From positions 1-64,000 of the forward strand of contig JAPOTJ010000048.1 of the NCBI GenBank assembly GCA_026709225.1: a stretch of DNA of 64,000 nucleotides. The letters are read 5' to 3'. The translations under genes were made by a program, and so were the position numbers. The first letter of the stretch is position 1. Each line of letters starts with the position of its first letter. This document shows positions 1 through 64,000 of this stretch, piece by piece. This stretch comes from Gammaproteobacteria bacterium (lineage in GTDB: Bacteria; Pseudomonadota; Gammaproteobacteria; Pseudomonadales; Azotimanducaceae). The notes below the pieces were generated by a model. That model saw nothing but the letters and a program-made list of their open reading frames with translations. It made no database searches and had not been told where the DNA came from.

Positions 1-108
1 GTAGACCTCGTAGATCTGCCCGCCATTGGAAAAGAGCACGCGATAGATGTGCGTGTGTGCTTCTTCTTCTTTGGCATCTTTGATGGGGAACTTGACCATA
101 GAGCGCAT
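1..108 (-). CDS. DUF1820 family protein, N-terminal part (cut by window edge)
   Basis: The minus strand encodes 36 residues from an ATG at 108 to the window edge, containing [16 protein letters not shown] preceded by a charged KDAKEEE segment. This resembles the start of DUF1820 proteins, small gammaproteobacterial proteins of unknown function. A second in-frame ATG at 99 (MVKFPIKD) is an equally good start. It is divergent from def, and the 87 bases between them must hold promoters for both. The assignment rests on a short fragment, so it is moderate only. Confidence 0.5.
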
Positions 109-195
109 TATGTCTTGTCAAACACGGTATTGTCGAACGCTGCCTTGTCAAGGCACAATGCGCATCCCGCTTGCCGAAACCGGCACCGCCAACAC

Positions 196-696
196 ATGAA
201 GCTGACCGTTCTTCACTATCCCGATCCAAGATTGCGATTGACCGCGCGCCCAGTCAAAGAGGTGCGCGACAGCACGCGGCGACTCGCCGACGACATGCTT
301 GAGACGATGTACGACGAGCGCGGCATCGGGCTCGCCGCCACGCAAGTCGGCATCACCAAGCGACTCTTGGTGATGGATGTTTCGGAAGACAAGAGCGAGC
401 CGCGAGTGTTGATCAATCCGGTCATTCTCAACAAGTCCGGCGTGGTCGAAAGCAATGAAGGCTGCCTTTCTGTACCTGGTTTCTATGAGCCTGTCCGGCG
501 AGCGTCACGAATCGAAATCGAATACTTGGATCGTGACGGCACCCATGTGCGCACGGAATGGGAAGGCCTTCAAGCGGTGTGTGCTCAGCACGAAATCGAT
601 CATCTGAACGGCAAGTTATTTGTTGACTATCTTTCGGCGTTGAAAAGGAGTAGAATCCGCAAGCGAATCGACAAGCAGCGGAGAGATATTGCTTAG
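196..696 (+). CDS. def: peptide deformylase
   Basis: Removes the formyl group from the initiator methionine of nascent proteins. All three metallopeptidase motifs are present: [15 protein letters not shown] (metal-binding Cys) and HEIDH (two metal His and catalytic Glu). The 166-residue length is normal. The ATG at 196 gives the typical [13 protein letters not shown] start; the frame is open further upstream but that part has no family resemblance. It overlaps fmt by 8 bases, the usual coupling of deformylase with the formyltransferase that makes its substrate. Confidence 0.97.
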
Positions 697-1666
697 CGAC
701 AAAACTCAGCGTATCGGCTTTGCTGGAACGCCAACGTTTGCCGACAGAGTGTTTCAAGGACTGCTCGGCCACGGTATTCGGCCAGTAGTCGTGCTGACTT
801 CGCCCGATGCTCGCCGCGGACGCGGCCGAAAACTTGGCCCGACACCGGTTCGCAAGCGAGCGCACGCCGAGCACATTCCGGTGCTGCAACCGACAGCACT
901 CAGCAACGCTCGCGTCCACGGTCAAATCGCGGCGTTGGAGCTCGACCTGCTGGTCGTCGTTGCCTATGGACTGATCGTGCCGCCAAGCATTCTTGAACTG
1001 CCAAAGCAAGGCTGCATCAACCTGCATCCGTCGCTTCTGCCGCGCTGGCGAGGCGCCGCCCCGATTGAGCGCGCCATCATGTCGGGCGATACAGAGACAG
1101 GCGTGTGTATTATGCAAATGGATGCGGGCCTCGACACCGGACCGATTCTCGCAACCAAACGTCTGCATCTCGACGACACCATGACTGGCGATGGCCTGCG
1201 CGCCACCCTTGCGTGTCTCGGCCTCAAGGCACTTGTCGACGTGATCGGGCAAATCGAGACGATCAAAGCGTCGCCGCAGGCAAGCGACTGCGAACTGTAT
1301 GCGGACAAGCTTACCGACAGCGATCAAGATATCGATTGGTCGCGTAGTTCTCGCCTGGTCGCACGTCAGATTCATGCGCTCAATTCAGCCGCCCCCGCAG
1401 TCTCGTCCATGCGACCAGACGATTCGGATGGCGAGCCGCTTCGGGTGCGCTTCCTACGAGTTGAGCATATGCTCGGCGAGACCGAAGCACCGCCCGGAAC
1501 AGTTCTCAAAGCGCCCACTGGCCAAATTGAAATCGCCTGCGGCGTGGGGAAAATTTCAGTGCTTGAGGCGAGCGTGCTGCGCGGCTCCGGGCGACGTCTG
1601 CCGCCGCGCCAGCTCTTGAACGGCTTTGCCGGCATCTTTCGAGCAGGTAATCGTTTCGGCGTGTGA
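689..1666 (+). CDS. fmt: methionyl-tRNA formyltransferase
   Basis: Transfers a formyl group from 10-formyltetrahydrofolate to initiator Met-tRNA. The N-terminal hydrolase fold begins [12 protein letters not shown] and contains [17 protein letters not shown] with the catalytic Asn and His of the SLLP loop. The C-terminal OB-fold tRNA-binding region follows. Predicted 325 residues, slightly longer than the usual 310-315. The start is a TTG inside the end of def with GGAGAG just upstream; no ATG is available near the conserved start, so a rare start codon and translational coupling with def are likely. Confidence 0.96.
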
Positions 1667-2958
1667 GCCATGCACCCCCCGCAGCGCCTCTGCCGCGCCT
1701 GCTCGCAGTGCGGCTGCTCGTCAAGATCTTGCGGCGCGGCCTGCCTTTCGATCAGGCGCTGCTGCACGAACATGCGTCGCCGTTTGTCCACGAGCTGCTC
1801 TACGGCGTGCTTCGCCACTACTTTTCCCTGTCCGAGCGCGTGTCGAGGCACTTGCGCAAGCCGCTACGCGCTAAGGATTTCGATATCTTTTGTCTGCTGC
1901 TGACCGGTGTTCTACAGATACACCACATGCGCACGCCTGCGCATGCCGCCGTCAACGAATCGGTAGGCGTTGTGCGCCGCATCGGCAAGCCGTGGGCGGT
2001 CAAGCTCATCAATGCTGTGCTGCGGGCGGTGGCGTGTGACCGGCGTGAACCAGAGGGCATTGAAGCGAGATTCGACCATCCGGGGTGGCTGATCGAACAT
2101 GTGCGCACGCAGTACCCGCAGCATTGGCGGGAGATGCTGTCCGCCAATCTCACGAGGGCGCCCTTGTGCCTGCGCGTCAACACCACCAAGACAACGCGCG
2201 ATGCGGCGCTCGACACCCTGCAGCGAGACGGCATCGCAGCCGTACTCGGCGCTGTGCCGTCCTGCATCGTCCTCGAACAGCCGAGGCCGTCGGCGCAGAT
2301 TACGGGCCTCGCGAGCGGTGAGATCAGTGTTCAGGATCAGGGTGCGCAGCTCGCAGCGCTTCTTCTTGATCCCTGTTCCGGCATGCGTGTCCTCGACGCC
2401 TGCGCCGCACCCGGCAACAAGACCTCGCATCTTCTCGAGCACGCGCCGGGCATCTCGCTCACCAGCGTTGATCAGAGCGAGATGCGCCTACAGCGAATCG
2501 ACGAAGAGTGCGCGCGGCTCGGCCTGCCCTGTCCGTCGATCATCAACGCGCCCCTTGAAGAGCTGGCGTGGTGGGACGGACAGGCGTTTGATGCCGTGCT
2601 GCTCGACGTGCCGTGCTCAGGAACAGGCACGTTGCGCCGACACCCGGACATCAAGGTGCTTGCCCGCGCCGATGAGTTGGAATCAAACCATCAGCGCCAA
2701 ACGCATCTTCTTGATGCCGCTTGGCGTACACTAAAGCCTGGTGGAAAGCTCCTCTATTCGACTTGTTCCATGTTGCAGCGGGAAAATGAAGATATTGTGC
2801 GGGCGAAAAGCGCACGCGCCGATGCGGTGGTGCTTGGCCTGCCGCAGATAGGTGCTTCGGGCCTAACACATGTGAAAACAGGCAGCGGCGCACAGCTCAT
2901 CACCACACCGCAAGGGCCGGACGCCATGTTTTACGCCCTCCTCGGCAAGCGCGCCTGA
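1663..2958 (+). CDS. rsmB: 16S rRNA m5C967 methyltransferase RsmB
   Basis: SAM-dependent RNA cytosine-5 methyltransferase. An N-terminal NusB-like RNA-binding domain (about residues 1-140) is followed by the catalytic domain: DACAAPGNKTSHL (SAM loop), DVPCSGTGTLRRHPD (motif IV Cys) and YSTCSM (catalytic Cys). At 431 residues it matches the family. The GTG start overlaps the fmt stop by 4 bases. The def-fmt-rsmB-trkA order is a classic gammaproteobacterial block. Confidence 0.96.
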   Translation: MSHAPPAAPLPRLLAVRLLVKILRRGLPFDQALLHEHASPFVHELLYGVLRHYFSLSERVSRHLRKPLRAKDFDIFCLLLTGVLQIHHMRTPAHAAVNESVGVVRRIGKPWAVKLINAVLRAVACDRREPEGIEARFDHPGWLIEHVRTQYPQHWREMLSANLTRAPLCLRVNTTKTTRDAALDTLQRDGIAAVLGAVPSCIVLEQPRPSAQITGLASGEISVQDQGAQLAALLLDPCSGMRVLDACAAPGNKTSHLLEHAPGISLTSVDQSEMRLQRIDEECARLGLPCPSIINAPLEELAWWDGQAFDAVLLDVPCSGTGTLRRHPDIKVLARADELESNHQRQTHLLDAAWRTLKPGGKLLYSTCSMLQRENEDIVRAKSARADAVVLGLPQIGASGLTHVKTGSGAQLITTPQGPDAMFYALLGKRA

Positions 2959-2973
2959 AGGACTAAACAGCCT

Positions 2974-4386
2974 GTGCAAGTGCTGATTCTTGGTGCGGGC
3001 AGGGTCGGCGGGTCGCTCGCGGACAAGCTCATTGAGCAGGGCGAAGATGTGACGATCGTTGACAGCGACCTCCGCCGGCTCGACGAACTCGGCCGCCGCC
3101 TTGACGTGAAACGTGTACACGGCAACGCCGCTCATCCAGATGTCCTGCAAGAAGCGGGCGCGTATGACGCCGAGAGCGTCTTCGCAACCACTGGCGCCGA
3201 CGAGATCAACATGGTTGCCAGTCAAATCTGCTACACCCTCTTTGAGGTGACCAACATCGTCGCTCGCGTTCGCACGCCAGCCTATCTTGAGCGCCGCTCG
3301 GAACTGTTCAGCTTCGAACACCTGCCCATCAAGGCGGCGGTGAATCCAGAGCTTGAGATGGCCGAGGAACTTTGCCTTGTTGTTCAACACCCCGATGCGC
3401 GCCAAGCGTTGAATCTGGGCGCGAACAGCCTGCGCGTATGCGCGTTTGACGTGCCAGTCGGCTGGACGCACATCGGCAAGCAGGTGCGCGACCTCGCCCA
3501 AGCCGCTGGACGCCTGTTCGTAGTACCACTTATTGGCCGCAGTAAGTCGGGGTTTGTGCCGACGCACGATGAGCGCCTCGCCGTTGGCGACACGCTGTTT
3601 ATCCTCGCAAGGGCGGGCGATATCAGCACGGTTATGAAAAACCTGGAACTGCAAGGCAAGCCTTTCAAGCGCGTCATGATCGCAGGCGGCGGACATCTCG
3701 GCGCACGCCTCGTGCGCGCGCTCCAAGAACGCACATCGGCGTCGGTTCGCTTGATCGAAGTGCGCGAAGACAGATGCCAGAAGCTGGCCGAAGAGCTCTC
3801 CTGCGTGGTGCTGTGCGGCGACATGACCGACGAACGCTTTTTGCTCGAAGAGAATATCGAGCATGTCGATGCCTTCTTCGCGCTCGCCAACAGCGACGAA
3901 AGCAACCTGCTGGCGTCTTCTATTGCAAGACGAAACAAGACGCGCAGCGTTGCGGCGCTCGTCCTGCGTCCGGAGATGCGCGAGATCGCGGGCTATGCGG
4001 GCGCGACGCTTGTCGTTTCGCCAGTGGACGCCGCCGTCGATGCTTTTCGCTCGTATTTTCGCCGCGGCCGCGTGCTGCGCGAGCACAGCTTGGGCGAGAA
4101 CCTCGGTAAAGTCATGGAGATCGAGGCACTCGGCACCGCCGACACGTCAGAGCTCATTGGACGAGCCGCGCTCGACATCGAGCTGCCAGGCGGTGCCAAG
4201 ATCTTCGCGACGGCACGACAGGGCAAGTCTGGCGGGTTCAAAGGGCGCTTGCTTGACCGCGACCTACTGATCAAACAAAACGACCGTGTCGTGGTGTTCG
4301 TGCCACAGCAGTCGAGCGACCAAGCACTCGTGCGCGTGCAGAAAGACATCGAACAAGTGTTCCGAGCACCGCCTCGAGCCTTCTAA
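2974..4386 (+). CDS. trkA: Trk potassium transporter, cytosolic NAD-binding subunit TrkA
   Basis: Peripheral regulatory subunit of the Trk K+ uptake system. It is built of two repeated Rossmann/RCK halves: the first starts ILGAGRVGGSLADKL and the second MIAGGGHLGARLVRAL near residue 235, each followed by a TrkA-C-like region. The 470 residues fit the family. A GTG start lies 15 bases after the rsmB stop. The partner channel gene trkH is 11 bases downstream. Confidence 0.95.
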   Translation: MQVLILGAGRVGGSLADKLIEQGEDVTIVDSDLRRLDELGRRLDVKRVHGNAAHPDVLQEAGAYDAESVFATTGADEINMVASQICYTLFEVTNIVARVRTPAYLERRSELFSFEHLPIKAAVNPELEMAEELCLVVQHPDARQALNLGANSLRVCAFDVPVGWTHIGKQVRDLAQAAGRLFVVPLIGRSKSGFVPTHDERLAVGDTLFILARAGDISTVMKNLELQGKPFKRVMIAGGGHLGARLVRALQERTSASVRLIEVREDRCQKLAEELSCVVLCGDMTDERFLLEENIEHVDAFFALANSDESNLLASSIARRNKTRSVAALVLRPEMREIAGYAGATLVVSPVDAAVDAFRSYFRRGRVLREHSLGENLGKVMEIEALGTADTSELIGRAALDIELPGGAKIFATARQGKSGGFKGRLLDRDLLIKQNDRVVVFVPQQSSDQALVRVQKDIEQVFRAPPRAF

Positions 4387-4397
4387 CAAGCCAGCCA

Positions 4398-5891
4398 ATG
4401 CATCTTCGCACCATTCTTTCGCTCACCGGGCTGCTCTTGATGCTCTTCAGCGTCGTGCTGCTCGTGCCAATTGCCGTCGCGCTCATGTATTCGGAAGCAT
4501 TCATATCCCATTTCCTGCTTGCTTTCTCAGTCACGCTCGCAATTGGCCTAGTCCTCTGGTGCGCCTGCCGCCCAATTCGAGAATTGCGCAATCGCGATGG
4601 GTTCATTGTCGTGGCGCTCTTCTACTTTGGCCTCGGCGCATTTGGCGCCGTGCCGTTTGCCAGTTCAGGCGTCGCCGATTCATGGAGCGGAGCAGTGTTC
4701 GAATCGGTCTCCGGCCTCACCACCACCGGCGCGACCATGCTCACAGGGCTTGACGACCTACCTAAGTCGCTACTCATCTACCGTCAAATATTACAATGGC
4801 TTGGAGGAATGGGAATTGTTGTTTTGGCGGTCGCCGTGCTGCCCATGCTCGGCATCGGCGGTATGCAGCTTTCGCGCTCGGAGCTGACCGGGCCGGACAA
4901 GGGCTCAAGGCTCGCGCCGCGCATCGCCGAGACCGCACGCGCCTTGTGGCTGGTCTATCTGGGGCTGACCGTGGCCTGCGCACTCGCCTACTTCGTCGCT
5001 GGCATGGACCTATTCGACGCGATCGCGCATGCCTTCTCCACGGTCTCCATTGGTGGCTTTTCAACGCACGATGCCAGCATCGGCTATTTCAATAGCCTCG
5101 CCATCAATTGGGTGGCGATTGCGTTCATGGTCATTTCCGGCTTGAGCTTTGCGCTCCATTTTCGGCTGTTTCGCGAAATCAAGCTGAGCTTCTCCGGCCA
5201 CTCCGAGCAATCCCCGCGACGCGGTCGAATCAGCCGCTGGCTGCCATACCTTGCGAGTTCGGAAGCGAAGACCTACCTCGCCCTGCTGCTCGCCTTAAGC
5301 CTCGTTGTCAGCATCGGCTTATCCGCCTACGGCGTTTCGGATCATGTCGTGCTTGACGCGATCTTCCAAGTGGTGTCAACCGCGACAACAAGCGGCTTTG
5401 TCACCACTGACTTCAGTCTCTGGCCGAGTTTTCTGCCCATCCTGCTGTTGATGTCAGCTTTTGTCGGCGGCTGCGCAGGCTCGACGGCAGGCGGCATCAA
5501 AGTGGTTCGCGTGCTCTTGGCATATCGCCAAGGCATCTACGAGATCAAGCGGCTCATTCATCCGGCTGGCGTGTTTCCGGTGAAGCTCGACAACCGCTCA
5601 GTGCCGAGCGATGAGATGCAAGCGGTGTGGGGGTTTTTCGCGCTCTACGGCCTCACCTTCGTTGTCATGTTGCTCCTCATCCTCATGGTCGACGATTTGG
5701 ATTTTCTTTCAGCCTTCTCGGCGGTCGCAGCGTGCCTCAACAATCTTGGGCCCGGGCTCGGTGATGTCGCGAGCAACTATGAATCGGTTTCGAGCGCGGG
5801 CAAATGGCTCTTGTCGGTCACGATGATCCTTGGTCGTCTGGAGATTTTCACCTTGCTGGTGCTTTTGACGCCGACTTTTTGGCGACGATAG
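4398..5891 (+). CDS. trkH: Trk potassium transporter, membrane subunit TrkH
   Basis: Inner-membrane K+ translocating subunit with many hydrophobic helices and repeated selectivity-filter loops, for example SVSGLTTTGATML (about residue 100), STVSIGGFSTH (about 218) and STATTSGFVTTD (about 330). The 497 residues fit TrkH/TrkG. It starts 11 bases after trkA, so the two are co-transcribed. Confidence 0.95.
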   Translation: MHLRTILSLTGLLLMLFSVVLLVPIAVALMYSEAFISHFLLAFSVTLAIGLVLWCACRPIRELRNRDGFIVVALFYFGLGAFGAVPFASSGVADSWSGAVFESVSGLTTTGATMLTGLDDLPKSLLIYRQILQWLGGMGIVVLAVAVLPMLGIGGMQLSRSELTGPDKGSRLAPRIAETARALWLVYLGLTVACALAYFVAGMDLFDAIAHAFSTVSIGGFSTHDASIGYFNSLAINWVAIAFMVISGLSFALHFRLFREIKLSFSGHSEQSPRRGRISRWLPYLASSEAKTYLALLLALSLVVSIGLSAYGVSDHVVLDAIFQVVSTATTSGFVTTDFSLWPSFLPILLLMSAFVGGCAGSTAGGIKVVRVLLAYRQGIYEIKRLIHPAGVFPVKLDNRSVPSDEMQAVWGFFALYGLTFVVMLLLILMVDDLDFLSAFSAVAACLNNLGPGLGDVASNYESVSSAGKWLLSVTMILGRLEIFTLLVLLTPTFWRR

Positions 5892-5906
5892 CGAGGGATC
5901 TCGTCT

Positions 5907-9046
<3,140 letters not shown>

Positions 9047-9050
9047 CTAC

Positions 9051-10163
9051 CTATTCTTGTTGCTTCTTGATTCGGCCTTGTTCCACGTGGAACATTCCAC
9101 ACCCCGGCTGAGCAGCGAGCGCACCGAGACCTTCCAAGGCGATTGCGCTCGCCGCGAGCACCTGATATTGCCGCGACGCGAGCAATGCCAAGAACTGGCC
9201 TCTTCTGCCCGCATCCATCTCTCCGGCCAATTCATCAACCAGAAACAAACTGCGCCGTCCGGTCGCTCGCTGAAGCTTGTCAGCTTGAGCAATGCTGAGT
9301 GCTTGAGCGAGCGCTCTCGCTTCGCCTCTTGACACAATTCTCGATGCCAAGCGGTTCGACACTTGGATACGAATGTCCGCTGCATGGGGCCCTGTCACCG
9401 TTCGACCCAATTTTACATCTCTTTGCCTCGCGGAACGGATCACATTCGCGAAATCGTCTTCTTCTGACCAACCCGGATAATAGCTGACGGTCACCTCCTG
9501 TTCGGCCTTTTCCCCGTCCATCAACGATGGCAACACCGCAAGCAAGGCCTCGTTGACTTCAGCGACATAGTCAGCTTGCGCAGTTGAGATGCGCTGTCCG
9601 ATGTCGATCAACTGCCGGTCCCACACGTCAAGCTCATCCGACGCGCCGCCTTCATTCACGCGCTTCAGGCAGGTATTTCGTTGACGCAGCACTCGCTGAA
9701 AATCGCGTCGCCAAGAGAGATAGGTACTATGCTCGTGCACGATCCCCCAATCGATAAATCGTCGCCTCGCCTTGGGCGCACCGAGCACTAGGTCTGCCGC
9801 GTCGGCTGTAATCACTTGCAATGGCAGGTATTCGATGAGTTTCGATGCGCGTTCAATCTCTTCGCCATTGACCCGTGCCTCTGTTTCATTCGCGCGCGTT
9901 TTGCGAAACGCCACCTTCAAGGTGCCGCGCGCCTCGTCCTGAATCTCTCCCCATACGCTGACGCTGTTTTCACCGTGACGAATCACGGTGCCAATGTTTG
10001 GCGAGCGAAACGACTGACCTCGACACAGCAGTGAAACCGCCTCAAGCACCGACGTTTTTCCACTGCCGTTAGCACCGATAAGAAAATTCAGCGGATGATC
10101 GAAGTAAAGCTCGGGGCTGCGCAGGTTTCGGACACCCTCAATCGTCAGCGCTTTGAGAAACAC
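9051..10163 (-). CDS. recF: DNA replication and repair protein RecF
   Basis: SMC-like ATPase that with RecO/RecR loads RecA at single-strand gaps. Walker A is GANGSGKTS near residue 32. The C-terminal signature/Walker B region is present (FLVDELAGEMDAGRR, with the ABC-like Asp-Glu). The 370 residues fit. It lies 6 bases after dnaN and 10 bases before gyrB. The last residues (FHVEQ) are encoded by a parS site, see the separate entry. Confidence 0.96.
   Translation of the reverse strand: MFLKALTIEGVRNLRSPELYFDHPLNFLIGANGSGKTSVLEAVSLLCRGQSFRSPNIGTVIRHGENSVSVWGEIQDEARGTLKVAFRKTRANETEARVNGEEIERASKLIEYLPLQVITADAADLVLGAPKARRRFIDWGIVHEHSTYLSWRRDFQRVLRQRNTCLKRVNEGGASDELDVWDRQLIDIGQRISTAQADYVAEVNEALLAVLPSLMDGEKAEQEVTVSYYPGWSEEDDFANVIRSARQRDVKLGRTVTGPHAADIRIQVSNRLASRIVSRGEARALAQALSIAQADKLQRATGRRSLFLVDELAGEMDAGRRGQFLALLASRQYQVLAASAIALEGLGALAAQPGCGMFHVEQGRIKKQQE
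9079..9094. promoter_or_regulatory. parS centromere-like site
   Basis: A perfect 16-base palindrome TGTTCCACGTGGAACA inside the 3' end of recF. It matches the pseudomonad-type ParB-binding parS sequence and lies about 12 kb from parA/parB. It is the only full match I found in the window. It should be the ParB loading site for origin segregation. Confidence 0.9.
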
Positions 10164-10169
10164 GCCTCG

Positions 10170-11342
10170 CTAGAGCAGTACGGGCATAAGCAGATAGAAC
10201 GCGTTTTCGTCGCCCTCACCTCGCATGATCGTGCGACTTTCCTTGTCGCGCAATTCGATCTGTATATTCTCACTCTCGGTACTGTTCAGGAAATCAAGGA
10301 CATAGGACGCATTGAACGCGATCTTGACCTCGTTGTCACCAGCGTATTGCACGGGCATCTTTTCGTTGATCTTGTGCTGCTGAGGACTAGAAGCCTCCAG
10401 ATAGAGCCAGTCTGGCGTGAATCGCAGATTGACAGTCTTTCCCGGGTCGTCTTCGGCAACGATGTAGGCGCGACGCATCGTCGCTTGCAACGCACGTCGC
10501 TCAACGATAGCCTTGATGTCGTTTTCTTTTGGGATAACTTTCGTGTAGTCGGGATAGCGCCCGTCCACGAGCCGGCATGTGAGTCGGTAATCCCCCATTT
10601 CCGCCACAAGTCGATGCTTGCTCATCTTGAGATGAATGGTATCTTGAGCGCTGGACAGAAGTTTAGTCAACTCCTGAACCGCTTTGCGCGGCATGATACA
10701 GGCGCGGGCAGCCTTTTCAGCACCTTCGAAACCCTTGATATCTATACCTTTGCTGCTCTTCTTCGCAAAGGCTAGTCGATGCGCATCTGTGCTTACACAG
10801 CGGATTTCATCCTCATCAACCTCAAGCAGCATTCCGTTCAAGTAATACCGAACATCGCCGGATGCCATGGCAAAGGCCGTTTTCTGCACCAGATCAATGA
10901 GCTCGTTTCTACCAAAATCGAAATCGATAGCTTCATCGACTTCCTCAACGGTAAAGAGTCGTATGTTGCCTTCACCGACCGCGTTGAGTTTGAGATCGCT
11001 GCTCTTCGACTTGAGCGCGGTGGCACCCTCAGAGCTCGTCACCTCAACGACCTCCTCCGCGCCCAAGCTTGCGTAAAACGATGCCATTTGTCGAGCGGGC
11101 ACATAGGCTTGACCGTCGGTCTCTACGGTCACGTCTTCTTCGACCGTTGCCGACAGCTCTAGCTCGCCATCGGTCGCCGTCAGCTTGAGGGCACCGTTCT
11201 CAGCTTCCATTTTCATCTGCGCCATCAGAGAATCAGCGCCGAGTCGGCTCGGAGCGAGCGCAGCGAGCTGCTGTAGCTTTGACGCAAGCGTTTGACTGGT
11301 TGACGAAAACTTCATGACCTTGGCATCCGTTGGTACGCTCAT
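10170..11342 (-). CDS. dnaN: DNA polymerase III beta sliding clamp
   Basis: Processivity clamp with three beta-clamp domains. The C-terminus ends NAFYLLMPVLL, close to the family's MP(V/M)RL ending, where the usual Arg is Leu here. I give the ATG at 11342, which overlaps the dnaA TGA as ATGA and suggests coupling (390 residues). An internal ATG at 11315 (MKFSSTSQTL) would match the usual MKF start and give 381 residues. Which one is used is undecided. Confidence 0.95.
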   Translation of the reverse strand: MSVPTDAKVMKFSSTSQTLASKLQQLAALAPSRLGADSLMAQMKMEAENGALKLTATDGELELSATVEEDVTVETDGQAYVPARQMASFYASLGAEEVVEVTSSEGATALKSKSSDLKLNAVGEGNIRLFTVEEVDEAIDFDFGRNELIDLVQKTAFAMASGDVRYYLNGMLLEVDEDEIRCVSTDAHRLAFAKKSSKGIDIKGFEGAEKAARACIMPRKAVQELTKLLSSAQDTIHLKMSKHRLVAEMGDYRLTCRLVDGRYPDYTKVIPKENDIKAIVERRALQATMRRAYIVAEDDPGKTVNLRFTPDWLYLEASSPQQHKINEKMPVQYAGDNEVKIAFNASYVLDFLNSTESENIQIELRDKESRTIMRGEGDENAFYLLMPVLL

Positions 11343-12718
11343 ATATTACCGAGTTCACGCAGCAAATTACGACAGTCTTCTGAGATTTCCGGGTCGGTAC
11401 GACGCGACTCCGACAAACGGTTGCGAGCATGCATCACAGTTGTATGATCACGGCGAAAAGCTTTGCCGATTTCCACCAACGACTTGTCTGTCACCTCTGT
11501 ACAAAGATACATGGCCATTTGTCGTGGCCCGACGATTCTCCGCTCTCTCGTTTCCGCAAGCAATTCGGCACGTCGTATGCGGTAATATTCCGCGACTGCA
11601 TTTTGTATATTTTCGATCGAGAGCTTCACCGCAGCCACGCGGAACGCATCGCGCAACGTTTCTCCGACAAGCCCTTTGTCGATTCGTCGCCCCATTGCCT
11701 TCGCACGCTGATACACCTGTTTCAAAGCGCCTTCGAGCTCGCGCACGTTGGTGCGAATTCGCTCCGCCATATAAATAGCGACGTCATCTTCCAAGCGGAT
11801 GCCCTGTTCTTCCGCCTTGGTCAGCAATATGGCAATCCTCGTCTCAAGCTCCGGCAATTCGACGCACACGGCTTGACCGCCTAAGAAACGGGTGACGAGG
11901 CGTTCTTCAAGCCCTGATATCTCTTTTGGATACATGTCCGAAGTAAACACCATCTGCCGGTTTGCCGACAGTAGCTCATTGAAAATCGCGAACATTTCTT
12001 CTTGTGTACGTGCGGCTTCCGCTAGGAAATGTATGTCGTCAACGAGAAGCACATCAATACTTTTGTACCAGCCTTTCAGTTTCTCTATATCGCTGAATCG
12101 ACCGCGCGCCCCACCGCGTGGGCGTAGCGAGCCAACAATCTCTTGTCGAAAGTCGCGCGCTGTTACGTATTCAACGAACAGACGCGAATGACGCTCTTGC
12201 ATCTGATTGACAATGGCGTGCAGAAGGTGCGTTTTTCCCAAGCCCGAGGCCCCGTAGATAAGCAGTGGGTTGTGCTCCGCCGCTGGGTTCTCGGCCACCT
12301 GCATGGCGTAAATCTTGGCGAGTTGGTTGGCCCTGCCTTCGATAAATGAATTAAACGTCCAGCGGCTCTCAACGCGATAAAGTGGTTCCCGTTTCGCATG
12401 ACCGCTGCGGACTGGTGTCGCACTGCCGTTCCAGCGCTCCGTCTCTTCGTAAGGGGTTAGCCTGAGATCAAGCTTCACGCCCTCACCGCGCACCTCTTCA
12501 CAAATCGTTTCGACTTGGTCTCGCAAGTCCTTGGTCATTCTTTCCAAGACCCACTCATTTGGGCCATAGAGACGAATGGTTCCTTCCTGTTCTTCTGCTC
12601 GCAACGGCTGCACAACCGTCTTGAAATCCTCTGCGTCGAGTGTTTCGCGCAGTCGTTCCTTGCAAACTTCCCAGACCGACCCGTGTTGTCTTTGAGTCAC
12701 CGCTTCTGCCAACGCCAC
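11339..12718 (-). CDS. dnaA: chromosomal replication initiator DnaA
   Basis: Initiator ATPase that opens oriC. Domain I starts at VWEVCKERL. The AAA+ core has GASGLGKTHLLHAI (Walker A) and VLLVDDIHFL (Walker B). Domain IV has the DnaA-box-binding signature FRRDHTTVMHAR. The frame is open up to 12904 but the extra residues look unlike DnaA. The GTG at 12718, preceded by GGAG at about 10 bases, gives 459 residues. GTG at 12700 is an alternative. Confidence 0.95.
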   Translation of the reverse strand: MALAEAVTQRQHGSVWEVCKERLRETLDAEDFKTVVQPLRAEEQEGTIRLYGPNEWVLERMTKDLRDQVETICEEVRGEGVKLDLRLTPYEETERWNGSATPVRSGHAKREPLYRVESRWTFNSFIEGRANQLAKIYAMQVAENPAAEHNPLLIYGASGLGKTHLLHAIVNQMQERHSRLFVEYVTARDFRQEIVGSLRPRGGARGRFSDIEKLKGWYKSIDVLLVDDIHFLAEAARTQEEMFAIFNELLSANRQMVFTSDMYPKEISGLEERLVTRFLGGQAVCVELPELETRIAILLTKAEEQGIRLEDDVAIYMAERIRTNVRELEGALKQVYQRAKAMGRRIDKGLVGETLRDAFRVAAVKLSIENIQNAVAEYYRIRRAELLAETRERRIVGPRQMAMYLCTEVTDKSLVEIGKAFRRDHTTVMHARNRLSESRRTDPEISEDCRNLLRELGNI

Positions 12719-12854
12719 CTGTTTCACGTCTCCGACCTGCTGTATCTGCCCTCCAAGAGTGCTTCCAATTCTAGTGTCTCGCGTTTGTCGTGTGGCACTC
12801 GTGAACAGATTTTTTTTCGTCTGCCTGCAAAATCTGCCTAGGCGCTTGCAGGCT

Positions 12855-13290
12855 TGTGGATAAGTCGGTGGATATCTTGTGTGTGGGCGGTGTTTCGCCG
12901 TCATTTGAACCGCGTAGAGTTTTGCTGAGACAGCCTTTAGCGCGCCTCAAAGACTTGTTCGCACGCTATTTTTGATGAATTTTTTGTAATTTTTCAGCAT
13001 TTTACAAGACATAAAGCCAGCATGGGCTTTGCGCCGAGCCGCCGATGCGCCTAGGCGCTTTCTTGGCCGCTCGATAACACCTTGGCGACAATTGTGCATA
13101 ACTCTGTGCATAAGCCGGTGCAAAACGCTTTGATGATCGGTGCATAACTTGAGGGTTAGGCATTGTCCAAAGGTTATCCACCGACTTGCCAAGGGGTTTG
13201 TTCACCGCCAGAGGTCAAGCCATTCAAGGGCTTTGTGCACTTGTCCACAGCGAATGCCCTGCTAATAATAATAAGAGATTTATTCTTGCG
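12855..13290. other. probable chromosomal replication origin (oriC)
   Basis: The 690 bases between dnaA and rpmH carry no gene. They hold DnaA-box-like 9-mers: TGTGGATAA at 12855-12863, TGTGCATAA at 13093-13101 and 13105-13113, GGTGCATAA at 13139-13147, TTATCCACC at 13174-13182 and TTGTCCACA at 13241-13249. T/A-rich stretches at 12966-13011 and 13261-13290 are candidate unwinding elements. An 11-base direct repeat (CCTAGGCGCTT) occurs at 12837-12847 and 13050-13060. The position beside dnaA and the box cluster make this the likely origin. Confidence 0.85.
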
Positions 13291-13406
13291 TTCAGCGGTA
13301 GCACTTCACTTCGTTACCCGCAGAGTCAAAAAAATTTTCCGTACCGTTATTATCAAGCATCACTTTGGTCTAAAATTGGCGGGCTCAAACAGGCTAGACG
13401 AACTAT

Positions 13407-13541
13407 ATGAAGCGAACATACCAACCAAGCGTCATTCGGCGAAAGCGTCGGCACGGCTTTCGGGCGCGTATGAAAACACGAGGTGGGCGCAATGTGCTGA
13501 GTGCGCGTCGTCGCAAGGGACGCAAACTGCTTGCGAGGTGA
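13407..13541 (+). CDS. rpmH: 50S ribosomal protein L34
   Basis: A 44-residue, very basic protein beginning [19 protein letters not shown] and ending GRKLLAR, a near-exact L34. Its TGA is part of a GTGA overlap with the rnpA start, so the two are coupled. A TAAAAT at 13371-13376 is a plausible -10 element, but no good -35 is visible. Confidence 0.97.
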
Positions 13542-14170
13542 ACGGTCTTACCCACAGACTGCCAAGAAAAGCCCGCCTCGCCAATAAACGGGACTTTGCT
13601 GCCGTATTGAAACAACCGCTTCGGCGTGCGCAGCAACAAGGCGTGGAGGTGCTTGTCGCCGAAAACCGTCTGTCCGAGGCACGCCTAGGCATCATTATCG
13701 GTCGCGCCTATGATCGACGCAGTACGGAGCGGCATCGGTTCAAGCGTCTCGCACGCGAGGCTTTTCGTCGTCGCCGACACCAATTCGCCGGGTTCGATGT
13801 GCTCGTGAGGGCGAAGAAGGCATCGGACAAGGACGACAAGTCACAGATGTGCAATCCGATGCAGGCCGATATGGATGCGCTTTTTGACACGGCGCTGTTG
13901 AGGCTGGATACGACGCTGAGCAAAAACAAGGCCGCTTCGCGCAGCCTCACGGTGCGGGCTGTGCTAGCTGTTCTGCGAGCCTACCAACTGATCTTAAGTC
14001 CGTTGCTCGGTCAGCGTTGTCGGTTTTATCCGACATGCTCGTCCTATGCCATGCAAGCCGTGCGTGAGCACGGTGTTGTCCGCGGTCTCGCGCTTGCCGT
14101 GCAACGGATCGGCAAATGTCACCCTTGGCATCCCGGCGGCATTGACTTGGTGCCGGAGACCAGCCGCTGA
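13538..14170 (+). CDS. rnpA: ribonuclease P protein component, in frame with YidD
   Basis: RnpA is the protein cofactor of RNase P. A GTG start overlapping the rpmH stop gives [20 protein letters not shown], followed by [14 protein letters not shown] and [14 protein letters not shown]. The last is the RNR motif region, but the usual Asn is His. After about 135 residues the same frame runs without a stop into a complete YidD sequence, total 210 residues. Either this is an RnpA-YidD fusion, or YidD is made from an internal start. RnpA identity is certain; the product boundary is not. Confidence 0.88.
13952..14170 (+). CDS. yidD: membrane protein insertion efficiency factor YidD (internal start or fused domain)
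   Basis: YidD assists YidC-dependent membrane protein insertion. The family core [19 protein letters not shown] and WHPGGID are intact. In-frame GTG at 13952 would give a normal 72-residue YidD, but no clear ribosome-binding site precedes it, and the frame is continuous with rnpA upstream. In most bacteria yidD is a separate gene overlapping rnpA in another frame. yidC follows 35 bases after its stop. Confidence 0.8.
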   Translation: MRAVLAVLRAYQLILSPLLGQRCRFYPTCSSYAMQAVREHGVVRGLALAVQRIGKCHPWHPGGIDLVPETSR

Positions 14171-14205
14171 GCGGTGATCGGCGACTTTTGGTTTCACCGA
14201 CATTC

Positions 14206-15927
14206 ATGCCGCAAGATTGGCAAAGATATCTTCTGCTGATAGGCCTCGCTGTGCTGGCCTATCTCCTCGTATTGCAATGGAACGAGGACTACGGGGGTGT
14301 CAGCGAGCAGCAGATGGAGGACTACGCGCCGGAACTGTCGAGCCAAACCGAGGGCGATTCACCGCTTGGACTTGAACCCAAAGAAGACCGCAGCGATGTC
14401 CCCGATGCCAGTCTGCTTGCCCGCACCCAGGCGAGAGCGCCGCGCGAGGTCGACGAAGAGCAAGGACAAGCGGTGCATGTGAACACCGCAGTGCTCGATA
14501 TTTGGATTGATCTTGTCGGTGGCGATGTCGTCCGGGCGAGGCTTCCCAAGCACCCCTTGAGCCTAGAGACGCCGGATATCGCTTTTCCGCTCTTAGACCG
14601 CGGCAATGGTCGCGAATATGTCGCGCAGTCAGGTCTTGTGGGGCCTGATGGCACAGATGATGCGAGCGGCAGGCCAGTCTATCGAAGTGCGCGCCAATCG
14701 TATACCTCACAAGAAGGTCAAACCTTGGAAGTCACGCTGGAGATGCTGCCGAAACTTGGCAAGGAGCATGTGCGCGTGGAGAAGGTCTATCGCTTCGCGC
14801 ACGACGATTATCTCGCCGATTTGCAATACCGCGTCACCAATACAGGATCAGAAGTCGCGCGCGTGAATCTCTTCGCACAGTTCAAGCACGACGGCGGCGA
14901 AGCGCTGGCCGGGGAATCAAGCGGACTCGGCCCGAGGCCTTACGTGGGCGCGGCGTTGCAGACGAGAGACGACCGCTACTTCAAGCTCGATTTTGACGAT
15001 ATCGACGACGGTCCGTTTCAAGAGCGACTGCAAGGTGGCTGGGTGGCCATGCTGCAGCATTACTTTCTGGGCGCGTGGATACCGCCAGCGGCCGATCTCA
15101 ACAGCTATGTCGGACGAAAAACCGGCGACGGCGGTTATGCCGTTGGGCTGATTGGCCCCGAGCAGGTTGTAGCGCCCGGCGAGACGCGCGCGTTCGGAGC
15201 CGAACTGTACCTGGGTCCCAAGAACCAGCGCAGGCTGCAGGAAATCGCACCGGATCTCAATCTCACCGTTGACTACGGCTTCCTCTGGTGGCTCGCGGTG
15301 CCGCTCTTCCGGGTACTCGACTGGCTGCATAGCTTCGTCGGCAATTGGGGCTTTGCCATCATCCTGTTGACATTTCTCGTCAAGCTCGTGCTCTACCCCT
15401 TGTCGAACGCGGGCTACAAATCGATGGCCAAGATGCGTCAAGTGGCGCCGAAAATGAAGCAGTTGCAGGAGCGCTATTCGGACGACAGGCAAAAACTCTC
15501 CACGGAGATGATGGCGCTCTACAAGCGTGAAGGCGCCAACCCGATGGGTGGCTGTCTGCCGATGCTGCTGCCGATGCCAGTGTTTATTGCGCTCTATTGG
15601 GTGCTCTACGAGAGTGTCGAACTGCGGCAAGCGCCTTTCGCGCTGTGGATTCAGGATCTCTCGGAGATCGATCAGTTCTTCGTCCTACCGATTTTGATGG
15701 GCGCGTCCATGTTCCTGATGCAATATCTCAATCCGCCGCCGCCCGACCCGATGCAGGCGCGCATCATGAAGGCCATGCCCATCGCCTTTACCGTGCTGTT
15801 CCTATTCTTCCCGTCGGGACTCGTCCTCTATTGGCTCGTGAACAATATCCTCTCGCTTGCGCAGCAGTGGTACATCACTCGTAAAATCGAACGAGAGGCG
15901 GCAAAGCCCGGGACTGGTAAAAGTTAG
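14206..15927 (+). CDS. yidC: membrane protein insertase YidC
   Basis: Inner-membrane insertase, 573 residues from the ATG at 14206. An N-terminal signal-anchor (RYLLLIGLAVLAYLLVL) is followed by a large periplasmic domain (about 40-340). The conserved five-helix core comes next, with FAIILLTFLVKL, YKREGANPMGGCLPML and VLYWLVNN. A TTG at 14188 is an alternative start. The gene order rpmH-rnpA-yidD-yidC-mnmE is the canonical one. Confidence 0.96.
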   Translation: MPQDWQRYLLLIGLAVLAYLLVLQWNEDYGGVSEQQMEDYAPELSSQTEGDSPLGLEPKEDRSDVPDASLLARTQARAPREVDEEQGQAVHVNTAVLDIWIDLVGGDVVRARLPKHPLSLETPDIAFPLLDRGNGREYVAQSGLVGPDGTDDASGRPVYRSARQSYTSQEGQTLEVTLEMLPKLGKEHVRVEKVYRFAHDDYLADLQYRVTNTGSEVARVNLFAQFKHDGGEALAGESSGLGPRPYVGAALQTRDDRYFKLDFDDIDDGPFQERLQGGWVAMLQHYFLGAWIPPAADLNSYVGRKTGDGGYAVGLIGPEQVVAPGETRAFGAELYLGPKNQRRLQEIAPDLNLTVDYGFLWWLAVPLFRVLDWLHSFVGNWGFAIILLTFLVKLVLYPLSNAGYKSMAKMRQVAPKMKQLQERYSDDRQKLSTEMMALYKREGANPMGGCLPMLLPMPVFIALYWVLYESVELRQAPFALWIQDLSEIDQFFVLPILMGASMFLMQYLNPPPPDPMQARIMKAMPIAFTVLFLFFPSGLVLYWLVNNILSLAQQWYITRKIEREAAKPGTGKS

Positions 15928-17245
15928 CGCAACCGTTACCGACACTATCGCGGCGATTGCCACGCCGCTCGGCCAAGGCGGTATCGGCGTGGTGCGCCTG
16001 TCAGGCCCCGAAGCGCTTCGCATCGGCGAGACGATTAGCGCGACCGAACTGCAAACGCGGCATCTGACGCGAGCGACGTTTGAGGACAGCAACGGCGAGG
16101 CGATCGACGAAGGCCTCGCGGTCGCGTTCCGCGGCCCCGCGAGCTACACCGGCGAAGACGTTGTTGAGCTGCACGCCCACGGCAGCCCGGTCTTGCTGGC
16201 CATGTTGCTCGAACGCAGCTTGGCGCTTGGCGCCCGCATGGCGAAGCCGGGCGAATTCAGTGAACGGGCGTTTTTGAGCGGAAAGCTCGACCTGGTGCAG
16301 GCCGAAGCGGTCGCCGACCTCATCGCTAGCGGATCGATAGGCATGGCGCGAGCCGCTGTGCGCTCGCTCAAGGGCGAGTTCTCGAGGCGCGTCACGGCGC
16401 TCGACGATGCGATCAAGGCGATTCGCGTGGAAATCGAAGCGAGCATCGATTTTGCCGACGAAGCCGAGTCTTTCGTGGAGATGCGCGAGATAGAAACAAG
16501 GCTTGCTGCGCTCGCAACGCAAGTTGACGCGGTGCTCGGCGAAGCGGCGCGCGGCGCCGCACTGAGCAAAGGCTTGACGCTGGTATTGACGGGTGCGCCA
16601 AACGTTGGAAAATCAAGCCTGATGAATCGATTGGCGGGTCATGAGCGAGCGATTGTCAGCGCCGAGCCTGGTACGACGCGAGATGTTCTCCATCAGCAGA
16701 TCGAGCTCGCTGGGCAGCAGCTAGAGGTCGTTGACACCGCGGGGCTGCGAAGCGCCTCATCCGAGGTCGAAGCCGAAGGCGTCAAGCGGGCGCAGGCGGC
16801 GATAGAAGAGGCCGATGTGCGACTCGACCTCTGGGATGCGAGTCGTCCTGAGACGCGAGGCGCATGGCCAGCGCCCAGCACAGGCCAAGTTGTCATTGAA
16901 GTGATGAACAAGCAAGACTTGGTGGCGACTCGCGAAACGGATTGTCTCGCCATATCCGCCAAAGACGGGACAGGTTGCGCGGAGCTTGTCAAGGAAGTCG
17001 AACGACAGGTGCTCTCCGCGCGCGGCGAACCGACCTTTCTCGCGCGCGCTCGACATGTGGAGGCGCTTCAGCGTTGCCAAGAGGCACTCAAGTCGGCGCG
17101 GCACGAGCACATCACCGCGAAGGCGCCCGAACTCGTCGCCGAGTCTCTTCGCGAAGCGCACACCGCGCTCGGCGAAATCGTCGGATTGACCACCACCGAG
17201 GATCTGCTCGGCGAGATATTTCGCAATTTCTGTCTTGGCAAGTGA
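15857..17245 (+). CDS. mnmE: tRNA uridine-5-carboxymethylaminomethyl GTPase MnmE
   Basis: With MnmG it modifies U34 of tRNAs. The N-terminal folate-binding domain starts TDTIAAIATPLGQGGIG. The G domain carries GAPNVGKSSL, GTTRD and DTAGLR, and the C-terminal FCLGK has the essential Cys. The only ATG/GTG/TTG start is TTG at 15857, inside the end of yidC, and it adds about 24 residues that the family lacks. The conserved part begins just after 15925, where only a CTG (15914) is near. The true start may be non-canonical. Confidence 0.93.
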   Translation: MRSSGTSLVKSNERRQSPGLVKVSATVTDTIAAIATPLGQGGIGVVRLSGPEALRIGETISATELQTRHLTRATFEDSNGEAIDEGLAVAFRGPASYTGEDVVELHAHGSPVLLAMLLERSLALGARMAKPGEFSERAFLSGKLDLVQAEAVADLIASGSIGMARAAVRSLKGEFSRRVTALDDAIKAIRVEIEASIDFADEAESFVEMREIETRLAALATQVDAVLGEAARGAALSKGLTLVLTGAPNVGKSSLMNRLAGHERAIVSAEPGTTRDVLHQQIELAGQQLEVVDTAGLRSASSEVEAEGVKRAQAAIEEADVRLDLWDASRPETRGAWPAPSTGQVVIEVMNKQDLVATRETDCLAISAKDGTGCAELVKEVERQVLSARGEPTFLARARHVEALQRCQEALKSARHEHITAKAPELVAESLREAHTALGEIVGLTTTEDLLGEIFRNFCLGK

Positions 17246-17286
17246 ACGCCTATAATTCGCCTTCATTCAACTGAAGGCGCTTGGTC

Positions 17287-19176
17287 GTGGTCGGATTGGC
17301 CGCAGAAGTCATTGTCATTGGCGCGGGACATGCTGGCGTGGAAGCGGCGTGCGCTGCTGCGCGCATGGGCGCGGACACGCTGCTGATCACGCAAAGCATT
17401 GAAACAATAGGACAGATGTCGTGCAATCCGGCGATTGGCGGCATTGGCAAGAGCCATCTTGTGCGCGAAGTCGATGCGCTTGGGGGTGTGATGGCCAGCG
17501 CCGCGGACGCAGCGGGCATTCAGTTTCGGGTGCTCAACGCGAGCAAGGGCGCCGCGGTGCGAGCGACTCGCGCCCAAGCGGACAGGGGGCTCTACCGCAC
17601 GGCAGTGCGCCAAGCGGTTGAACGGCAAGCAAACTTGCGGCTCGTCCAGCAGGACGTGGCGAATCTCGTGTTTGAAGACGGGCGCGTTGTGGCGGTGGAA
17701 ACAGCGCTTGGCATCACCTATGCCGCGTTAGCTGTTGTGCTGACAACAGGGACGTTTCTTGGCGGCGTCATTCATGTCGGTCGTGCGAGTCACGCTGGTG
17801 GTCGCGCGGGGGAGCGTCCTTCCACGCAGCTTGCCGCACGACTCCGTGAACTCGGGTTTCAAGTGGGACGCCTGAAGACCGGAACACCCCCTCGTATTGA
17901 TGGTCGCACGATGGATCTCGCGCGCATGACGGAGCAGCGAAGCGACGAGCCTTTGCCGGTGATGTCGTTTCTCGGATCCATTGATGAGCATCCGACGCAA
18001 AAGCCCTGCCACATCACAGCAACAAATGAGCGCACCCACGAGATCATCCGCGCCGCGCTGAGCCACTCGCCGCTCTATGGCGGCCGAATCGAAGGCGTCG
18101 GGCCGCGCTATTGCCCGTCGATCGAGGACAAGATCGTGCGCTTTGCCGCACGCACATCGCATCAGATCTTCATGGAGCCTGAAGGCCTTGAGACGCACGA
18201 ATACTATCCAAACGGCATTTCCACAAGCCTGCCGTTCGATGCCCAGCTCGCCTTGGTGCGCAGCATCAAGGGCTGCGAGGCCGCGCACATCACGCGACCC
18301 GGCTACGCCATCGAGTACGATTTCCTAGATCCGCGTGGACTATGGCCGTGGCTTGAGACGCGGCGCATCAAAGGTCTGTTCCTCGCCGGGCAAATCAACG
18401 GCACGACAGGCTACGAGGAAGCGGCGGCGCAAGGCCTGCTCGCTGGTATCAATGCAGCAGGGCACGTTGCGGCTCGCGAGCCGTGGGTGCCATCACGGCG
18501 GGAAGCCTACCTCGGTGTGCTCGTTGATGATCTCGTCACGCAAGGTGTCGCAGAACCCTATCGGATGTTCACAAGCCGGGCTGAATATCGTGTGCTGCTG
18601 CGCGAGGACAATGCCGATGCGCGACTCACGCCGAAAGGCCGCGATCTCGGGCTTGTGGATGATCACCGCTGGCATGTCCACCAGACACGTATGGCGCGAG
18701 TCTCGAAGCTGGCCGGTGCCCTGCGAACAACCCGCGTCGCGCCGAGTTCTGCGCAAGCGAAGCAGATCTCGGCAATAAGCGGCAGCAAGATCGCCACGGA
18801 TGTCAGCGCCTTCGATCTATTGCGACGGCCCGAAGTCGGCGCAAGCGCGCTGCGCACGAGCCTGCAAACTAGCCTACACATCAATGAGACTTGCGAGACT
18901 TTGCCGCAAGATTGGGAGCAGGTGAAGATCGAAGCGAGCTACGCTGGCTATATTCCGCGCATGGAACGCGAGATCGAGCAGCTCAAGGCGTGCGAAGCGA
19001 TGCCTATCCCTGCGTCATTCAGCTACCACACAATCAGCGGTCTGTCCGCTGAACTCGCCGAAAAACTGAGCGCACGGGCGCCAGCCAATCTCGCGGAAGC
19101 GGCGCGTATTGATGGCATGACACCAGCAGCCCTATCGATCCTCCTTGTCCATTTGAAGCGGGATGTCTCGGCCTAA
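17287..19176 (+). CDS. mnmG: tRNA uridine-5-carboxymethylaminomethyl enzyme MnmG
   Basis: FAD-dependent partner of MnmE. The FAD-binding [14 protein letters not shown] is at the N-terminus, followed by [20 protein letters not shown] and [10 protein letters not shown]. About 629 residues. GTG at 17287, nine bases after GAAGG, is the best start; TTG at 17281 is possible. TATAAT at 17251-17256 in the short gap after mnmE may be an internal -10. Confidence 0.96.
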
Positions 19177-19732
19177 TATCTTGCGCACGGGCGGGATCGA
19201 ATTAGACGCAGCGCAGATCGAGCGCCTGAGAGAATTCGCCGCCATGCTCGAAGCCGCCAACAAGCGATTCAACATGCTCTCGCGGCGCACGGGCAACGCC
19301 GACGCGATTCTTGAAGATCATCTGATGGATAGTCTCCGTGCGCTGCCGTTGATTGAGGGCCGATCGGCGGCAGATGTTGGATCAGGCGCAGGCTTGCCGG
19401 GTGTTCCGCTCGCCATTGCCGACGCTTCGCGCTCGATAACGCTCATCGAACGAGCGTCCCGTCGCTGCGATTTCCTGCGTCTCGTCAAGACGCGCCTCGA
19501 CCTCGCCAATCTCGAAATTCTAGAAGCGGATGCGCGTGAAATCGAGCCGAATCCAGGCTTTGACACCGCGCTTGCCCGCGCACTGGCGAAGCCAGCGCAA
19601 GCGCTTCCCATTCTTGCTCGCTTGGTCAAACCGGGCGGACGCTTGCTGCTGTTTGTGGGTGATGGCAGCGAGCGGCTGCCGGGCGAGATTGAAGGGCGCT
19701 CCATACGCAGTGTTGGAGGGCCCGCCGCATGA
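19163..19732 (+). CDS. rsmG: 16S rRNA m7G527 methyltransferase RsmG
   Basis: SAM-dependent methyltransferase acting on 16S rRNA G527. The sequence shows FNMLSRR, DHLMDSL, the SAM loop [15 protein letters not shown] and [10 protein letters not shown], as in GidB. At 189 residues it is slightly shorter than the usual ~205. It overlaps the mnmG stop by 14 bases and parA by 4 bases. Confidence 0.93.
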
Positions 19733-20499
19733 GAACGCCGCGAGTGGTCTGCATCATCAATCAGAAGGGCGGGGTTGGCAAGACGACGACCGCGGTTAAT
19801 CTCGCGGCGGCGCTGTCGCAGCTTGGCTCTCGAACCTTGCTTGTGGACCTCGACCCGCAAGCGAACGCGACGCTTGGCTTCGGGGTGCAGCCGAGTAGCT
19901 TGCGAGCAAGCCTCTATGATTCGCTTGTTGAAGATGCATCGATCATTGAGGTGCGAGTGACAGGGCTCGCTGCGGGCGTGGACCTGTTGCCCGCGCATGG
20001 TGATATGACAGGCATGGATGTGGCGCTGCAAGCCTTGGAATCGCCGCAAACACGGCTCAAGTCCACGCTTGCGGACATTCGCGCAGACTACGATGTTATT
20101 TTGATCGACTGCCCGCCGACGCTCAATCAGCTCTCCATCAACGGCCTAGGTGCCGCGAGCGGCATCATCATCCCGATGCAGTGCGAATACTATGCGCTCG
20201 AAGGACTGTCGGCGCTGCTCGATACCATTGACACCGTGCGCGACGCTGTGAATCCGGCGCTTGAGATCGACGGCATACTGCGCACCATGTACGACCCGCG
20301 CAGCAATCTGACGCGCGACGTGTCAAGGCAGCTTGTGCGCTACTTCGACCGCCTGTTGTTTCGCACGGTCATTCCGCGCAATGTGCGTCTCGCCGAAGCG
20401 CCGAGCCACGGCGAGCCAGCGACAGTTTATGATGCGAAATCGAGAGGCGCGATCGCCTATCAAGCACTTGCGGTGGAGTATCGGAGGCGTTGCTTATGA
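19729..20499 (+). CDS. parA: chromosome partitioning ATPase ParA/Soj
   Basis: Deviant Walker ATPase driving origin segregation. KGGVGKTTTAVNLA is near residue 13, DLDPQANAT and LIDCPPTL follow. 256 residues, typical for chromosomal ParA. ATGA overlaps with both rsmG and parB indicate tight co-translation. Confidence 0.96.
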   Translation: MRTPRVVCIINQKGGVGKTTTAVNLAAALSQLGSRTLLVDLDPQANATLGFGVQPSSLRASLYDSLVEDASIIEVRVTGLAAGVDLLPAHGDMTGMDVALQALESPQTRLKSTLADIRADYDVILIDCPPTLNQLSINGLGAASGIIIPMQCEYYALEGLSALLDTIDTVRDAVNPALEIDGILRTMYDPRSNLTRDVSRQLVRYFDRLLFRTVIPRNVRLAEAPSHGEPATVYDAKSRGAIAYQALAVEYRRRCL

Positions 20500-21368
20500 A
20501 TGCGGCCAAGCGCGGATTGGGGCGCGGTCTAGACGCACTGCTTGCGGGGCGGGAAGCGCCCGAGCCCTTGGAAGGCCGGCTCAAACAGGTGCCGATCGAT
20601 CTCATTCGGCGAAATAGCGATCAACCGAGGCGTCATTTTGGCGAAGACGACCTCGCCGCGCTCGCCGATTCGATCCGAGAGCAAGGCGTGCTCGAACCTG
20701 TGCTGCTGCGGCCGGCTGGCGAAGGAAACTACGAGATCGTTGCCGGCGAGCGGCGTTGGCGAGCCGCGCAGCAGGCAGGACTGACGCAAATACCGGCTTT
20801 GATTCGCGATGTGGACGATAGTCAAGCACGCGCTGTGGCGCTCGTCGAGAACATGCAGCGTGTTGATTTGCGCCCGCTAGAGCAGGCCGAAGGCCTCCAT
20901 CAACTGATGAGTGAGCACAGTCTCACGCAGCAGGCGGTATCCGAGACTGTTGGCTTGTCGCGCGCCAAAGTGGCGAATCTTCTGCGGCTTCGTGCGCTAG
21001 AGCCGGAAGTCAAGTCGCTGCTTGATGCCGAGCAGCTGAGCGAGGGACACGCCAAGGTGCTGCTCGGTCTCAGCGAAGGATTGCAAATCAGGGCTGCGAA
21101 GGAAGCGGCAATGAGCGCGCTGTCTGTGCGTCAGACAGAGACGCTGGTCAATCGACTGCGAAAATCCGAGACGGCGGCAGACCTCGATCAGCGTGAGGAT
21201 GCGAATAAAGATGCAGACACGCGCATTCTCGAACGCGAACTTGGCGAGCGCCTCGGTGCTAAGGTGAGCATACGCACCGGCAAGCGCGGCAAGGGCCGAC
21301 TGGTGATTCAGTATTCCTCGCTCGACATCCTTGACGGGATTTTGCGCCGAATTAGAACCGGCTCGTAA
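20496..21368 (+). CDS. parB: chromosome partitioning protein ParB/Spo0J
   Basis: CTPase/DNA-binding protein that loads at parS and spreads. The N-terminal ParA-interacting GLGRGLDALL, the CTP-binding region with GERRWRAAQQAG and ENMQRVDLRPLEQA, and an HTH with LSRAKVANLLRL are all present. The ATG at 20496 follows GGAGG and gives 290 residues. Its 3' end overlaps the convergent TonB-dependent receptor gene by 17 bases. A matching parS lies at 9079-9094. Confidence 0.96.
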   Translation: MNAAKRGLGRGLDALLAGREAPEPLEGRLKQVPIDLIRRNSDQPRRHFGEDDLAALADSIREQGVLEPVLLRPAGEGNYEIVAGERRWRAAQQAGLTQIPALIRDVDDSQARAVALVENMQRVDLRPLEQAEGLHQLMSEHSLTQQAVSETVGLSRAKVANLLRLRALEPEVKSLLDAEQLSEGHAKVLLGLSEGLQIRAAKEAAMSALSVRQTETLVNRLRKSETAADLDQREDANKDADTRILERELGERLGAKVSIRTGKRGKGRLVIQYSSLDILDGILRRIRTGS

Positions 21369-23472
21369 TCGTCAGCCTTGCATTGAGCGGCGCGCCGACG
21401 CTTGCCTGGTGCGTGCTATGCGAGTGCGGAAAATAGAGTTCGTCCGTCAGGTTCTCGATGTTCAGCTGCACGCGAAGGGTCTTGGAGACTTGGTAGTACG
21501 CGCAGGCGTCGAATCGCGTGTAGCTCGGCAGGACGGCGCTGTTCGAGTTGTTGATGAAACTCTCGTCCTGATAGGTGAGGCCGAGGCCGAGCGCAAACTT
21601 CTCTGAGATTTGCAGGCGGTTGTATATGGAGAAGGTGTGCTCCGGCAGCTCGCGCGGTCGTAAGCCTGTGGCGCCTGCTCGATTGACCTGCTCGCCGTCG
21701 AGATAGCTGTAGCCAGCCGAGACAAACCAATTGCGAGCGGCCTGTCCCTTGATCTGCGCTTCGAAGCCGGAGATTTCGGAGTCGATGACATCGAGCGTTG
21801 CGGGGTCGTCGTCTGCGACTTGGGGCGATCTTTGCTCGATCTCAAAGAGCGCGGCGGTGAGGCTGAAGGCGGGTCCAATATCCCATTTCACCCCCGCCTC
21901 CAAGTTCGTAAAAGTGTTCGGTTCGAGCCGGTCGTTCGAGCCATTGATGTTGGCGAACTGTTCGCCGCTTCTCGGCAGGAACGATTCGCTGTAGCTCGCG
22001 TACAACGAGAGATTTTCCTGCGGCTTATAGACGATGCCGAGGCGCGGCGTGACTTGTTCATCTTCTCTGCGTCTTGTTTCGTCTGCCGGAAGGTTGAAGA
22101 CGTCGATATCAAAGCGATCATAGCGGGCACCGACAATCAGGTGCAGGTTGCTTGAGCCCTTAATTTCGTCTTGGATGTAGGCCGAAAACACATCGATGCC
22201 GACTCGCGTGTCGTCGTTAAGGTCTGACGTAAAGCTGTTTGTCGTGGCCATGCCGGCGGCATTGATGCCGTGGCCTGCGTTCAATCGCAGGGGCTTCGCG
22301 ATGGTGAAGATCTCATTGTCGTCAGACGTTGTGTTCCAGAACGAATTGAAGCGATCTTGATCAGAAGATGTGTCGATGACCTCGGCGCCGGCGATGAAGG
22401 TGTGAGAGACCGCCCCGGTCGCCACTTCAGCGATCAGATTTCCCGACAAGATGATGTTCTGACGATCGGTGGTGTCCACATAGCCATCGAGCGTCACCTG
22501 CTCTGGCGAGGCGCTTTGATTGTAGCCGGACGCATAGAAATTCTGATACAGCTTGTCGTAGTCGCCGTAGAACGCGCTGAAATTACCTTTTAGATTCTCG
22601 CTAAAGTCATGCTGCAAGGCGGCGCGAAGCAAATGCGCGGTGATTTCGGTGGTGTTGAGTTCCGGGTCGCCAAAGACAATGTCCTCGAACGCTTCGACAG
22701 GTTCTCCGTCCGCCCCGGTGGGAATGCCGCGATCAATGAAGCGTTGGTGGTCCACATACTCATAAGCGAGGTCGAGCGTCGTGCCCGTTGCGAACTCGAA
22801 TTTGGCGGTGGGGTTGATGCCGATTCGATCACCGTCATAGGCATCGCGGTGATTGTTGAGGCGTTCATAGAATGCATTGATCCGATAGGCCGAGTGGTCG
22901 CCGGTCGAGAAGTTGCTGTCGATCTGCGCGTCAAACTCGCCGAATGTGCCGGCACCCGCAGAGACATCGGTGAACGTCTCGCCGATCACGCCCTTTTTCG
23001 TGACGCGATTGAGAATGCCGCCGGTGCCGCCTCGCCCGAAGAGGAGCGCATTCGGACCGCGCAGGATTTCCACCTGCTCCAAATTGTAGAGCGGACGGTA
23101 GTATTGAACATCGTCGCGTGCGCCGTCAATGAAGAAATCCGCTGTTGATCGCACGCCGCGAAAAACGACGGCGTCGCGGTGGCCTTCGCCTTGAGAGTTA
23201 CTGACCCCTGGCGTGTAGTCAACAATGTCGCCGATGCTCGTGAAGCCTTGCACTGCGATTTGCTCGGCAGTGATGATCGACAGGCTCTGCGGCACTTCAA
23301 GGATGGGGGTGGGGGTTTTGAGCGCGTTGATGCGGTCGGCGTACAAATGCTTGGCAACGACGACGATCTCTTCGAGCGTGGATTCTTGTTGTAAGTCTTG
23401 TTGTTCGGCGTGTGCGAACGGTACGCAGGCGCATAGGAAGAAGAAGCCTGCCGAGAGAAGATATCGATTCAT
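21352..23472 (-). CDS. TonB-dependent siderophore receptor
   Basis: Predicted 706-residue outer-membrane receptor. A signal peptide (MNRYLLSAGFFFLCAC...AHA) is followed by a TonB-box-like LEEIVVVA. The plug has VPQSLSIITAEQI and VEILRGPNALLFGRG, and a beta-barrel ends in RLTITSRF with terminal Phe. The plug motifs place it in the ferrisiderophore (Fiu/FhuA-like) branch; the ligand is unknown. The upstream Fur-box-like sequence supports iron regulation. Confidence 0.93.
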   Translation of the reverse strand: MNRYLLSAGFFFLCACVPFAHAEQQDLQQESTLEEIVVVAKHLYADRINALKTPTPILEVPQSLSIITAEQIAVQGFTSIGDIVDYTPGVSNSQGEGHRDAVVFRGVRSTADFFIDGARDDVQYYRPLYNLEQVEILRGPNALLFGRGGTGGILNRVTKKGVIGETFTDVSAGAGTFGEFDAQIDSNFSTGDHSAYRINAFYERLNNHRDAYDGDRIGINPTAKFEFATGTTLDLAYEYVDHQRFIDRGIPTGADGEPVEAFEDIVFGDPELNTTEITAHLLRAALQHDFSENLKGNFSAFYGDYDKLYQNFYASGYNQSASPEQVTLDGYVDTTDRQNIILSGNLIAEVATGAVSHTFIAGAEVIDTSSDQDRFNSFWNTTSDDNEIFTIAKPLRLNAGHGINAAGMATTNSFTSDLNDDTRVGIDVFSAYIQDEIKGSSNLHLIVGARYDRFDIDVFNLPADETRRREDEQVTPRLGIVYKPQENLSLYASYSESFLPRSGEQFANINGSNDRLEPNTFTNLEAGVKWDIGPAFSLTAALFEIEQRSPQVADDDPATLDVIDSEISGFEAQIKGQAARNWFVSAGYSYLDGEQVNRAGATGLRPRELPEHTFSIYNRLQISEKFALGLGLTYQDESFINNSNSAVLPSYTRFDACAYYQVSKTLRVQLNIENLTDELYFPHSHSTHQASVGAPLNARLTITSRF

Positions 23473-23816
23473 GGGCGGAAACAAACGCAAATGAGAACGA
23501 TTTATATTTGCATCCATTGTGCCCTTTGTCAAGCTGGCAACGGCAGCTGTCTCTTGTTTAACTAGCATTCATGCAAAATCGACTCTTGACACTTTCGCGC
23601 TGCTTCGTGTCCAATTACCCCTGAACGGTGACGTGGCAGGCTGCTGAGGCTACAGTCGCATGGTAGGAGATTTGATACGGAGCGGTTTCGGACAAGGATG
23701 CGCAAAGATTGGTTTTATCTAGATGAGCGGTTCCTCGTGCTGCTGCACCCGCCAACGGCGTGGTACTAGGCGGAGTCGCCTCGGGTGGCTGTTCCGCAAT
23801 ACGGAATCTCAGTCTG
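23473..23816. other. intergenic junction between core segment and first island
   Basis: About 340 bases between the divergent receptor and methyltransferase genes. Beyond the receptor promoter I see no gene, repeat, tRNA or attachment site. The promoter of the methyltransferase operon should be here, but no convincing -35/-10 pair was found. Confidence 0.5.
23488..23532 (-). promoter_or_regulatory. receptor promoter with Fur-box-like sequence
   Basis: On the minus strand TTGACA (23527-23532) stands 17-19 bases before an AT-rich -10 region (about 23503-23509). Overlapping that, TGAGAACGATT (23492-23502 on +) matches the core of the Fur consensus TGATAATCATT at 8 of 11 bases. The position suits iron repression of the receptor gene. 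Confidence 0.5.
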
Positions 23817-24860
23817 ATGTCCTTCCGTTATATCGGTTCGAAGGCCCGTGTCACAAGAGCAATACTTGACCGAGTAGGTGAGCCGGATGGGGGAATCTTT
23901 CATGACGCGTTCTCAGGCACTGGTGTGGTGGCGCGGGCCGCCTCGGAAGCAGGATGGAAAGTTCACGTCAACGATCACCTGATATCCTCGGCCATTATGT
24001 CGCTTGCACGAGTGACATCGTCCGAGCAAGCCGATTTTAGTTTGATTGGAGGATATTCTCAGGCCATCGACGAACTAAATGCAGCGGAACCCGTTAGTGG
24101 ATTCATCTGGCGGGAATACAGCCCGGCATCGGCAAGGCACTGTGATGTCGAACGCATGTACTTCACGGAACATAACGCCAAGAAGATCGATGGCATGCGA
24201 AGGCAGATCGAGCAGTGGCGCAATGACGGCAGCCTCAATGACGCAGAAACGTACGTCTTGATTGCCGATTTGATGGGCGCTGCGAATAGGGTCGCCAACA
24301 CGGCGGGCACCTACGGTTGTTTCCTCTCCAGATGGCAGAAGCAATCACTGGCAAACATTGCGGTTGTTGCGAGGATCCTGCCTCAGCAAGCACCACACGC
24401 CACAATGACCTCGGATGATGTTGCAAAATTACATTACGAGTTAGAGGACACCGTTTACTTTGACCCCCCATACACCAAACGCCAATATGCGGCGTACTAT
24501 CACGTATTAGAGACAATTGCGCTGGGGGATGAGCCGACAATCGGAGGAGTATGTGGGATAAGACCATGGAAGGATAAAGCTTCCGACTATTGCTACAAGG
24601 CGCGAGCTGCTATGGCACTAGAGCGGCTCGTTGAGGGCTGTCGGGCGAGACGCGTATTCCTTTCATACAGTGCCGAAGGGCACGTTTCTCTCGACGTATT
24701 GGCTAGCAAGCTCGAAAATGTCGGAAGAGTGCAGTTGCATGACTTAGACCAAATTGGCCGTTACAGGCCAAACCGCAAGGCGTGCCAAGCTGGCTCCGAG
24801 GTGCAGGAGGTGCTATTTGAAGTGCAAAAATCGGCAAGGCCGTACTGTTTGACGGCGTAG
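23817..24860 (+). CDS. D12-class DNA adenine N6-methyltransferase
   Basis: A 347-residue modification enzyme. FRYIGSKARV at the N-terminus is the D12-class motif X, DAFSGTGVVARAA (30-42) is the SAM loop, and YFDPPYTKRQY (DPPY at 216-219) is the catalytic motif. The ATG at 23817 gives a standard D12 start. It is first in a five-gene + cassette, with the next gene 3 bases away. Codon use is more AT-rich than parB. It probably protects host DNA from the McrBC-like nuclease downstream or forms a type II system with it. Confidence 0.88.
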   Translation: MSFRYIGSKARVTRAILDRVGEPDGGIFHDAFSGTGVVARAASEAGWKVHVNDHLISSAIMSLARVTSSEQADFSLIGGYSQAIDELNAAEPVSGFIWREYSPASARHCDVERMYFTEHNAKKIDGMRRQIEQWRNDGSLNDAETYVLIADLMGAANRVANTAGTYGCFLSRWQKQSLANIAVVARILPQQAPHATMTSDDVAKLHYELEDTVYFDPPYTKRQYAAYYHVLETIALGDEPTIGGVCGIRPWKDKASDYCYKARAAMALERLVEGCRARRVFLSYSAEGHVSLDVLASKLENVGRVQLHDLDQIGRYRPNRKACQAGSEVQEVLFEVQKSARPYCLTA

Positions 24861-24863
24861 AAT

Positions 24864-27083
24864 TTGAAAACGTTCGAAGCACGGAAATTAGCCGCGGTCA
24901 ATTCCGCTATAGCTTCCATCGTTGGTGATGGGAGCGATGCCTCCGAACTCCGAATGCAAGTTTTGGAGGCAGTAGCTGCTCGAATCGGCGGCTTCGGTCT
25001 AGAAGCCTTTCAGTCCCGGTTTGGCGTCGATCCGATAGAAAAACAGGGAGAACTACTAGATCAGGCAAGAGTGGTCTTGCGGTGTATTGATCACACGGGC
25101 ATTCATCCCGCATTATGTTTGAGTGTTTTGGCGCGTGAAGCTCTGGATGCAAGCGTTCGGCGCACGGAGGGTGCATATCACACCGACTTTCGACTGGCAC
25201 AATATTTGGCAGAAGGCATAGGCACGAAACTGAAGCCGGATGCCAAGATTCTGGATCCAGCGTGCGGTGCCGGCATCCTGCTAACAGCTGTTTCCATAGT
25301 AGCTTGCCGTTCTGATCGAGCCAAAACTAGTGACTGGCTTCGGCACTCGATATATGCAGCGGATTTGTCTCCGATCGCTTTGCGCGGGACATTGCTCTCT
25401 CTTTCAGCATTGACGGACGACATCGACTCACTTGAGGCGATGCGACAAAAATGGCGAATCCAAGACAGCTTGTTGGCAGAGGATGAAGTCTGGCATTCCA
25501 TGGCGCACGACGGGTTCGATGCATTTATAGCCAACCCTCCTTGGGAGAAGGTAAAGCTCACCCGTCACGAGTTCATCAAGGCGAACGGTAGCGAGCGTCA
25601 CTATGGATCAAGCTACTCAGATGAAGGATTGGCGGGATACGACATCGCGAGGGCACGAAAGGCGAACCTAGCTGCAAATTTAGTTATAAAATACCCGAGC
25701 CTAATTGGCGGTGAGCCTGATTTCTACGTCGCGTTTGCGGATATGGCGCTGAAGCTAACCCGCTTCGGTGGAATCGGCGCTTTGATCGTTCCAGGAGGGC
25801 TGATACGGTCGAAAAATACCCAGAGTCTTCGGCGCAAGCTTATCGAAAATTCCAAGGAATTAAGTTTTACAATCATGTCGAATAAAGCGAGGCATTTCGC
25901 CATCGATACGAGATTCAAGTTCCTATTGGTTAACTATACCAAGGCCGACGCAGGCGTAAAAAAAGTTCACCGAATCGGAATGATGCATGCCCATACTAGC
26001 GACGACCGTATCATGGCTAGCAGTAAAACCAACATTCCTTTACGTGCGCTTAGGGAGCTCCGGCCTGACCTGACATTGCCAGAAGTGAGAACGGCTTCGG
26101 AATGGCGCTTGTTTGAACGAATGCAATGTCGTAGCATAACTGACTTAGCTGACCCGCTTCCTTGTAAAGCGGCGTTCTGTCGGGAAGTCGATATGACTCG
26201 TGATAGACCCCACTTTGTGAGGGAGCCACAGCCCGACTACCTGCCGTTAGTCGAAGGGCGCATGGTTCATTTGCATAGGTTGGGATGCAAGGCTTACGCT
26301 TTTGGCGAGGGGCGAAGTGCTCGATGGCGAAGTTGCCCCCCCGGCCGAAGTGTGATTAGGCCGCAATTCTGGGTATGGAAGGATGCCCTATCTCCTCAGG
26401 CTGCTGAGCGGGTCCGGCGAACTAGAGTGGGCTTCTGCGATATAACTGGACAAACGAACGAGCGTTCAATGATGGCAGCCATAATTCCGCCAGGCTTGGT
26501 CTGCGGCAATAAAGTGCCCACTGTTGAATTTCCCAACGACCGCTCGGAAGAACGTCTACTGCTGTGGCTCGCAGTCGTAAACTCGCTACCGTTCGACTGG
26601 CTCATCCGGCGCGTTGTGACGACTACAGTAAATTACTTCGTACTTTCATCAGTTCGACTGCCTTCGCTTGATATGGGTAGCTCGCCAGCCCGGCGGCTTG
26701 TTGAGATCGCCCGACGGCTTAAGGACCTCGATTCTAAAGGTGATGTTAGTCTGGCGGACTGCTGGCATACTGCGAGCCTGCGTGCAGAAGCGGACGTGAT
26801 CGTTGCGAGTGCGTACGGGTGTAACGAAGATGACCTGTGGATGATAATCGACGACTTCCCGTTGCTCGACCGTGAGCAGCCGTCGTTGCCAGAATCCTCG
26901 AAGTCGACTGTGACAGCAGATATGCTCATCAGTACATGGAGACACCAAAAAAAGTGCCCGGGAGGCGATTCGTTTCGAAGATTGCGAGAAGCTGAAAAAC
27001 TGGGTGCAGTTCCGTACCTAAGCTCAGAATTTTCGAGAGGGAGCTTGGGAACCTTTAGCAAGATAGGGAGGTGCCCGGGATGA
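24864..27083 (+). CDS. large adenine-specific DNA methyltransferase (Eco57I/Alw26I-like)
   Basis: 739 residues from a TTG start. The catalytic part has LDPACGAGILLTA (motif I, 130-142) and FIANPPWEKVKL (NPPW at 224-227), with an N-terminal helical region. The long C-terminal half (about 400-740) has no motif I recognise and probably holds target recognition. The arrangement resembles methyltransferases of Alw26I/Eco31I-type systems. No PD-(D/E)XK nuclease is evident inside it. The stop overlaps the next start as ATGA. Confidence 0.85.
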   Translation: MKTFEARKLAAVNSAIASIVGDGSDASELRMQVLEAVAARIGGFGLEAFQSRFGVDPIEKQGELLDQARVVLRCIDHTGIHPALCLSVLAREALDASVRRTEGAYHTDFRLAQYLAEGIGTKLKPDAKILDPACGAGILLTAVSIVACRSDRAKTSDWLRHSIYAADLSPIALRGTLLSLSALTDDIDSLEAMRQKWRIQDSLLAEDEVWHSMAHDGFDAFIANPPWEKVKLTRHEFIKANGSERHYGSSYSDEGLAGYDIARARKANLAANLVIKYPSLIGGEPDFYVAFADMALKLTRFGGIGALIVPGGLIRSKNTQSLRRKLIENSKELSFTIMSNKARHFAIDTRFKFLLVNYTKADAGVKKVHRIGMMHAHTSDDRIMASSKTNIPLRALRELRPDLTLPEVRTASEWRLFERMQCRSITDLADPLPCKAAFCREVDMTRDRPHFVREPQPDYLPLVEGRMVHLHRLGCKAYAFGEGRSARWRSCPPGRSVIRPQFWVWKDALSPQAAERVRRTRVGFCDITGQTNERSMMAAIIPPGLVCGNKVPTVEFPNDRSEERLLLWLAVVNSLPFDWLIRRVVTTTVNYFVLSSVRLPSLDMGSSPARRLVEIARRLKDLDSKGDVSLADCWHTASLRAEADVIVASAYGCNEDDLWMIIDDFPLLDREQPSLPESSKSTVTADMLISTWRHQKKCPGGDSFRRLREAEKLGAVPYLSSEFSRGSLGTFSKIGRCPG

Positions 27084-27631
27084 GTAGCGGTTCACAAGTA
27101 ATGCGTGTCGTTTTCCAGATATTGAAGCCTGGTGACCGTCTAAAAATGAGTGCAGTTTCGAACGTTTCGCAGACAGGAGGGGGTGCCCGGGATCTACGAT
27201 TCCGTCCCGAAAACGCGTTTCTGCCAGTCTTCAAAAGAATGCTTCCCGAGATAGTCTTGGAAACCCGGAGAGCCTCACTGATTGAGACCTATAGCGGAAC
27301 AGTCTATTGGGAAGCGTCAGGGCAAGAGCACTCGCGGAAAATGAAGGTATGGCCAGCCACTGAGGCAAGGCGAGACGAATGCCGCATTGGAGGAGTCAAC
27401 CACTTTGATTTTTCTGGGCTGGTAAAAGACGACCCGGCTGGTCGGAGATCTATATTTATGCTATTTCAACTGCGTAGTGGCGTCGTTCGGGTTCACTTCA
27501 CAACGGAGACCAGTTTGAGGTCAGAAAGCTGGAACTCGACCATCAAGAGCTTCGCCAATTATTGGATGAAAACGCAACACCGGTCGGCATTTCTGGATCT
27601 TGAGACAAATGAGAGATTCCCCGATGATTAA
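27080..27631 (+). CDS. unknown protein between methyltransferase and McrB-like gene
   Basis: 183 residues, not recognised. The ATG at 27080 follows GGGAGG and overlaps the previous stop; its own stop overlaps the mcrB-like start. It has a basic N-terminal half and a C-terminal segment SIFMLFQLRSGVVRVHF likely to be beta structure. The McrB-like protein downstream lacks the N-terminal DNA-recognition domain usual in McrB, so this protein may supply DNA binding in trans; that is inference from position only. Confidence 0.75.
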   Translation: MSSGSQVMRVVFQILKPGDRLKMSAVSNVSQTGGGARDLRFRPENAFLPVFKRMLPEIVLETRRASLIETYSGTVYWEASGQEHSRKMKVWPATEARRDECRIGGVNHFDFSGLVKDDPAGRRSIFMLFQLRSGVVRVHFTTETSLRSESWNSTIKSFANYWMKTQHRSAFLDLETNERFPDD

Positions 27632-28754
27632 TGCCAGTGAGATTTTGGCGCTTCTGGCTGAGCAGCGTAATGTTGTGGTGGCCGGACCGCCTGGAACTGG
27701 CAAGTCGATGCTCTTGGGGGAGGTGGCAGCCCTATTCGAAAGCCAGGCAGGGGAAAGCGCTCCTGAATACAGTGCGGAAGCGTCTGTACCTATTCCGGCC
27801 CTAACAGGTGCTCGCCTCGCGAAGACGATAGGCAAAGTTGGGAACAGACGAGTTTTTCGTTCTGTGCTGCATCAGTCGAGCAAGTATCGCGAGTTTCTAA
27901 CCGGAATGATGCCAGACGCACGGGCGGAAGCTGCGCCGGGAAAGTTCCGTGTGACGGAAGGTATACTCTACAAAGCAAGCGAATTCGCTAAGCGTGCTGA
28001 CCATGCGGCACTGGTGATCATCGACGAAATCAACCGCGGTCCAGCGGTACAGGTCTTTGGAGGCTCAATCGTCGCAATGGAGGGGGATAAGCGTCTCGGA
28101 CCGGGCGGCAAGCGGAGACCATCGACACAGTATTTCGAACTCTTGGATCCTAACACTGGGGACTTGATTGAGTACGCGTTTCCAGAGTCGCTATATCTCT
28201 TAGCAGCCATGAACCAAGCGGACGTATCGGTGGAGCCGCTGGACGTGGCGTTCTTACGGCGTTGGGCGCCTCTTACGCTGGAACCGTCTTCCTCAGTGCT
28301 GAGGGAGTATTTCGGGATTGGTGCTGACGAAGGTGATTTGCTTCCAGAATCACCGTTATCGCGAGAACATGTTCTGCAAGCGACTGTTAGAGCTTTTGAT
28401 GCAGTGAATAAACGTATCGCGCTAGGTCGGGGACCCCAGTTCCAGATAGGGCACGGAATGCTAATGCCACCTGGAGGAATGCCGTCTGACTTGACAAGTG
28501 TTCTGAGTGCACTGGTAGCAGTGTGGAAGGTGTTGAAGAATCACATTGACGAAGTGTTTTTCGGTGATGTTCGTGGCGTGGCAGTTGTGCTTAACGCAAG
28601 CTTGGGGATCCCCGAGAATCCCTACTCGCTCGCGGAGAGGTCGTTTGGTGATGCGCCCAAGGCAGAAATCGAGGGACCAGTCTCGGTCGGTCCCGATGAG
28701 ATTTATGGCCTGATGCGAGCACTGGCTACTTCGGAACTGCCGATAGATGTCTGA
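27624..28754 (+). CDS. McrB-like AAA+ NTPase
   Basis: 376 residues, consisting of little more than the AAA+ motor. Walker A GPPGTGKS (21-28), Walker B VIIDEINRG (131-139), the McrB-type sensor region AAMNQAD (194-200; E. coli McrB has NTAD) and arginine residues LRRW (211-214). Unlike E. coli McrB there is no room for an N-terminal methyl-DNA-binding domain before the Walker A. ATG 27624 overlaps the upstream stop; ATG 27609 is an alternative. It overlaps the mcrC-like gene by 8 bases. Confidence 0.88.
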   Translation: MINASEILALLAEQRNVVVAGPPGTGKSMLLGEVAALFESQAGESAPEYSAEASVPIPALTGARLAKTIGKVGNRRVFRSVLHQSSKYREFLTGMMPDARAEAAPGKFRVTEGILYKASEFAKRADHAALVIIDEINRGPAVQVFGGSIVAMEGDKRLGPGGKRRPSTQYFELLDPNTGDLIEYAFPESLYLLAAMNQADVSVEPLDVAFLRRWAPLTLEPSSSVLREYFGIGADEGDLLPESPLSREHVLQATVRAFDAVNKRIALGRGPQFQIGHGMLMPPGGMPSDLTSVLSALVAVWKVLKNHIDEVFFGDVRGVAVVLNASLGIPENPYSLAERSFGDAPKAEIEGPVSVGPDEIYGLMRALATSELPIDV

Positions 28755-30048
28755 GTGGCAGCGCTACAGTGCGGTCGAATATTCGCGTCCGGCCGCACTC
28801 GCTGAGGAGATTTCAGGCCGCTCTCAAATACCAATCGGTCGTGCGAATAAGCTGCTTAGCGATTCGGCGGAACGTATACGTCGTCTCCTCGGTCTTGAAA
28901 CTGATCCAGTCTGCCGAATGGATGGTGGGGTTCAATTTCAAAACGTCGCCGGTATTGTGCTCGTAGCACCTCGGATCGAGTTGGAGATCGCACCAAAATT
29001 CCTCGGTGACGCGCCCGGCTGGCGTGAAGACTTTTTCTTACTTGCCACACTCTCATCTCATGGCCGACTGCTCGACAGAGACGGGCTAAATTCAGCCGCA
29101 CGTAGAACATCCAATCTCGCGACCTTGATTGCACGTAGCTTTCTAGAGATGTGCAGCCAAAATAGTCGCCGCCCTATTCGTTCCTACCATCGATTGCCGC
29201 ACACAGGACTTTCGCTTGAAGGTGAATTTGACCCGGAAGAGTTGACATTTCCCAGCGAGGATGGCTTCGAACAGGAAGTGACGACGTTTACCAGCACGAA
29301 CTCCTACAATGCGGTGCTTCGTGCTGCAGCATTAAGACTTTTCGGCATAGTTGCAGATGCGGATATGCGTGCCCGGCTTGAACGAATAATCCAGAGCCTG
29401 CCTCGACAGGCGATCCCAGTCCGTCTAAACGAACGGCGACTTCCGAGTCGTGCATGGCTATGGCAGCCAGCCTACGATCTCGCTGTCGACATACTGCGAG
29501 GATTTGGCGGGACGTTCGATCCAAAAAACCTGACCGCACCAGGATACATAGTAAGCACTTGGCAAACTTGGGAAGACCTTGTGTCGATAGCACTCCGATT
29601 GAGTTTCGGTGCTAGAAACGTTCATGTGAAATCTCGACATCGACTTGGCTCAAAAGTTGTTGGGAATGTAACCTCTGTGGTGAATGTCACGCCGGACTAT
29701 GTGATAGCCATCGATACCGACTACGGGCGGCGAGCCGTGGTGGTAGATGCTAAATACAAAGGCAGCGTTGATCGGGGGTCGCGAACGGTATCAAGTAGCG
29801 ACACCTATGAAGCGCTCGCTTTCTCCAGAGCCACGGGCGCGAACGAAGTTGTTCTGGTGTATCCAACAACGATTGGGAGCCGTGCGAGAGCACTAGGTTT
29901 CGTGGGATCTGCAAGCGAGTTTGCGAACATTGAGGTGGGGAGCACTCGCATCCGTGCAGTCGAAGTCGGGGTCCGGGGCGTGGCGGCGGCTCAAGGATTG
30001 CGGCGGTTCGCGGGGTCTCTGCGGTCGGCAATTGTCAGTGCGTCGTAG
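28747..30048 (+). CDS. McrC-like restriction subunit
   Basis: 433 residues with the McrC layout: an N-terminal region that should contact the McrB ring and a C-terminal nuclease. The PD-(D/E)XK signature is readable as TPDYVIAID (PD at 316-317) followed by VVVDAKYKG (D-A-K at 334-336). It ends the five-gene cassette. With the McrB-like motor it should form a nucleotide-dependent endonuclease; whether it cuts modified or unmodified DNA is open because two methyltransferases share the operon. Confidence 0.88.
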   Translation: MSEWQRYSAVEYSRPAALAEEISGRSQIPIGRANKLLSDSAERIRRLLGLETDPVCRMDGGVQFQNVAGIVLVAPRIELEIAPKFLGDAPGWREDFFLLATLSSHGRLLDRDGLNSAARRTSNLATLIARSFLEMCSQNSRRPIRSYHRLPHTGLSLEGEFDPEELTFPSEDGFEQEVTTFTSTNSYNAVLRAAALRLFGIVADADMRARLERIIQSLPRQAIPVRLNERRLPSRAWLWQPAYDLAVDILRGFGGTFDPKNLTAPGYIVSTWQTWEDLVSIALRLSFGARNVHVKSRHRLGSKVVGNVTSVVNVTPDYVIAIDTDYGRRAVVVDAKYKGSVDRGSRTVSSSDTYEALAFSRATGANEVVLVYPTTIGSRARALGFVGSASEFANIEVGSTRIRAVEVGVRGVAAAQGLRRFAGSLRSAIVSAS

Positions 30049-30319
30049 GATGTTGCGTGGACAGGGTTTTGGGAGAGGCTATTGGACAGTAGCGCGCGAA
30101 TCTGCGGAGATTCAACATCGGGCACAAGTACGGTCAGCCTAACACGTAGCGTCCGGCGACAAACAACGCATGCGGAGCGTGTTCCTTCTTGGAAGAGAGG
30201 TTCTGGGTGGGAGCAATGATGGAGCTGTTCTAGAGGAGGAAGAGCTTGGCGAAGAATCGGAAAGCTAGCGCCAGGCCGCTCGAAGATGCTGGCAGGAAAG
30301 CTGTGCACGCGACCCATTC
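30049..30319. other. non-coding stretch between mcrC-like gene and IS element
   Basis: About 270 bases with no supported gene apart from the read-through tail of the transposase frame down to 30265. The final TTC (30317-30319) is the left copy of the IS target duplication. Confidence 0.5.
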
Positions 30320-31317
30320 TGAGGTGCTCCCCATTCCCTGGACAGTTCGAGGGCGGAAATAAGGTGTGCTCCGGTGACTGAACGCCCTCTGGAAATGAAG
30401 TTTACGCGGGTCATGGCCGGCCGGCAAGCTCCGGTGTTCCCCGGTGATCGGGACGGGGCAGCCCCCGCCAAGGCCCCCGATGGGCTGGCGCGCCCCGCGA
30501 GGCACACGCTCGCGGGCGTGCGCCCACCGAGCGCCGAATGCGGCCTGACATGGTTGTAGAAGTCGAGCCACGCCCCGATCAGCTCGCGCGCGTGCCGACC
30601 GTCCTCAAGTTCGTGCAGGTACACGCACTCGTACTTCAATGAACGCCACAGCCGCTCGATGAAGATGTTGTCCAGGTACCGGCCCCGGCCGTCCATCGAC
30701 ATCTTCGCTCCTGCCGCCAGCACCCTGCCCGTGAACGCCTCGCTCGTGAACTGCGAGCCCTGGTCTGTGTTGAAGATCCCCGGCGTCCCGCCCAGCAGCG
30801 CGTCCTCCAGCGCCTCCAGGCAGAACCCGACGTCCACCGTGTTCGACAGCCGCCACGACAGCACGTGCCTCGTCGCCCAGTCCATCACCGCCACCAGGTA
30901 GAAAAAGCCGGACTTCACTGGGATGTACGTGATGTCCGCGCACCAGACCTGATCCGCCTCCACAATGTCCATGCCCCGCAGCAGGTACGGGTGCACGCGG
31001 TGGCCGGGCCCCGCCGCGCTCGTTCTCGGCGGCGGCCGCGCCGCGCGAATCCCCATCAGCCGCATCAGCCTCCGCACCCGCTTCGCGTTCACCTCCGCCG
31101 ACTCAAGGCGCAGGTGCGCGCACATCTGCCGCACGCCGTAGAACGGATAGGCCGTGTGCAGCTCGTCCATCCGCCTCATCAGCGCCAGGTTCGCCTCGCT
31201 CTCGCCTGCCGGAATGTAGTAGACGGACGACCTGCCCGCGCCCGCCAGCGCGCACTGCCTCACAATGCTCAGCCCCTCCATCGCGCCCACCGCCGCCAGG
31301 CGCTCCGACCGGCTCAT
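30265..31317 (-). CDS. IS3-family transposase OrfB (DDE integrase)
   Basis: Predicted 350 residues from the ATG at 31317 (MSRSERLAAV). An HTH-like N-terminus, then the rve catalytic core: WCADITYIPV (first Asp), FNTDQGSQFTS (second Asp) and YLDNIFIERLWRSLKYE (Glu). The frame has no stop inside the element; it reads through the left inverted repeat (encoding SREWGAPQ) and 18 codons of flanking DNA to 30265. The C-terminus has therefore been replaced by host sequence or has lost its stop; activity is uncertain. Confidence 0.88.
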   Translation of the reverse strand: MSRSERLAAVGAMEGLSIVRQCALAGAGRSSVYYIPAGESEANLALMRRMDELHTAYPFYGVRQMCAHLRLESAEVNAKRVRRLMRLMGIRAARPPPRTSAAGPGHRVHPYLLRGMDIVEADQVWCADITYIPVKSGFFYLVAVMDWATRHVLSWRLSNTVDVGFCLEALEDALLGGTPGIFNTDQGSQFTSEAFTGRVLAAGAKMSMDGRGRYLDNIFIERLWRSLKYECVYLHELEDGRHARELIGAWLDFYNHVRPHSALGGRTPASVCLAGRASPSGALAGAAPSRSPGNTGACRPAMTRVNFISRGRSVTGAHLISALELSREWGAPQNGSRAQLSCQHLRAAWR

Positions 31318-31664
31318 CTCCCCAAGCCCCGTAGAAAAAAATCCCGCTCCATCGTCAACTCCCCGTCTTCGCGTGCAGCTCCCGGACCGTCGCCTCATGG
31401 TCATCGCCTCGCTTCCCCGCGCCGCCCTCGAACGCCGCCGCCGCTCCCTCCGACGCCTGCCGCTTCCATGCGCTCACTTGATTCGGGTGCAGCCCGTTGC
31501 GCTGCGCGATCCCTTGGACCGTGTCGACCTCCTTCAGCGCCTCAAGCGCAACGCGCGCCTTGAAGCCCGCCGTGAACCTTCTCCTTTTTTGACCCATTCC
31601 TGTGTCTCCTTCTTAAGCTCGGAGCACACCTTGGCAACCTGTCCGAAAATTGGGGAGCACCTCA
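30320..31664 (-). mobile_element. IS3-family insertion sequence, 1345 bp
   Basis: Ends are defined by imperfect 26-base terminal inverted repeats (21 of 26 identical). The left end reads TGAGGTGCTCCCCA inward from 30320; the right end is the reverse complement ending at 31664. A 3-bp duplication TTC flanks both sides (30317-30319, 31665-31667), the usual IS3 target duplication. It contains orfA and a DDE orfB on the minus strand. It sits between the McrBC cassette and the metallo-beta-lactamase unit. Confidence 0.93.
31355..31597 (-). pseudogene. IS3-family OrfA (HTH), probably shortened by a one-base deletion
   Basis: 80 residues beginning MGQKRRRFTAGFKARVALEA, an IS3 OrfA with helix-turn-helix. 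It stops after HAKTGS, but the following bases in the next frame encode ELTMERDFFLRGLGR and then a TGA overlapping the OrfB ATG, exactly the expected OrfA tail. One more G in the G4 tract (31361-31364) would restore a 94-residue OrfA in the normal -1 relation to OrfB. A T7 run at 31334-31340 (minus strand) is a plausible frameshift site in the intact version. Confidence 0.7.
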
Positions 31665-31962
31665 TTCATCCCAAACTACAACTCCGACGTTATTCTGAGG
31701 CCTTGCTATTAATTGGCGGAATCGCAACCCTCGGAATCTTCGCCAAAACGTAGTGTGATACCTGATAAGGAAACGACGGGTAGTTAGACCGCACGCGGAT
31801 GGGATCAAAGCGCATTTGATCGGTATGCCCATCTCGATCAGGATGGGCCGAAGCTCGTTAGACAATAACAAACAGCGTATTCCTCTGATTCGCGCCCAAT
31901 CTGCGTTAAGTCGTCAGGGCAAGAAAACCAACCTTTTGTTCGAAGGTCTTGACAAGGATTAC
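31665..31962. other. non-coding stretch after the IS
   Basis: About 300 bases, AT-richer than the core genome. No convincing gene, repeat or terminator was found. It lies downstream of the metallo-beta-lactamase gene. Confidence 0.45.
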
Positions 31963-33054
31963 TCAGACTTTTATTGCCCCTCCAAACAACTGGACATTGG
32001 GCGCACGGGCGTCGGGCGTCCACCTAATAGTTACGCGCCCACCGGAATAAGCGGATGCGTCGAACTTCACCTCGGACGCATTGATGAGTTTGGCGATCTC
32101 CGCGCCATATTTCTTCTTTAACGGAACGGTCCTCGGTGTGCTTGTCAAATAGCAACGACTGGAAAGGGTGCGCAATCGTTCCAAGTCGGTGTCGTTCGGA
32201 AGCCGATGTCTCCCTTTGTTCATGGGAGTGACTATAGATGTAGGCTTTCCTTCAAGCATTTCATTCCAAACATCTTCGTTGTGAGCATTGCGGGACCCGT
32301 GATGTGGAACCTTGAACGAATGCGAAAGCGGGTGTCTGCCTCGACGGGCTTCAACCACTGCCCGCCAGCCTTTTAGGCGGTCTCCTCGCTCCTCTAAGTC
32401 TGCGCCGAGAAGCACGCCTTGTTGTCCCACTGATAAGAGCATCGCAACAGAGAGATCGTTTCGAGAGGGCTCGGAAATTCTGTGTTTGGGGCTGCCCTCG
32501 CTTTTGTTGGGGAAATCGGCAATTCGTCTTAGGAAATCTGTGAATTGTTTACTGGACGGAGAAAGCGCACGCAATTCCACCCGCCGATTATGGGCTAGTT
32601 CATCCGCGTCGCAATCAAGCACTATCGTATCTTCTTGAAGGACTTTTACCTGTCGCGGAGTTTCCGCAGCAAGTTTTAGACAATTCAAAAGTTCAGATCC
32701 ACCGCGGTCAAGGATTTTAACGGGCTGGTCTTCATGAACTTGAAGAAAAGCGAGGAACTCCTCACGCCGCAATGCTGCTCCAACGGACAGCCTAGCTTTG
32801 GGGCACGCTTCTAGTGTTTTGGCCAATCCCTTGACATGGTCATCGTGCCAATGAGAAGCACTGACTGAAATAACAGCTTCTTCAACCGGAATGCCGAGAG
32901 CGGTCAGATAGGAGATAGAAGCTGGCTCGTGATTGTCATCAAGACACGAATCGATAATCGCCCACTTTCCGGATCCGATGTGAATGACGATGCTCTCGCC
33001 GTACCCAGGACCAAAGACAGAAAGTTCGATTTCATTCGCTTCGGGAAGCTTCAT
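31963..33054 (-). CDS. ComEC-like metallo-beta-lactamase-fold hydrolase
   Basis: 363 residues, no signal peptide or membrane segment, so cytosolic. Metal-binding HWHDDH at 68-73, LLGADLE at 215-221 and KVPHHGS at 248-254 are the pattern of the MBL domain of ComEC/Rec2 and related nucleases, but standing alone. Last gene of a three-gene minus operon; its start overlaps the previous gene by 23 bases. Likely a nuclease or phosphodiesterase; substrate unknown. Confidence 0.85.
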   Translation of the reverse strand: MKLPEANEIELSVFGPGYGESIVIHIGSGKWAIIDSCLDDNHEPASISYLTALGIPVEEAVISVSASHWHDDHVKGLAKTLEACPKARLSVGAALRREEFLAFLQVHEDQPVKILDRGGSELLNCLKLAAETPRQVKVLQEDTIVLDCDADELAHNRRVELRALSPSSKQFTDFLRRIADFPNKSEGSPKHRISEPSRNDLSVAMLLSVGQQGVLLGADLEERGDRLKGWRAVVEARRGRHPLSHSFKVPHHGSRNAHNEDVWNEMLEGKPTSIVTPMNKGRHRLPNDTDLERLRTLSSRCYLTSTPRTVPLKKKYGAEIAKLINASEVKFDASAYSGGRVTIRWTPDARAPNVQLFGGAIKV

Positions 33055-33604
33055 CCCAGTTAATGTTTTCCACGAGTGTTTTAGCTTTTTTCAATGCTCG
33101 ATTAAAGTCTGCCTTTGAATGAGCCGGAAGCTGTCGAAAATATAGTTCTGATACCTTGCGAATTTGGCCAGACGGCAAGCGCTCCCGCCCGATTACCCAT
33201 CGTACGATAGCGCCCTCTTTTAGAAGATGTCTCTCCCGCGTACTAACATCGTCTATTGAGAAGAATGCTTGATCGGTCGGAAGAGGCGATTTTGACTGGA
33301 CGTTGGTCATTTTCACGAAGAATTCACTTCCGCGGATGCTCTCTACATAGCCTTCCCATTCCGCAGAAGGTGTGAGCGTTCGTTTTCGGAATTCTCGATT
33401 TTCTTCCGATGTTAGCTTGGGGAAACGTGCGAGGATTTCTTCGATGTCTGGTAGGCTCTGATGAGCCTTGTTCAAATCGAAGGCACCGGAGATATTAACC
33501 TTAACTCGTCTTTCGATGTAGTCATCTTTGTCTTGACTGATGACAGAGTGACGAGGCTCGAACTCGAGTTGTCTGCGAACAGCGGTTGAGGAGGAAAAAG
33601 TCAT
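33032..33604 (-). CDS. unknown 190-residue protein, middle gene of MBL operon
   Basis: Not recognised. Soluble and charged. A central segment (about 80-150: WEGYVESIRGSEFFVKM, FSIDDVSTRERHLLKEGAIV, RWVIG) looks like a small beta-barrel, possibly OB- or SH3-like. It overlaps the MBL gene by 23 bases and is 2 bases from the upstream gene, so all three act together. Confidence 0.72.
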   Translation of the reverse strand: MTFSSSTAVRRQLEFEPRHSVISQDKDDYIERRVKVNISGAFDLNKAHQSLPDIEEILARFPKLTSEENREFRKRTLTPSAEWEGYVESIRGSEFFVKMTNVQSKSPLPTDQAFFSIDDVSTRERHLLKEGAIVRWVIGRERLPSGQIRKVSELYFRQLPAHSKADFNRALKKAKTLVENINWDEASRSE

Positions 33605-33606
33605 AG

Positions 33607-34302
33607 TTACATTATCCCCGCTTGCATTAGGGTGTCGATGATAGTTTCGGCTTCTTCCATCGCCGGCTCGAAATGTTTAGCCAACATGTCAATTGCCACT
33701 TCGCTTCCATGCCCTTCGGGGAGATTTGAAAACTCGTGGTGGGAATTGACTCGAATATAGACCGCAGAATTATCCATAATGCGTACCGACGGTTCTATTG
33801 TGGCATTTGTCTGGACAATGTGACCATCAACCAACTTCGACTTTCGCCGCATGGTTAACGTCTGGAGACCTCCGGTTAATTCTCTATCTTCCGCATCCAT
33901 CCCTTCACCATAAGACCCCCACGGCTCTAGAGGTGCCAATTTCCGGCCAAGCCGTATTCGTGAAGAAGCATTCGGCAACCTGAAATGCACATCTCGATTA
34001 ATGCCAAGCGCAAAAATTGGGGTGTGGTGGAGATATTCACCGAAGATCATCGTAGCTATGTCTACGAGTTTGACCCATGGAGCGGCAAGAGTCTCGACGT
34101 GAAAGCGATCAGCTTGAACGCTATAGGTACGCGTATCAAGTGAAAACTGGGTGAAGTCCCGAGATGTGAGAACATCCCCGGATAGTTCGGATTCATCGAC
34201 TTCAATACCCTTGCTATGTAGCCATGCCGGATGGAAAATGGCGGGATTGAATTTTCCAAGGAAGACGATCGAGCAGCCAGAAATATCTGCCGAAATTACC
34301 AT
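33607..34302 (-). CDS. unknown 231-residue protein, first gene of MBL operon
   Basis: Not assigned to a known function. The ATG at 34302 with AGGA at about 9 bases is preferred over longer upstream forms. The N-terminal VFLGKFNPAIFHPAWL and middle HTPIFALGINRDVHFRLP are strong, family-like motifs that I associate with uncharacterised bacterial proteins, but I cannot name the family. No catalytic motif or membrane segment is apparent. It could be a sensor or adaptor for the MBL hydrolase. Confidence 0.72.
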   Translation of the reverse strand: MVISADISGCSIVFLGKFNPAIFHPAWLHSKGIEVDESELSGDVLTSRDFTQFSLDTRTYSVQADRFHVETLAAPWVKLVDIATMIFGEYLHHTPIFALGINRDVHFRLPNASSRIRLGRKLAPLEPWGSYGEGMDAEDRELTGGLQTLTMRRKSKLVDGHIVQTNATIEPSVRIMDNSAVYIRVNSHHEFSNLPEGHGSEVAIDMLAKHFEPAMEEAETIIDTLMQAGIM

Positions 34303-34520
34303 TTGCGTGATCCTAATCCTATAGCTCTTTGAATATTGTGGGAGAAGTGTCCCTTGCTCCGCCATGAACATGGCACCAAGAGGCGATGATCGGAAACCGG
34401 AGCTCAGAAGTGGTTCGAATGCTACAGTCAAGCCCATGTACAGTCAAGGTGGTTGTTGCCAGCAGGGGACTTAACGCTGCCATCAAAAGAAAGTTGGAGA
34501 GGCTGCGAGTTGGCGAGGAT

Positions 34521-35123
34521 TCAGAAGTCGATGCCGCGAACGGCTTTGATGCCGGCATCGAACGGATGCTTGATGGCGCGCATCTCGCTCACAAGGTCGG
34601 CGTAATCGCAGATGCCCGCTTTGGCATCGCGCCCAGTGAGGATGACGCTGGTGCGCGCGGCTCGCGCCTGCAGACCTTGGATGACATCATCCTCCGCCAA
34701 AAAGTCACAGCGCAACGCGATATTGATCTCATCGAGCACCAGCAGGTCGTAGTCACCGCTTTTCAGCATGGCGCGCGCCTGTGCAAATGCGGACTGAGCC
34801 GTCGCGGTGTCCCGGTCGAGGTCTTGCGTGTCCCAGGTGAAGCCTTCGCCCATCGTGTGCCAATCGAGTTGGTCTGGGAATTTCGCGAAGAACTGGCGTT
34901 CTCCAGTTTTCCACGCGCCCTTGATGAATTGCACCACGCCGACCCTCTGCCCCCAGCCAAGCGCTCGCGCGATGACGCCAAAGGCGGAACTTGACTTGCC
35001 CTTGCCCTCGCCGGTGTAGACGAGCACCAAGCCTCGCTCGGTGGCCGAAGCCGCCTGCACTCGCTTTCGGTGTTCCGCCTGCTGGGCTTGCATCTTTTCC
35101 TTGTGGCGCTGCGCTTCAGTCAT
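34521..35123 (-). CDS. cobO: cob(I)yrinic acid a,c-diamide adenosyltransferase
   Basis: CobA/CobO/BtuR-type corrinoid adenosyltransferase, 200 residues. P-loop GEGKGKSSSAFG near residue 38, VVQFIKGAWKTGE, and LLVLDEINIAL. It attaches the 5'-deoxyadenosyl group to corrinoids before nucleotide-loop assembly. The N-terminal 30 residues are the usual basic helix. It ends the minus series cobT-cobS-cobC-cobO and is 3 bases from cobC. Confidence 0.95.
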   Translation of the reverse strand: MTEAQRHKEKMQAQQAEHRKRVQAASATERGLVLVYTGEGKGKSSSAFGVIARALGWGQRVGVVQFIKGAWKTGERQFFAKFPDQLDWHTMGEGFTWDTQDLDRDTATAQSAFAQARAMLKSGDYDLLVLDEINIALRCDFLAEDDVIQGLQARAARTSVILTGRDAKAGICDYADLVSEMRAIKHPFDAGIKAVRGIDF

Positions 35124-35126
35124 GAT

Positions 35127-35657
35127 CTAAGTCTCGAAGTTGGAAAGCGGCATGATGCCACCAAACGCAACCGAGACAGCGAAATGCTGCGCCTCGATGC
35201 CAGTCCCGGAACAGGCCGCCTTGATAACGCCCGAGTGCGTCACGACCGCGATGCTTTCCTGTCGTTCCGACCAGTCGGCGAGGGCGCGGGCGGCGCGGCT
35301 TTTCAGCATCGCCACGCTTTCACCGCCGTGCGGGCGGGCGTGCATGAAGTCTTGCGACCAGGCATCAAGCTCCGCTTTTGGCAGTTGCGACCAAGAGCGC
35401 CCCTCCCAAGTGCCGAAGTCCATCTCGACAAGACGGTCATCGACATCCATCGGCAGCCCGCGCGTGCGGGCAATGAAACACGCCAGTGTGCGACAGCGTT
35501 GCAAGGGACTCGAAACGACCCGGCTGACGATCGGCAAGGCGCGCTCCACCGTGGATGCCTCTTCCGCAAAGGTGTTGCGCAATCCAACATCCAACCGGCC
35601 ATAGCACAGGTCTGCGGGCACGTCGGGTCGCGTATGGCGAACCAGAATCAGCCCCAT
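35127..35657 (-). CDS. cobC: histidine phosphatase, probable alpha-ribazole phosphatase
   Basis: Phosphoglycerate-mutase-like phosphatase with the catalytic LVRHT near the N-terminus, EMDFGTWEG and VVTHSGVIKAA. The ATG at 35657 (MGLILVRH) gives 176 residues. Overlap with cobS and neighbours of the nucleotide-loop pathway point to dephosphorylation of alpha-ribazole-P or adenosylcobalamin-5'-P rather than a glycolytic role. Confidence 0.87.
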   Translation of the reverse strand: MGLILVRHTRPDVPADLCYGRLDVGLRNTFAEEASTVERALPIVSRVVSSPLQRCRTLACFIARTRGLPMDVDDRLVEMDFGTWEGRSWSQLPKAELDAWSQDFMHARPHGGESVAMLKSRAARALADWSERQESIAVVTHSGVIKAACSGTGIEAQHFAVSVAFGGIMPLSNFET

Positions 35658-36475
35658 GCGCCGACGCCCACGCAAACGCCCAGATAGAGGCCTATCTCGC
35701 TCGTTTGCTGCACGGCACCGAGGGTATCGCCGGTATAGCCGCGCAGCCGACGCTCAACGGCGAGCCGCATCAACACATGCCCCAGCACGACACCGAGCAT
35801 GGCGCAAAGAGCTGTCGTGGCTGCGAGCGTCCAAAAGAGCATCGCGAGCAGCGCCAGCCCGGTGCCGCCGCTGACAATCCAACCTGTTGGCGTCAAGCGC
35901 TGGGCGATCGGTTTGGCGATGCCGTTTTCACGCGCATACATGCTGGTCTGCATGGTGACAATGCACGACAGGCGAGACAGGCCGCCGCTAGCAATCAGCG
36001 TCACGCAAAGCGGCAAGGGTTCAAGACTTGCGAGCGTGGCAACGCGCATTCCCAAAGCCAGCATCAGCGCCAGGGCACCGAATGTGCCGAGGCGGCTGTC
36101 GCGCATGACTGCCAAGCTGGCAGTGCGGCGAGCGTCGTCGGTGCCATCGCCATCGGTCAAATGGCTGGTTTCGGTGAACTTGGCACCCAAGCCGTCAAAA
36201 GTGTCGGCAAGTCCGTCCTCGTGCAACGCACCGGTGAGCGCCAAACACGCCGCGAGCGCGAGCAGAACCGCCACTATCCCAGGTAGCGCGAGATTGGCGA
36301 AACAGAATATGGCGGCACCGAAGCCGCCGATCAGGCTGCCGACCAAGGGATAGTAGCGTACAGAGGCGGCAAGCTGTTTGGTGTCGGCGGACCCGATGAC
36401 CGGAACCGGCAGCCGGGTGAGGAACTGTACAGCGAGGGCGAGGGCGCCCAATTCCCGAAAGACCGCAGTGCTCAC
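35648..36475 (-). CDS. cobS: adenosylcobinamide-GDP ribazoletransferase (cobalamin synthase)
   Basis: Polytopic inner-membrane enzyme that joins adenosylcobinamide-GDP and alpha-ribazole. FLTRLPVP near the N-terminus and LHEDGLADTFDGLG are the conserved CobS motifs, followed by several hydrophobic helices. 275 residues. The GTG start overlaps the cobT stop as GTGA. Confidence 0.95.
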   Translation of the reverse strand: MSTAVFRELGALALAVQFLTRLPVPVIGSADTKQLAASVRYYPLVGSLIGGFGAAIFCFANLALPGIVAVLLALAACLALTGALHEDGLADTFDGLGAKFTETSHLTDGDGTDDARRTASLAVMRDSRLGTFGALALMLALGMRVATLASLEPLPLCVTLIASGGLSRLSCIVTMQTSMYARENGIAKPIAQRLTPTGWIVSGGTGLALLAMLFWTLAATTALCAMLGVVLGHVLMRLAVERRLRGYTGDTLGAVQQTSEIGLYLGVCVGVGAWG

Positions 36476-37503
36476 TTCAGATTGAGAGATGTGTGGTCAC
36501 TGACGCCAGCCGAATCAAAGCTCGCCATGTCGCTCAGCATGGCTGCCGCCGCCCGCACCAGCGGCCAAGCGAGCAAGGCGCCGGTGCCTTCGCCAAGTCG
36601 CAAATCCAAGTCAAGCAAGGGCACCGCGTCAAGCGCCTCGAGAACGGCAGTATGTGCCGCTTCCGCAGAGCGGTGTGCGAACACCAGGTGCGACCTTGCC
36701 TCCGGCATCAGGCGCAGTGCCGCCAGCGCAGAAACAGTAGCGATGAAGCCATCAATGAGCACCAGCTTGCCGGATGCGGCGGCGCCCATGATGGCGCCGG
36801 TCAGCATCACCGTCTCAAAGCCTCCATATTCGCGCATTGCTTCCTGCGGGCCGAGCTGTGCCGGTGTTCGCTGCGCCGCGGCGTCCAATACGCGCTGCTT
36901 TCTGATCAAGCCGTCGTCGTCGATCCCGGATCCCCGCCCGACTAGTCGGGCAACGGGCAGATTCAGCAGCTTGGCCGCCACGAGGCTCGCCGACGAAGTG
37001 TTGGCAATACCCATCTCACCATAGCAGGCGACCTCGTGCTCGTCTTGACTGCCAATCAGTGTGCCAACATCTAGCGCATGCTTGAATTGTTGCGCCGACA
37101 TGGCCGCACGCTCAGCCGAGTTGTTGGTGCCGTTGCCGATGCGCCTGGAAATGAGCGCCGGGTGCGCCATGGCCTGCCCCCGAACACCCGCATCGACAAC
37201 TGCGAATTCAACGCCGAGCGCCTGCGCGAGAACATTGGCGGCGGCGCCTCCGGCCAGAAAGTTGCTAAGCATCTGCCGCGTCACTTCCTGAGGGAAGGCT
37301 GAAACGCCAGCTTCGGCAATGCCGTGGTCGGCAGCAAAAACCGTTAATTTGCAGCGCCCCGCAGTGGGTGTCAGCGTTTGTTGAACAGACGCGAGTTGCG
37401 CCGCAAGCGCTTCGAGTCTGCCAAGTGAACCGACCGGTTTGGTCTTGCTGTTGATGGCCTCCCAAATAGCTTGTTGCAAAGCACTTGATTGCTTCGTTGG
37501 CAC
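36472..37503 (-). CDS. cobT: nicotinate-nucleotide-dimethylbenzimidazole phosphoribosyltransferase
   Basis: Activates the lower-ligand base as alpha-ribazole phosphate. 343 residues, with KPVGSLGRLE, VFAADHGIAEAGVSAFPQEVT, GEMGIANTSSA and the late EGTGA segment carrying the family's catalytic Glu. GTG start. Divergent from cobU with 60 bases between. Confidence 0.95.
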   Translation of the reverse strand: MPTKQSSALQQAIWEAINSKTKPVGSLGRLEALAAQLASVQQTLTPTAGRCKLTVFAADHGIAEAGVSAFPQEVTRQMLSNFLAGGAAANVLAQALGVEFAVVDAGVRGQAMAHPALISRRIGNGTNNSAERAAMSAQQFKHALDVGTLIGSQDEHEVACYGEMGIANTSSASLVAAKLLNLPVARLVGRGSGIDDDGLIRKQRVLDAAAQRTPAQLGPQEAMREYGGFETVMLTGAIMGAAASGKLVLIDGFIATVSALAALRLMPEARSHLVFAHRSAEAAHTAVLEALDAVPLLDLDLRLGEGTGALLAWPLVRAAAAMLSDMASFDSAGVSDHTSLNLK

Positions 37504-37563
37504 AGTGTGAACACGCCCTAGGCTAACCGGCGTATTGTGCGCAATTTGAGCGGTGTGTGGGAC

Positions 37564-38076
37564 ATGTGCACGACTTTGGTCGTTGGCGGTGCCCGATCAG
37601 GGAAAAGCCACAGGGCATTGCAGCTTGCCCGCAGCATCGACGGGGAACGGGTCTTCATCGCCACAGCGCTCGCCTCGGATGCCGAGATGGCCGAGCGCAT
37701 TGAGCGCCACCGAATCGAGCGCGGCGCGGGTTTCAGGACTGTCGAAGTGGGCGTTGGTTTGCCTGAAGCGATTGCCAAGGAGATGGTGCCCAACCGTGTC
37801 GTGGTCGTCGATTGCCTCACGCTTTGGCTGGCAAATAGCCTGCATCAGCGCTGCGATACGCGAGCGCAAATCGAAGCGATCACCGCTACGCTTGCGGAGC
37901 CGCCCTGCCCGGTCATCCTCGTCTCCAATGAAGTGGGCATGGGCTTGGTTCCAGAAACCCGCGTGGGCCGCGATTTTCGTGATGCGCAAGGCCTGCTCAA
38001 TCGTGAGGTTGCTGCCGTATGCGGGCGAGTGGAGTTCATGGTCGCGGGGTTTCCGTTGATGTTGAAACCGGGCTAA
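37564..38076 (+). CDS. cobU: adenosylcobinamide kinase / guanylyltransferase
   Basis: Bifunctional CobU that phosphorylates adenosylcobinamide and converts it to the GDP form. The ATG at 37564 gives 170 residues: P-loop GGARSGKSHRAL, RIERHRIER carrying the guanylylated His, and VDCLTLWLAN. It is the only gene of the cobalamin locus on the plus strand. Confidence 0.95.
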   Translation: MCTTLVVGGARSGKSHRALQLARSIDGERVFIATALASDAEMAERIERHRIERGAGFRTVEVGVGLPEAIAKEMVPNRVVVVDCLTLWLANSLHQRCDTRAQIEAITATLAEPPCPVILVSNEVGMGLVPETRVGRDFRDAQGLLNREVAAVCGRVEFMVAGFPLMLKPG

Positions 38077-38144
38077 GCGGGAAGGTTACGCAGGCCAGCA
38101 GGTCGGATTTTGTAGTTCCGGTCCTTGTCAGCGAACAACATATC

Positions 38145-38507
38145 TCATTGTTCGCGCTCTATATCAAGGCTCGCGAGCATACGCTCACAGGCATCACGAA
38201 GTGGCCCGATGTCGTTTCGAAGGATGTTTTCTACGGCTCCCAAATCGATGCCGAGATAGTCATGAACAATCGCGTTGCGGAATCCAGCGATAGATTTCCA
38301 TGGAACTTGGGCCTGGGTTGCTTTGATAGGCTCTGACAGCTTTTGAGTTGATTCGGCGATTAGGTGCAAGTCTCGTTCCACAGCACGCCTCACCAATGCA
38401 CTTGTGCGCAAAACTGACAAACCGTCTTCCAAGAAGTCCGTCATTTCGTCAATGGTGTCAAGAATGAACTTGAGGTATGTCCGATCGGAGACAGGGCCGG
38501 GACTCAT
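38145..38507 (-). CDS. hepT: HepT-type toxin (HEPN RNase family)
   Basis: 120 residues, all alpha. The HEPN active-site motif RX4HXY is present as RNAIVHDY near residue 83. Paired with a MntA-like nucleotidyltransferase through a 4-base overlap. In this family MntA poly-adenylylates the HepT tyrosine and so silences it. The pair sits between cobU and cobD. Confidence 0.9.
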   Translation of the reverse strand: MSPGPVSDRTYLKFILDTIDEMTDFLEDGLSVLRTSALVRRAVERDLHLIAESTQKLSEPIKATQAQVPWKSIAGFRNAIVHDYLGIDLGAVENILRNDIGPLRDACERMLASLDIEREQ

Positions 38508-38824
38508 TCGCCGCCCTCTTGGTTCGGCGTATTTGTCTCACGCAAAGGGATGGCATGACGAAGCGCATGTTCGCGCATATGCTGGTTGAGTCCCTCGATG
38601 CGGCCAATATCCACCTTACGGCCAATCGCATCTTCGATCGCCTGTCGCATTTCGAAGAGCGTCAGTCCCATGCCCCCTTGCGGAAAATCCACGAGTAAGT
38701 CAACGTCGCTCGTGTCTGTTGCATCGCCGCGTGCCATTGATCCAAACACACGTACATTGGTACAGCCGTATGAAGCTGTAATATCAAGAATTTTCTGACG
38801 GTTTTCGAGAACAAAGGGATGCAT
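38504..38824 (-). CDS. mntA: MntA-type nucleotidyltransferase antitoxin
   Basis: Minimal nucleotidyltransferase, 106 residues from the ATG at 38824 (MHPFVLENRQKIL). The motif GSMARGDATDTSDVDLLVDF shows GSX10DXD. A longer frame starts upstream but adds no conserved residues. First gene of the MntA-HepT pair. Confidence 0.9.
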   Translation of the reverse strand: MHPFVLENRQKILDITASYGCTNVRVFGSMARGDATDTSDVDLLVDFPQGGMGLTLFEMRQAIEDAIGRKVDIGRIEGLNQHMREHALRHAIPLRETNTPNQEGGE

Positions 38825-38914
38825 TTGATCGCTTGAGGCAATTTGGAGAAATGTCAACACGCTTCGGTGAGTTCTCAATATTGTATGACAGTGCCGTTCT
38901 TACAAGTGAGGTAC

Positions 38915-39916
38915 CTAACCCCGCAACGCATCTAGCAACCGCGTTTCAGCCGTAGCATCTTTCGGCAGCCCGATTCTCAGATGGTGGTTTGTCCATGAGA
39001 ATCGTCGAACATAGACACCATGTTCGGCCAGTCGGCGCCAGACCTCATCGGCATCGATTACTTCGACATAGCGAAACAGGTCGGTGCCGCCCATGACGCG
39101 GCATTCGGTCTGCGCAAGCAGGTGGTCGAGCCGCTCGCGAGCCTTGGCTAGGCGCTGCCTTGTCGCTGTTTGCCAAGCACAATCTTCGTAAGCGGCTGCG
39201 CCGACAGTCAGGGCTGGCGTCGATACACGCCACAAGCCCAAGTGCGCGGCGAGCCTGCGCAGAAGTTCCGGTGGGCCGAGCAGGGCGCCAAGTCGCAACC
39301 CAGCGAGTCCGTAGAACTTGCCCGCGGAGCGCAGCACGAGAAGATTTCCGTTGACGACGCACGACGCCGAACAGAGTTCCGGTGTCAAATCCGCAAAAGC
39401 CTCGTCAATCACCAGCCAGCCGCTGTGTTCGCTCAAATGACGACGAGCGATTTCTATTGTGGCCGGGTCGAAACGCCTGCCGTCGGGGTTGTTGGGATTG
39501 CAGATCACGACCATGTCGCATGAGCGGGCTTCGGCAAGCGGTGTCGGTGTCTCGATGACGTGGCAGCCCGATGTTCGCCAAACGTGCGCGTGGTCCGCAT
39601 AGGTCGGCGAGAGCACGGCCACCCGCCTTGGACGTAGTAGCATCGGGAGCAAATGGATGAGCAGTTCGCTGCCGGGGCCAATGAGAATGTTCTGTCCGGG
39701 CGCGCCGAAGACCTTTGCCATGGCGGCGACACAGCGTTTCTGATCCGTTTCGGTGGGCAATCGATAGGGAGCGTCGTCCCAACCAGTTGCCAGCCAAGGC
39801 CAAGGATTGATACCTGTGGAAAGGTCAATCCAAGGCTCCGGAGCACTCGGAAACAGCTCGCGCATGACATCGAGTGCTCCTCCATGCGCTTCGCTTCTCT
39901 GCGATAAATCAACCAC
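38915..39916 (-). CDS. cobD: threonine-phosphate decarboxylase (CobD/CobC-type aminotransferase fold)
   Basis: PLP enzyme supplying (R)-1-aminopropan-2-yl phosphate, the linker of the cobalamin side chain. Histidinol-phosphate-aminotransferase fold with STGINPWPW, VICNPNNPDGR, IDEAFADL and the PLP lysine in RSAGKFYGLAGLRLG. 333 residues. Immediately after cbiB, the enzyme using its product, and last gene of the riboswitch-controlled operon. Confidence 0.93.
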   Translation of the reverse strand: MVDLSQRSEAHGGALDVMRELFPSAPEPWIDLSTGINPWPWLATGWDDAPYRLPTETDQKRCVAAMAKVFGAPGQNILIGPGSELLIHLLPMLLRPRRVAVLSPTYADHAHVWRTSGCHVIETPTPLAEARSCDMVVICNPNNPDGRRFDPATIEIARRHLSEHSGWLVIDEAFADLTPELCSASCVVNGNLLVLRSAGKFYGLAGLRLGALLGPPELLRRLAAHLGLWRVSTPALTVGAAAYEDCAWQTATRQRLAKARERLDHLLAQTECRVMGGTDLFRYVEVIDADEVWRRLAEHGVYVRRFSWTNHHLRIGLPKDATAETRLLDALRG

Positions 39917-40867
39917 TTACAGAAGCCTCGGCAACACTGCAATGGATGCCAGCAGCAGCGCGGCGAGACAAGCAGTGCGGATATACAGCGCCAGTCCAAG
40001 GTGCAGATCCTGCGGCTCCGGTGCCTTTCCCCCGGCGTTGAGCCAGGGGTCATCGGAGACCGTGTCGCAATAGCGGCGCGGTCCGGCAAGCCGCACGCCG
40101 AGCGCGCCCGCCATGGCGCTCTCCGGCCAGCCGGCATTCGGAGAGCGGTGTTGGCGCGCATTCCGCAACATGGTGTGGAAGGCGGCGCTTCGTAAGCTTG
40201 CGGCGGCGATGAGCAAGCCCGTTAACCTCGCCGGAAGAAGGTTGGTCACATCGTCGAGACGGGCGGCGAAACCGCCAAAGGCGGCATAGCGTTCGTTGCG
40301 ATGGCCAATCATGGAATCCAAGGTGTTAATGGCTTTGTACGCCGCCATACCGGGGAGCCCGAACAGGGCGCCCCAGAACAAGGGGGCGACAACGCCATCT
40401 GAAGAATTTTCCGCAAGGCTCTCCAGAGCGGCCCCGGCTGTCCCGCCAGAAGACAAAGTATCTGTTCTGCGCCCCACGATGCGGGCGACTGCGGCGCGGG
40501 CGGCAGCCATATCGTTTTGGTCGAGCGCTCTAGCGACAGCGGCGACATGGCCGTACAGACTGCGCGAAGCGATCAAGCTAGAAGCGATGGCAGCTTCAAC
40601 CACGAGACCAAGTATCGGCGCTATCAAGGCAGCCGATATGGCGTATCCGGCAGCGGTTGCCGAAGCCACTATTACCAACGTGGTGGCCACGCCGTAGCCG
40701 TAGCGCTGCGCATGAGTCAATTCGGTGCGGTTCAACGCGCTTTCGAACCACTCGACAAGAGCGCCCATCCAGACTACAGGATGGCGGATACGGCGATACA
40801 ACCAAGCCGGATAGCCGCACAAGGATTCGATCGCCCAAGCGGCCATCATGAGAACCGCGCCGCTCAT
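39917..40867 (-). CDS. cbiB: adenosylcobinamide-phosphate synthase
   Basis: Integral membrane enzyme attaching aminopropanol phosphate to adenosylcobyric acid. HPVVWMGALVEWFE near the N-terminus, ALESLAENSSDGVVAPLFW and NTLDSMIGH are the CbiB/CobD motifs. 316 residues. Its end abuts the cobD start, so the pair is co-translated. Confidence 0.95.
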   Translation of the reverse strand: MSGAVLMMAAWAIESLCGYPAWLYRRIRHPVVWMGALVEWFESALNRTELTHAQRYGYGVATTLVIVASATAAGYAISAALIAPILGLVVEAAIASSLIASRSLYGHVAAVARALDQNDMAAARAAVARIVGRRTDTLSSGGTAGAALESLAENSSDGVVAPLFWGALFGLPGMAAYKAINTLDSMIGHRNERYAAFGGFAARLDDVTNLLPARLTGLLIAAASLRSAAFHTMLRNARQHRSPNAGWPESAMAGALGVRLAGPRRYCDTVSDDPWLNAGGKAPEPQDLHLGLALYIRTACLAALLLASIAVLPRLL

Positions 40868-40874
40868 CGGCGTG

Positions 40875-42347
40875 CTATGGCAGCCGTGGCTTTGATGCGC
40901 ACGAGAACAGCGCTTCTGTATCGATTGCTTGCTCTACCGCGTCGGCGATTGTGTCGATGGCAGCTTCGACGGCGGCTCGGTAGTCGAGCGTCGAACCTTT
41001 GGCGGCGCCCGCGCGCTGCAACCATGCCTTGCGAAACGCATCGCTCGCAAATACGCCGTGGACATAGGTGCCTTCGACCTTGCCATCGGATGAAACTGCG
41101 CCGTCGCGGTGGCCTTGCAGATCGAATAGCGCACGTTCAGTGTCAGGGCCGGTTGTTTGCCCAACGTGAATCTCATAGCCTTCGATCATCGAGCCGGTAC
41201 GTAGGCAATGTCCGTTGACCGGGCGAACGGCCTTGGCACTTGTCATTTCGGTATGCACATCGAGCAGTCCAAGTCCGTCCGCTTGCCCTGCCGCCCCATC
41301 CGATCCTTCGGCGTCCCTGATCGTGCGGCCCAACATTTGAAAGCCGCCGCACAGCCCCAGCACTCTGCCGCCTGTTCGCACATGCGCAAGAATGTCGTGG
41401 TGCCACCCTTGAGCGCGCAGAAAGGCAAGATCGCCCAAAGTTGATTTGGTGCCGAACAGGATGACGACATCGGTGTCCCGGGGCAGTGGGCACCCTGGCG
41501 GAATCCAGCGGAAATCAACGCCGGGCTCCATCCGCAATGGGTCGGCATCGTCAAAGTTGGCGATGCGCGAGAGCATGGGCGCGACGATGACCAGTCCATC
41601 TTCGCCGACGGGGGGCTCGCGCTCAAGGACAACCCCATCCTCGGCTGGCAACAGTCGTGCGCTCGGCAGCCACGGAACAACCCCGAAGCCGCGCCAGCCG
41701 GTGCGGGCTTCAATGGCGGCAAATCCGTCCTCAAAGAGCGAGGCATCACCGCGGAACTTGTTGATGATAAATCCCTTGATCAACGCCGCGTCTTCTGGCG
41801 CGAGCACCGTGCGCGTTCCGACCAGGCTGGCGATTACGCCGCCCTTGTCGATGTCGCCCACCAAGCACACAGGCATATCGAGACGCCGGGCGAACCCCAT
41901 GTTGGCGATGTCGCCTGCCCGTAGGTTGATCTCAGCAGGGCTGCCCGCGCCTTCCACGAGGATCAGTTGATATTTGTTGGCGAGCCGCGTGAAGCTCTCA
42001 AGCACGGCGTCCATGCGGCCCTCTCGCCTCGCCATGTAGTCAGCGGCGGTTTGGCTGGCGGCGACCTTGCCCTGCACCACGACCTGCGCTCTTTTGTCCG
42101 ACTCAGGCTTCAGCAGTACGGGATTGAAATCCACATGCGGTTCAAGGCCAGCCGCTTGCGCTTGCAAGGCTTGGGCGCGACCAATCTCACCGTCGGCGCA
42201 CACAGCTGCGTTGTTCGACATGTTTTGCGGCTTGAACGGAGCCACCGCAATGCCGCGCCGACGAGCGATGCGACACAGGGCGGCGACCATCAGCGACTTG
42301 CCGACATCCGAACCGGTGCCTTGAATCATGAGTGCCTGCGCCCGCAT
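40875..42347 (-). CDS. cobQ: cobyric acid synthase
   Basis: CobQ/CbiP, glutamine-dependent amidase making adenosylcobyric acid. N-terminal DRTB-like ATPase part QGTGSDVGKSLMVAALCR, KPQNMSN and VEGAGSPAEINL. The C-terminal class I glutaminase has VLGLCGGFQMLG with the catalytic Cys and a later GTYVHGVF His. 490 residues. This is the earliest corrinoid step encoded here. Confidence 0.95.
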   Translation of the reverse strand: MRAQALMIQGTGSDVGKSLMVAALCRIARRRGIAVAPFKPQNMSNNAAVCADGEIGRAQALQAQAAGLEPHVDFNPVLLKPESDKRAQVVVQGKVAASQTAADYMARREGRMDAVLESFTRLANKYQLILVEGAGSPAEINLRAGDIANMGFARRLDMPVCLVGDIDKGGVIASLVGTRTVLAPEDAALIKGFIINKFRGDASLFEDGFAAIEARTGWRGFGVVPWLPSARLLPAEDGVVLEREPPVGEDGLVIVAPMLSRIANFDDADPLRMEPGVDFRWIPPGCPLPRDTDVVILFGTKSTLGDLAFLRAQGWHHDILAHVRTGGRVLGLCGGFQMLGRTIRDAEGSDGAAGQADGLGLLDVHTEMTSAKAVRPVNGHCLRTGSMIEGYEIHVGQTTGPDTERALFDLQGHRDGAVSSDGKVEGTYVHGVFASDAFRKAWLQRAGAAKGSTLDYRAAVEAAIDTIADAVEQAIDTEALFSCASKPRLP

Positions 42348-42353
42348 AGGTCG

Positions 42354-43163
42354 TCAACCCTGTAACGGTCCTTCGATCACAACCCGCGCGCCTTCAACAT
42401 GTCCGCGCACGCCGTAAATCTCCGCCAGTCGATTCGCGTCCAAGGTCGCTTCTGGCGGGCCGTCGGCGACAATGCGTCCGTCCTTCATCCAAATCAGGCG
42501 GTTTGCGTAGCGCCGCGCGAGCACGATGTCGTGAAGCACGACGAGGGCACCGCCCCCTTGGTCAACATAGTTGCGAATCAGGTCCATGACGCGAAACTGA
42601 TGATAGGGGTCGAGTTCCGCCACTGGCTCGTCGGCGAGCAACAGCGGCGCTTCGGCGGCGAAGGCGCGAGCGCAATGCACGCGCGCGAGTTCGCCGCCCG
42701 ACAAGGTGGCTGTTGATCGATCGGCGAGGTCTTGCAGGTCGCAGGCCACCAGCGCCCGTTGCACCGCCTGCTTGTCGGCACCGCGCAGTCGCCCGAGTGC
42801 GACGCCATGCGCAAAGCGCCCGAGCGCCACGACATCGCGAACCGGATTGGGCCAGGCGAGCGGTCGGTTTTGCGGCAGATACGACACGAGCTTGGCGCGT
42901 TGTCCAGATGGCATCCGAGCCATATCCTCGCCGCTTAAGCGCGACCAGCCGCTCGCGCTTGGCGCAATGCCAATCGCGCCGCGCAGCAGGCTGGTTTTAC
43001 CAGCGCCGTTGCGTCCGAGCAGGGCAACCAATTCACCTCCCCGCAGTTGAAACGAGGCATCTTCAACGAGTGTCATGCCGTCCGCTCGCACGGTCAGGTT
43101 GGACACCTCTAGTTGGTGCCCTGTATCGAAAAGCGGGGATGAAGTGTGTTCCAAATCAGTCAT
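42354..43163 (-). CDS. btuD: cobalamin ABC transporter ATP-binding protein
   Basis: ABC ATPase of 269 residues: Walker A GRNGAGKTSLLRG, signature LSGGELARVHCARAF, Walker B PLLLADEPVAELD and switch His in VVLHDIVLARR. It overlaps btuC by 8 bases. The operon riboswitch supports cobalamin/corrinoid rather than iron-siderophore transport. Confidence 0.92.
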   Translation of the reverse strand: MTDLEHTSSPLFDTGHQLEVSNLTVRADGMTLVEDASFQLRGGELVALLGRNGAGKTSLLRGAIGIAPSASGWSRLSGEDMARMPSGQRAKLVSYLPQNRPLAWPNPVRDVVALGRFAHGVALGRLRGADKQAVQRALVACDLQDLADRSTATLSGGELARVHCARAFAAEAPLLLADEPVAELDPYHQFRVMDLIRNYVDQGGGALVVLHDIVLARRYANRLIWMKDGRIVADGPPEATLDANRLAEIYGVRGHVEGARVVIEGPLQG

Positions 43164-44139
43164 GAACAGTGCGCCGTCGCATGGCGATCCAGATGAAAGC
43201 AGGCGCGCCGATCAATGCCGCCACCACGCCGAGCTTGAGTTCGCTGCTCGTTTGGGCAATGCGCACACCGATGTCCGCTAGAACCAGCATCAAACCGGCG
43301 AGTAACGCAGCAGGGAGCAGTGAGCGCGCCGGATCATGATCGACCATTGATCGAACGATGTGCGGCGCAACGATGCCAACAAAGCCGATGACGCCAGCGA
43401 GCGACACAGCGGCGCCAGTGGCAAGGCCGGTGCCGAGCACGACGAAAATGCGCTGCCTTTTGAGGTTGAGGCCGACGCCGCTCGCCGCTTCCTCGCCGAG
43501 CGTCAGCGCCGAGAGGCCACGTCTGCCGATGAACAGAATCAACAACCCAGCCACGAGGAAAGGCGCGGCCAACGCGAGGTCGTGGAAGCTGCGATTCGCT
43601 ACCGATCCCAGCATCCAGTTGATCATGTCCGCGAGGGAAAAGGGATTCGGGGCGAGATTCATCAGCAAATTCATGACCGCGCCAGCAAAGCTTGAGAAGC
43701 CTACCCCGACGAGGATAAGCGTGACCGCGGAAGCGGTGCGCAGTGCCGTCAGCGCGATCAGCATGGTTGCCACGAGCGCGCCTGAGATCGCGGCAACTGG
43801 CATAACCCAAGCGCTGATTGCCACCAGCCCGTAATATAGGGTCACGGTGGCGGCGAGGGATGCCGACGCCGAAACTCCAAGCACGCCAGGTTCAGCGAGC
43901 GGATTGCGCAAAAGTCCCTGTAGCGCCGCGCCGCTCGCGCCAAGGGCGGCGCCAACGGCAAAGGCGGCGAGCGCGCGCGGCAGTCTGATCTGTACAACAA
44001 CGAGTTGATCACCCTGTTCACCGAGCCCGAGCAGCGCCAGTAAAACTTGCTGGGCGCTCATCGGCGTCGAGCCCAGCAGACAGGCGGCAAATATAGCCGC
44101 AAGAGAAGCAAGCACCAGCGCGATTAGTCCTGTGCGCAT
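43156..44139 (-). CDS. btuC: cobalamin ABC transporter permease
   Basis: FecCD/BtuC-type permease, 327 residues with about ten hydrophobic helices. LPRALAAFAVGAALGASGAALQG and GFVGIVAPHIVRSM are hallmark segments, the latter a coupling helix for the ATPase. It overlaps both btuD and btuF. Confidence 0.93.
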   Translation of the reverse strand: MRTGLIALVLASLAAIFAACLLGSTPMSAQQVLLALLGLGEQGDQLVVVQIRLPRALAAFAVGAALGASGAALQGLLRNPLAEPGVLGVSASASLAATVTLYYGLVAISAWVMPVAAISGALVATMLIALTALRTASAVTLILVGVGFSSFAGAVMNLLMNLAPNPFSLADMINWMLGSVANRSFHDLALAAPFLVAGLLILFIGRRGLSALTLGEEAASGVGLNLKRQRIFVVLGTGLATGAAVSLAGVIGFVGIVAPHIVRSMVDHDPARSLLPAALLAGLMLVLADIGVRIAQTSSELKLGVVAALIGAPAFIWIAMRRRTVHD

Positions 44140-45038
44140 AGCTCACCGACATCTTCTGATTCGCACCGTCGCGAGCCTTTGCTCAATGCCTCCACCGCGT
44201 CCATCAGAAACCATCCGCCGCAGGCTGTCCAGGCGCCTTGAATCGGGATGACTTCGCGTGTCTTGAGTTGGCTTTGCGCCACTGGATGCCGGGCCGCGCT
44301 CCACGCATGAGGATGGTTGGTCGCGCTTTCAAAAAAGGCTGCGGCAATGAGGTCGGGCTGTTCGTAAGCGAGGCGTTCCAGTGGTATCGGCCTCCAGCCT
44401 GGCTGAGTTTCAAAGTTCTGCAACCCAGCGGTGTTCAGCATTGTGTGGATTAGCGAACCCGGACCGGAGGTGACGCCCGCTGGCGTCATGTACAGTGCGG
44501 TAGGCGGAATGGCGGCATGATGGCGGGACAACCGGGTGAGTCGCTTCATCGTCTCGTCCACAAGCGCTTGACCTCTGGCGATGGAACCTAGGGCTTCGGC
44601 TGCTTCCCGGATTGTGCGCAGAATGCTCGGAAAGTCGTCCGCCCAACCGAGTTGATGCACCGCGATGCCGGCGCGCGCGAACATGGCCGCCGCTTGTGGT
44701 CCGCCGCCATATGATCGCACCACGAGGTCGGGTCGTCGCACGATGACATCCTCGGCCACAGGCCGCACGCTCGGTAGGCCAGTTGCCGCAGCGCGCATGT
44801 AGGAAAATTCGCGCCGCGCGTGCGGTGAAACCGCCAAAATACGCTTGCGTTCGACGAGTCGCAAGACATACTGATCAGCGCAATAGTCGAGACTCACAAT
44901 GCGTTGCGGAATCTCGCTCGGTTCCGGCGATATATTTGCTGGCGGCTCGCCACAACCGGCGAGCAGGACGGCAAGCGCGAGCGTCGACCAACCTCCTCGC
45001 GCCGAGAATCGGTGAAGCAGGCGGGCTAAAAGCGCCAC
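44124..45038 (-). CDS. btuF: cobalamin-binding periplasmic protein, predicted lipoprotein
   Basis: Type III substrate-binding protein, 304 residues from a GTG start. The N-terminus ends in the lipobox LLAGC, so the protein is probably lipid-anchored, unlike soluble E. coli BtuF. RIVSLDYCADQYVL and RPDLVVRSY match the BtuF/FepB fold. It overlaps btuB by 13 bases and btuC by 16. Confidence 0.9.
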   Translation of the reverse strand: MALLARLLHRFSARGGWSTLALAVLLAGCGEPPANISPEPSEIPQRIVSLDYCADQYVLRLVERKRILAVSPHARREFSYMRAAATGLPSVRPVAEDVIVRRPDLVVRSYGGGPQAAAMFARAGIAVHQLGWADDFPSILRTIREAAEALGSIARGQALVDETMKRLTRLSRHHAAIPPTALYMTPAGVTSGPGSLIHTMLNTAGLQNFETQPGWRPIPLERLAYEQPDLIAAAFFESATNHPHAWSAARHPVAQSQLKTREVIPIQGAWTACGGWFLMDAVEALSKGSRRCESEDVGELCAQD

Positions 45039-46924
45039 CGCAAACCCAACGAGCCGGACAAGCCCGGTGTCCCATAACCAAGAATCTGCTGGTAGTGGGT
45101 ATCGAACAGGTTTTCGATGCGCCCGAACACCTCGAAATCCTCGGCAACCATGTATCGGCCGCTGATATCGACGCGTACCCAGTCGTCTAGTGTGATGCCG
45201 CCACGGTCGGGTTCCCGACCGTTGAAACGAACAAGGACAGCGCCGGAGAAGGGGCCGGATGGCGCGAACCCAACAGCGAAGTCGCCGGAGTGCTCGGGTA
45301 GTCGAAGCAGCGGCATGCCGTCGACATCCTTAGCCTGAACGTGTGCGTAGTCCGCCGATAACGAGATCGTATCCGTGAGATGCCAAGCGGCTGACATCTC
45401 GAAGCCTTTTGATTCAACTTCGGCGATGTTCTCGTAGCCGCCGACCGCGCACGAAAAATTGATCAAGTTATCCGTGTCCTGTCGGAAATACGTTAAGCCA
45501 ATGTGCCCGGCTCCGCTGCCAGGGCGCCATTCGACACCGAGATCAACTCCTTCGGAGCGTTCCGGTCGCAGGGCAGCGTTGGGCATCGAAGCGCCGCAGC
45601 AAACATAGGTCGTTTGAAAAAGCGTTGGTGCCTTGAACCCCTCCCCCCAGCTAGTGCGCAGCGTCAGGCCAGGCAAGGCCTGCAACGCAGCCGCGAAGCG
45701 GGCAGTGGAGGCGGAGCCGAACCGATTGTGGTCGTCGGAGCGAACGCCGCCGGTGAGCGTCAGCGCCTGTACAGGGCGCCACTCATAGAGCGCGAACAGG
45801 CCGCGAATGGCGCTGTCGTTATCCTCCACCTTCGCCTCTTCGCGCTCAGCCCCGATCGCCAGCGTGCTTCGTGCATTGATGGTCAAGGTCCCCTGATAGC
45901 GGAAAATCGTGCGTTCGCCGTTGGCCTCGAAGCTGGTTTCCCCGTCACTTAGGTTCTCGCGATCAATCTCGGCGCGACCCACAAGCAGCAGATTGTCGAG
46001 CCGCTCATCGAAGAGCGTTGCCTTGAGGGTCATTTGTCCCGATAGTTCCTCGGTTTTGCTGACCTCATCACCATCGCCGACCCTGCCTTCGGCGCCGGAG
46101 CGGAAGCTGTCGAAATCGGCATCGGAATCGTTCCACAGCAGGCTGCCTTCAAGACGCGTGTCGCGCCCAAAATTGATCCCGCCGCGCGCGGAGAGGGTCA
46201 GCGATTCCATGCCATCCTCTTCGCGATTGCCGTTGCGCTCATCGGCTCGAGAGATGCCGTCCGTGTCCAATCGAGTTGCGGCGAGCCGGAAATCGCCCAC
46301 ATCGCCGCCGCGGGAGATAGAAGCCCCGCCGCGAAAGCTGTCGAAGGAACCGGCTTGCGCGAACAGATTGCCCCTCAAGCCACTTTCAGGACGCTTGGTG
46401 GTGATGGACACCACGCCGCCAATGGCATCAGTCCCCCACAGCGTTGACTGAGGCCCGCTGAGAATCTCTATCCGCTCGATATTTTCGGTGTCGAGGCGAG
46501 CGAAGTTGTAGCCACCGCCGGGAGAGGAGGCGTCGTTCACTGTCACCCCATCGATCAGCACCAGCGTTTGATCGCTCGAAGCGCCGCGAATGCGGACGCT
46601 CGCGGAACCTCCGAAGCTGCCGTTTTGATTGACGGTGACGCCCGGCGCACGAGCGACCGCATCAAGCGCATGCGTGAAGCCCATGGCGTCTATTTCGTCT
46701 GCGTCGATGATGCGCACTGTCGAGCCGGTCTCGGCCGGGGTCTGCTCGATACGCGTTGCAGTGACGATGATGGTTTCGATTTGTGTCTGCGGCGATTCGT
46801 CCGGCACTTCCGCGATTGCGCTGACCGTCAGTATCGTTGCGACCGATGTTGCAAGCATAAGCGCAACTAGCGTTCGCAGTGACGGTGGTGCGAGGGCCGT
46901 GCCTCGTCTTATGGACTGGGTCAT
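45026..46924 (-). CDS. btuB: outer-membrane cobalamin receptor
   Basis: TonB-dependent receptor, 632 residues from the ATG at 46924, which follows AAGGAG. A signal peptide (about 1-39), TonB box ETIIVTATR (50-58), plug with RIEILSGPQSTLWGTDAIGGV, and a barrel ending in Phe (LRWRF). The riboswitch directly upstream and the btuFCD genes behind it fix the substrate as a corrinoid. Confidence 0.95.
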   Translation of the reverse strand: MTQSIRRGTALAPPSLRTLVALMLATSVATILTVSAIAEVPDESPQTQIETIIVTATRIEQTPAETGSTVRIIDADEIDAMGFTHALDAVARAPGVTVNQNGSFGGSASVRIRGASSDQTLVLIDGVTVNDASSPGGGYNFARLDTENIERIEILSGPQSTLWGTDAIGGVVSITTKRPESGLRGNLFAQAGSFDSFRGGASISRGGDVGDFRLAATRLDTDGISRADERNGNREEDGMESLTLSARGGINFGRDTRLEGSLLWNDSDADFDSFRSGAEGRVGDGDEVSKTEELSGQMTLKATLFDERLDNLLLVGRAEIDRENLSDGETSFEANGERTIFRYQGTLTINARSTLAIGAEREEAKVEDNDSAIRGLFALYEWRPVQALTLTGGVRSDDHNRFGSASTARFAAALQALPGLTLRTSWGEGFKAPTLFQTTYVCCGASMPNAALRPERSEGVDLGVEWRPGSGAGHIGLTYFRQDTDNLINFSCAVGGYENIAEVESKGFEMSAAWHLTDTISLSADYAHVQAKDVDGMPLLRLPEHSGDFAVGFAPSGPFSGAVLVRFNGREPDRGGITLDDWVRVDISGRYMVAEDFEVFGRIENLFDTHYQQILGYGTPGLSGSLGLRWRF

Positions 46925-47082
46925 GTTGTTGTCTCCTTGGCCTTCCTCAGTTGGCAACGAAATCGGGCAGGCCGGGCCGCGCAGGCTGCGGGCACAGGCC
47001 GGTCAGGTCGTTACTTAGGAAGAACAAGCGATGCAACGCTTTTCCCGTTCATGGACTGTGGCCCGGTCCCTGAACGAACGAC

Positions 47083-47243
47083 GCGATGGCAGGTCTCCTG
47101 GCTCGCCGATCAAGACTTGTCGGCCGCCTTCCCGGAGATCACTCCAGTGGCATAGTGGCCGCAAGCTTCTGGCTTACAGTTGCGGGTACAGCCCCGGCTT
47201 CGCACCGGGTTCCCTTTTAACTACTTATGTGAGTAGCACCATC
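47083..47243 (-). ncRNA. cobalamin riboswitch
   Basis: On the minus strand the leader reads GGTGCTACTC, then AAAAGGGAACCCGGTGCGAA, GCCGGGGCTGTACCCGCAAC, TGTAAGCCAG, a variable arm with CACTGG and CCGGGAAGGCGGCC, and it ends in GAGCCAGGAGACCTGCC. These are the conserved B12-box and core elements of a class I cobalamin riboswitch. It ends about 160 bases before the btuB ATG, so it should control the seven-gene operon. Confidence 0.95.
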
Positions 47244-47251
47244 TGCCGAGC

Positions 47252-47280
47252 ATTCTAGGAACTGGCTGGAAAGGTGTCAA
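47252..47280 (-). promoter_or_regulatory. sigma70 promoter of the btuB-cobD operon
   Basis: On the minus strand TTGACA (47275-47280), a 17-base spacer and TAGAAT (47252-47257). The predicted start, about 47244, falls exactly at the beginning of the riboswitch. The remaining DNA up to 47462 has no gene or clear signal. Confidence 0.85.
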
Positions 47281-47462
47281 CCTGTTGTCCCGGCTCAGGA
47301 CATTTCGAAATTTTAGGCCGACCACGCCAAGTTTAACCAATAGGCTGGACGCAACAGATGCAAACGCCGCATCAAAGTGCTGCACCAGCATATCCAACTC
47401 AAAATGGTGGTAAAGATATAAGGCTTAAGAGGACATTATTGACACTGAGCCCACTGCTACCC

Positions 47463-48620
47463 TTATGTAGCACATGAGCTCAGCCACCTCCGGTACTCAG
47501 AAATATCGTAGCCAGCCTTGTGAAGGATATCTTCCATCTCAGCAATAAGCTCGTCTTGCAGTTCCACATTGCCCTTCAGCAATAGATCAACATCCTTACG
47601 CTTCGCTGTACGCCTAACGATTCCTTTCGCGATCTCACATTCATCGAATGGCTGAGGCGGAGTCGGGGACAGCGCATTTTGTGCCGGCACAGTGATCGGC
47701 TCGCATCGGAGTGCGAAGGAGACGAGGTCTTCACAGCTCGCGCTCTCTGCGACCTTATAGCCCAGAATGCTTGCCAACACTACCTTGCTACCTCTTGTAG
47801 CTTGAATGAGTTTCGCGAGCCATTTCCCCAAAGCAACGATCATGAGCTTAAGGTAGTCAGTATCGCTGCGATCAGAGGAATCAATAGTAGTTGCATCAAG
47901 TCCTAAATGTTGCTGACACTCGTCGGCGAATCCGTCGCAATTGCATATGTTGTCGCGGAACCGTTCGAGAATCTCCGCCTCGGCATCTCTATTGAACTGT
48001 TCGACACCGATTCGGGTCGTGATTAGCAGCAGCCACGGCTCTAAGTTATGCCCTTGTAAGGTGGTAACATGGGCCAATGCATTATAGAGCGAGCGGCTTT
48101 CCGTGGGGGAGTCGGTCGCTAAGCCATCGCAAAGGTCGACATTCACAACATCAAATGGACCAAGTGATTTAGCGCGTTGCCATGCGATCGAAGAGGTGGC
48201 GCTCAAGCACCGGAAGTCATCATGGAGCACTCGTGACTTCTTCTCATGAACATTGGGCAATCTGTTCAATTGGTAAAGTGAAATGTCGAGCTCATGTCGC
48301 GCTGCGCTGTTTGGATGCGCTACTGAACAAAACCCAAGAAAAATTAACTTGCGATCCGTCGGAATACATACCTTGTCGTGGAGGTATCTCAGCTCAACGA
48401 GGTCTGTGCCAGGTAGGCCCAAATACCGAATCGGAGCACAGGGATCTCGATCATCGAAAAGGCGCTGAATCTGCTTAATCCATTGCTCCCGACGCACGAA
48501 TTGTTTCCTTGGACGGTGCCACGGCTTGAATTCCCGCTCGCGATGTTCGGCCAGATCGTAACTATGATCACCAAACATGTCCGCGACAGATTCGTTTTCG
48601 TCGCCTATCTGATCGTTCAC
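47463..48620 (-). CDS. unknown 385-residue protein linked to GHKL ATPase
   Basis: Not recognised as a named family. An N-terminal FKPWHRPRKQFVRREQW (about 31-48) looks like a conserved nucleic-acid-binding patch. The middle region (YLGLPGTDLVELR, LIFLGF, FDVVNVDLCDGL, PWLLLITTR) has the alternating strands of a Rossmann-like fold and could be a divergent SAM-binding domain, but no canonical glycine-rich loop is intact. The GTG start shares one base with the upstream stop (TAGTG). Probably the effector or regulatory subunit of this operon. Confidence 0.8.
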   Translation of the reverse strand: MNDQIGDENESVADMFGDHSYDLAEHREREFKPWHRPRKQFVRREQWIKQIQRLFDDRDPCAPIRYLGLPGTDLVELRYLHDKVCIPTDRKLIFLGFCSVAHPNSAARHELDISLYQLNRLPNVHEKKSRVLHDDFRCLSATSSIAWQRAKSLGPFDVVNVDLCDGLATDSPTESRSLYNALAHVTTLQGHNLEPWLLLITTRIGVEQFNRDAEAEILERFRDNICNCDGFADECQQHLGLDATTIDSSDRSDTDYLKLMIVALGKWLAKLIQATRGSKVVLASILGYKVAESASCEDLVSFALRCEPITVPAQNALSPTPPQPFDECEIAKGIVRRTAKRKDVDLLLKGNVELQDELIAEMEDILHKAGYDISEYRRWLSSCAT

Positions 48621-50578
48621 TATACGGTCACCTGAAGAATTTGAAGAATTCTGGACAAAAGGCGCTCCTGCTGCTGCTCTGACAAACTCTCTAGCACACC
48701 GAACGCTGCAAGTAGCTGAACGAGCGCCTGCATCTGCCTCTCGATCCTCGGTGTTGCAATCGTTTTATTGCCAACGGTCTCTTGACCGAAAATCGGTGCA
48801 CGACGGAACTGGTAGGTGCTAGAGTCCTCAATCTCTGATTCGGGACCACCCTGCCCGAACACTACAAGCGGTGGCTCTGCGCCGAGGTCGTCTGCCTCCT
48901 CTTGCCAAGCCTTTCGGACGATACCCGACATCGTAGCCTCGGTCTTGGCTGCGGCAGCTATTCGATGCTCATCCCGAATTTCGCTAGCAATTCGCTTCTG
49001 CTCGGTTGCGACGCGCCGAAGAGCGGCGTGCAGCCATCTCGTGAGGTACACGACATGTGGATGCGCGAAGTTGAACGACTCCCGGTCGATATTCAACGCA
49101 GCCTCAAAGCCTTGGGATACAAACACCTCACAAGTGATCTGCTTAAGGCGAGTTTGTTCGGACACTTGATAGTGCATGAAAGTTGGATCGAACAGTGTCC
49201 CGCTGGAGCCATGCACTCGAACGAGGACACCTCGGTGCTCGGTGGGCGCGATTTTCGGGGTCCAAATCAAATATGCCTCGAATTTAAGTGAGCCTCCCGA
49301 GACCTCGCGAGGAACATCGGGAAAGTCCTCGCTACAGCTACCTACAAACAAAAGGGGTTTGCGGATGGCATGGGCGGTGGTCGGTAGGCCTGAGAACTTG
49401 ATAGGGCGGGTAAGGCGCAGCTCGTCAACGAAAACCGCAAAGTCTCCACCATCGCGGGCCCCCTCTCCGATCGACCGAGTGGCCACTATCGTTTCTCCAT
49501 TGCCGAGATCAAAACGCTTGGCCGCTGCCTTAAGGTTTTTCGGCATTTCATAGAGGTACATTTGATCGCTGATCGCCATCTCAAAAGGACTCTCGAAGAC
49601 ATAGGGCACAGGTATGGCCAAGCTAAGCCGCCAAACCATGCGGAGGTAGTAATCAAAAATGTCGTCAAGCTTTGGGTTCATTGACGTGCCCTCGACTTGT
49701 TGCCAGACGGCGTCAACCAATTTCCTGAACGCAGAATCGGAATCGTCTTCTGGAGTCCATGGAAGTCGATCGTATTGGTTCTCGTGGCCTTCAAGACTTG
49801 AGGGGTCTCCCTCTTTTACCCGTCCAATATGAAATTTGGGCGGTTCGATAGCACGCATCCCCTCGGATCCTAACGAGGGGTCTGCGTCTATGTTTGCCCA
49901 CAAGTCGGCACTGCGAAGCGTGTTACGGGTGTTGGGTCGGATATTGGTTAGGGTAAGGGTGGTGCCATGAGCCTCTAGACTCGAAGCCGGCTCGCGCCAG
50001 ATCTTCACAAGGCCTGCTTCGCGCTCTTCCGCCTCAGCCAACTCTGGCGAAACCTCTTCCGAATATTGGCGCATCACGACCGACGCGACGGTGAGCCAAT
50101 TATCTCCTGCGGTTTTAGTGACAATGTGAAATCGGTTTGTTAACTGACTTACAGAGAATAAGCCTATACCGATCTTACCGATAAGCCGACGACCTTTTGG
50201 GCTAAGCATGGGATCGTCAGGATTGGCAATACCTAAACTGCTGCCCCGCACTGATCTTTTCGCGCTCCCTCCAATATGTTTGAGCATGTAGGCAAGTGCA
50301 TCGGGTGCCATGCCTCTACCGTCATCTTCGATCGTTATCGTCTCGAACCTCGGCCGATCGGTTTTGATGATCACTTGGGTCGCGTCAGCGTCATATGCAT
50401 TCGAAACGAGCTCTCTAATAGCTGACTCCGGCTGCCGGTATATGCCATCGGTAACGCGCGCGAGCACGCGTTGATCAGTCTTCAGACGGGTGTCGACGGG
50501 GCTTTCTCGAGAGCTCGCCTTGATACGATCACTCAAATCGGCATCCGTATTCACCTGAGTTTTGGGGATCGTGCTCAC
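48620..50578 (-). CDS. GHKL-type ATPase (MORC/MutL/Hsp90-like)
   Basis: 652 residues from a GTG that overlaps the methyltransferase stop as GTGA. The ATP-binding Bergerat fold is clear: RELVSNAYDADA (55-66, N box), IEDDGRGM (83-90) and KIGIGLFSVSQL (135-146). A following S5-like transducer with VRVHGSSGTLFDP and NIDRESFNF is expected for MORC-like proteins. The C-terminal ~100 residues are charged and partly helical. MORC/MutL-like ATPases are known in restriction-modification loci, where they are thought to drive DNA remodelling. Confidence 0.88.
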   Translation of the reverse strand: MSTIPKTQVNTDADLSDRIKASSRESPVDTRLKTDQRVLARVTDGIYRQPESAIRELVSNAYDADATQVIIKTDRPRFETITIEDDGRGMAPDALAYMLKHIGGSAKRSVRGSSLGIANPDDPMLSPKGRRLIGKIGIGLFSVSQLTNRFHIVTKTAGDNWLTVASVVMRQYSEEVSPELAEAEEREAGLVKIWREPASSLEAHGTTLTLTNIRPNTRNTLRSADLWANIDADPSLGSEGMRAIEPPKFHIGRVKEGDPSSLEGHENQYDRLPWTPEDDSDSAFRKLVDAVWQQVEGTSMNPKLDDIFDYYLRMVWRLSLAIPVPYVFESPFEMAISDQMYLYEMPKNLKAAAKRFDLGNGETIVATRSIGEGARDGGDFAVFVDELRLTRPIKFSGLPTTAHAIRKPLLFVGSCSEDFPDVPREVSGGSLKFEAYLIWTPKIAPTEHRGVLVRVHGSSGTLFDPTFMHYQVSEQTRLKQITCEVFVSQGFEAALNIDRESFNFAHPHVVYLTRWLHAALRRVATEQKRIASEIRDEHRIAAAAKTEATMSGIVRKAWQEEADDLGAEPPLVVFGQGGPESEIEDSSTYQFRRAPIFGQETVGNKTIATPRIERQMQALVQLLAAFGVLESLSEQQQERLLSRILQILQVTV

Positions 50579-52059
50579 GCTGCGTCCAATGACTTCAGGA
50601 GTTGTCGAGCGACCGCCTCTGAGAGCGCAGGAGGGACGGCGTTCGCCACTTGCAGTGGTTGCGTGGAGCGCGGACCGCAAAAGAAGTAATCGTCAGGGAA
50701 GCCTTGGATACGGGCGGCTTCGCGAACTGTAATCGTGCGGTCTTGATACGGATGCACGGGCAAAGCACGATGTCCCGCCACCAAGGTTCGTGCGACATCG
50801 CTTCCGAGTCGCCTATATGAAATTGGGCCTGCGCCTGCCGGGATCCCTCTGATTTTCGCGATCACTTTTGGAGAATGAGACATCGCCTTGGAGTTAAGCA
50901 CAATCCGGCCGTCCGGGATCTCGAGTCGCTCTGCTCCTGTGCCAGCTAAGAGAGGAGGCAGGTCTTTCAGTCGCTCTGCTAATGAAGGGGTCCGTGGCCG
51001 TAACGGATCAGATGCTGGGCCGTCGGTTGGCATATGTGTAGGCAGCGGAGGTTTAGGCAAAGTTATATCATGTTTTACGCCTATGAAGAAGAGCCGCCGA
51101 CGATTCTGTGGCACGCCAAAATCGGACGCTCTAAGGGCAATAGGCTGTTTCCAAGTCCGATATCCACATCGCCGCATGGAAGCAGTGATCTTGTCGGTAT
51201 AGATGACCCCGTTGACCCGGCGTACCCCGGGAACATTCTCGATCACAATTGACCGTGCACGAAGTTGTTTAGCGAGACGACCAACATGTCGGAAGAGTAG
51301 GTTGCGCCGGTCATCTAGGTTGCGTGAACCGGCAGCCGAATACCCTTGGCACGGGGGGCCTGCAATGATCGTTGTTGGTGCAGTAAGGTTCGGCAGCCAT
51401 AACCGTAAGTTTTCTGCCGTGACTTTCTCAACGGAAGCTTCAAGCACTGGAACACCGGGGTGGTTCAGCCGATAGGTTTGGGCTGCGTTTCGATCAATCT
51501 CAACAGCCGCGACAACGCTAAAGCCGGCTCTTCTGAAACCGAGCCCGAGCGCACCGGCACCGCCGAAAAGATCAACGGCGGTAGCACTTTTTGTGTCAGA
51601 AACGGTCCGACTTCGACCAGTTTCGCAGAACGACACCAACGGACAGATCGAACAGCGAGGGGCATCTTTCACGCATGCCCTGCGGCTATGGATTGCAAGG
51701 CACCGAACTAGCCTAACGCGATCACGCTCCGGCGCCATATGCACGAATGATTTGAAATCACCGGCGGCTATGCGCCGGAGCATTCGATTCACATGCCTAT
51801 CAGCATTGATCTGTTGCTCGAAATGCAATGTGTAGGACCCTCCGACCTCTCCTTCACAGTCGGTATCTGGTGATGCCAAAGAGATAAGCTGCGCGTGGTT
51901 TCCGGCGAGTGCTGTAGTGTTTCTAGAATAACCCGTAGAAACATATCCGTGGCTATTCTGACTGTCTGCGTAGGTCGCTCCGAGAAGCTCGTTCACCCGC
52001 ACGGAGAGCGCACGCAAAGACAGGGAGCCGAGGCCGGCCGACGCAGCACATTTAGCCAT
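50575..52059 (-). CDS. cytosine-5 DNA methyltransferase with N-terminal endonuclease III-like iron-sulfur domain
   Basis: 494 residues from the ATG at 52059; a TTG at 52134 would add 25. Residues 160-494 are a complete m5C methyltransferase: AVDLFGGAGALGLGF (motif I), GPPCQGYS (catalytic Cys 237), ENVPG (motif VI), QNRRRLFFIG (VIII) and the motif X region VANAVPP. Residues about 40-150 look like an HhH-GPD glycosylase: INADRHVNRML carrying the Asp (87), HSRRAC, and C-X6-C-X2-C-X5-C at Cys129, 136, 139 and 145, the 4Fe-4S loop spacing of endonuclease III. The lysine-bearing HhH hairpin is degenerate. Such a domain could act on deaminated 5mC mismatches or only read DNA. Confidence 0.88.
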   Translation of the reverse strand: MAKCAASAGLGSLSLRALSVRVNELLGATYADSQNSHGYVSTGYSRNTTALAGNHAQLISLASPDTDCEGEVGGSYTLHFEQQINADRHVNRMLRRIAAGDFKSFVHMAPERDRVRLVRCLAIHSRRACVKDAPRCSICPLVSFCETGRSRTVSDTKSATAVDLFGGAGALGLGFRRAGFSVVAAVEIDRNAAQTYRLNHPGVPVLEASVEKVTAENLRLWLPNLTAPTTIIAGPPCQGYSAAGSRNLDDRRNLLFRHVGRLAKQLRARSIVIENVPGVRRVNGVIYTDKITASMRRCGYRTWKQPIALRASDFGVPQNRRRLFFIGVKHDITLPKPPLPTHMPTDGPASDPLRPRTPSLAERLKDLPPLLAGTGAERLEIPDGRIVLNSKAMSHSPKVIAKIRGIPAGAGPISYRRLGSDVARTLVAGHRALPVHPYQDRTITVREAARIQGFPDDYFFCGPRSTQPLQVANAVPPALSEAVARQLLKSLDAA

Positions 52060-52243
52060 GGACAAGCTATCCGTTTGGTTGTGATTCCGAGTTTCGGAAT
52101 GCAGGTTATCGCGAAGATTGGGCAAGCGCAACAACTCGCTTTTCGTGTACTAGAGGCGTGTCAAATAGTTGCGGGGCGACACGCTTTCCCTTAGCATCTT
52201 TGGATGGCAACTGTTGGGGTGAGCATTGGTCGAGGAAATTGTC

Positions 52244-53926
52244 ATGCCGACTCTAAACACTAGTTGTCAACAGGCACTCCGCAATGTAAACAGCTTTGGC
52301 GAAGCGTCACTAAACAGTAACGTCGATCTGCGAGAGATTCCAACGCCTGTTCGCGGAGAGCGTCCCACCGAATACGCTAATCGCGTGGGAGAATGGTATG
52401 TTGAGCATAGATCGGACGCTCATCGAAAAGAACACGGTTTGTATCTCACTCCGATCGCTGTGGCGGATTACATGGGGAGCGATCTTTGTGGCAAACGAAA
52501 AAAACTCCGGCTCCTTGATCCAGCAGCAGGCGCTGGGATCTTGATTTGTGCAGCTGTTGAGGGTATGGACTCATGCACCCAGCGGCTAGAAGAAGTCCAT
52601 GTTGTTGCTTACGAGATCGATCAGCAGCTGGCGGCGGTTCTTGAGGTGGTGCTCACAAATCTTGCTGCATGGTGCGAAAAGGCACATAGCTTTAAGTTGC
52701 GAACTACGATCTACCCGGAAGACTTTGTTTTAAAGCACTCACGAACGCTAGATGCCTCAGAAACGCTATTCTCGGAGTCATCGAGCGAACAACTATTTGA
52801 TCTGATTGTTTCCAATCCCCCGTACTTCAAACTTCCCAAGAGCGACCCTAGATCAATAGCCGCTGCATCAGTCGTTCACGGTCAGCCTAACATCTACGCG
52901 CTATTCATGGCGGTGAGTGCAGCCATGCTGCGGCCGCACGGAAATATGGTGTTTATCGTGCCCCGCAGCTTCGCTTCGGGGCCATATTTCTGCAAGTTTC
53001 GAAGCGTGTTCTTCAAGATGATCAAGCCAGTGCATGTGCATGTCTTCATCTCTAGGCGGGCAACCTTCTCTCGTGACCGAGTGCTTCAGGAAAACATAAT
53101 CCTGTTTGGATCCAGGGATGAGCAGTGGCATGCAGTCGACGGGTCTCAGTGGCTGAAAATCACCTCAAGCAACGGTAGTGGAGACTTGGCAGAGGCCGAG
53201 CATCATTTAGTCCCTTTGAGCAATTCACTTCGGCTAGATTCGTCCCAAAAGGTTTTGCGGCTTCCGCTCAACACCGATGATGATGCAGTTCTCGATGTTA
53301 TTGACTCGTGGGCATACACGCTTGCTAGCTTCGGGCTGAACATTTCGACGGGCCCTGTTGTTCCGTTTCGAGCCAACGAATTCATAGACAACAAAGGAAA
53401 TGTTGCGAGGGGACATGTCCCCCTACTTTGGATGAACCATGTCAAAGCGCTTGAAGTTCGATGGCCTCTCAATCAGCATAAGCGCGAATTCATACGCAGT
53501 GCTAGCTCAGACTCCATACTGGTGGAGAACAAAAACTACGTGCTGCTCCGCAGGTTTAGCGCGAAGGAAGAAGCTAGAAGATTGATAGCTGCTCCGTACC
53601 TGTCGTGTCACTACCGCACGCAAAAAGTCGGATTTGAGAACCATCTCAACTACATTCACCGATCAGGAGGTGAATTAAGTCAAGACGAGGCGTGGGGTCT
53701 TGCGGTCTTATATAGCAGCGCGCAACTAAATAGCTATTTCCGCATAGTGAATGGCAATACTCAAGTGAGTGCGACAGAGATTCGTGCTTTGCCGTTGCCT
53801 TCAATGGAAACCATCAAGGCAATAGGCCGAGCAGTTAGAGCGTTGCCCGATCCTTTAGCCGAAGTCGATGCGATTACGTCAACATTCATCCCTTCGTTTC
53901 GGTCAGCGCGAACCCTCCGTGGCTAG
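52244..53926 (+). CDS. BsuBI/PstI-type adenine-specific methyltransferase
   Basis: 560 residues from the ATG at 52244, seven bases after GAGGA. HGLYLTPIAVADYM, LDPAAGAGIL (motif I, 91-100) and VSNPPYFKL (NPPY at 191-194), with a C-terminal target-recognition region. The following gene encodes a BsuBI/PstI endonuclease, so the enzyme should protect CTGCAG-type sites; specificity is inferred from the partner. Confidence 0.92.
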   Translation: MPTLNTSCQQALRNVNSFGEASLNSNVDLREIPTPVRGERPTEYANRVGEWYVEHRSDAHRKEHGLYLTPIAVADYMGSDLCGKRKKLRLLDPAAGAGILICAAVEGMDSCTQRLEEVHVVAYEIDQQLAAVLEVVLTNLAAWCEKAHSFKLRTTIYPEDFVLKHSRTLDASETLFSESSSEQLFDLIVSNPPYFKLPKSDPRSIAAASVVHGQPNIYALFMAVSAAMLRPHGNMVFIVPRSFASGPYFCKFRSVFFKMIKPVHVHVFISRRATFSRDRVLQENIILFGSRDEQWHAVDGSQWLKITSSNGSGDLAEAEHHLVPLSNSLRLDSSQKVLRLPLNTDDDAVLDVIDSWAYTLASFGLNISTGPVVPFRANEFIDNKGNVARGHVPLLWMNHVKALEVRWPLNQHKREFIRSASSDSILVENKNYVLLRRFSAKEEARRLIAAPYLSCHYRTQKVGFENHLNYIHRSGGELSQDEAWGLAVLYSSAQLNSYFRIVNGNTQVSATEIRALPLPSMETIKAIGRAVRALPDPLAEVDAITSTFIPSFRSARTLRG

Positions 53927-54854
53927 CGTCGAAGAAGCCAAAGAAATTCTGAAGGCATTGGGAATGCCCCCTGCTCAGCACAATGAAATGTCTGGATTGA
54001 CCTTGCTCGCCCTGTGCGGAATGACGGCGACCAAGCCTTGGTCCGAAGCAACGCGAAAGCGATGCACTGTAACCAAGGGCATAATGGATTACGTCAGAGA
54101 GCAATACGGTGCCGATTACGCCCCGAACACCCGAGAAACTTTCAGACGCCAGGTGTTGCATCAATTTTGTCAGAGGAAAATCGCCGACTACAACCCATTT
54201 GAACCGAGCCTGCCAACCAACAGCCCGAGAGCGCATTACGCGATTTCTGAAGCGGCCCTTGCGGCGATCAGATTATACGGAAGTGAAGCGTGGACCCGTG
54301 TAGTCGCGGAGTTTCACAGCGTTCAGCGAGTGGAGTTGGACTTGTACGTTCGCAGCCGCGAACGCCACATGGTTTCGGTTAAGCTGCCAAACGGACGAGA
54401 CGTGACTTTGTCGCCAGGCAAACACAACGTGGTTCAAAAAGCCATTCTTGAAACGTTCGCTCCTAGATTCTGCCCCGGCGCACAGCTTCTTTACCTTGGA
54501 GATACGGCGAAGAAAGATGTTTTTACAGATGAGGCAGCGCTTCGTCGATTAGGGATTTCGATCAATGAACACGGCAAGCTCCCTGATGTCCTGCTTTACG
54601 ACGCTGAACGGAATTGGCTATTCCTTGTTGAGGCTGTGACATCGCATGGGCCGATGTCGCGGAGCAGGGTTCTATTTTTGCACGACATGCTGAAGGCGGG
54701 GTCGGCGAAACCGGTCTACGTAACAGCTTTCCCAGACTTTCAGGAATTCCGCAAGCACGTCAACGACATCGCATGGGAAACAGAAGTCTGGCTTTGCGAA
54801 GCTCCGGAACATATGATTCATTTCAACGGCGACCGCTTCTTAGGGCCCCGGTAG
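53919..54854 (+). CDS. BsuBI/PstI-type restriction endonuclease
   Basis: Type II endonuclease, about 311 residues. GTG at 53919 gives VASVEEAKEILKALGMP, the family's usual start, and overlaps the methyltransferase stop; an ATG at 53868 gives a longer form. The C-terminal nuclease region has KLPDVLLYDAERNWLFLVEA and VTSHGP, the strongly conserved block of BsuBI/PstI. Both genes of the pair appear intact. Confidence 0.92.
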   Translation: MASVEEAKEILKALGMPPAQHNEMSGLTLLALCGMTATKPWSEATRKRCTVTKGIMDYVREQYGADYAPNTRETFRRQVLHQFCQRKIADYNPFEPSLPTNSPRAHYAISEAALAAIRLYGSEAWTRVVAEFHSVQRVELDLYVRSRERHMVSVKLPNGRDVTLSPGKHNVVQKAILETFAPRFCPGAQLLYLGDTAKKDVFTDEAALRRLGISINEHGKLPDVLLYDAERNWLFLVEAVTSHGPMSRSRVLFLHDMLKAGSAKPVYVTAFPDFQEFRKHVNDIAWETEVWLCEAPEHMIHFNGDRFLGPR

Positions 54855-54867
54855 CTGTTCCATCCAT

Positions 54868-54897
54868 TTGAACCACACACCTCAACGCCACTATAAT
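54868..54897 (+). promoter_or_regulatory. promoter of the atp operon
   Basis: TTGAAC (54868-54873), 18-base spacer, TATAAT (54892-54897), directly after the restriction gene stop and upstream of atpI. No other good promoter is seen before atpI. Confidence 0.7.
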
Positions 54898-54926
54898 GCG
54901 CCTGCTTTTCGTCGCGTGCCTCGCAA

Positions 54927-55313
54927 TTGCCGTCATGGATATTGTTTGTGCAGGCGGCGGGATGCGCGGCAGCGTCTCTCCTTCTGGGGTTTTTCGATCT
55001 CTCGCTCGGCGTGTCAGTGCTCTTGGGCGGGGTCGTGGTGCTTGTGCCAAATGCTTGGTTTGTCCGGCAACTCGCGCGGTCATTCAAGTCTGAGGCGGAA
55101 GGCGGGGGGCTTGTGCCCGAACCGAGCCACATCGCTCGGGCGCACATGGTGCAGGCGGTGGTGCGTCTGCTCGCGACCCTGATATTGATGGGCGTGGTGA
55201 TAGCTGGCTATGAGGCACTGAAGCCCGTTGGCTTCTTTGGTTGCATTGCCGCACTCGCGCTTATCCATGTTCTGGTGTCATTGATTGGCCGAGTTCACAA
55301 CGAGCAACCTTGA
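54927..55313 (+). CDS. atpI: ATP synthase protein I
   Basis: Assembly factor for the c-ring or Mg2+ transport, first gene of the atp operon. 128 residues with four hydrophobic helices (LFVQAAGCAAASLLLGF, VSVLLGGVVVLVPNAWF). The start is uncertain: TTG at 54927 is used here, TTG 54942 and GTG 54948 are in frame. Confidence 0.85.
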   Translation: MPSWILFVQAAGCAAASLLLGFFDLSLGVSVLLGGVVVLVPNAWFVRQLARSFKSEAEGGGLVPEPSHIARAHMVQAVVRLLATLILMGVVIAGYEALKPVGFFGCIAALALIHVLVSLIGRVHNEQP

Positions 55314-56480
<1,167 letters not shown>

Positions 56481-56510
56481 GCGCAAAGGCTTCCAAGGAG
56501 GCGCTAGACG

Positions 56511-56981
56511 ATGAACATCAACCTTACGCTGTTCCTGCAAATGATCGCGTTTGCGGCCTTTGTGTGGTTTTGCTGGCGATTCATCTGGCCGCCCATTCGC
56601 GAGGCCATGAGCACCCGCGTCGAGAATATCGCCAAGGGGCTTGAGGCGGCGGAGCAATCCGAGCAGAAGCTTGCCCAGGCGAGTGATGCGGCGGCGCGCG
56701 AGCTTGAGGTCGCGCGAGCGGAGTCCAAGGACATACTTGAGCGTGCCCGCGCCCGCGGCAATCAAATGGTCGAGGAAGCGCGCGCCCGCGCCGAGGAAGA
56801 AGGCGAGCGCGTCAAGCAGACCGCGCAGGTCGAAGTCGAGCAGGAAGCCAACCGCGCGAGGGAAGCGCTGCGCGCCCGCCTCGCTGAGCTGACCATTCTC
56901 GGCACCGAACGCATTCTTGGCGATCGCATCGATCGCAAGACGCATGATCGATTGCTCGACGATCTAGTCAAGGAACTGTAA
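56511..56981 (+). CDS. atpF: ATP synthase F0 subunit b
   Basis: Peripheral stalk subunit, 156 residues. One N-terminal transmembrane helix ([16 protein letters not shown]) is followed by a long charged alpha-helical coiled coil rich in Ala, Glu and Arg. AGGAGG precedes the start. Confidence 0.97.
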
Positions 56982-56987
56982 TCACCA

Positions 56988-57548
56988 ATGGCGCAAAAGC
57001 GCACAATCGCACGGCCCTATGCAGCCGCTCTGTTTGAGGTGGCGGCGCGGGAGCAGGCTGTTGATTCATGGGCCGATCGGCTCGATTTTCTGGCGCGCGC
57101 CTCAAAGTATGGCGCGGTCGAACAAATGCTCGCGGATCCCGTTCTCGATGCGGATGTCAAGGCACATCATCTGTTCGAGCTGATCGAGGCCAGCTTTGGC
57201 GCGCGATCAGACTTGACGGCGCTGCGTAACTTCGTGCGGTTGCTTGCGATGAATAAACGACTCGACATCTTCGCGGAAGTTCACGATGAGTTCGAGCGTC
57301 TCAAAAAAGAGGCTGAAAAGCGACATCAAGTGTTTGTGACCTCGGCCTACGAGTTGGGCGATTCGCAGCGCAACACAATAAGCGAGCGGCTTGCGGCGCG
57401 CCTCGGCGGAGAAGTCGAGATTCACGAAGAGACCGACGACACGCTCATTGGCGGTGCCATTGTGCGATATGGCGATCAGGTCATTGACGGCAGCTTGCGA
57501 GGGCGCTTACGCAAGCTCACAGAACACCTAGAGAAGCGCGCTGCCTAG
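56988..57548 (+). CDS. atpH: ATP synthase F1 subunit delta
   Basis: Links the peripheral stalk to the alpha3beta3 head. 186 residues, opening [14 protein letters not shown] and ending with the family's [21 protein letters not shown]. Six bases after atpF. Confidence 0.97.
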
Positions 57549-57591
57549 GCGGCTTCAAGAACCGTCTACAAGAGCAAGGAGAAACAGACAA

Positions 57592-59145
57592 GTGGCAACT
57601 GGACAAGAACAGAGCGCTTCGGAAATCAGCGACCTGATTCGCGAGCGTATTGAAGGGCTCGACATCAGCGCGGTGCCGAGCAATCAAGGCACGATCGTTT
57701 CCGTCTCCGACGGCATCGTGCGCATTCACGGCCTTGGCGATGTGCAATACGGCGAAATGGTCGAATTCGAAGGCGGACTCTTCGGCATGGCGCTCAATCT
57801 AGAGCGCGACTCTGTTGGCGCGGTTGTATTCGGCGACTACAAGCTTCTGTCCGAGGGCATGAGTGCTCGCTGCACGCAGCGCATCTTTGAAGTGCCGGTG
57901 GGCGAAGGTCTCTTGGGTCGCGTCGTTGATGCGCTCGGCAATCCTATTGACGGCAAAGGTCCGCACGGCGTGACCGAAACCGACGCTGTCGAAAAGGTCG
58001 CGCCCGGTGTGATTGCGAGGCAATCGGTTGACAAGCCGGTGCAAATTGGCCTCAAGTCGATTGACGCCATGGTGCCGATTGGCCGCGGCCAGCGGGAACT
58101 CATCATCGGCGACCGGCAAACCGGCAAAACCGCCATCGTCATCGATGCCATCATCAATCAGAAAGGCACGGGCATCAAGTGCATCTATGTCGCCATCGGC
58201 CAGAAGCAGTCAACGATCGCCAACATTGTGCGCACGCTCGAAGAGCACGGCGCGATGGAACACACGATTGTCGTTGCGGCGGGTGCGTCCGAACCAGCGC
58301 CCATGCAGTACATTTCGGCCTACACGGGCTGCACCATGGGCGAGTACTTCCGCGATCGCGGCGAGGACGCGCTCATCATTTATGACGACCTCACCAAGCA
58401 AGCGTGGGCGTATCGGCAGATTTCGCTGCTGCTGCGCCGTCCGCCAGGCCGCGAAGCCTACCCGGGCGATGTCTTCTATCTGCATTCGCGCCTGCTGGAG
58501 CGCGCCGCCAAGGTCAACGAAGCCTATGTCGAGGCCTTCACAAGTGGCGAAGTCAAAGGCAAGACGGGTTCGCTGACAGCGCTGCCGATTATCGAAACCC
58601 AAGCGGGCGACATTTCGGCGTTCGTGCCGACCAATGTGATTTCGATCACCGATGGGCAGATCTTCCTCGAGACCGAACTCTTTAACTCCGGCATTCGCCC
58701 AGCCATGGCACCGGGCACCTCGGTGTCGCGGGTCGGCGGCGACGCGCAGGTGCCGTTCATGCGCAAGATCAGCGGCGGCATCAAGCTCGCCCTCGCGCAA
58801 TATCGCGACCTCGCGGCCTTTTCGCAATTTGCATCCGAGCTCGACGAGGCGACGCGCAAGCAGCTTGAACATGGTCAGCGCGTCACTGAACTCATGAAGC
58901 AGAAGCAATTTTCGCCAATGACCGTCGCGGAAATGGGACTGGTGCTGTTTGCCGCGAACGAGGGCTATCTTGAAGATGTCGTGGTGGAAAAAGTGCTCGA
59001 CTTTGAAGCCGCGCTGCTGTCTTGGATGCACGCCGAGCACGGCGATTTCATGACGCGCATCGAAGAGACCGGCGAATACAACGATGAGGTGGTCAGCACG
59101 ATGAAAAGCGCGCTCGATACCTTCAAGACCACCGGCGCCTGGTAG
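57592..59145 (+). CDS. atpA: ATP synthase F1 subunit alpha
   Basis: Non-catalytic nucleotide-binding subunit, 517 residues from a GTG after AAGGAG. P-loop [10 protein letters not shown], Walker B ALIIYDDL and the family segment [14 protein letters not shown]. Length typical. Confidence 0.98.
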
Positions 59146-59167
59146 AAATTCACACGGCGTACCGCTC

Positions 59168-61463
<2,296 letters not shown>

Positions 61464-61465
61464 GA

Positions 61466-61891
61466 ATGGCATCGCTCATGCAGTGCGACATCGTCACCCC
61501 GGAAGAGTCGATCTTCTCGGGGCAGGTGAGCATGGTGTCGCTTGTGGGATCGCTTGGCGAGCTCGGCATCCTGCCAGGCCATATGCCGCTCATGACAGGC
61601 ATTCGCCCGGGGCCCTTGCGTTTGAAGATGGAATCGGGCGAGGAAGAAGTGTTCTTTGCATCGGGCGGATTTCTGGAAGTGCAGCCGGGGCATGTGACCG
61701 CCTTGATCGATACCGCCATACGCGCCGAAGATCTCGACGAGAGCGCCGCTGAAGAAGCCGAACGCGCAGCGAAGGCAGCGCTCGGCGGCGAGAGCGGTGA
61801 ATTTGAGTTCTCGGCTGCGGCCGCGCAGCTCGCTGAAGCCGCCGCGCGGATGCGCACGCTCGACGAGCTGCGCAAACGCAGGAATCGATAG
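61466..61891 (+). CDS. atpC: ATP synthase F1 subunit epsilon
   Basis: Regulatory rotor subunit, 141 residues. N-terminal beta-sandwich with [14 protein letters not shown] and [17 protein letters not shown], and a C-terminal helical hairpin. Two bases after atpD. Confidence 0.97.
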
Positions 61892-61903
61892 CAGGCGTTC
61901 GAC

Positions 61904-62686
61904 ATGGGCCGGCTCGCTGATCGCACGGCGCTGATCACCGGCGCAAGTCGCGGCATAGGTCGCGCAATCGCAGAGCGCTACGCTGCTGAAGGCGCCAACG
62001 TCTTCCTCACCGCCACCAATCTTGAAAAACTTGAGGAGACGCGCGCGAGCGTTGTCCGCCAAGGCGCGCAGGGTGTCGAAGCGCACTGCCATGTCGCGGA
62101 TATCAGCGATCCAAGTAGCGTGGAGGCGATGTTCGAGGCGGCGCTCGCGTGGCGCGGCGGAGTCGATATTCTCGTGAACAATGCGGGCATCCACATCCAG
62201 AAGCCTGTGCTCGACTATGCGCTCGAAGATCTCGACCGCATCATGAAAGTCAATGTCCACGCGGTCTTTCAACTGACTCAGCTAGCCATCCGGCACATGC
62301 TCGACCGCGGTGCAGGCAAGGTTGTCAACATTGCATCGACCGCAGGCAAGTGGGAAAGCCCGAACCAAGCGATCTACAACATGTCCAAGCACGCGGTGGT
62401 GGGCTTGACGCGATGCGCCGCGCTCGAGTTCGCAGACAAGGGCATCAATATCAACGCTGTGTGTCCAGGCATCGTGGAAGGCGGCATGTTTGATCTTGAG
62501 AAACTCGCGGCGTCATACGGCGCGACGAAGGAACAGGTGCAGAAAGCGGTCGTCTCAAGGGTGCCCATGGGCCGCCTTGTCACTTTGGAAGAGGTCGCCC
62601 ACCTCGCCGTCTACTTGGGAAGCCAAGAGTCCAACGGCATGACCGGCCAAACCATCACCATTTCTGGCGGGATGCGAATGGGCTAA
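61904..62686 (+). CDS. short-chain dehydrogenase/reductase
   Basis: NAD(P)-dependent SDR, 260 residues. Cofactor loop TGASRGIGRAI (14-24), NNAG near residue 92, the active-site Ser in NIAS and YNMSK with catalytic Tyr and Lys. It resembles 3-hydroxyacyl/3-hydroxybutyrate-type dehydrogenases, but the substrate cannot be assigned. 12 bases after atpC, so it may be read with the atp operon. Its stop codon lies in the outer stem of the first structured repeat. Confidence 0.88.
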   Translation: MGRLADRTALITGASRGIGRAIAERYAAEGANVFLTATNLEKLEETRASVVRQGAQGVEAHCHVADISDPSSVEAMFEAALAWRGGVDILVNNAGIHIQKPVLDYALEDLDRIMKVNVHAVFQLTQLAIRHMLDRGAGKVVNIASTAGKWESPNQAIYNMSKHAVVGLTRCAALEFADKGININAVCPGIVEGGMFDLEKLAASYGATKEQVQKAVVSRVPMGRLVTLEEVAHLAVYLGSQESNGMTGQTITISGGMRMG

Positions 62687-62758
62687 CGCCGGTCGTGCGA
62701 AGCACGACGCAAAGCACAGCTTTGCGAGGCGTTAGCGGGCTGCCAAGGAAGGCAGCCC
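62682..62758. repeat. structured repeat, copy 1
   Basis: Outer stem GCTAACGCC (62682-62690) with GGCGTTAGC (62728-62736) encloses two hairpins: GTCGTGC/GCACGAC (62692-62708) and GCAAAGC/GCTTTGC (62709-62725). A third hairpin GGGCTGCC/GGCAGCCC (62737-62758) follows. A 34-base core from 62706 recurs in copy 2. It overlaps the end of the SDR gene and could act as terminator or mRNA-stabilising element; there is no T-run. Confidence 0.8.
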
Positions 62759-62806
62759 CGGGGCCGCGGCGAGAAAAAGAGTCCATGGCAGGAGGCCAGC
62801 GAGCGC

Positions 62807-62880
62807 GAAAGTCCGGAGGAAGGTCGCAAAGCGCGACGCAAAGCACAGCTTTGCGAGGCGTTAGCGGACTTTCAAAGAAA
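62807..62880. repeat. structured repeat, copy 2
   Basis: Shares the 34-base core of copy 1 (62835-62868), with the identical GCAAAGC/GCTTTGC hairpin (62838-62854). The first hairpin differs but stays paired (GTCGC/GCGAC, 62823-62837). CGGACTTTC (62865-62873) can pair either with GAAAGTCCG at 62807-62815 as an outer stem or with GAAAG just downstream. It lies at the breakpoint of the zeta-toxin remnant. Confidence 0.75.
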
Positions 62881-63062
62881 GCCGCTAGGATTTCGTCATC
62901 AACAAAAGTCCGGGTGCGCAGTCGGGCGCTCTCGCTATTCCAATCGCCAATGCCGCCGGCGATGGAATCCTGATCGAAATAGTGTTCAGGTAGCTGGTCG
63001 TAGTTGTGCCGCTTCCAAGCACTCTTTCCGACCCCGTTGCACCCCATCACGATGGTGAACAC
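62876..63062 (-). pseudogene. zeta-toxin-like kinase, N-terminal remnant
   Basis: About 60 residues match the start of zeta-toxin-like P-loop kinases: MFTIVMGCNGVGKSAW (Walker A), then YFDQDSIAGGIGDWNSESAR. After VDDEILAAFFESP the frame runs into the structured repeats and resemblance stops; a full protein would need about 130 more residues. The start codon is GTG. A truncated, presumably inactive toxin gene. Confidence 0.7.
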
Positions 63063-63183
63063 CGGACTGGCTGATCGGACATGTTCTTGGTGCGCTATTG
63101 CGGCTTTGAGGGTTGTGATTGTATGGCATTCGGTGCGCGAGTCGGAAAATCTGGATCCATGACAGTCTCAACCTAAACCAACT

Positions 63184-63564
63184 TCATAGCTCATCAACAT
63201 TTTTCAGCCGCGATAGTGCTTTGTCGAACGTCCCCAATGGGCGATGGCCCATTGCGTCAGCAATCCTGACAATGAGGCAGTCCGTAAATCCGATGTCATT
63301 CCATCGCATAAAGTCATTGAGAGCCGCGCGAACAATGTCTTCATCTTGCAGAGCGAGCTTGTCATGTTCAAGCAACATGCCTATTGCGACCGCAATCTTC
63401 TCTGCGTTCAGGCCATAAGCCGATTGCAGAACCCAGACTGTTTCCGCAAGGACAAGGTGCGAAACCCAGGCACTTGCCGACACAAAAGCTTCAGCACGGT
63501 CAGTTTGGCTCACATCATCCCGAACAATTAACCGGACGAGGATATTCGTGTCAACTGCGCGCAT
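63184..63564 (-). CDS. vapC: PIN-domain ribonuclease toxin (VapC family)
   Basis: 126 residues with the PIN acidic residues in VDTNILVRL, LAETVWVL, GFTDCLIV and FDKAL. It overlaps the antitoxin gene by 14 bases. VapC toxins cut RNA, often initiator tRNA. Confidence 0.9.
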   Translation of the reverse strand: MRAVDTNILVRLIVRDDVSQTDRAEAFVSASAWVSHLVLAETVWVLQSAYGLNAEKIAVAIGMLLEHDKLALQDEDIVRAALNDFMRWNDIGFTDCLIVRIADAMGHRPLGTFDKALSRLKNVDEL

Positions 63565-63808
63565 GCTTCTTCAACAAGTGTGTTCGTATGCCCTCGTCCA
63601 TTTGTTCGACACTGCGTGTGGTAGCAGGTGCGTCGAACAGCGCGTCGTGAATTTCTTGTGACGTATATTTCGACGCACGCCGAAAGCCCACTTCGTTGCC
63701 TCGCTGAACCCATTCAATTTTCGATCCCGGACGCAACCCTAGCTTTCTTCGAATGCTCACAGGAATCGAGATTTGTCCTTGCGAAGTTATCCTTGATTTG
63801 GTGCCCAT
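63551..63808 (-). CDS. vapB: AbrB/MazE-type antitoxin (VapB)
   Basis: 85 residues from the ATG at 63808. The SpoVT-AbrB swapped-hairpin fold is seen in KSRITSQGQISIPVSIRRKLGL, with RPGSKIEW after it. The C-terminal part should wrap the VapC toxin. First gene of the pair, so it can autoregulate the operon. Confidence 0.88.
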   Translation of the reverse strand: MGTKSRITSQGQISIPVSIRRKLGLRPGSKIEWVQRGNEVGFRRASKYTSQEIHDALFDAPATTRSVEQMDEGIRTHLLKKHARS

Positions 63809-63831
63809 AGCATGACTTGCCCTACGCAAAA

Positions 63832-63993
63832 ATGAACAAGACCGATTATGCGTTTATTAACCCGGTAATGCAAATGCGGGAGGCGGCACGACGCGGACGA
63901 ATCGGGCGCGCTCGCTGCGAAAGCGGAAAAGTCTATTTGTTGCCAACAGGAATCCCGAAGACCCGGATGATAAAACGCACACATTCCATGTAG
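63832..63993 (+). CDS. possible 53-residue basic protein
   Basis: ATG 63832 to TAG 63993, divergent from vapB. It starts MNKTDYAFINPVMQM and is Arg-rich. No family recognised and no clear ribosome-binding site; it may be a chance frame or a gene remnant. Confidence 0.2.
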   Translation: MNKTDYAFINPVMQMREAARRGRIGRARCESGKVYLLPTGIPKTRMIKRTHSM

Positions 63994-64000
63994 CATGTGT

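What the first reader, a model, noticed from the sequence alone, without database searches (positions are those of the whole stretch)
23817..30048. Two adenine methyltransferases coupled to a minimal McrBC-like machine
Five overlapping or 3-base-spaced genes: D12 methyltransferase, Eco57I/Alw26I-like methyltransferase, 183-residue unknown, McrB-like AAA+ without an N-terminal reader domain, and McrC-like PD-(D/E)XK nuclease. Classic McrBC cuts methylated DNA and has no methyltransferase; LlaJI-type systems pair McrBC-like subunits with two cytosine methyltransferases. Here the two are adenine-specific, suggesting restriction of unmodified DNA with recognition moved to the unknown protein.
Basis: partly seen in the sequence, partly recalled or inferred. 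Interest (0 to 1): 0.7.

Follow-up and report, generated by a model that had tools for sequence, protein, structure and literature searches.

The report
McrBC-type restriction system, detached B3 reader
A rare but widely scattered five-gene bacterial defence operon appears to be a restriction-modification system in which two adenine methylases mark the cell's own DNA, a separate small B3-fold protein finds the unmarked target, and a stripped-down McrBC motor-nuclease cuts it; the plan is a new variant of the LlaI/BsuMI/LlaJI kind, with a reader gene that is swapped between otherwise similar operons.

Summary
In detail: five tightly packed genes at 23817-30048 encode a D12 adenine methyltransferase, an Eco57I-type methyltransferase, an unknown 183-aa protein, an McrB-like AAA+ with no N-terminal reader and a PF10117 McrC nuclease, with catalytic motifs intact. 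In 45 other loci (Pseudomonadota, Actinomycetota, Bacillota, Bacteroidota and others) the five genes keep one order and strand and co-diverge (r 0.85-0.98). A viral-contig scan led by the unknown protein alone found only complete modules (5/5). The methyltransferases and McrBC are therefore one system. The unknown protein is predicted with confidence (pLDDT 90) to be a stand-alone B3 DNA-binding domain (Foldseek top hit BfiI, then plant B3 domains). 18 of its 21 near-invariant residues lie in the two arm loops that read DNA in B3 proteins. In LlaJI a B3 domain is fused to McrB; here it is a separate subunit. New here: the D12 + Eco57I pair, the detached B3 subunit, a different nuclease family, and allele replacement of the B3 gene. 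No activity has been measured.

The parts
23817..24860 (+). M1: D12-class (alpha) N6-adenine methyltransferase, 347 aa; DPPY at about 24462-24473
   Evidence: Pfam MethyltransfD12 E 1.8e-25; 36-65% identical to 39 homologues in the same module
24864..27083 (+). M2: Eco57I/Alw26I-like (gamma) N6-adenine methyltransferase, 739 aa, TTG start; NPPW at about 25533-25544
   Evidence: Pfam Eco57I E 2e-10, N6_Mtase E 1.2e-6; TIGR02987 101.9 bits, below cut-off
27080..27631 (+). R-reader: 183-aa stand-alone B3-fold DNA-binding protein
   Evidence: No Pfam/PADLOC/NCBIfam family; AF2 pLDDT 89.7 pTM 0.86; Foldseek top hit BfiI 2c1l E 6.5e-5 prob 1.00, then plant and UbaLAI B3 domains; repeated on a second member
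27125..27202 (+). Predicted N-arm and beta-2 of the B3 domain: GDxRKxxAxSNDxxTGGGARDLRF
   Evidence: 14 of 23 arm positions and 1 of 3 beta-2 positions at least 90% conserved
27353..27391 (+). Predicted C-arm of the B3 domain: PTxxRPxExRI
   Evidence: R98 and E101 invariant, T95 and R103 about 90%
27624..28754 (+). McrB-like AAA+ motor without N-terminal reader domain (frame open from 27600; Walker A 27684-27707)
   Evidence: PDB McrB 1e-14; profile hits TgMcrB 2e-30 and EcMcrB 9e-26
28747..30048 (+). McrC-like PD-(D/E)XK nuclease subunit, PF10117; PD...DAK at about 29692-29754
   Evidence: Pfam McrBC E 4.2e-18; profile hit TgMcrC 2.5e-6
23392..34501 (.). Genomic island carrying the operon, an IS3-type transposase and an MBL-fold gene triad; absent from the sister species
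   Evidence: Flanks 19018-23391 and 34502-38085 are 81-83% identical and adjacent in G001, with about 170 bp between

Best explanation
This is an NTP-driven Type II-like restriction-modification system that protects the host by methylation and cuts unmodified DNA. The D12 and Eco57I-type methyltransferases each methylate adenine on one strand of an asymmetric site (inferred: two single-strand MTases are the rule for asymmetric sites). The 183-aa B3 protein binds the unmodified site through its N- and C-arms (fold predicted here; DNA reading inferred from BfiI, NgoAVII, LlaJI). McrC docks on the ring, stimulates its NTPase (GTP by analogy) and cleaves with its PD-(D/E)XK domain, probably after translocation or collision (inferred from McrBC). 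Methylation of either strand blocks B3 binding and so cleavage (inferred). The operon spreads on islands, plasmids and ICEs. Its B3 gene is replaced by recombination without matching change in the methyltransferases, so the alleles probably still accept the same methylated site and differ in flanking contacts, partner contacts, or sensitivity to phage inhibitors (inferred).
For: Gene set and motifs. 45/45 loci in one order and strand, Mantel r 0.85-0.98, 0 of 999 permutations as high. B3-led viral-contig scan gives only whole modules, the same 5 contigs as the AAA-led scan. B3-led scan of 299 phylum genomes: only the window's own genome. B3 fold from two models of members 29% identical, BfiI first both times. 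Near-invariant residues sit in the two predicted DNA-reading arms. AAA and McrC profiles match McrB and McrC structures. The M2 profile matches adenine MTases of known structure. Literature: LlaJI reads an unmodified asymmetric site via B3 and needs two MTases (PMC12707154 sec. 31); R1.LlaJI binds site-specifically (PMC1459862); isolated B3 domains of CglI/NgoAVII read the cognate site for an ATPase-driven nuclease (PMC4267653).
Against: No biochemical or methylome data. Profile-profile comparison with EcoRII-N is no better than column-shuffled controls, so the B3 assignment rests on predicted fold only, with TM about 0.5. B3 alleles change (51-61% identity) while MTases stay 82-97% identical; if the B3 protein fixed the cut site exactly, such swaps should break self-protection unless the target is unchanged. 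The window copy departs at R22L and D30V, both nearly invariant elsewhere. Nucleotide preference (GTP or ATP) is untested.
Confidence: 0.78

Rival explanations
1. A Type IV (modification-dependent) McrBC that merely travels with two methyltransferases: the B3-like protein would sense a foreign methyl mark, and the MTases would be a separate or protective layer.
For: McrC is in PF10117, the Pfam McrBC family; the AAA profile scores higher against Tg/Ec McrB than against LlaJI-type McrBs. Many McrB branches are methyltransferase-associated (PMC11090510).
Against: Strict five-gene linkage and co-divergence. B3 domains of known function read unmodified sequence. A modification-dependent nuclease beside two constitutive MTases would attack its own host unless it sensed another mark.
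Confidence: 0.1
2. The 183-aa protein is not the reader but an accessory of the methyltransferases or a regulator of the complex, and target recognition lies in the methyltransferases themselves, which recruit McrBC as in a Type I/BREX-like complex.
For: The MTases are conserved and the 183-aa protein is exchanged without matching MTase change. The M2, reader and AAA genes overlap, so translation is probably coupled.
Against: Predicted B3 fold with arms far more conserved than the rest. The last three genes form a small cassette like those of LlaI and BsuMI (PMC1459862), where a separate protein stands beside the small McrB.
Confidence: 0.1
3. B3 alleles encode different or nested target specificities, so allele exchange changes what is cut within the set of sites the MTases protect. 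(A refinement of the main explanation rather than its opposite.)
For: Replacement dips centred on the B3 gene; the C-arm differs between alleles (R103 to W or K); a second B3-like gene lies downstream of mcrC in L046.
Against: The N-arm is conserved (0.73-0.88) and the MTases are about 80-98% identical across allele classes, without tracking them; specificity of any allele is unknown.
Confidence: 0.2

Closest known systems
LlaI (Lactococcus pTR2030)
   Same: Methyltransferase plus three restriction genes in one operon; McrB-like protein small (337 aa) and without N-terminal reader (PMC1459862); restricts unmodified DNA; methylase FokI-like and adenine-specific (the last from my own knowledge)
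   Different: Methylase is one fused polypeptide (own knowledge), not D12 + Eco57I.
BsuMI (Bacillus subtilis) and the five-gene locus L152
   Same: MTases, a three-ORF restriction cassette with small McrB and an McrC-like nuclease (PMC1459862 for BsuMI); two MTases, middle protein, small McrB, nuclease in one run (for L152)
   Different: Nuclease belongs to Pfam RE_LlaJI (PF09563; B. subtilis rings), not PF10117. The middle protein of L152 (287 aa) is not detectably related to the 183-aa protein. MTases include C5-cytosine enzymes
LlaJI (pNP40; Helicobacter pylori)
   Same: B3 domain reads an unmodified asymmetric site for an McrB-like motor and McrC-like nuclease; two MTases
   Different: B3 fused to McrB; two C5 MTases; nuclease in PF09563 (Pfam's RE_LlaJI)
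E. coli McrBC / Thermococcus McrBC
   Same: AAA+ motor and McrC nuclease
   Different: Fused modified-base-reading N-domain, no MTases, cuts methylated DNA
BfiI / NgoAVII / CglI
   Same: B3 domain as DNA reader; CglI/NgoAVII couple it to an ATPase
   Different: B3 fused to a PLD nuclease; SF2 helicase rather than AAA+
Methyltransferase-associated McrB clades (CoCoNuTs census, PMC11090510)
   Same: That census reports a large McrB branch next to predicted DNA methyltransferases, details deferred to a later paper
   Different: No five-gene B3 module is described in the text read here

Membership tests
McrBC-like Type II R-M (LlaI/BsuMI/LlaJI kind) | McrB-like AAA+ next to an McrC-like PD-(D/E)XK nuclease | tested here: met
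McrBC-like Type II R-M (LlaI/BsuMI/LlaJI kind) | Accompanied by a pair of DNA methyltransferases, constantly linked | tested here: met
McrBC-like Type II R-M (LlaI/BsuMI/LlaJI kind) | Restricts unmethylated DNA | not testable with these tools
   needs plasmid or phage assay
LlaJI/BsuMI family proper | Nuclease in Pfam RE_LlaJI (PF09563) | tested here: not met
   McrC hits PF10117 and not PF09563 at E 1, while L152-type nucleases and the B. subtilis control hit PF09563
LlaJI/BsuMI family proper | AAA+ clade shared with LlaJI-type McrBs | tested here: inconclusive
   Own 100%-supported clade; a common clade with LlaJI-type rows neither shown nor rejected, AU p 0.47
Type IV McrBC | N-terminal modified-base reader on McrB | tested here: not met
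   Walker A about 29 codons into the frame; 40 homologues alike
Type IV McrBC | No linked methyltransferase | tested here: not met
B3 DNA-binding pseudobarrel superfamily | B3 fold | tested here: met
   AF2 + Foldseek, two members; predicted only
B3 DNA-binding pseudobarrel superfamily | Sequence-profile similarity to EcoRII-N | tested here: not met
   score no better than shuffled columns; no Pfam hit in 45 members
B3 DNA-binding pseudobarrel superfamily | Site-specific DNA binding | not testable with these tools
   needs EMSA or a binding-site selection assay
Alw26I/Eco31I/Esp3I adenine MTase (TIGR02987) | Score over curated cut-off | tested here: not met
   101.9 against 353.5 bits: relative, not member

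The most novel reading that the evidence does not exclude
The recognition subunit of this McrBC-type system is a freely exchangeable cassette: B3 alleles recombine into otherwise conserved operons, sometimes with a spare copy kept in the operon (L046). The target reader of a motor nuclease is thereby renewed without change of the protecting methyltransferases, either to cut nested subsets of protected sites or to escape phage anti-restriction proteins. The module would also be an independent conversion of a PF10117 McrBC into a Type II system, parallel to LlaJI.
Probability: 0.3. Interest if true: 0.68.

Novelty: new variant of a known kind. Interest (0 to 1): 0.52.

Why it matters
It gives a naturally split McrBC Type II machine in which reader, motor, nuclease and both methylases are separate proteins, so each can be tested alone. 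That is useful for the open question of how McrBC-like rings are loaded at a site. [quoted passage not shown] Five of 5,426 complete E. coli genomes carry an intact relative, including two B3 alleles, so the work can be done in a laboratory host.

Tried and rejected
1) Sequence proof of EcoRII-N homology: built a family from nine genomic EcoRII-N proteins and ran hhalign; not significant. The motifs (SND..TGG, RxxExR) align collinearly but that is not proof. 2) LlaI and LlaJI sequences: pNP40 record (DQ534432) and the LlaI, BsuMI and LlaJI.R1 structure papers are not held; Pfam RE_LlaJI loci served instead. 3) Viral structure library: no B3 hit. 4) PDB by profile for the 183-aa protein: nothing at E 10. 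5) The Pfam Complex1_LYR hit of the window's 183-aa protein (E 0.012) is below cut-off and found in 1 of 45 members: rejected. 6) The idea that B3 allele classes track MTase alleles: not so.
Full report
Observation. Five genes on the + strand between 23817 and 30048 were confirmed with tight coupling (+3, -4, -8, -8 bases). Families: D12 MTase (E 1.8e-25), Eco57I MTase (2e-10), no family for the 183-aa protein, AAA+ close to McrB (PDB E 1e-14) and McrC (PF10117, 4e-18). The AAA+ has its Walker A about 29 codons into the frame, so the N-terminal reader of classic McrB is absent. Catalytic motifs of all four enzymes are intact, and the window copy departs from near-invariant positions about as rarely as most members.

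Is it one system? A tblastn of plasmids found the 183-aa protein in six records, all of them also among the AAA+ hits; five of the six were opened. A scan of 84,980 species genomes with the AAA+ alignment gave 47 loci. With the plasmid loci, 45 carry all five genes at good coverage, always in the order D12, Eco57I, 183-aa, AAA+, McrC on one strand. In L021 the McrC frame is split by about 2.3 kb. An independent scan of viral contigs with the 183-aa protein as bait gave five contigs, the same five found with the AAA+, all with five genes. Pairwise identities of the five proteins are strongly correlated (r 0.85-0.98, no permutation of 999 as high). In a sample of 299 phylum genomes only the window's own has the 183-aa protein, and relatives of its Eco57I enzyme elsewhere are remote (170 against 1032 bits). 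The system is rare but phylogenetically broad.

What is the 183-aa protein? AlphaFold2 with 42 family members gave pLDDT 89.7, pTM 0.86. Foldseek against the PDB placed the restriction enzyme BfiI first (E 6.5e-5, probability 1.00, TM 0.51), then plant ARF and LEC2 B3 domains and the UbaLAI B3 domain. A second model from a member 29% identical gave BfiI first again (E 4e-4), with TEM1 B3, other plant B3 domains and UbaLAI B3 among the next few hits. The viral library gave no hit under 0.001. I matched the predicted strands to the B3 topology (from my own knowledge: N-arm between strands 1 and 2, C-arm between 4 and 5). On that reading, 18 of the 21 positions conserved at 90% or more lie in the N-arm (14) and C-arm (4) and one more in strand 2 just after the N-arm; two lie elsewhere. 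The N- and C-arm loops enter the DNA major groove in B3 proteins (PMC9391945). Sequence-profile similarity to EcoRII-N is not significant, so this is a fold-level assignment.

How it most likely works. Shown here: composition, linkage, predicted fold, conserved arms, intact motifs. Precedents: LlaJI reads an unmodified asymmetric site by a B3 domain fused to McrB and needs two MTases (PMC12707154; PMC7680126); isolated B3 domains read the site for ATP-driven CglI/NgoAVII (PMC4267653).

Comparison. McrBC-like Type II systems with a pair of methylases (LlaI, BsuMI, LlaJI) are a described family (PMC2614495). LlaI and BsuMI have small McrBs in three-ORF cassettes (PMC1459862). To compare real sequences I fetched loci with the Pfam RE_LlaJI nuclease (B. 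subtilis control positive): two (L154, L156) have paired C5-type MTases and a long McrB; one (L155) has a DPPY-type plus a C5 MTase; in one (L153) no adjacent pair was seen; and L152 has an Eco57I MTase, a C5 MTase, a 287-aa protein, a small McrB and the nuclease, the same plan in five genes. But the window's nuclease is PF10117 and not RE_LlaJI, the 287-aa protein is unrelated to the B3 protein by profile, and the AAA+ forms its own clade (support 100), neither joined to nor separated from the LlaJI clade by an AU test (p 0.47). I therefore file it as a new variant of the kind, not as a member of the LlaJI family. A census of McrBC (PMC11090510) notes methyltransferase-associated McrB branches with details deferred, so the module may be known to others without publication in the text read.

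Reader exchange. Between close relatives DNA identity along the operon is about 70-98% except for a dip to 35-70% centred on the B3 gene (L029/L032, L010/L029, L031/L030, L020/L015). The B3 tree conflicts with the tree of the other genes: the grouping L010+L038, 100% supported by B3, is rejected by the other genes (AU p 2e-6; groups were named after seeing identities, so read with caution). As a further check, two E. coli strains with the operon were compared: B3 61%, the others 88-94%. B3 allele class does not track either MTase. Between alleles the N-arm is kept best (0.73-0.88); the C-arm varies nearly as much as the rest. This is unexplained: a reader that changes its target away from the methylated site should be lethal. 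Either the target is the same and other surfaces are under pressure, or alleles read nested sites. Stenotrophomonas L046 has a second B3-like gene downstream of mcrC.

Setting. In the sister species the flanks (81-83% identical) are joined with about 170 bp between, so 23392-34501 is an 11.1-kb insertion between a TonB-receptor gene and btuR, or its loss there. The G+C of the operon is 53.3% against 58-62% in the flanks, which favours insertion. Elsewhere the module sits on plasmids and integrative conjugative elements.

Verdict. Real, a coherent defence module, mechanism well supported by computation and untested at the bench; a new variant of a known kind.

Noticed in passing
L029, L032, L010, L031, L030, L020, L015, L157, L158: Sharp drop of DNA identity centred on the B3 gene between otherwise similar operons: allele replacement of the recognition subunit, not matched by MTase change.
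   Followed up: yes
L046:8659-9225: Second B3-like gene downstream of mcrC in Stenotrophomonas, with diverged arms; possibly a spare allele.
   Followed up: partly
window 31963-34437: Three minus-strand genes on the same island: an MBL-fold protein (weak PADLOC hits RTasMBL and LmuA, NCBIfam 6A-MBL) with two proteins of no known family; a candidate second defence system.
   Followed up: partly
window 30265-31404: IS3-type transposase (rve, HTH_21; 67% GC) directly after the operon.
   Followed up: partly
window 38145-38878: HepT-like/nucleotidyltransferase pair within cobalamin genes; likely HepT-MntA-type toxin-antitoxin.
   Followed up: no
L152:2559-8914: Bacilli five-gene McrBC-like locus with Eco57I MTase, C5 MTase, unknown 287-aa protein, small McrB and RE_LlaJI nuclease: mixed adenine and cytosine protection.
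   Followed up: partly
L025:11307-14557: A second, unrelated McrB/McrC pair directly downstream of the module.
   Followed up: no
window U183 residues 22 and 30 (about 27140-27166): The window's B3 protein has L and V where nearly all homologues have R and D in the N-arm; may affect binding.
   Followed up: no

Follow-up and report, generated by a model that had tools for sequence, protein, structure and literature searches.

A GHKL ATPase and a methyltransferase-fold protein form a conserved gene pair, commonly beside an m5C DNA methyltransferase, in a candidate mobile defence module

Analysis of the ORFs in the window (the whole 64,000-nucleotide stretch of DNA that was analysed) identified three minus-strand genes, here called the trio, encoding an m5C DNA methyltransferase, a GHKL protein and a protein of 385 amino acids, the 385 protein (Table 1). 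The first two genes overlap by four bases (GTGA) and the last two by a single base (TAG/GTG), and the ORF coordinates thus bear out the overlaps described in an initial annotation of this DNA. The end of the operon had been placed at 52059, where an ATG is a possible internal start yielding a methyltransferase of 494 aa, but the longest ORF reaches back to a TTG at 52134. The complete BsuBI-type system said to adjoin the trio is indeed present, and Pfam matches place this BsuBI/PstI-type neighbour at 52226–54854 on the plus strand. We rejected the possibility that the trio is part of it, as the BsuBI system has a methyltransferase of its own; a link is also unsupported by neighbour clustering, in which, among the clusters listed, the window appears in the methyltransferase one only. 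The island has a GC content of 0.51–0.54 as against about 0.58, and its flanks align to a genome of the same genus as far as 47280 on one side and from 54864 onwards on the other. In that genome the region is broken between contigs, so that no clean empty site was visible.

Table 1. Coordinates of the genes and sequence features of the trio and of the adjoining BsuBI-type system within the window
Feature	Position	Strand	Evidence and remarks
385 protein, NF047698 family, class I methyltransferase-like fold	47463..48620	-	GTG start; ORF, NCBIfam, structure model
Strand 4 end, residues 160-164 (N-x-D-x-C), place of motif IV	48129..48143	-	N160, D162 in 76/76
Loop after strand 1, residues 66-76 (Y-L-x-L-P-G-x-D...D/E), place of SAM-binding motif I	48393..48425	-	Model, alignment
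N-terminal patch, residues 33-47 (PWHRPRKQ...QW)	48480..48524	-	W34, H35, K39, R43 invariant in 76/76
GHKL ATPase, Hsp90/MORC/MutL-like, 652 aa	48620..50578	-	GTG start; Pfam, structure model
N-box of ATPase (E-x3-N-A-x-D-A-D)	50384..50413	-	E, N, both D invariant in 72/72
m5C DNA methyltransferase	50575..52134	-	Longest ORF, 519 aa, TTG start; PF00145; start uncertain (TTG 52134 or ATG 52059)
C-x6-C-x2-C-x5-C motif, N-terminal extension of methyltransferase	51625..51675	-	Possible Fe-S cluster
BsuBI-type adenine methyltransferase, neighbour, separate system	52226..53926	+	Eco57I-type methyltransferase match, E 4e-12
BsuBI/PstI-type restriction endonuclease, neighbour, separate system	53868..54854	+	PF06616, E 7e-61

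The m5C methyltransferase matches PF00145 (E 9e-48), and the PC, ENV and QxRxR motifs were found in 60 of 60 methyltransferases, that of the window included; a DNA methyltransferase with intact motifs, as in type II restriction-modification (R-M) systems, is therefore in place. Its position relative to the other two genes was scored in the 67 loci flanked by 1600 bases or more on each side. In 38 of them it lies upstream in the same orientation, in 19 it is convergent and in two divergent; in the remaining eight the pair is intact but the nearest 2 kb contain no m5C methyltransferase. All eight of those genomes encode such an enzyme elsewhere, an observation that carries little weight since 10 of 14 control genomes do so too. 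The three-gene operon of the initial annotation is thus true of the window but is only one of several arrangements found elsewhere. Five fully flanked loci have a short GHKL or 385 ORF and a long methyltransferase ORF; the reverse case, a fragmentary methyltransferase next to an intact pair, was not observed.

The association between the GHKL and 385 genes is much tighter. Among 86 loci, drawn from nine or more phyla and from viral contigs and in several cases closely related to one another, 84 have a whole or partial GHKL gene next to the 385 gene in the same orientation; the two genes overlap in 63 of these 84, and in 47 the overlap is exactly 1 or 4 bases. One exception (L043) is an N-terminally truncated 385 remnant, near which tblastn finds no GHKL remnant, and the other (L089) is a 385 fragment lying 86 bases from a contig end. 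The co-occurrence of the three families for which the initial annotation proposed a search is consequently conserved (the pair in 84 of 86 loci, and a methyltransferase no more than 2 kb away in 59 of 67), and the contrary outcome, a 385 family found mostly outside this context, did not emerge, as the truncated remnant and the contig-edge fragment are the only such cases. Searches from the GHKL side covered viral contigs, phages and plasmids. All 18 IMG/VR contigs returned by the GHKL profile A5 carry the 385 gene (L098 by HMM only), and the 385 profile returned 19 contigs, with a GHKL gene in 17 of the 17 whose match is off the contig start. A first viral scan with GHKL gave 45 loci, of which 17 belong to the GHKL family of the window and 28 are distant matches (60 bits or less) without the 385 gene. 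Across 60 complete loci the distance correlation was 0.896 for GHKL and 385, compared with 0.505 for GHKL and methyltransferase and 0.524 for 385 and methyltransferase; shuffled values were near 0, with a maximum of 0.16. The side-by-side pairing is beyond chance, and what stays together almost without exception is the GHKL–385 pair, the methyltransferase being a more exchangeable partner.

The GHKL protein matches Pfam HATPase_c_3 (E 2e-15), and the folds closest to its structure model are TRAP1/Hsp90 (Z 17.5), MORC3 (Z 16.7) and MutL (Z 15.5). Together with catalytic motifs that are invariant in 72 of 72 family members, these folds agree with the earlier description of a MORC/MutL-type GHKL protein. 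The MORC3 alignment spans 297 residues, and the model accordingly appears to contain a GHKL plus S5 ATPase module; such a module does not single out MORC, as Hsp90, MutL and topoisomerase VI-B score alike. An H-P-H motif (residues 505–507) is strongly conserved in the family (H505 in 70, P506 in 66 and H507 in 72 of 72). A PADLOC match to REase_II (E 4e-6) covers the GHKL domain, and PHROGs assigns the protein to phrog_6203 (E 7e-19), for which no function is given there. The window protein clusters with sequences from Actinomycetota and Chloroflexota bins at a support of 99–100, and it was therefore probably acquired by transfer.

The 385 protein had been presented as unknown. It is in fact a member of NCBIfam NF047698 (E 1.2e-103; 347 bits against a curated cut-off of 200), the PP_RS20740 family, which NCBI lists with a name, taken from a gene of the laboratory bacterium Pseudomonas putida, and without a function; Pfam gave nothing above cut-off. 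Its model (pLDDT 93.1, built with 76 sequences) has a class I methyltransferase (Rossmann-like) fold, and the model and the 76-sequence alignment together corroborate the proposed PWHRPRKQ patch and Rossmann-like core. The best Foldseek match was M.BseCI (E 8e-6), and the best 50 fold matches listed were SAM-dependent transferases of class I fold or GRAS proteins. A viral fold library returned a mixture of methyltransferases and other proteins (best E 1e-5), and searching PDB sequences with the 385 profile gave a single match (E 0.19), taken as chance. As judged from the topology of the model, the conserved residues would sit where strands 1, 2 and 4 end, on the side that in this fold usually receives SAM and substrate, with N160, D162 and Q189 as the invariant residues on the predicted pocket side. 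The model thus assigns the protein to the class I methyltransferase fold, and SAM binding and methyl transfer are putative activities. Identity as a known nuclease was rejected: no nuclease model is among the Pfam matches of the 76 members, and the methyltransferase-type or GRAS character of the listed fold matches also speaks against it.

The surroundings of the trio are defence-like. A Vsr-like ORF is present in 19 of the 86 loci, and in some relatives the trio is adjoined by a gene for Vsr, HNH or NOV_C. Among the matches listed for the 145 nearest neighbouring ORFs there are 14 to Vsr, nine to phage integrase and single matches to other defence families; the MvaI and NgoMIV matches are not among the ten neighbours chosen for Pfam. 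Within the trio itself no nuclease was recognized by Pfam, NCBIfam, PADLOC or PHROGs, as the initial annotation had held. When plasmid and phage collections were searched by tblastn with the window 385 and GHKL sequences, no match was obtained; a Pantoea relative used as query gave three weak GHKL matches in plasmids, showing that the plasmid search works, and none in E. coli genomes (at the DNA level only).

No system named for these three families was recognized in searches of the open-access literature, and the trio is best read as akin to three sets of previously described loci. In 2008, Iyer, Abhiman and Aravind predicted that GHKL ATPases beside DNA methyltransferases power restriction (PMC2292703). 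Their MORC/paraMORC loci share with the trio a GHKL plus S5-type ATPase next to m5C methyltransferases, are mobile, have Vsr, HNH and RE-fold nucleases nearby, and were proposed to contain a DNA looping engine; a methyltransferase-fold partner like the 385 protein is not described for them in sections 4–6 of that paper. SFII helicases are given for about 70% of MORC neighbourhoods (PMC2292703); for the trio, incidental finds are a SNF2 helicase beside L034 and its relative beside L033. ParaMORC5 is stated to have an HxH motif (PMC2292703), and the H-P-H of the window family is strongly but not fully conserved; the window GHKL may or may not belong to paraMORC1–5. BbrUII/HgiDII (NF050001, named a restriction enzyme by NCBIfam) likewise has a GHKL protein adjoining an m5C methyltransferase, and the one member over cut-off encountered here (L129, 684 bits) has a Vsr gene, like some relatives of the trio. 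It is, however, a single GHKL protein, and no counterpart of the 385 protein was found in that of L129. Membership of the window GHKL in this family was rejected (62 bits against a cut-off of 550, in the GHKL domain only, to which the 115 columns aligned by hhalign with L129 also belong), as was the idea that the 385 protein is a split-off BbrUII C-terminus (profile alignment of 15 columns, probability 1%). The third set, the HEF_HK plus Response_reg_2 loci (Bellieny-Rabelo et al., 2021; PMC8011034), combines an m5C methyltransferase, a GHKL protein, a partner gene and Vsr, but in their main architecture the partner is response-regulator-like, and that of the trio has a methyltransferase fold. 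The main HEF_HK architecture, HATPase_c_3 followed by HEF_HK and a C-terminal HATPase_c (174 of 222), differs from the window GHKL, in which the sole match to HATPase_c overlaps that to the N-terminal HATPase_c_3; a smaller group that lacks the C-terminal domain also exists (PMC8011034). HEF_HK and Response_reg_2 matched none of 72 GHKL proteins and none of 76 partners, and the look-alike control loci L110 and L117 also gave none, so that either the Pfam models may be missing or these loci may not be HEF_HK. VcSduA, a Shedu protein with a GHKL domain, also ties such an ATPase to an anti-phage effector, but there a PD-(D/E)xK nuclease is fused in one protein and, where the protein is described, a methyltransferase partner does not appear (PMC12137116).

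Our working hypothesis, to which we give a probability of roughly one half, is that the trio is a mobile R-M-like defence module with the methyltransferase as ‘M’ and the GHKL–385 pair as ‘R’. The methyltransferase, with its intact motifs and the Vsr partners of its relatives, would mark host DNA. Fixed adjacency, gene overlap and matched divergence suggest that the GHKL and 385 proteins act as one complex, in which the former, from the fold and motifs of its model, may be an ATP-gated dimeric clamp of the Hsp90/MORC/MutL kind. The 385 protein, the candidate effector of the initial annotation, has a conserved pocket side and a basic patch at its N-terminus; it most likely makes contact with nucleic acid and would either read the methylation state or act on unmarked DNA. 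The invader could then be stopped by an unrecognized active site within the pair, by a recruited nuclease such as the Vsr, HNH or NOV_C protein of some loci, or by a block without cutting. Running against the R-M-like reading are the methyltransferase fold of the 385 protein in a trio without a recognized nuclease, and the eight of 67 fully flanked loci without a nearby m5C methyltransferase.

Defence might instead need no nuclease, and we consider it a tentative possibility that an Hsp90-like clamp loads the 385 protein onto DNA or RNA lacking the m5C mark, where modification by the 385 protein, or a roadblock, stops the invader. It is rather doubtful that the 385 protein is an active SAM-dependent enzyme which, once freed by the GHKL protein, methylates foreign DNA or other nucleic acid in a BREX-like block. 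The class I fold, the conserved residues on what should be the SAM and substrate side, and the lack of a recognized nuclease would fit such an activity, but the positions of motifs I and IV are conserved without being canonical: the strand 1 loop, L-P-G-x-D, is not a glycine-rich motif, and N-x-D-x-C fits neither (D/N)PPY nor PC, the canonical strand 4 motifs. Moreover, Pfam methyltransferase models match none of the 76 family members at E up to 0.1. We think it improbable that the 385 protein is a Trm1-like modifier of tRNA or rRNA, restrained or triggered by its Hsp90-like partner to cause abortive infection. The tRNA methyltransferase Trm1 (3axs) gave the top structural alignment (Z 14.5, rmsd 4.2, 232 aligned residues), but it leads the next row, a different methyltransferase, by only 1.4 Z, and Z is 8 or more for 849 of the 1000 chains; membership of the Trm1 family was rejected, since PF02005, a model that detects targets in eight of 14 control genomes, matches none of the 76 members at E up to 0.1. 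Equally improbable is an epigenetic module outside defence, in which the pair acts as a controller of the m5C methyltransferase or as a reader of its marks in gene regulation: this would suit the lack of a recognized nuclease and the one experimental report on a family member, which emerged from a selection in Pseudomonas putida and is reported there for furfural tolerance, not defence (PMC9630843), but not the patchy distribution, the carriage on viral contigs and the Vsr and integrase neighbours.

How GHKL ATPases beside DNA methyltransferases work has, for most of them, not been worked out. The GHKL–385 pair is compact, couples a motor of the Hsp90/MORC type to a partner with a methyltransferase fold, and occurs in nine or more phyla. 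It is a small two-protein system suited to studying how motors of this type exploit DNA methylation in distinguishing self from non-self, an issue of relevance to the MORC proteins of eukaryotes too.

The initial annotation had presented the m5C methyltransferase, the GHKL ATPase and the 385-residue protein as a three-gene candidate defence operon, and the three genes lie in the window as it placed them, all on the minus strand and with overlaps of 4 bases and 1 base. Its GHKL protein matches HATPase_c_3 (Pfam), and the 385-residue protein belongs to NCBIfam family NF047698, ‘PP_RS20740 family protein’ (E 1.2e-103). No Pfam family reached its cut-off for this protein, and PADLOC gave no match up to E 1.

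Coordinates of the three genes and associated features in the window
Feature	Position	Strand	Details
385-residue protein gene	47463-48620	minus	NF047698
GHKL ATPase gene	48620-50578	minus	start GTG at 50578; 652 residues
m5C methyltransferase gene	50575-52134	minus	PF00145; start uncertain, TTG 52134 or ATG 52059
Cysteine cluster of the methyltransferase	51625-51675	minus	C-x6-C-x2-C-x5-C
Cobalamin riboswitch	47071-47258	minus	Rfam RF00174, 127 bits
Lower-GC block	47281-54863		three genes and BsuBI-type system

The association was assessed in 86 loci (repeats dropped, window included, several being close relatives). The 385 family was found not mostly outside this context but within it, a same-strand GHKL gene or part of one adjoining the 385 gene in 84 of the 86, where the GHKL ORFs counted include 10 short ones (frameshift, truncation or contig end). 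The two genes overlap in 63 of these 84 loci, and in 47 the overlap is exactly 1 or 4 bases long. The exceptions are L043, where the 385 protein is truncated at its N-terminus and tblastn detected no GHKL remnant, and L089, where a 385 fragment lies 86 bases from a contig end. When the search was made from the GHKL side, in viral contigs only, a 385 gene was present on all 18. The methyltransferase, scored in the 67 loci having at least 1600 bases on each side, was within 2 kb of the pair in 59 (38 upstream on the same strand, 19 convergent, 2 divergent) and absent from that range in 8. Pairwise distances in 60 complete loci correlated at 0.896 between GHKL and 385, versus 0.505 and 0.524 between GHKL or 385 and the methyltransferase; these values contain the phylogeny common to the loci, so that the contrast between them is informative and not their size. 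The GHKL-385 pair is one unit and the methyltransferase a looser module. A short GHKL or 385 ORF accompanies a whole methyltransferase ORF in five of the fully flanked loci (L021, L081, L082, L087 and L105), and draft-genome frameshifts may contribute to such short ORFs; none of the eight intact pairs without a methyltransferase within 2 kb has a fragment of one. In three of these eight (L032, L034 and L039) NOV_C, HNH or SNF2 genes adjoin the pair, and PF00145 occurs elsewhere in the genome for all eight, as it does in 10 of 14 control genomes. A cysteine cluster lies in a long N-terminal extension shared by the methyltransferases of the window and its close relatives L020, L021 and L024; the extension measures about 170-190 residues in the window, in L020 and in L024. 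The cysteine spacing resembles that of the Fe-S loop of EndoIII/MutY; the EndIII_4Fe-2S (Pfam) match in the window protein was not significant (E 0.26).

The 385-residue protein, which the initial annotation regarded as the only effector candidate, was modelled from 76 sequences (pLDDT 93.1, pTM 0.90). The best PDB match by Foldseek was the DNA adenine methyltransferase M.BseCI (E 8e-6) and the best by VIA-align the tRNA methyltransferase Trm1 (Z 14.5, rmsd 4.2, 232 residues), the best 50 VIA-align rows being SAM-dependent transferases of this fold or GRAS proteins; the comparison covers residues 26-311 well and barely tests the helical C-terminus. Residues W34, H35, K39, R43, N160, D162 and Q189 are invariant (76/76), and P70, G71, D73, D76 (E in the window), G96 and C164 are kept in 73-75. 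The conserved residues follow strands 1, 2 and 4 or belong to the N-terminal patch and, judging from topology rather than coordinates, would face the SAM and substrate side of the fold. As the strand 1 loop departs from the canonical glycine-rich motif, SAM binding is plausible rather than proven.

The GHKL model (72 sequences, pLDDT 87.0) is closest to TRAP1 and Hsp90 (Z 17.5), followed by MORC3 (16.7), topoisomerase VI-B (15.8) and MutL (15.5), with matches spanning about residues 32-536; past residue 500 the model has a long helix and then a small region at the C-terminus. All 72 proteins match HATPase_c_3 and, numbering from the residue after the GTG, share E55, N59, D62, D84, G86, G88, G102, G103, S104, K106, G133, G136, I137 and G138, as well as N495, D497, R498 and E499, the last four of which may resemble the catalytic loop of Hsp90. 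Among these 72 proteins no nuclease model was matched by more than one member; one protein matched UvrC_RNaseH_dom (E 0.0016).

NF047698 is rare: counting the genome of the window in each set, it occurs in 2 of 369 genomes at class level and in 2 of 398 at phylum level. A pattern-based profile scan covering 84,980 species, each represented by one genome, gave at least 70 loci. In IMG/VR the 385 profile matched 19 contigs and the GHKL profile 18, and neither window protein had a match in plasmid or phage collections. The GHKL tree, in which many members are metagenome bins, spans nine phylum-level groups assigned by record title, including Actinomycetota, Chloroflexota, Pseudomonadota, Bacteroidota, Planctomycetota, Acidobacteriota, Armatimonadota and Nitrospirota. 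The window protein nests within Actinomycetota and Chloroflexota bins (SH-aLRT 99-100); this suggests that it moved between phyla, although some contigs in bins may be foreign. A block of lower GC in the window, bounded by a btuB-like gene and ATP synthase genes, is made up of the three genes and the BsuBI-type system. Because its flanks match a same-genus genome (84% up to 47280, 88% from 54864) and the block has no DNA match in that genome, which is broken between contigs at this point, the block looks like a variable site. A cobalamin riboswitch lies at the island edge, upstream of the btuB-like receptor gene.

Vsr-like ORFs were detected by phmmer in 19 of the 86 loci, although in L088 only fragments adjoin the block; they also occur in 11 of 28 viral loci with a more distant GHKL protein and no 385 partner. 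Among the best 25 of 109 Pfam families on the 145 nearest ORFs were Vsr (14), phage integrase (9), NOV_C (3), HNH models (2), phage portal (2), MvaI/BcnI (1) and NgoMIV (1); the portal matches are taken to be the portal-like downstream genes common to L013-L015, and L013 has a P2-type phage replication protein upstream. The best 25 of 158 PADLOC families on the nearest ORFs included single matches, some perhaps from one protein, to DRT2, HmaB, AriA, LmuB and a type IV enzyme. Four related viral contigs (L100, L101, L103 and L105) have, by eye, an integrase-like ORF directly upstream of the three genes, possibly marking a cargo site.

Iyer et al. (2008; PMC2292703) described GHKL proteins of the MORC and paraMORC kinds from restriction loci that also encode m5C methyltransferases, Vsr and nucleases, and proposed DNA looping. 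In a parallel set (Bellieny-Rabelo et al., 2021; PMC8011034), an m5C methyltransferase and a GHKL/HK protein occur together with Vsr and a response-regulator-like partner. Its main HEF_HK group has a second, C-terminal HATPase_c that the window protein lacks, and a response-regulator-like partner, whereas the 385-residue partner has a methyltransferase fold. HEF_HK and Response_reg_2 models matched neither proteins of our family nor those of two look-alike control loci, L110 and L117. In both control loci a distant GHKL protein carries a second HATPase_c domain at its C-terminus; the partner gene that follows has no match in Pfam, and genes for Vsr and an m5C methyltransferase are close by. 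These loci look similar to the HEF_HK systems, but Pfam gave no confirmation. BbrUII/HgiDII (NCBIfam) are single GHKL proteins with which the window protein has only that domain in common; in loci L118 and L133, BbrUII-like proteins end in a TIGR02391 (ymh) domain replacing the BbrUII C-terminus. Given these differences, the three genes are best called a variant, itself new, within already known GHKL and m5C methyltransferase loci. For the family's namesake, Pseudomonas putida PP_RS20740, PMC9630843 records that a V338F mutation arose on furfural adaptation, that overexpression aided growth on furfural, and that mutation and overexpression raised tolerance to it.

Beyond the conservation, adjacency, modelled folds and mobile setting that the data show, we propose that the methyltransferase would mark self, and that GHKL and 385 would form an ATP-gated complex acting on unmarked nucleic acid. 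The initial annotation was right in outline, the three genes being real, conserved, mobile and defence-like, with a function that is itself putative; what is new here is the near-obligate pairing of GHKL with 385, the methyltransferase fold of the latter and the resemblance of the ATPase to Hsp90.
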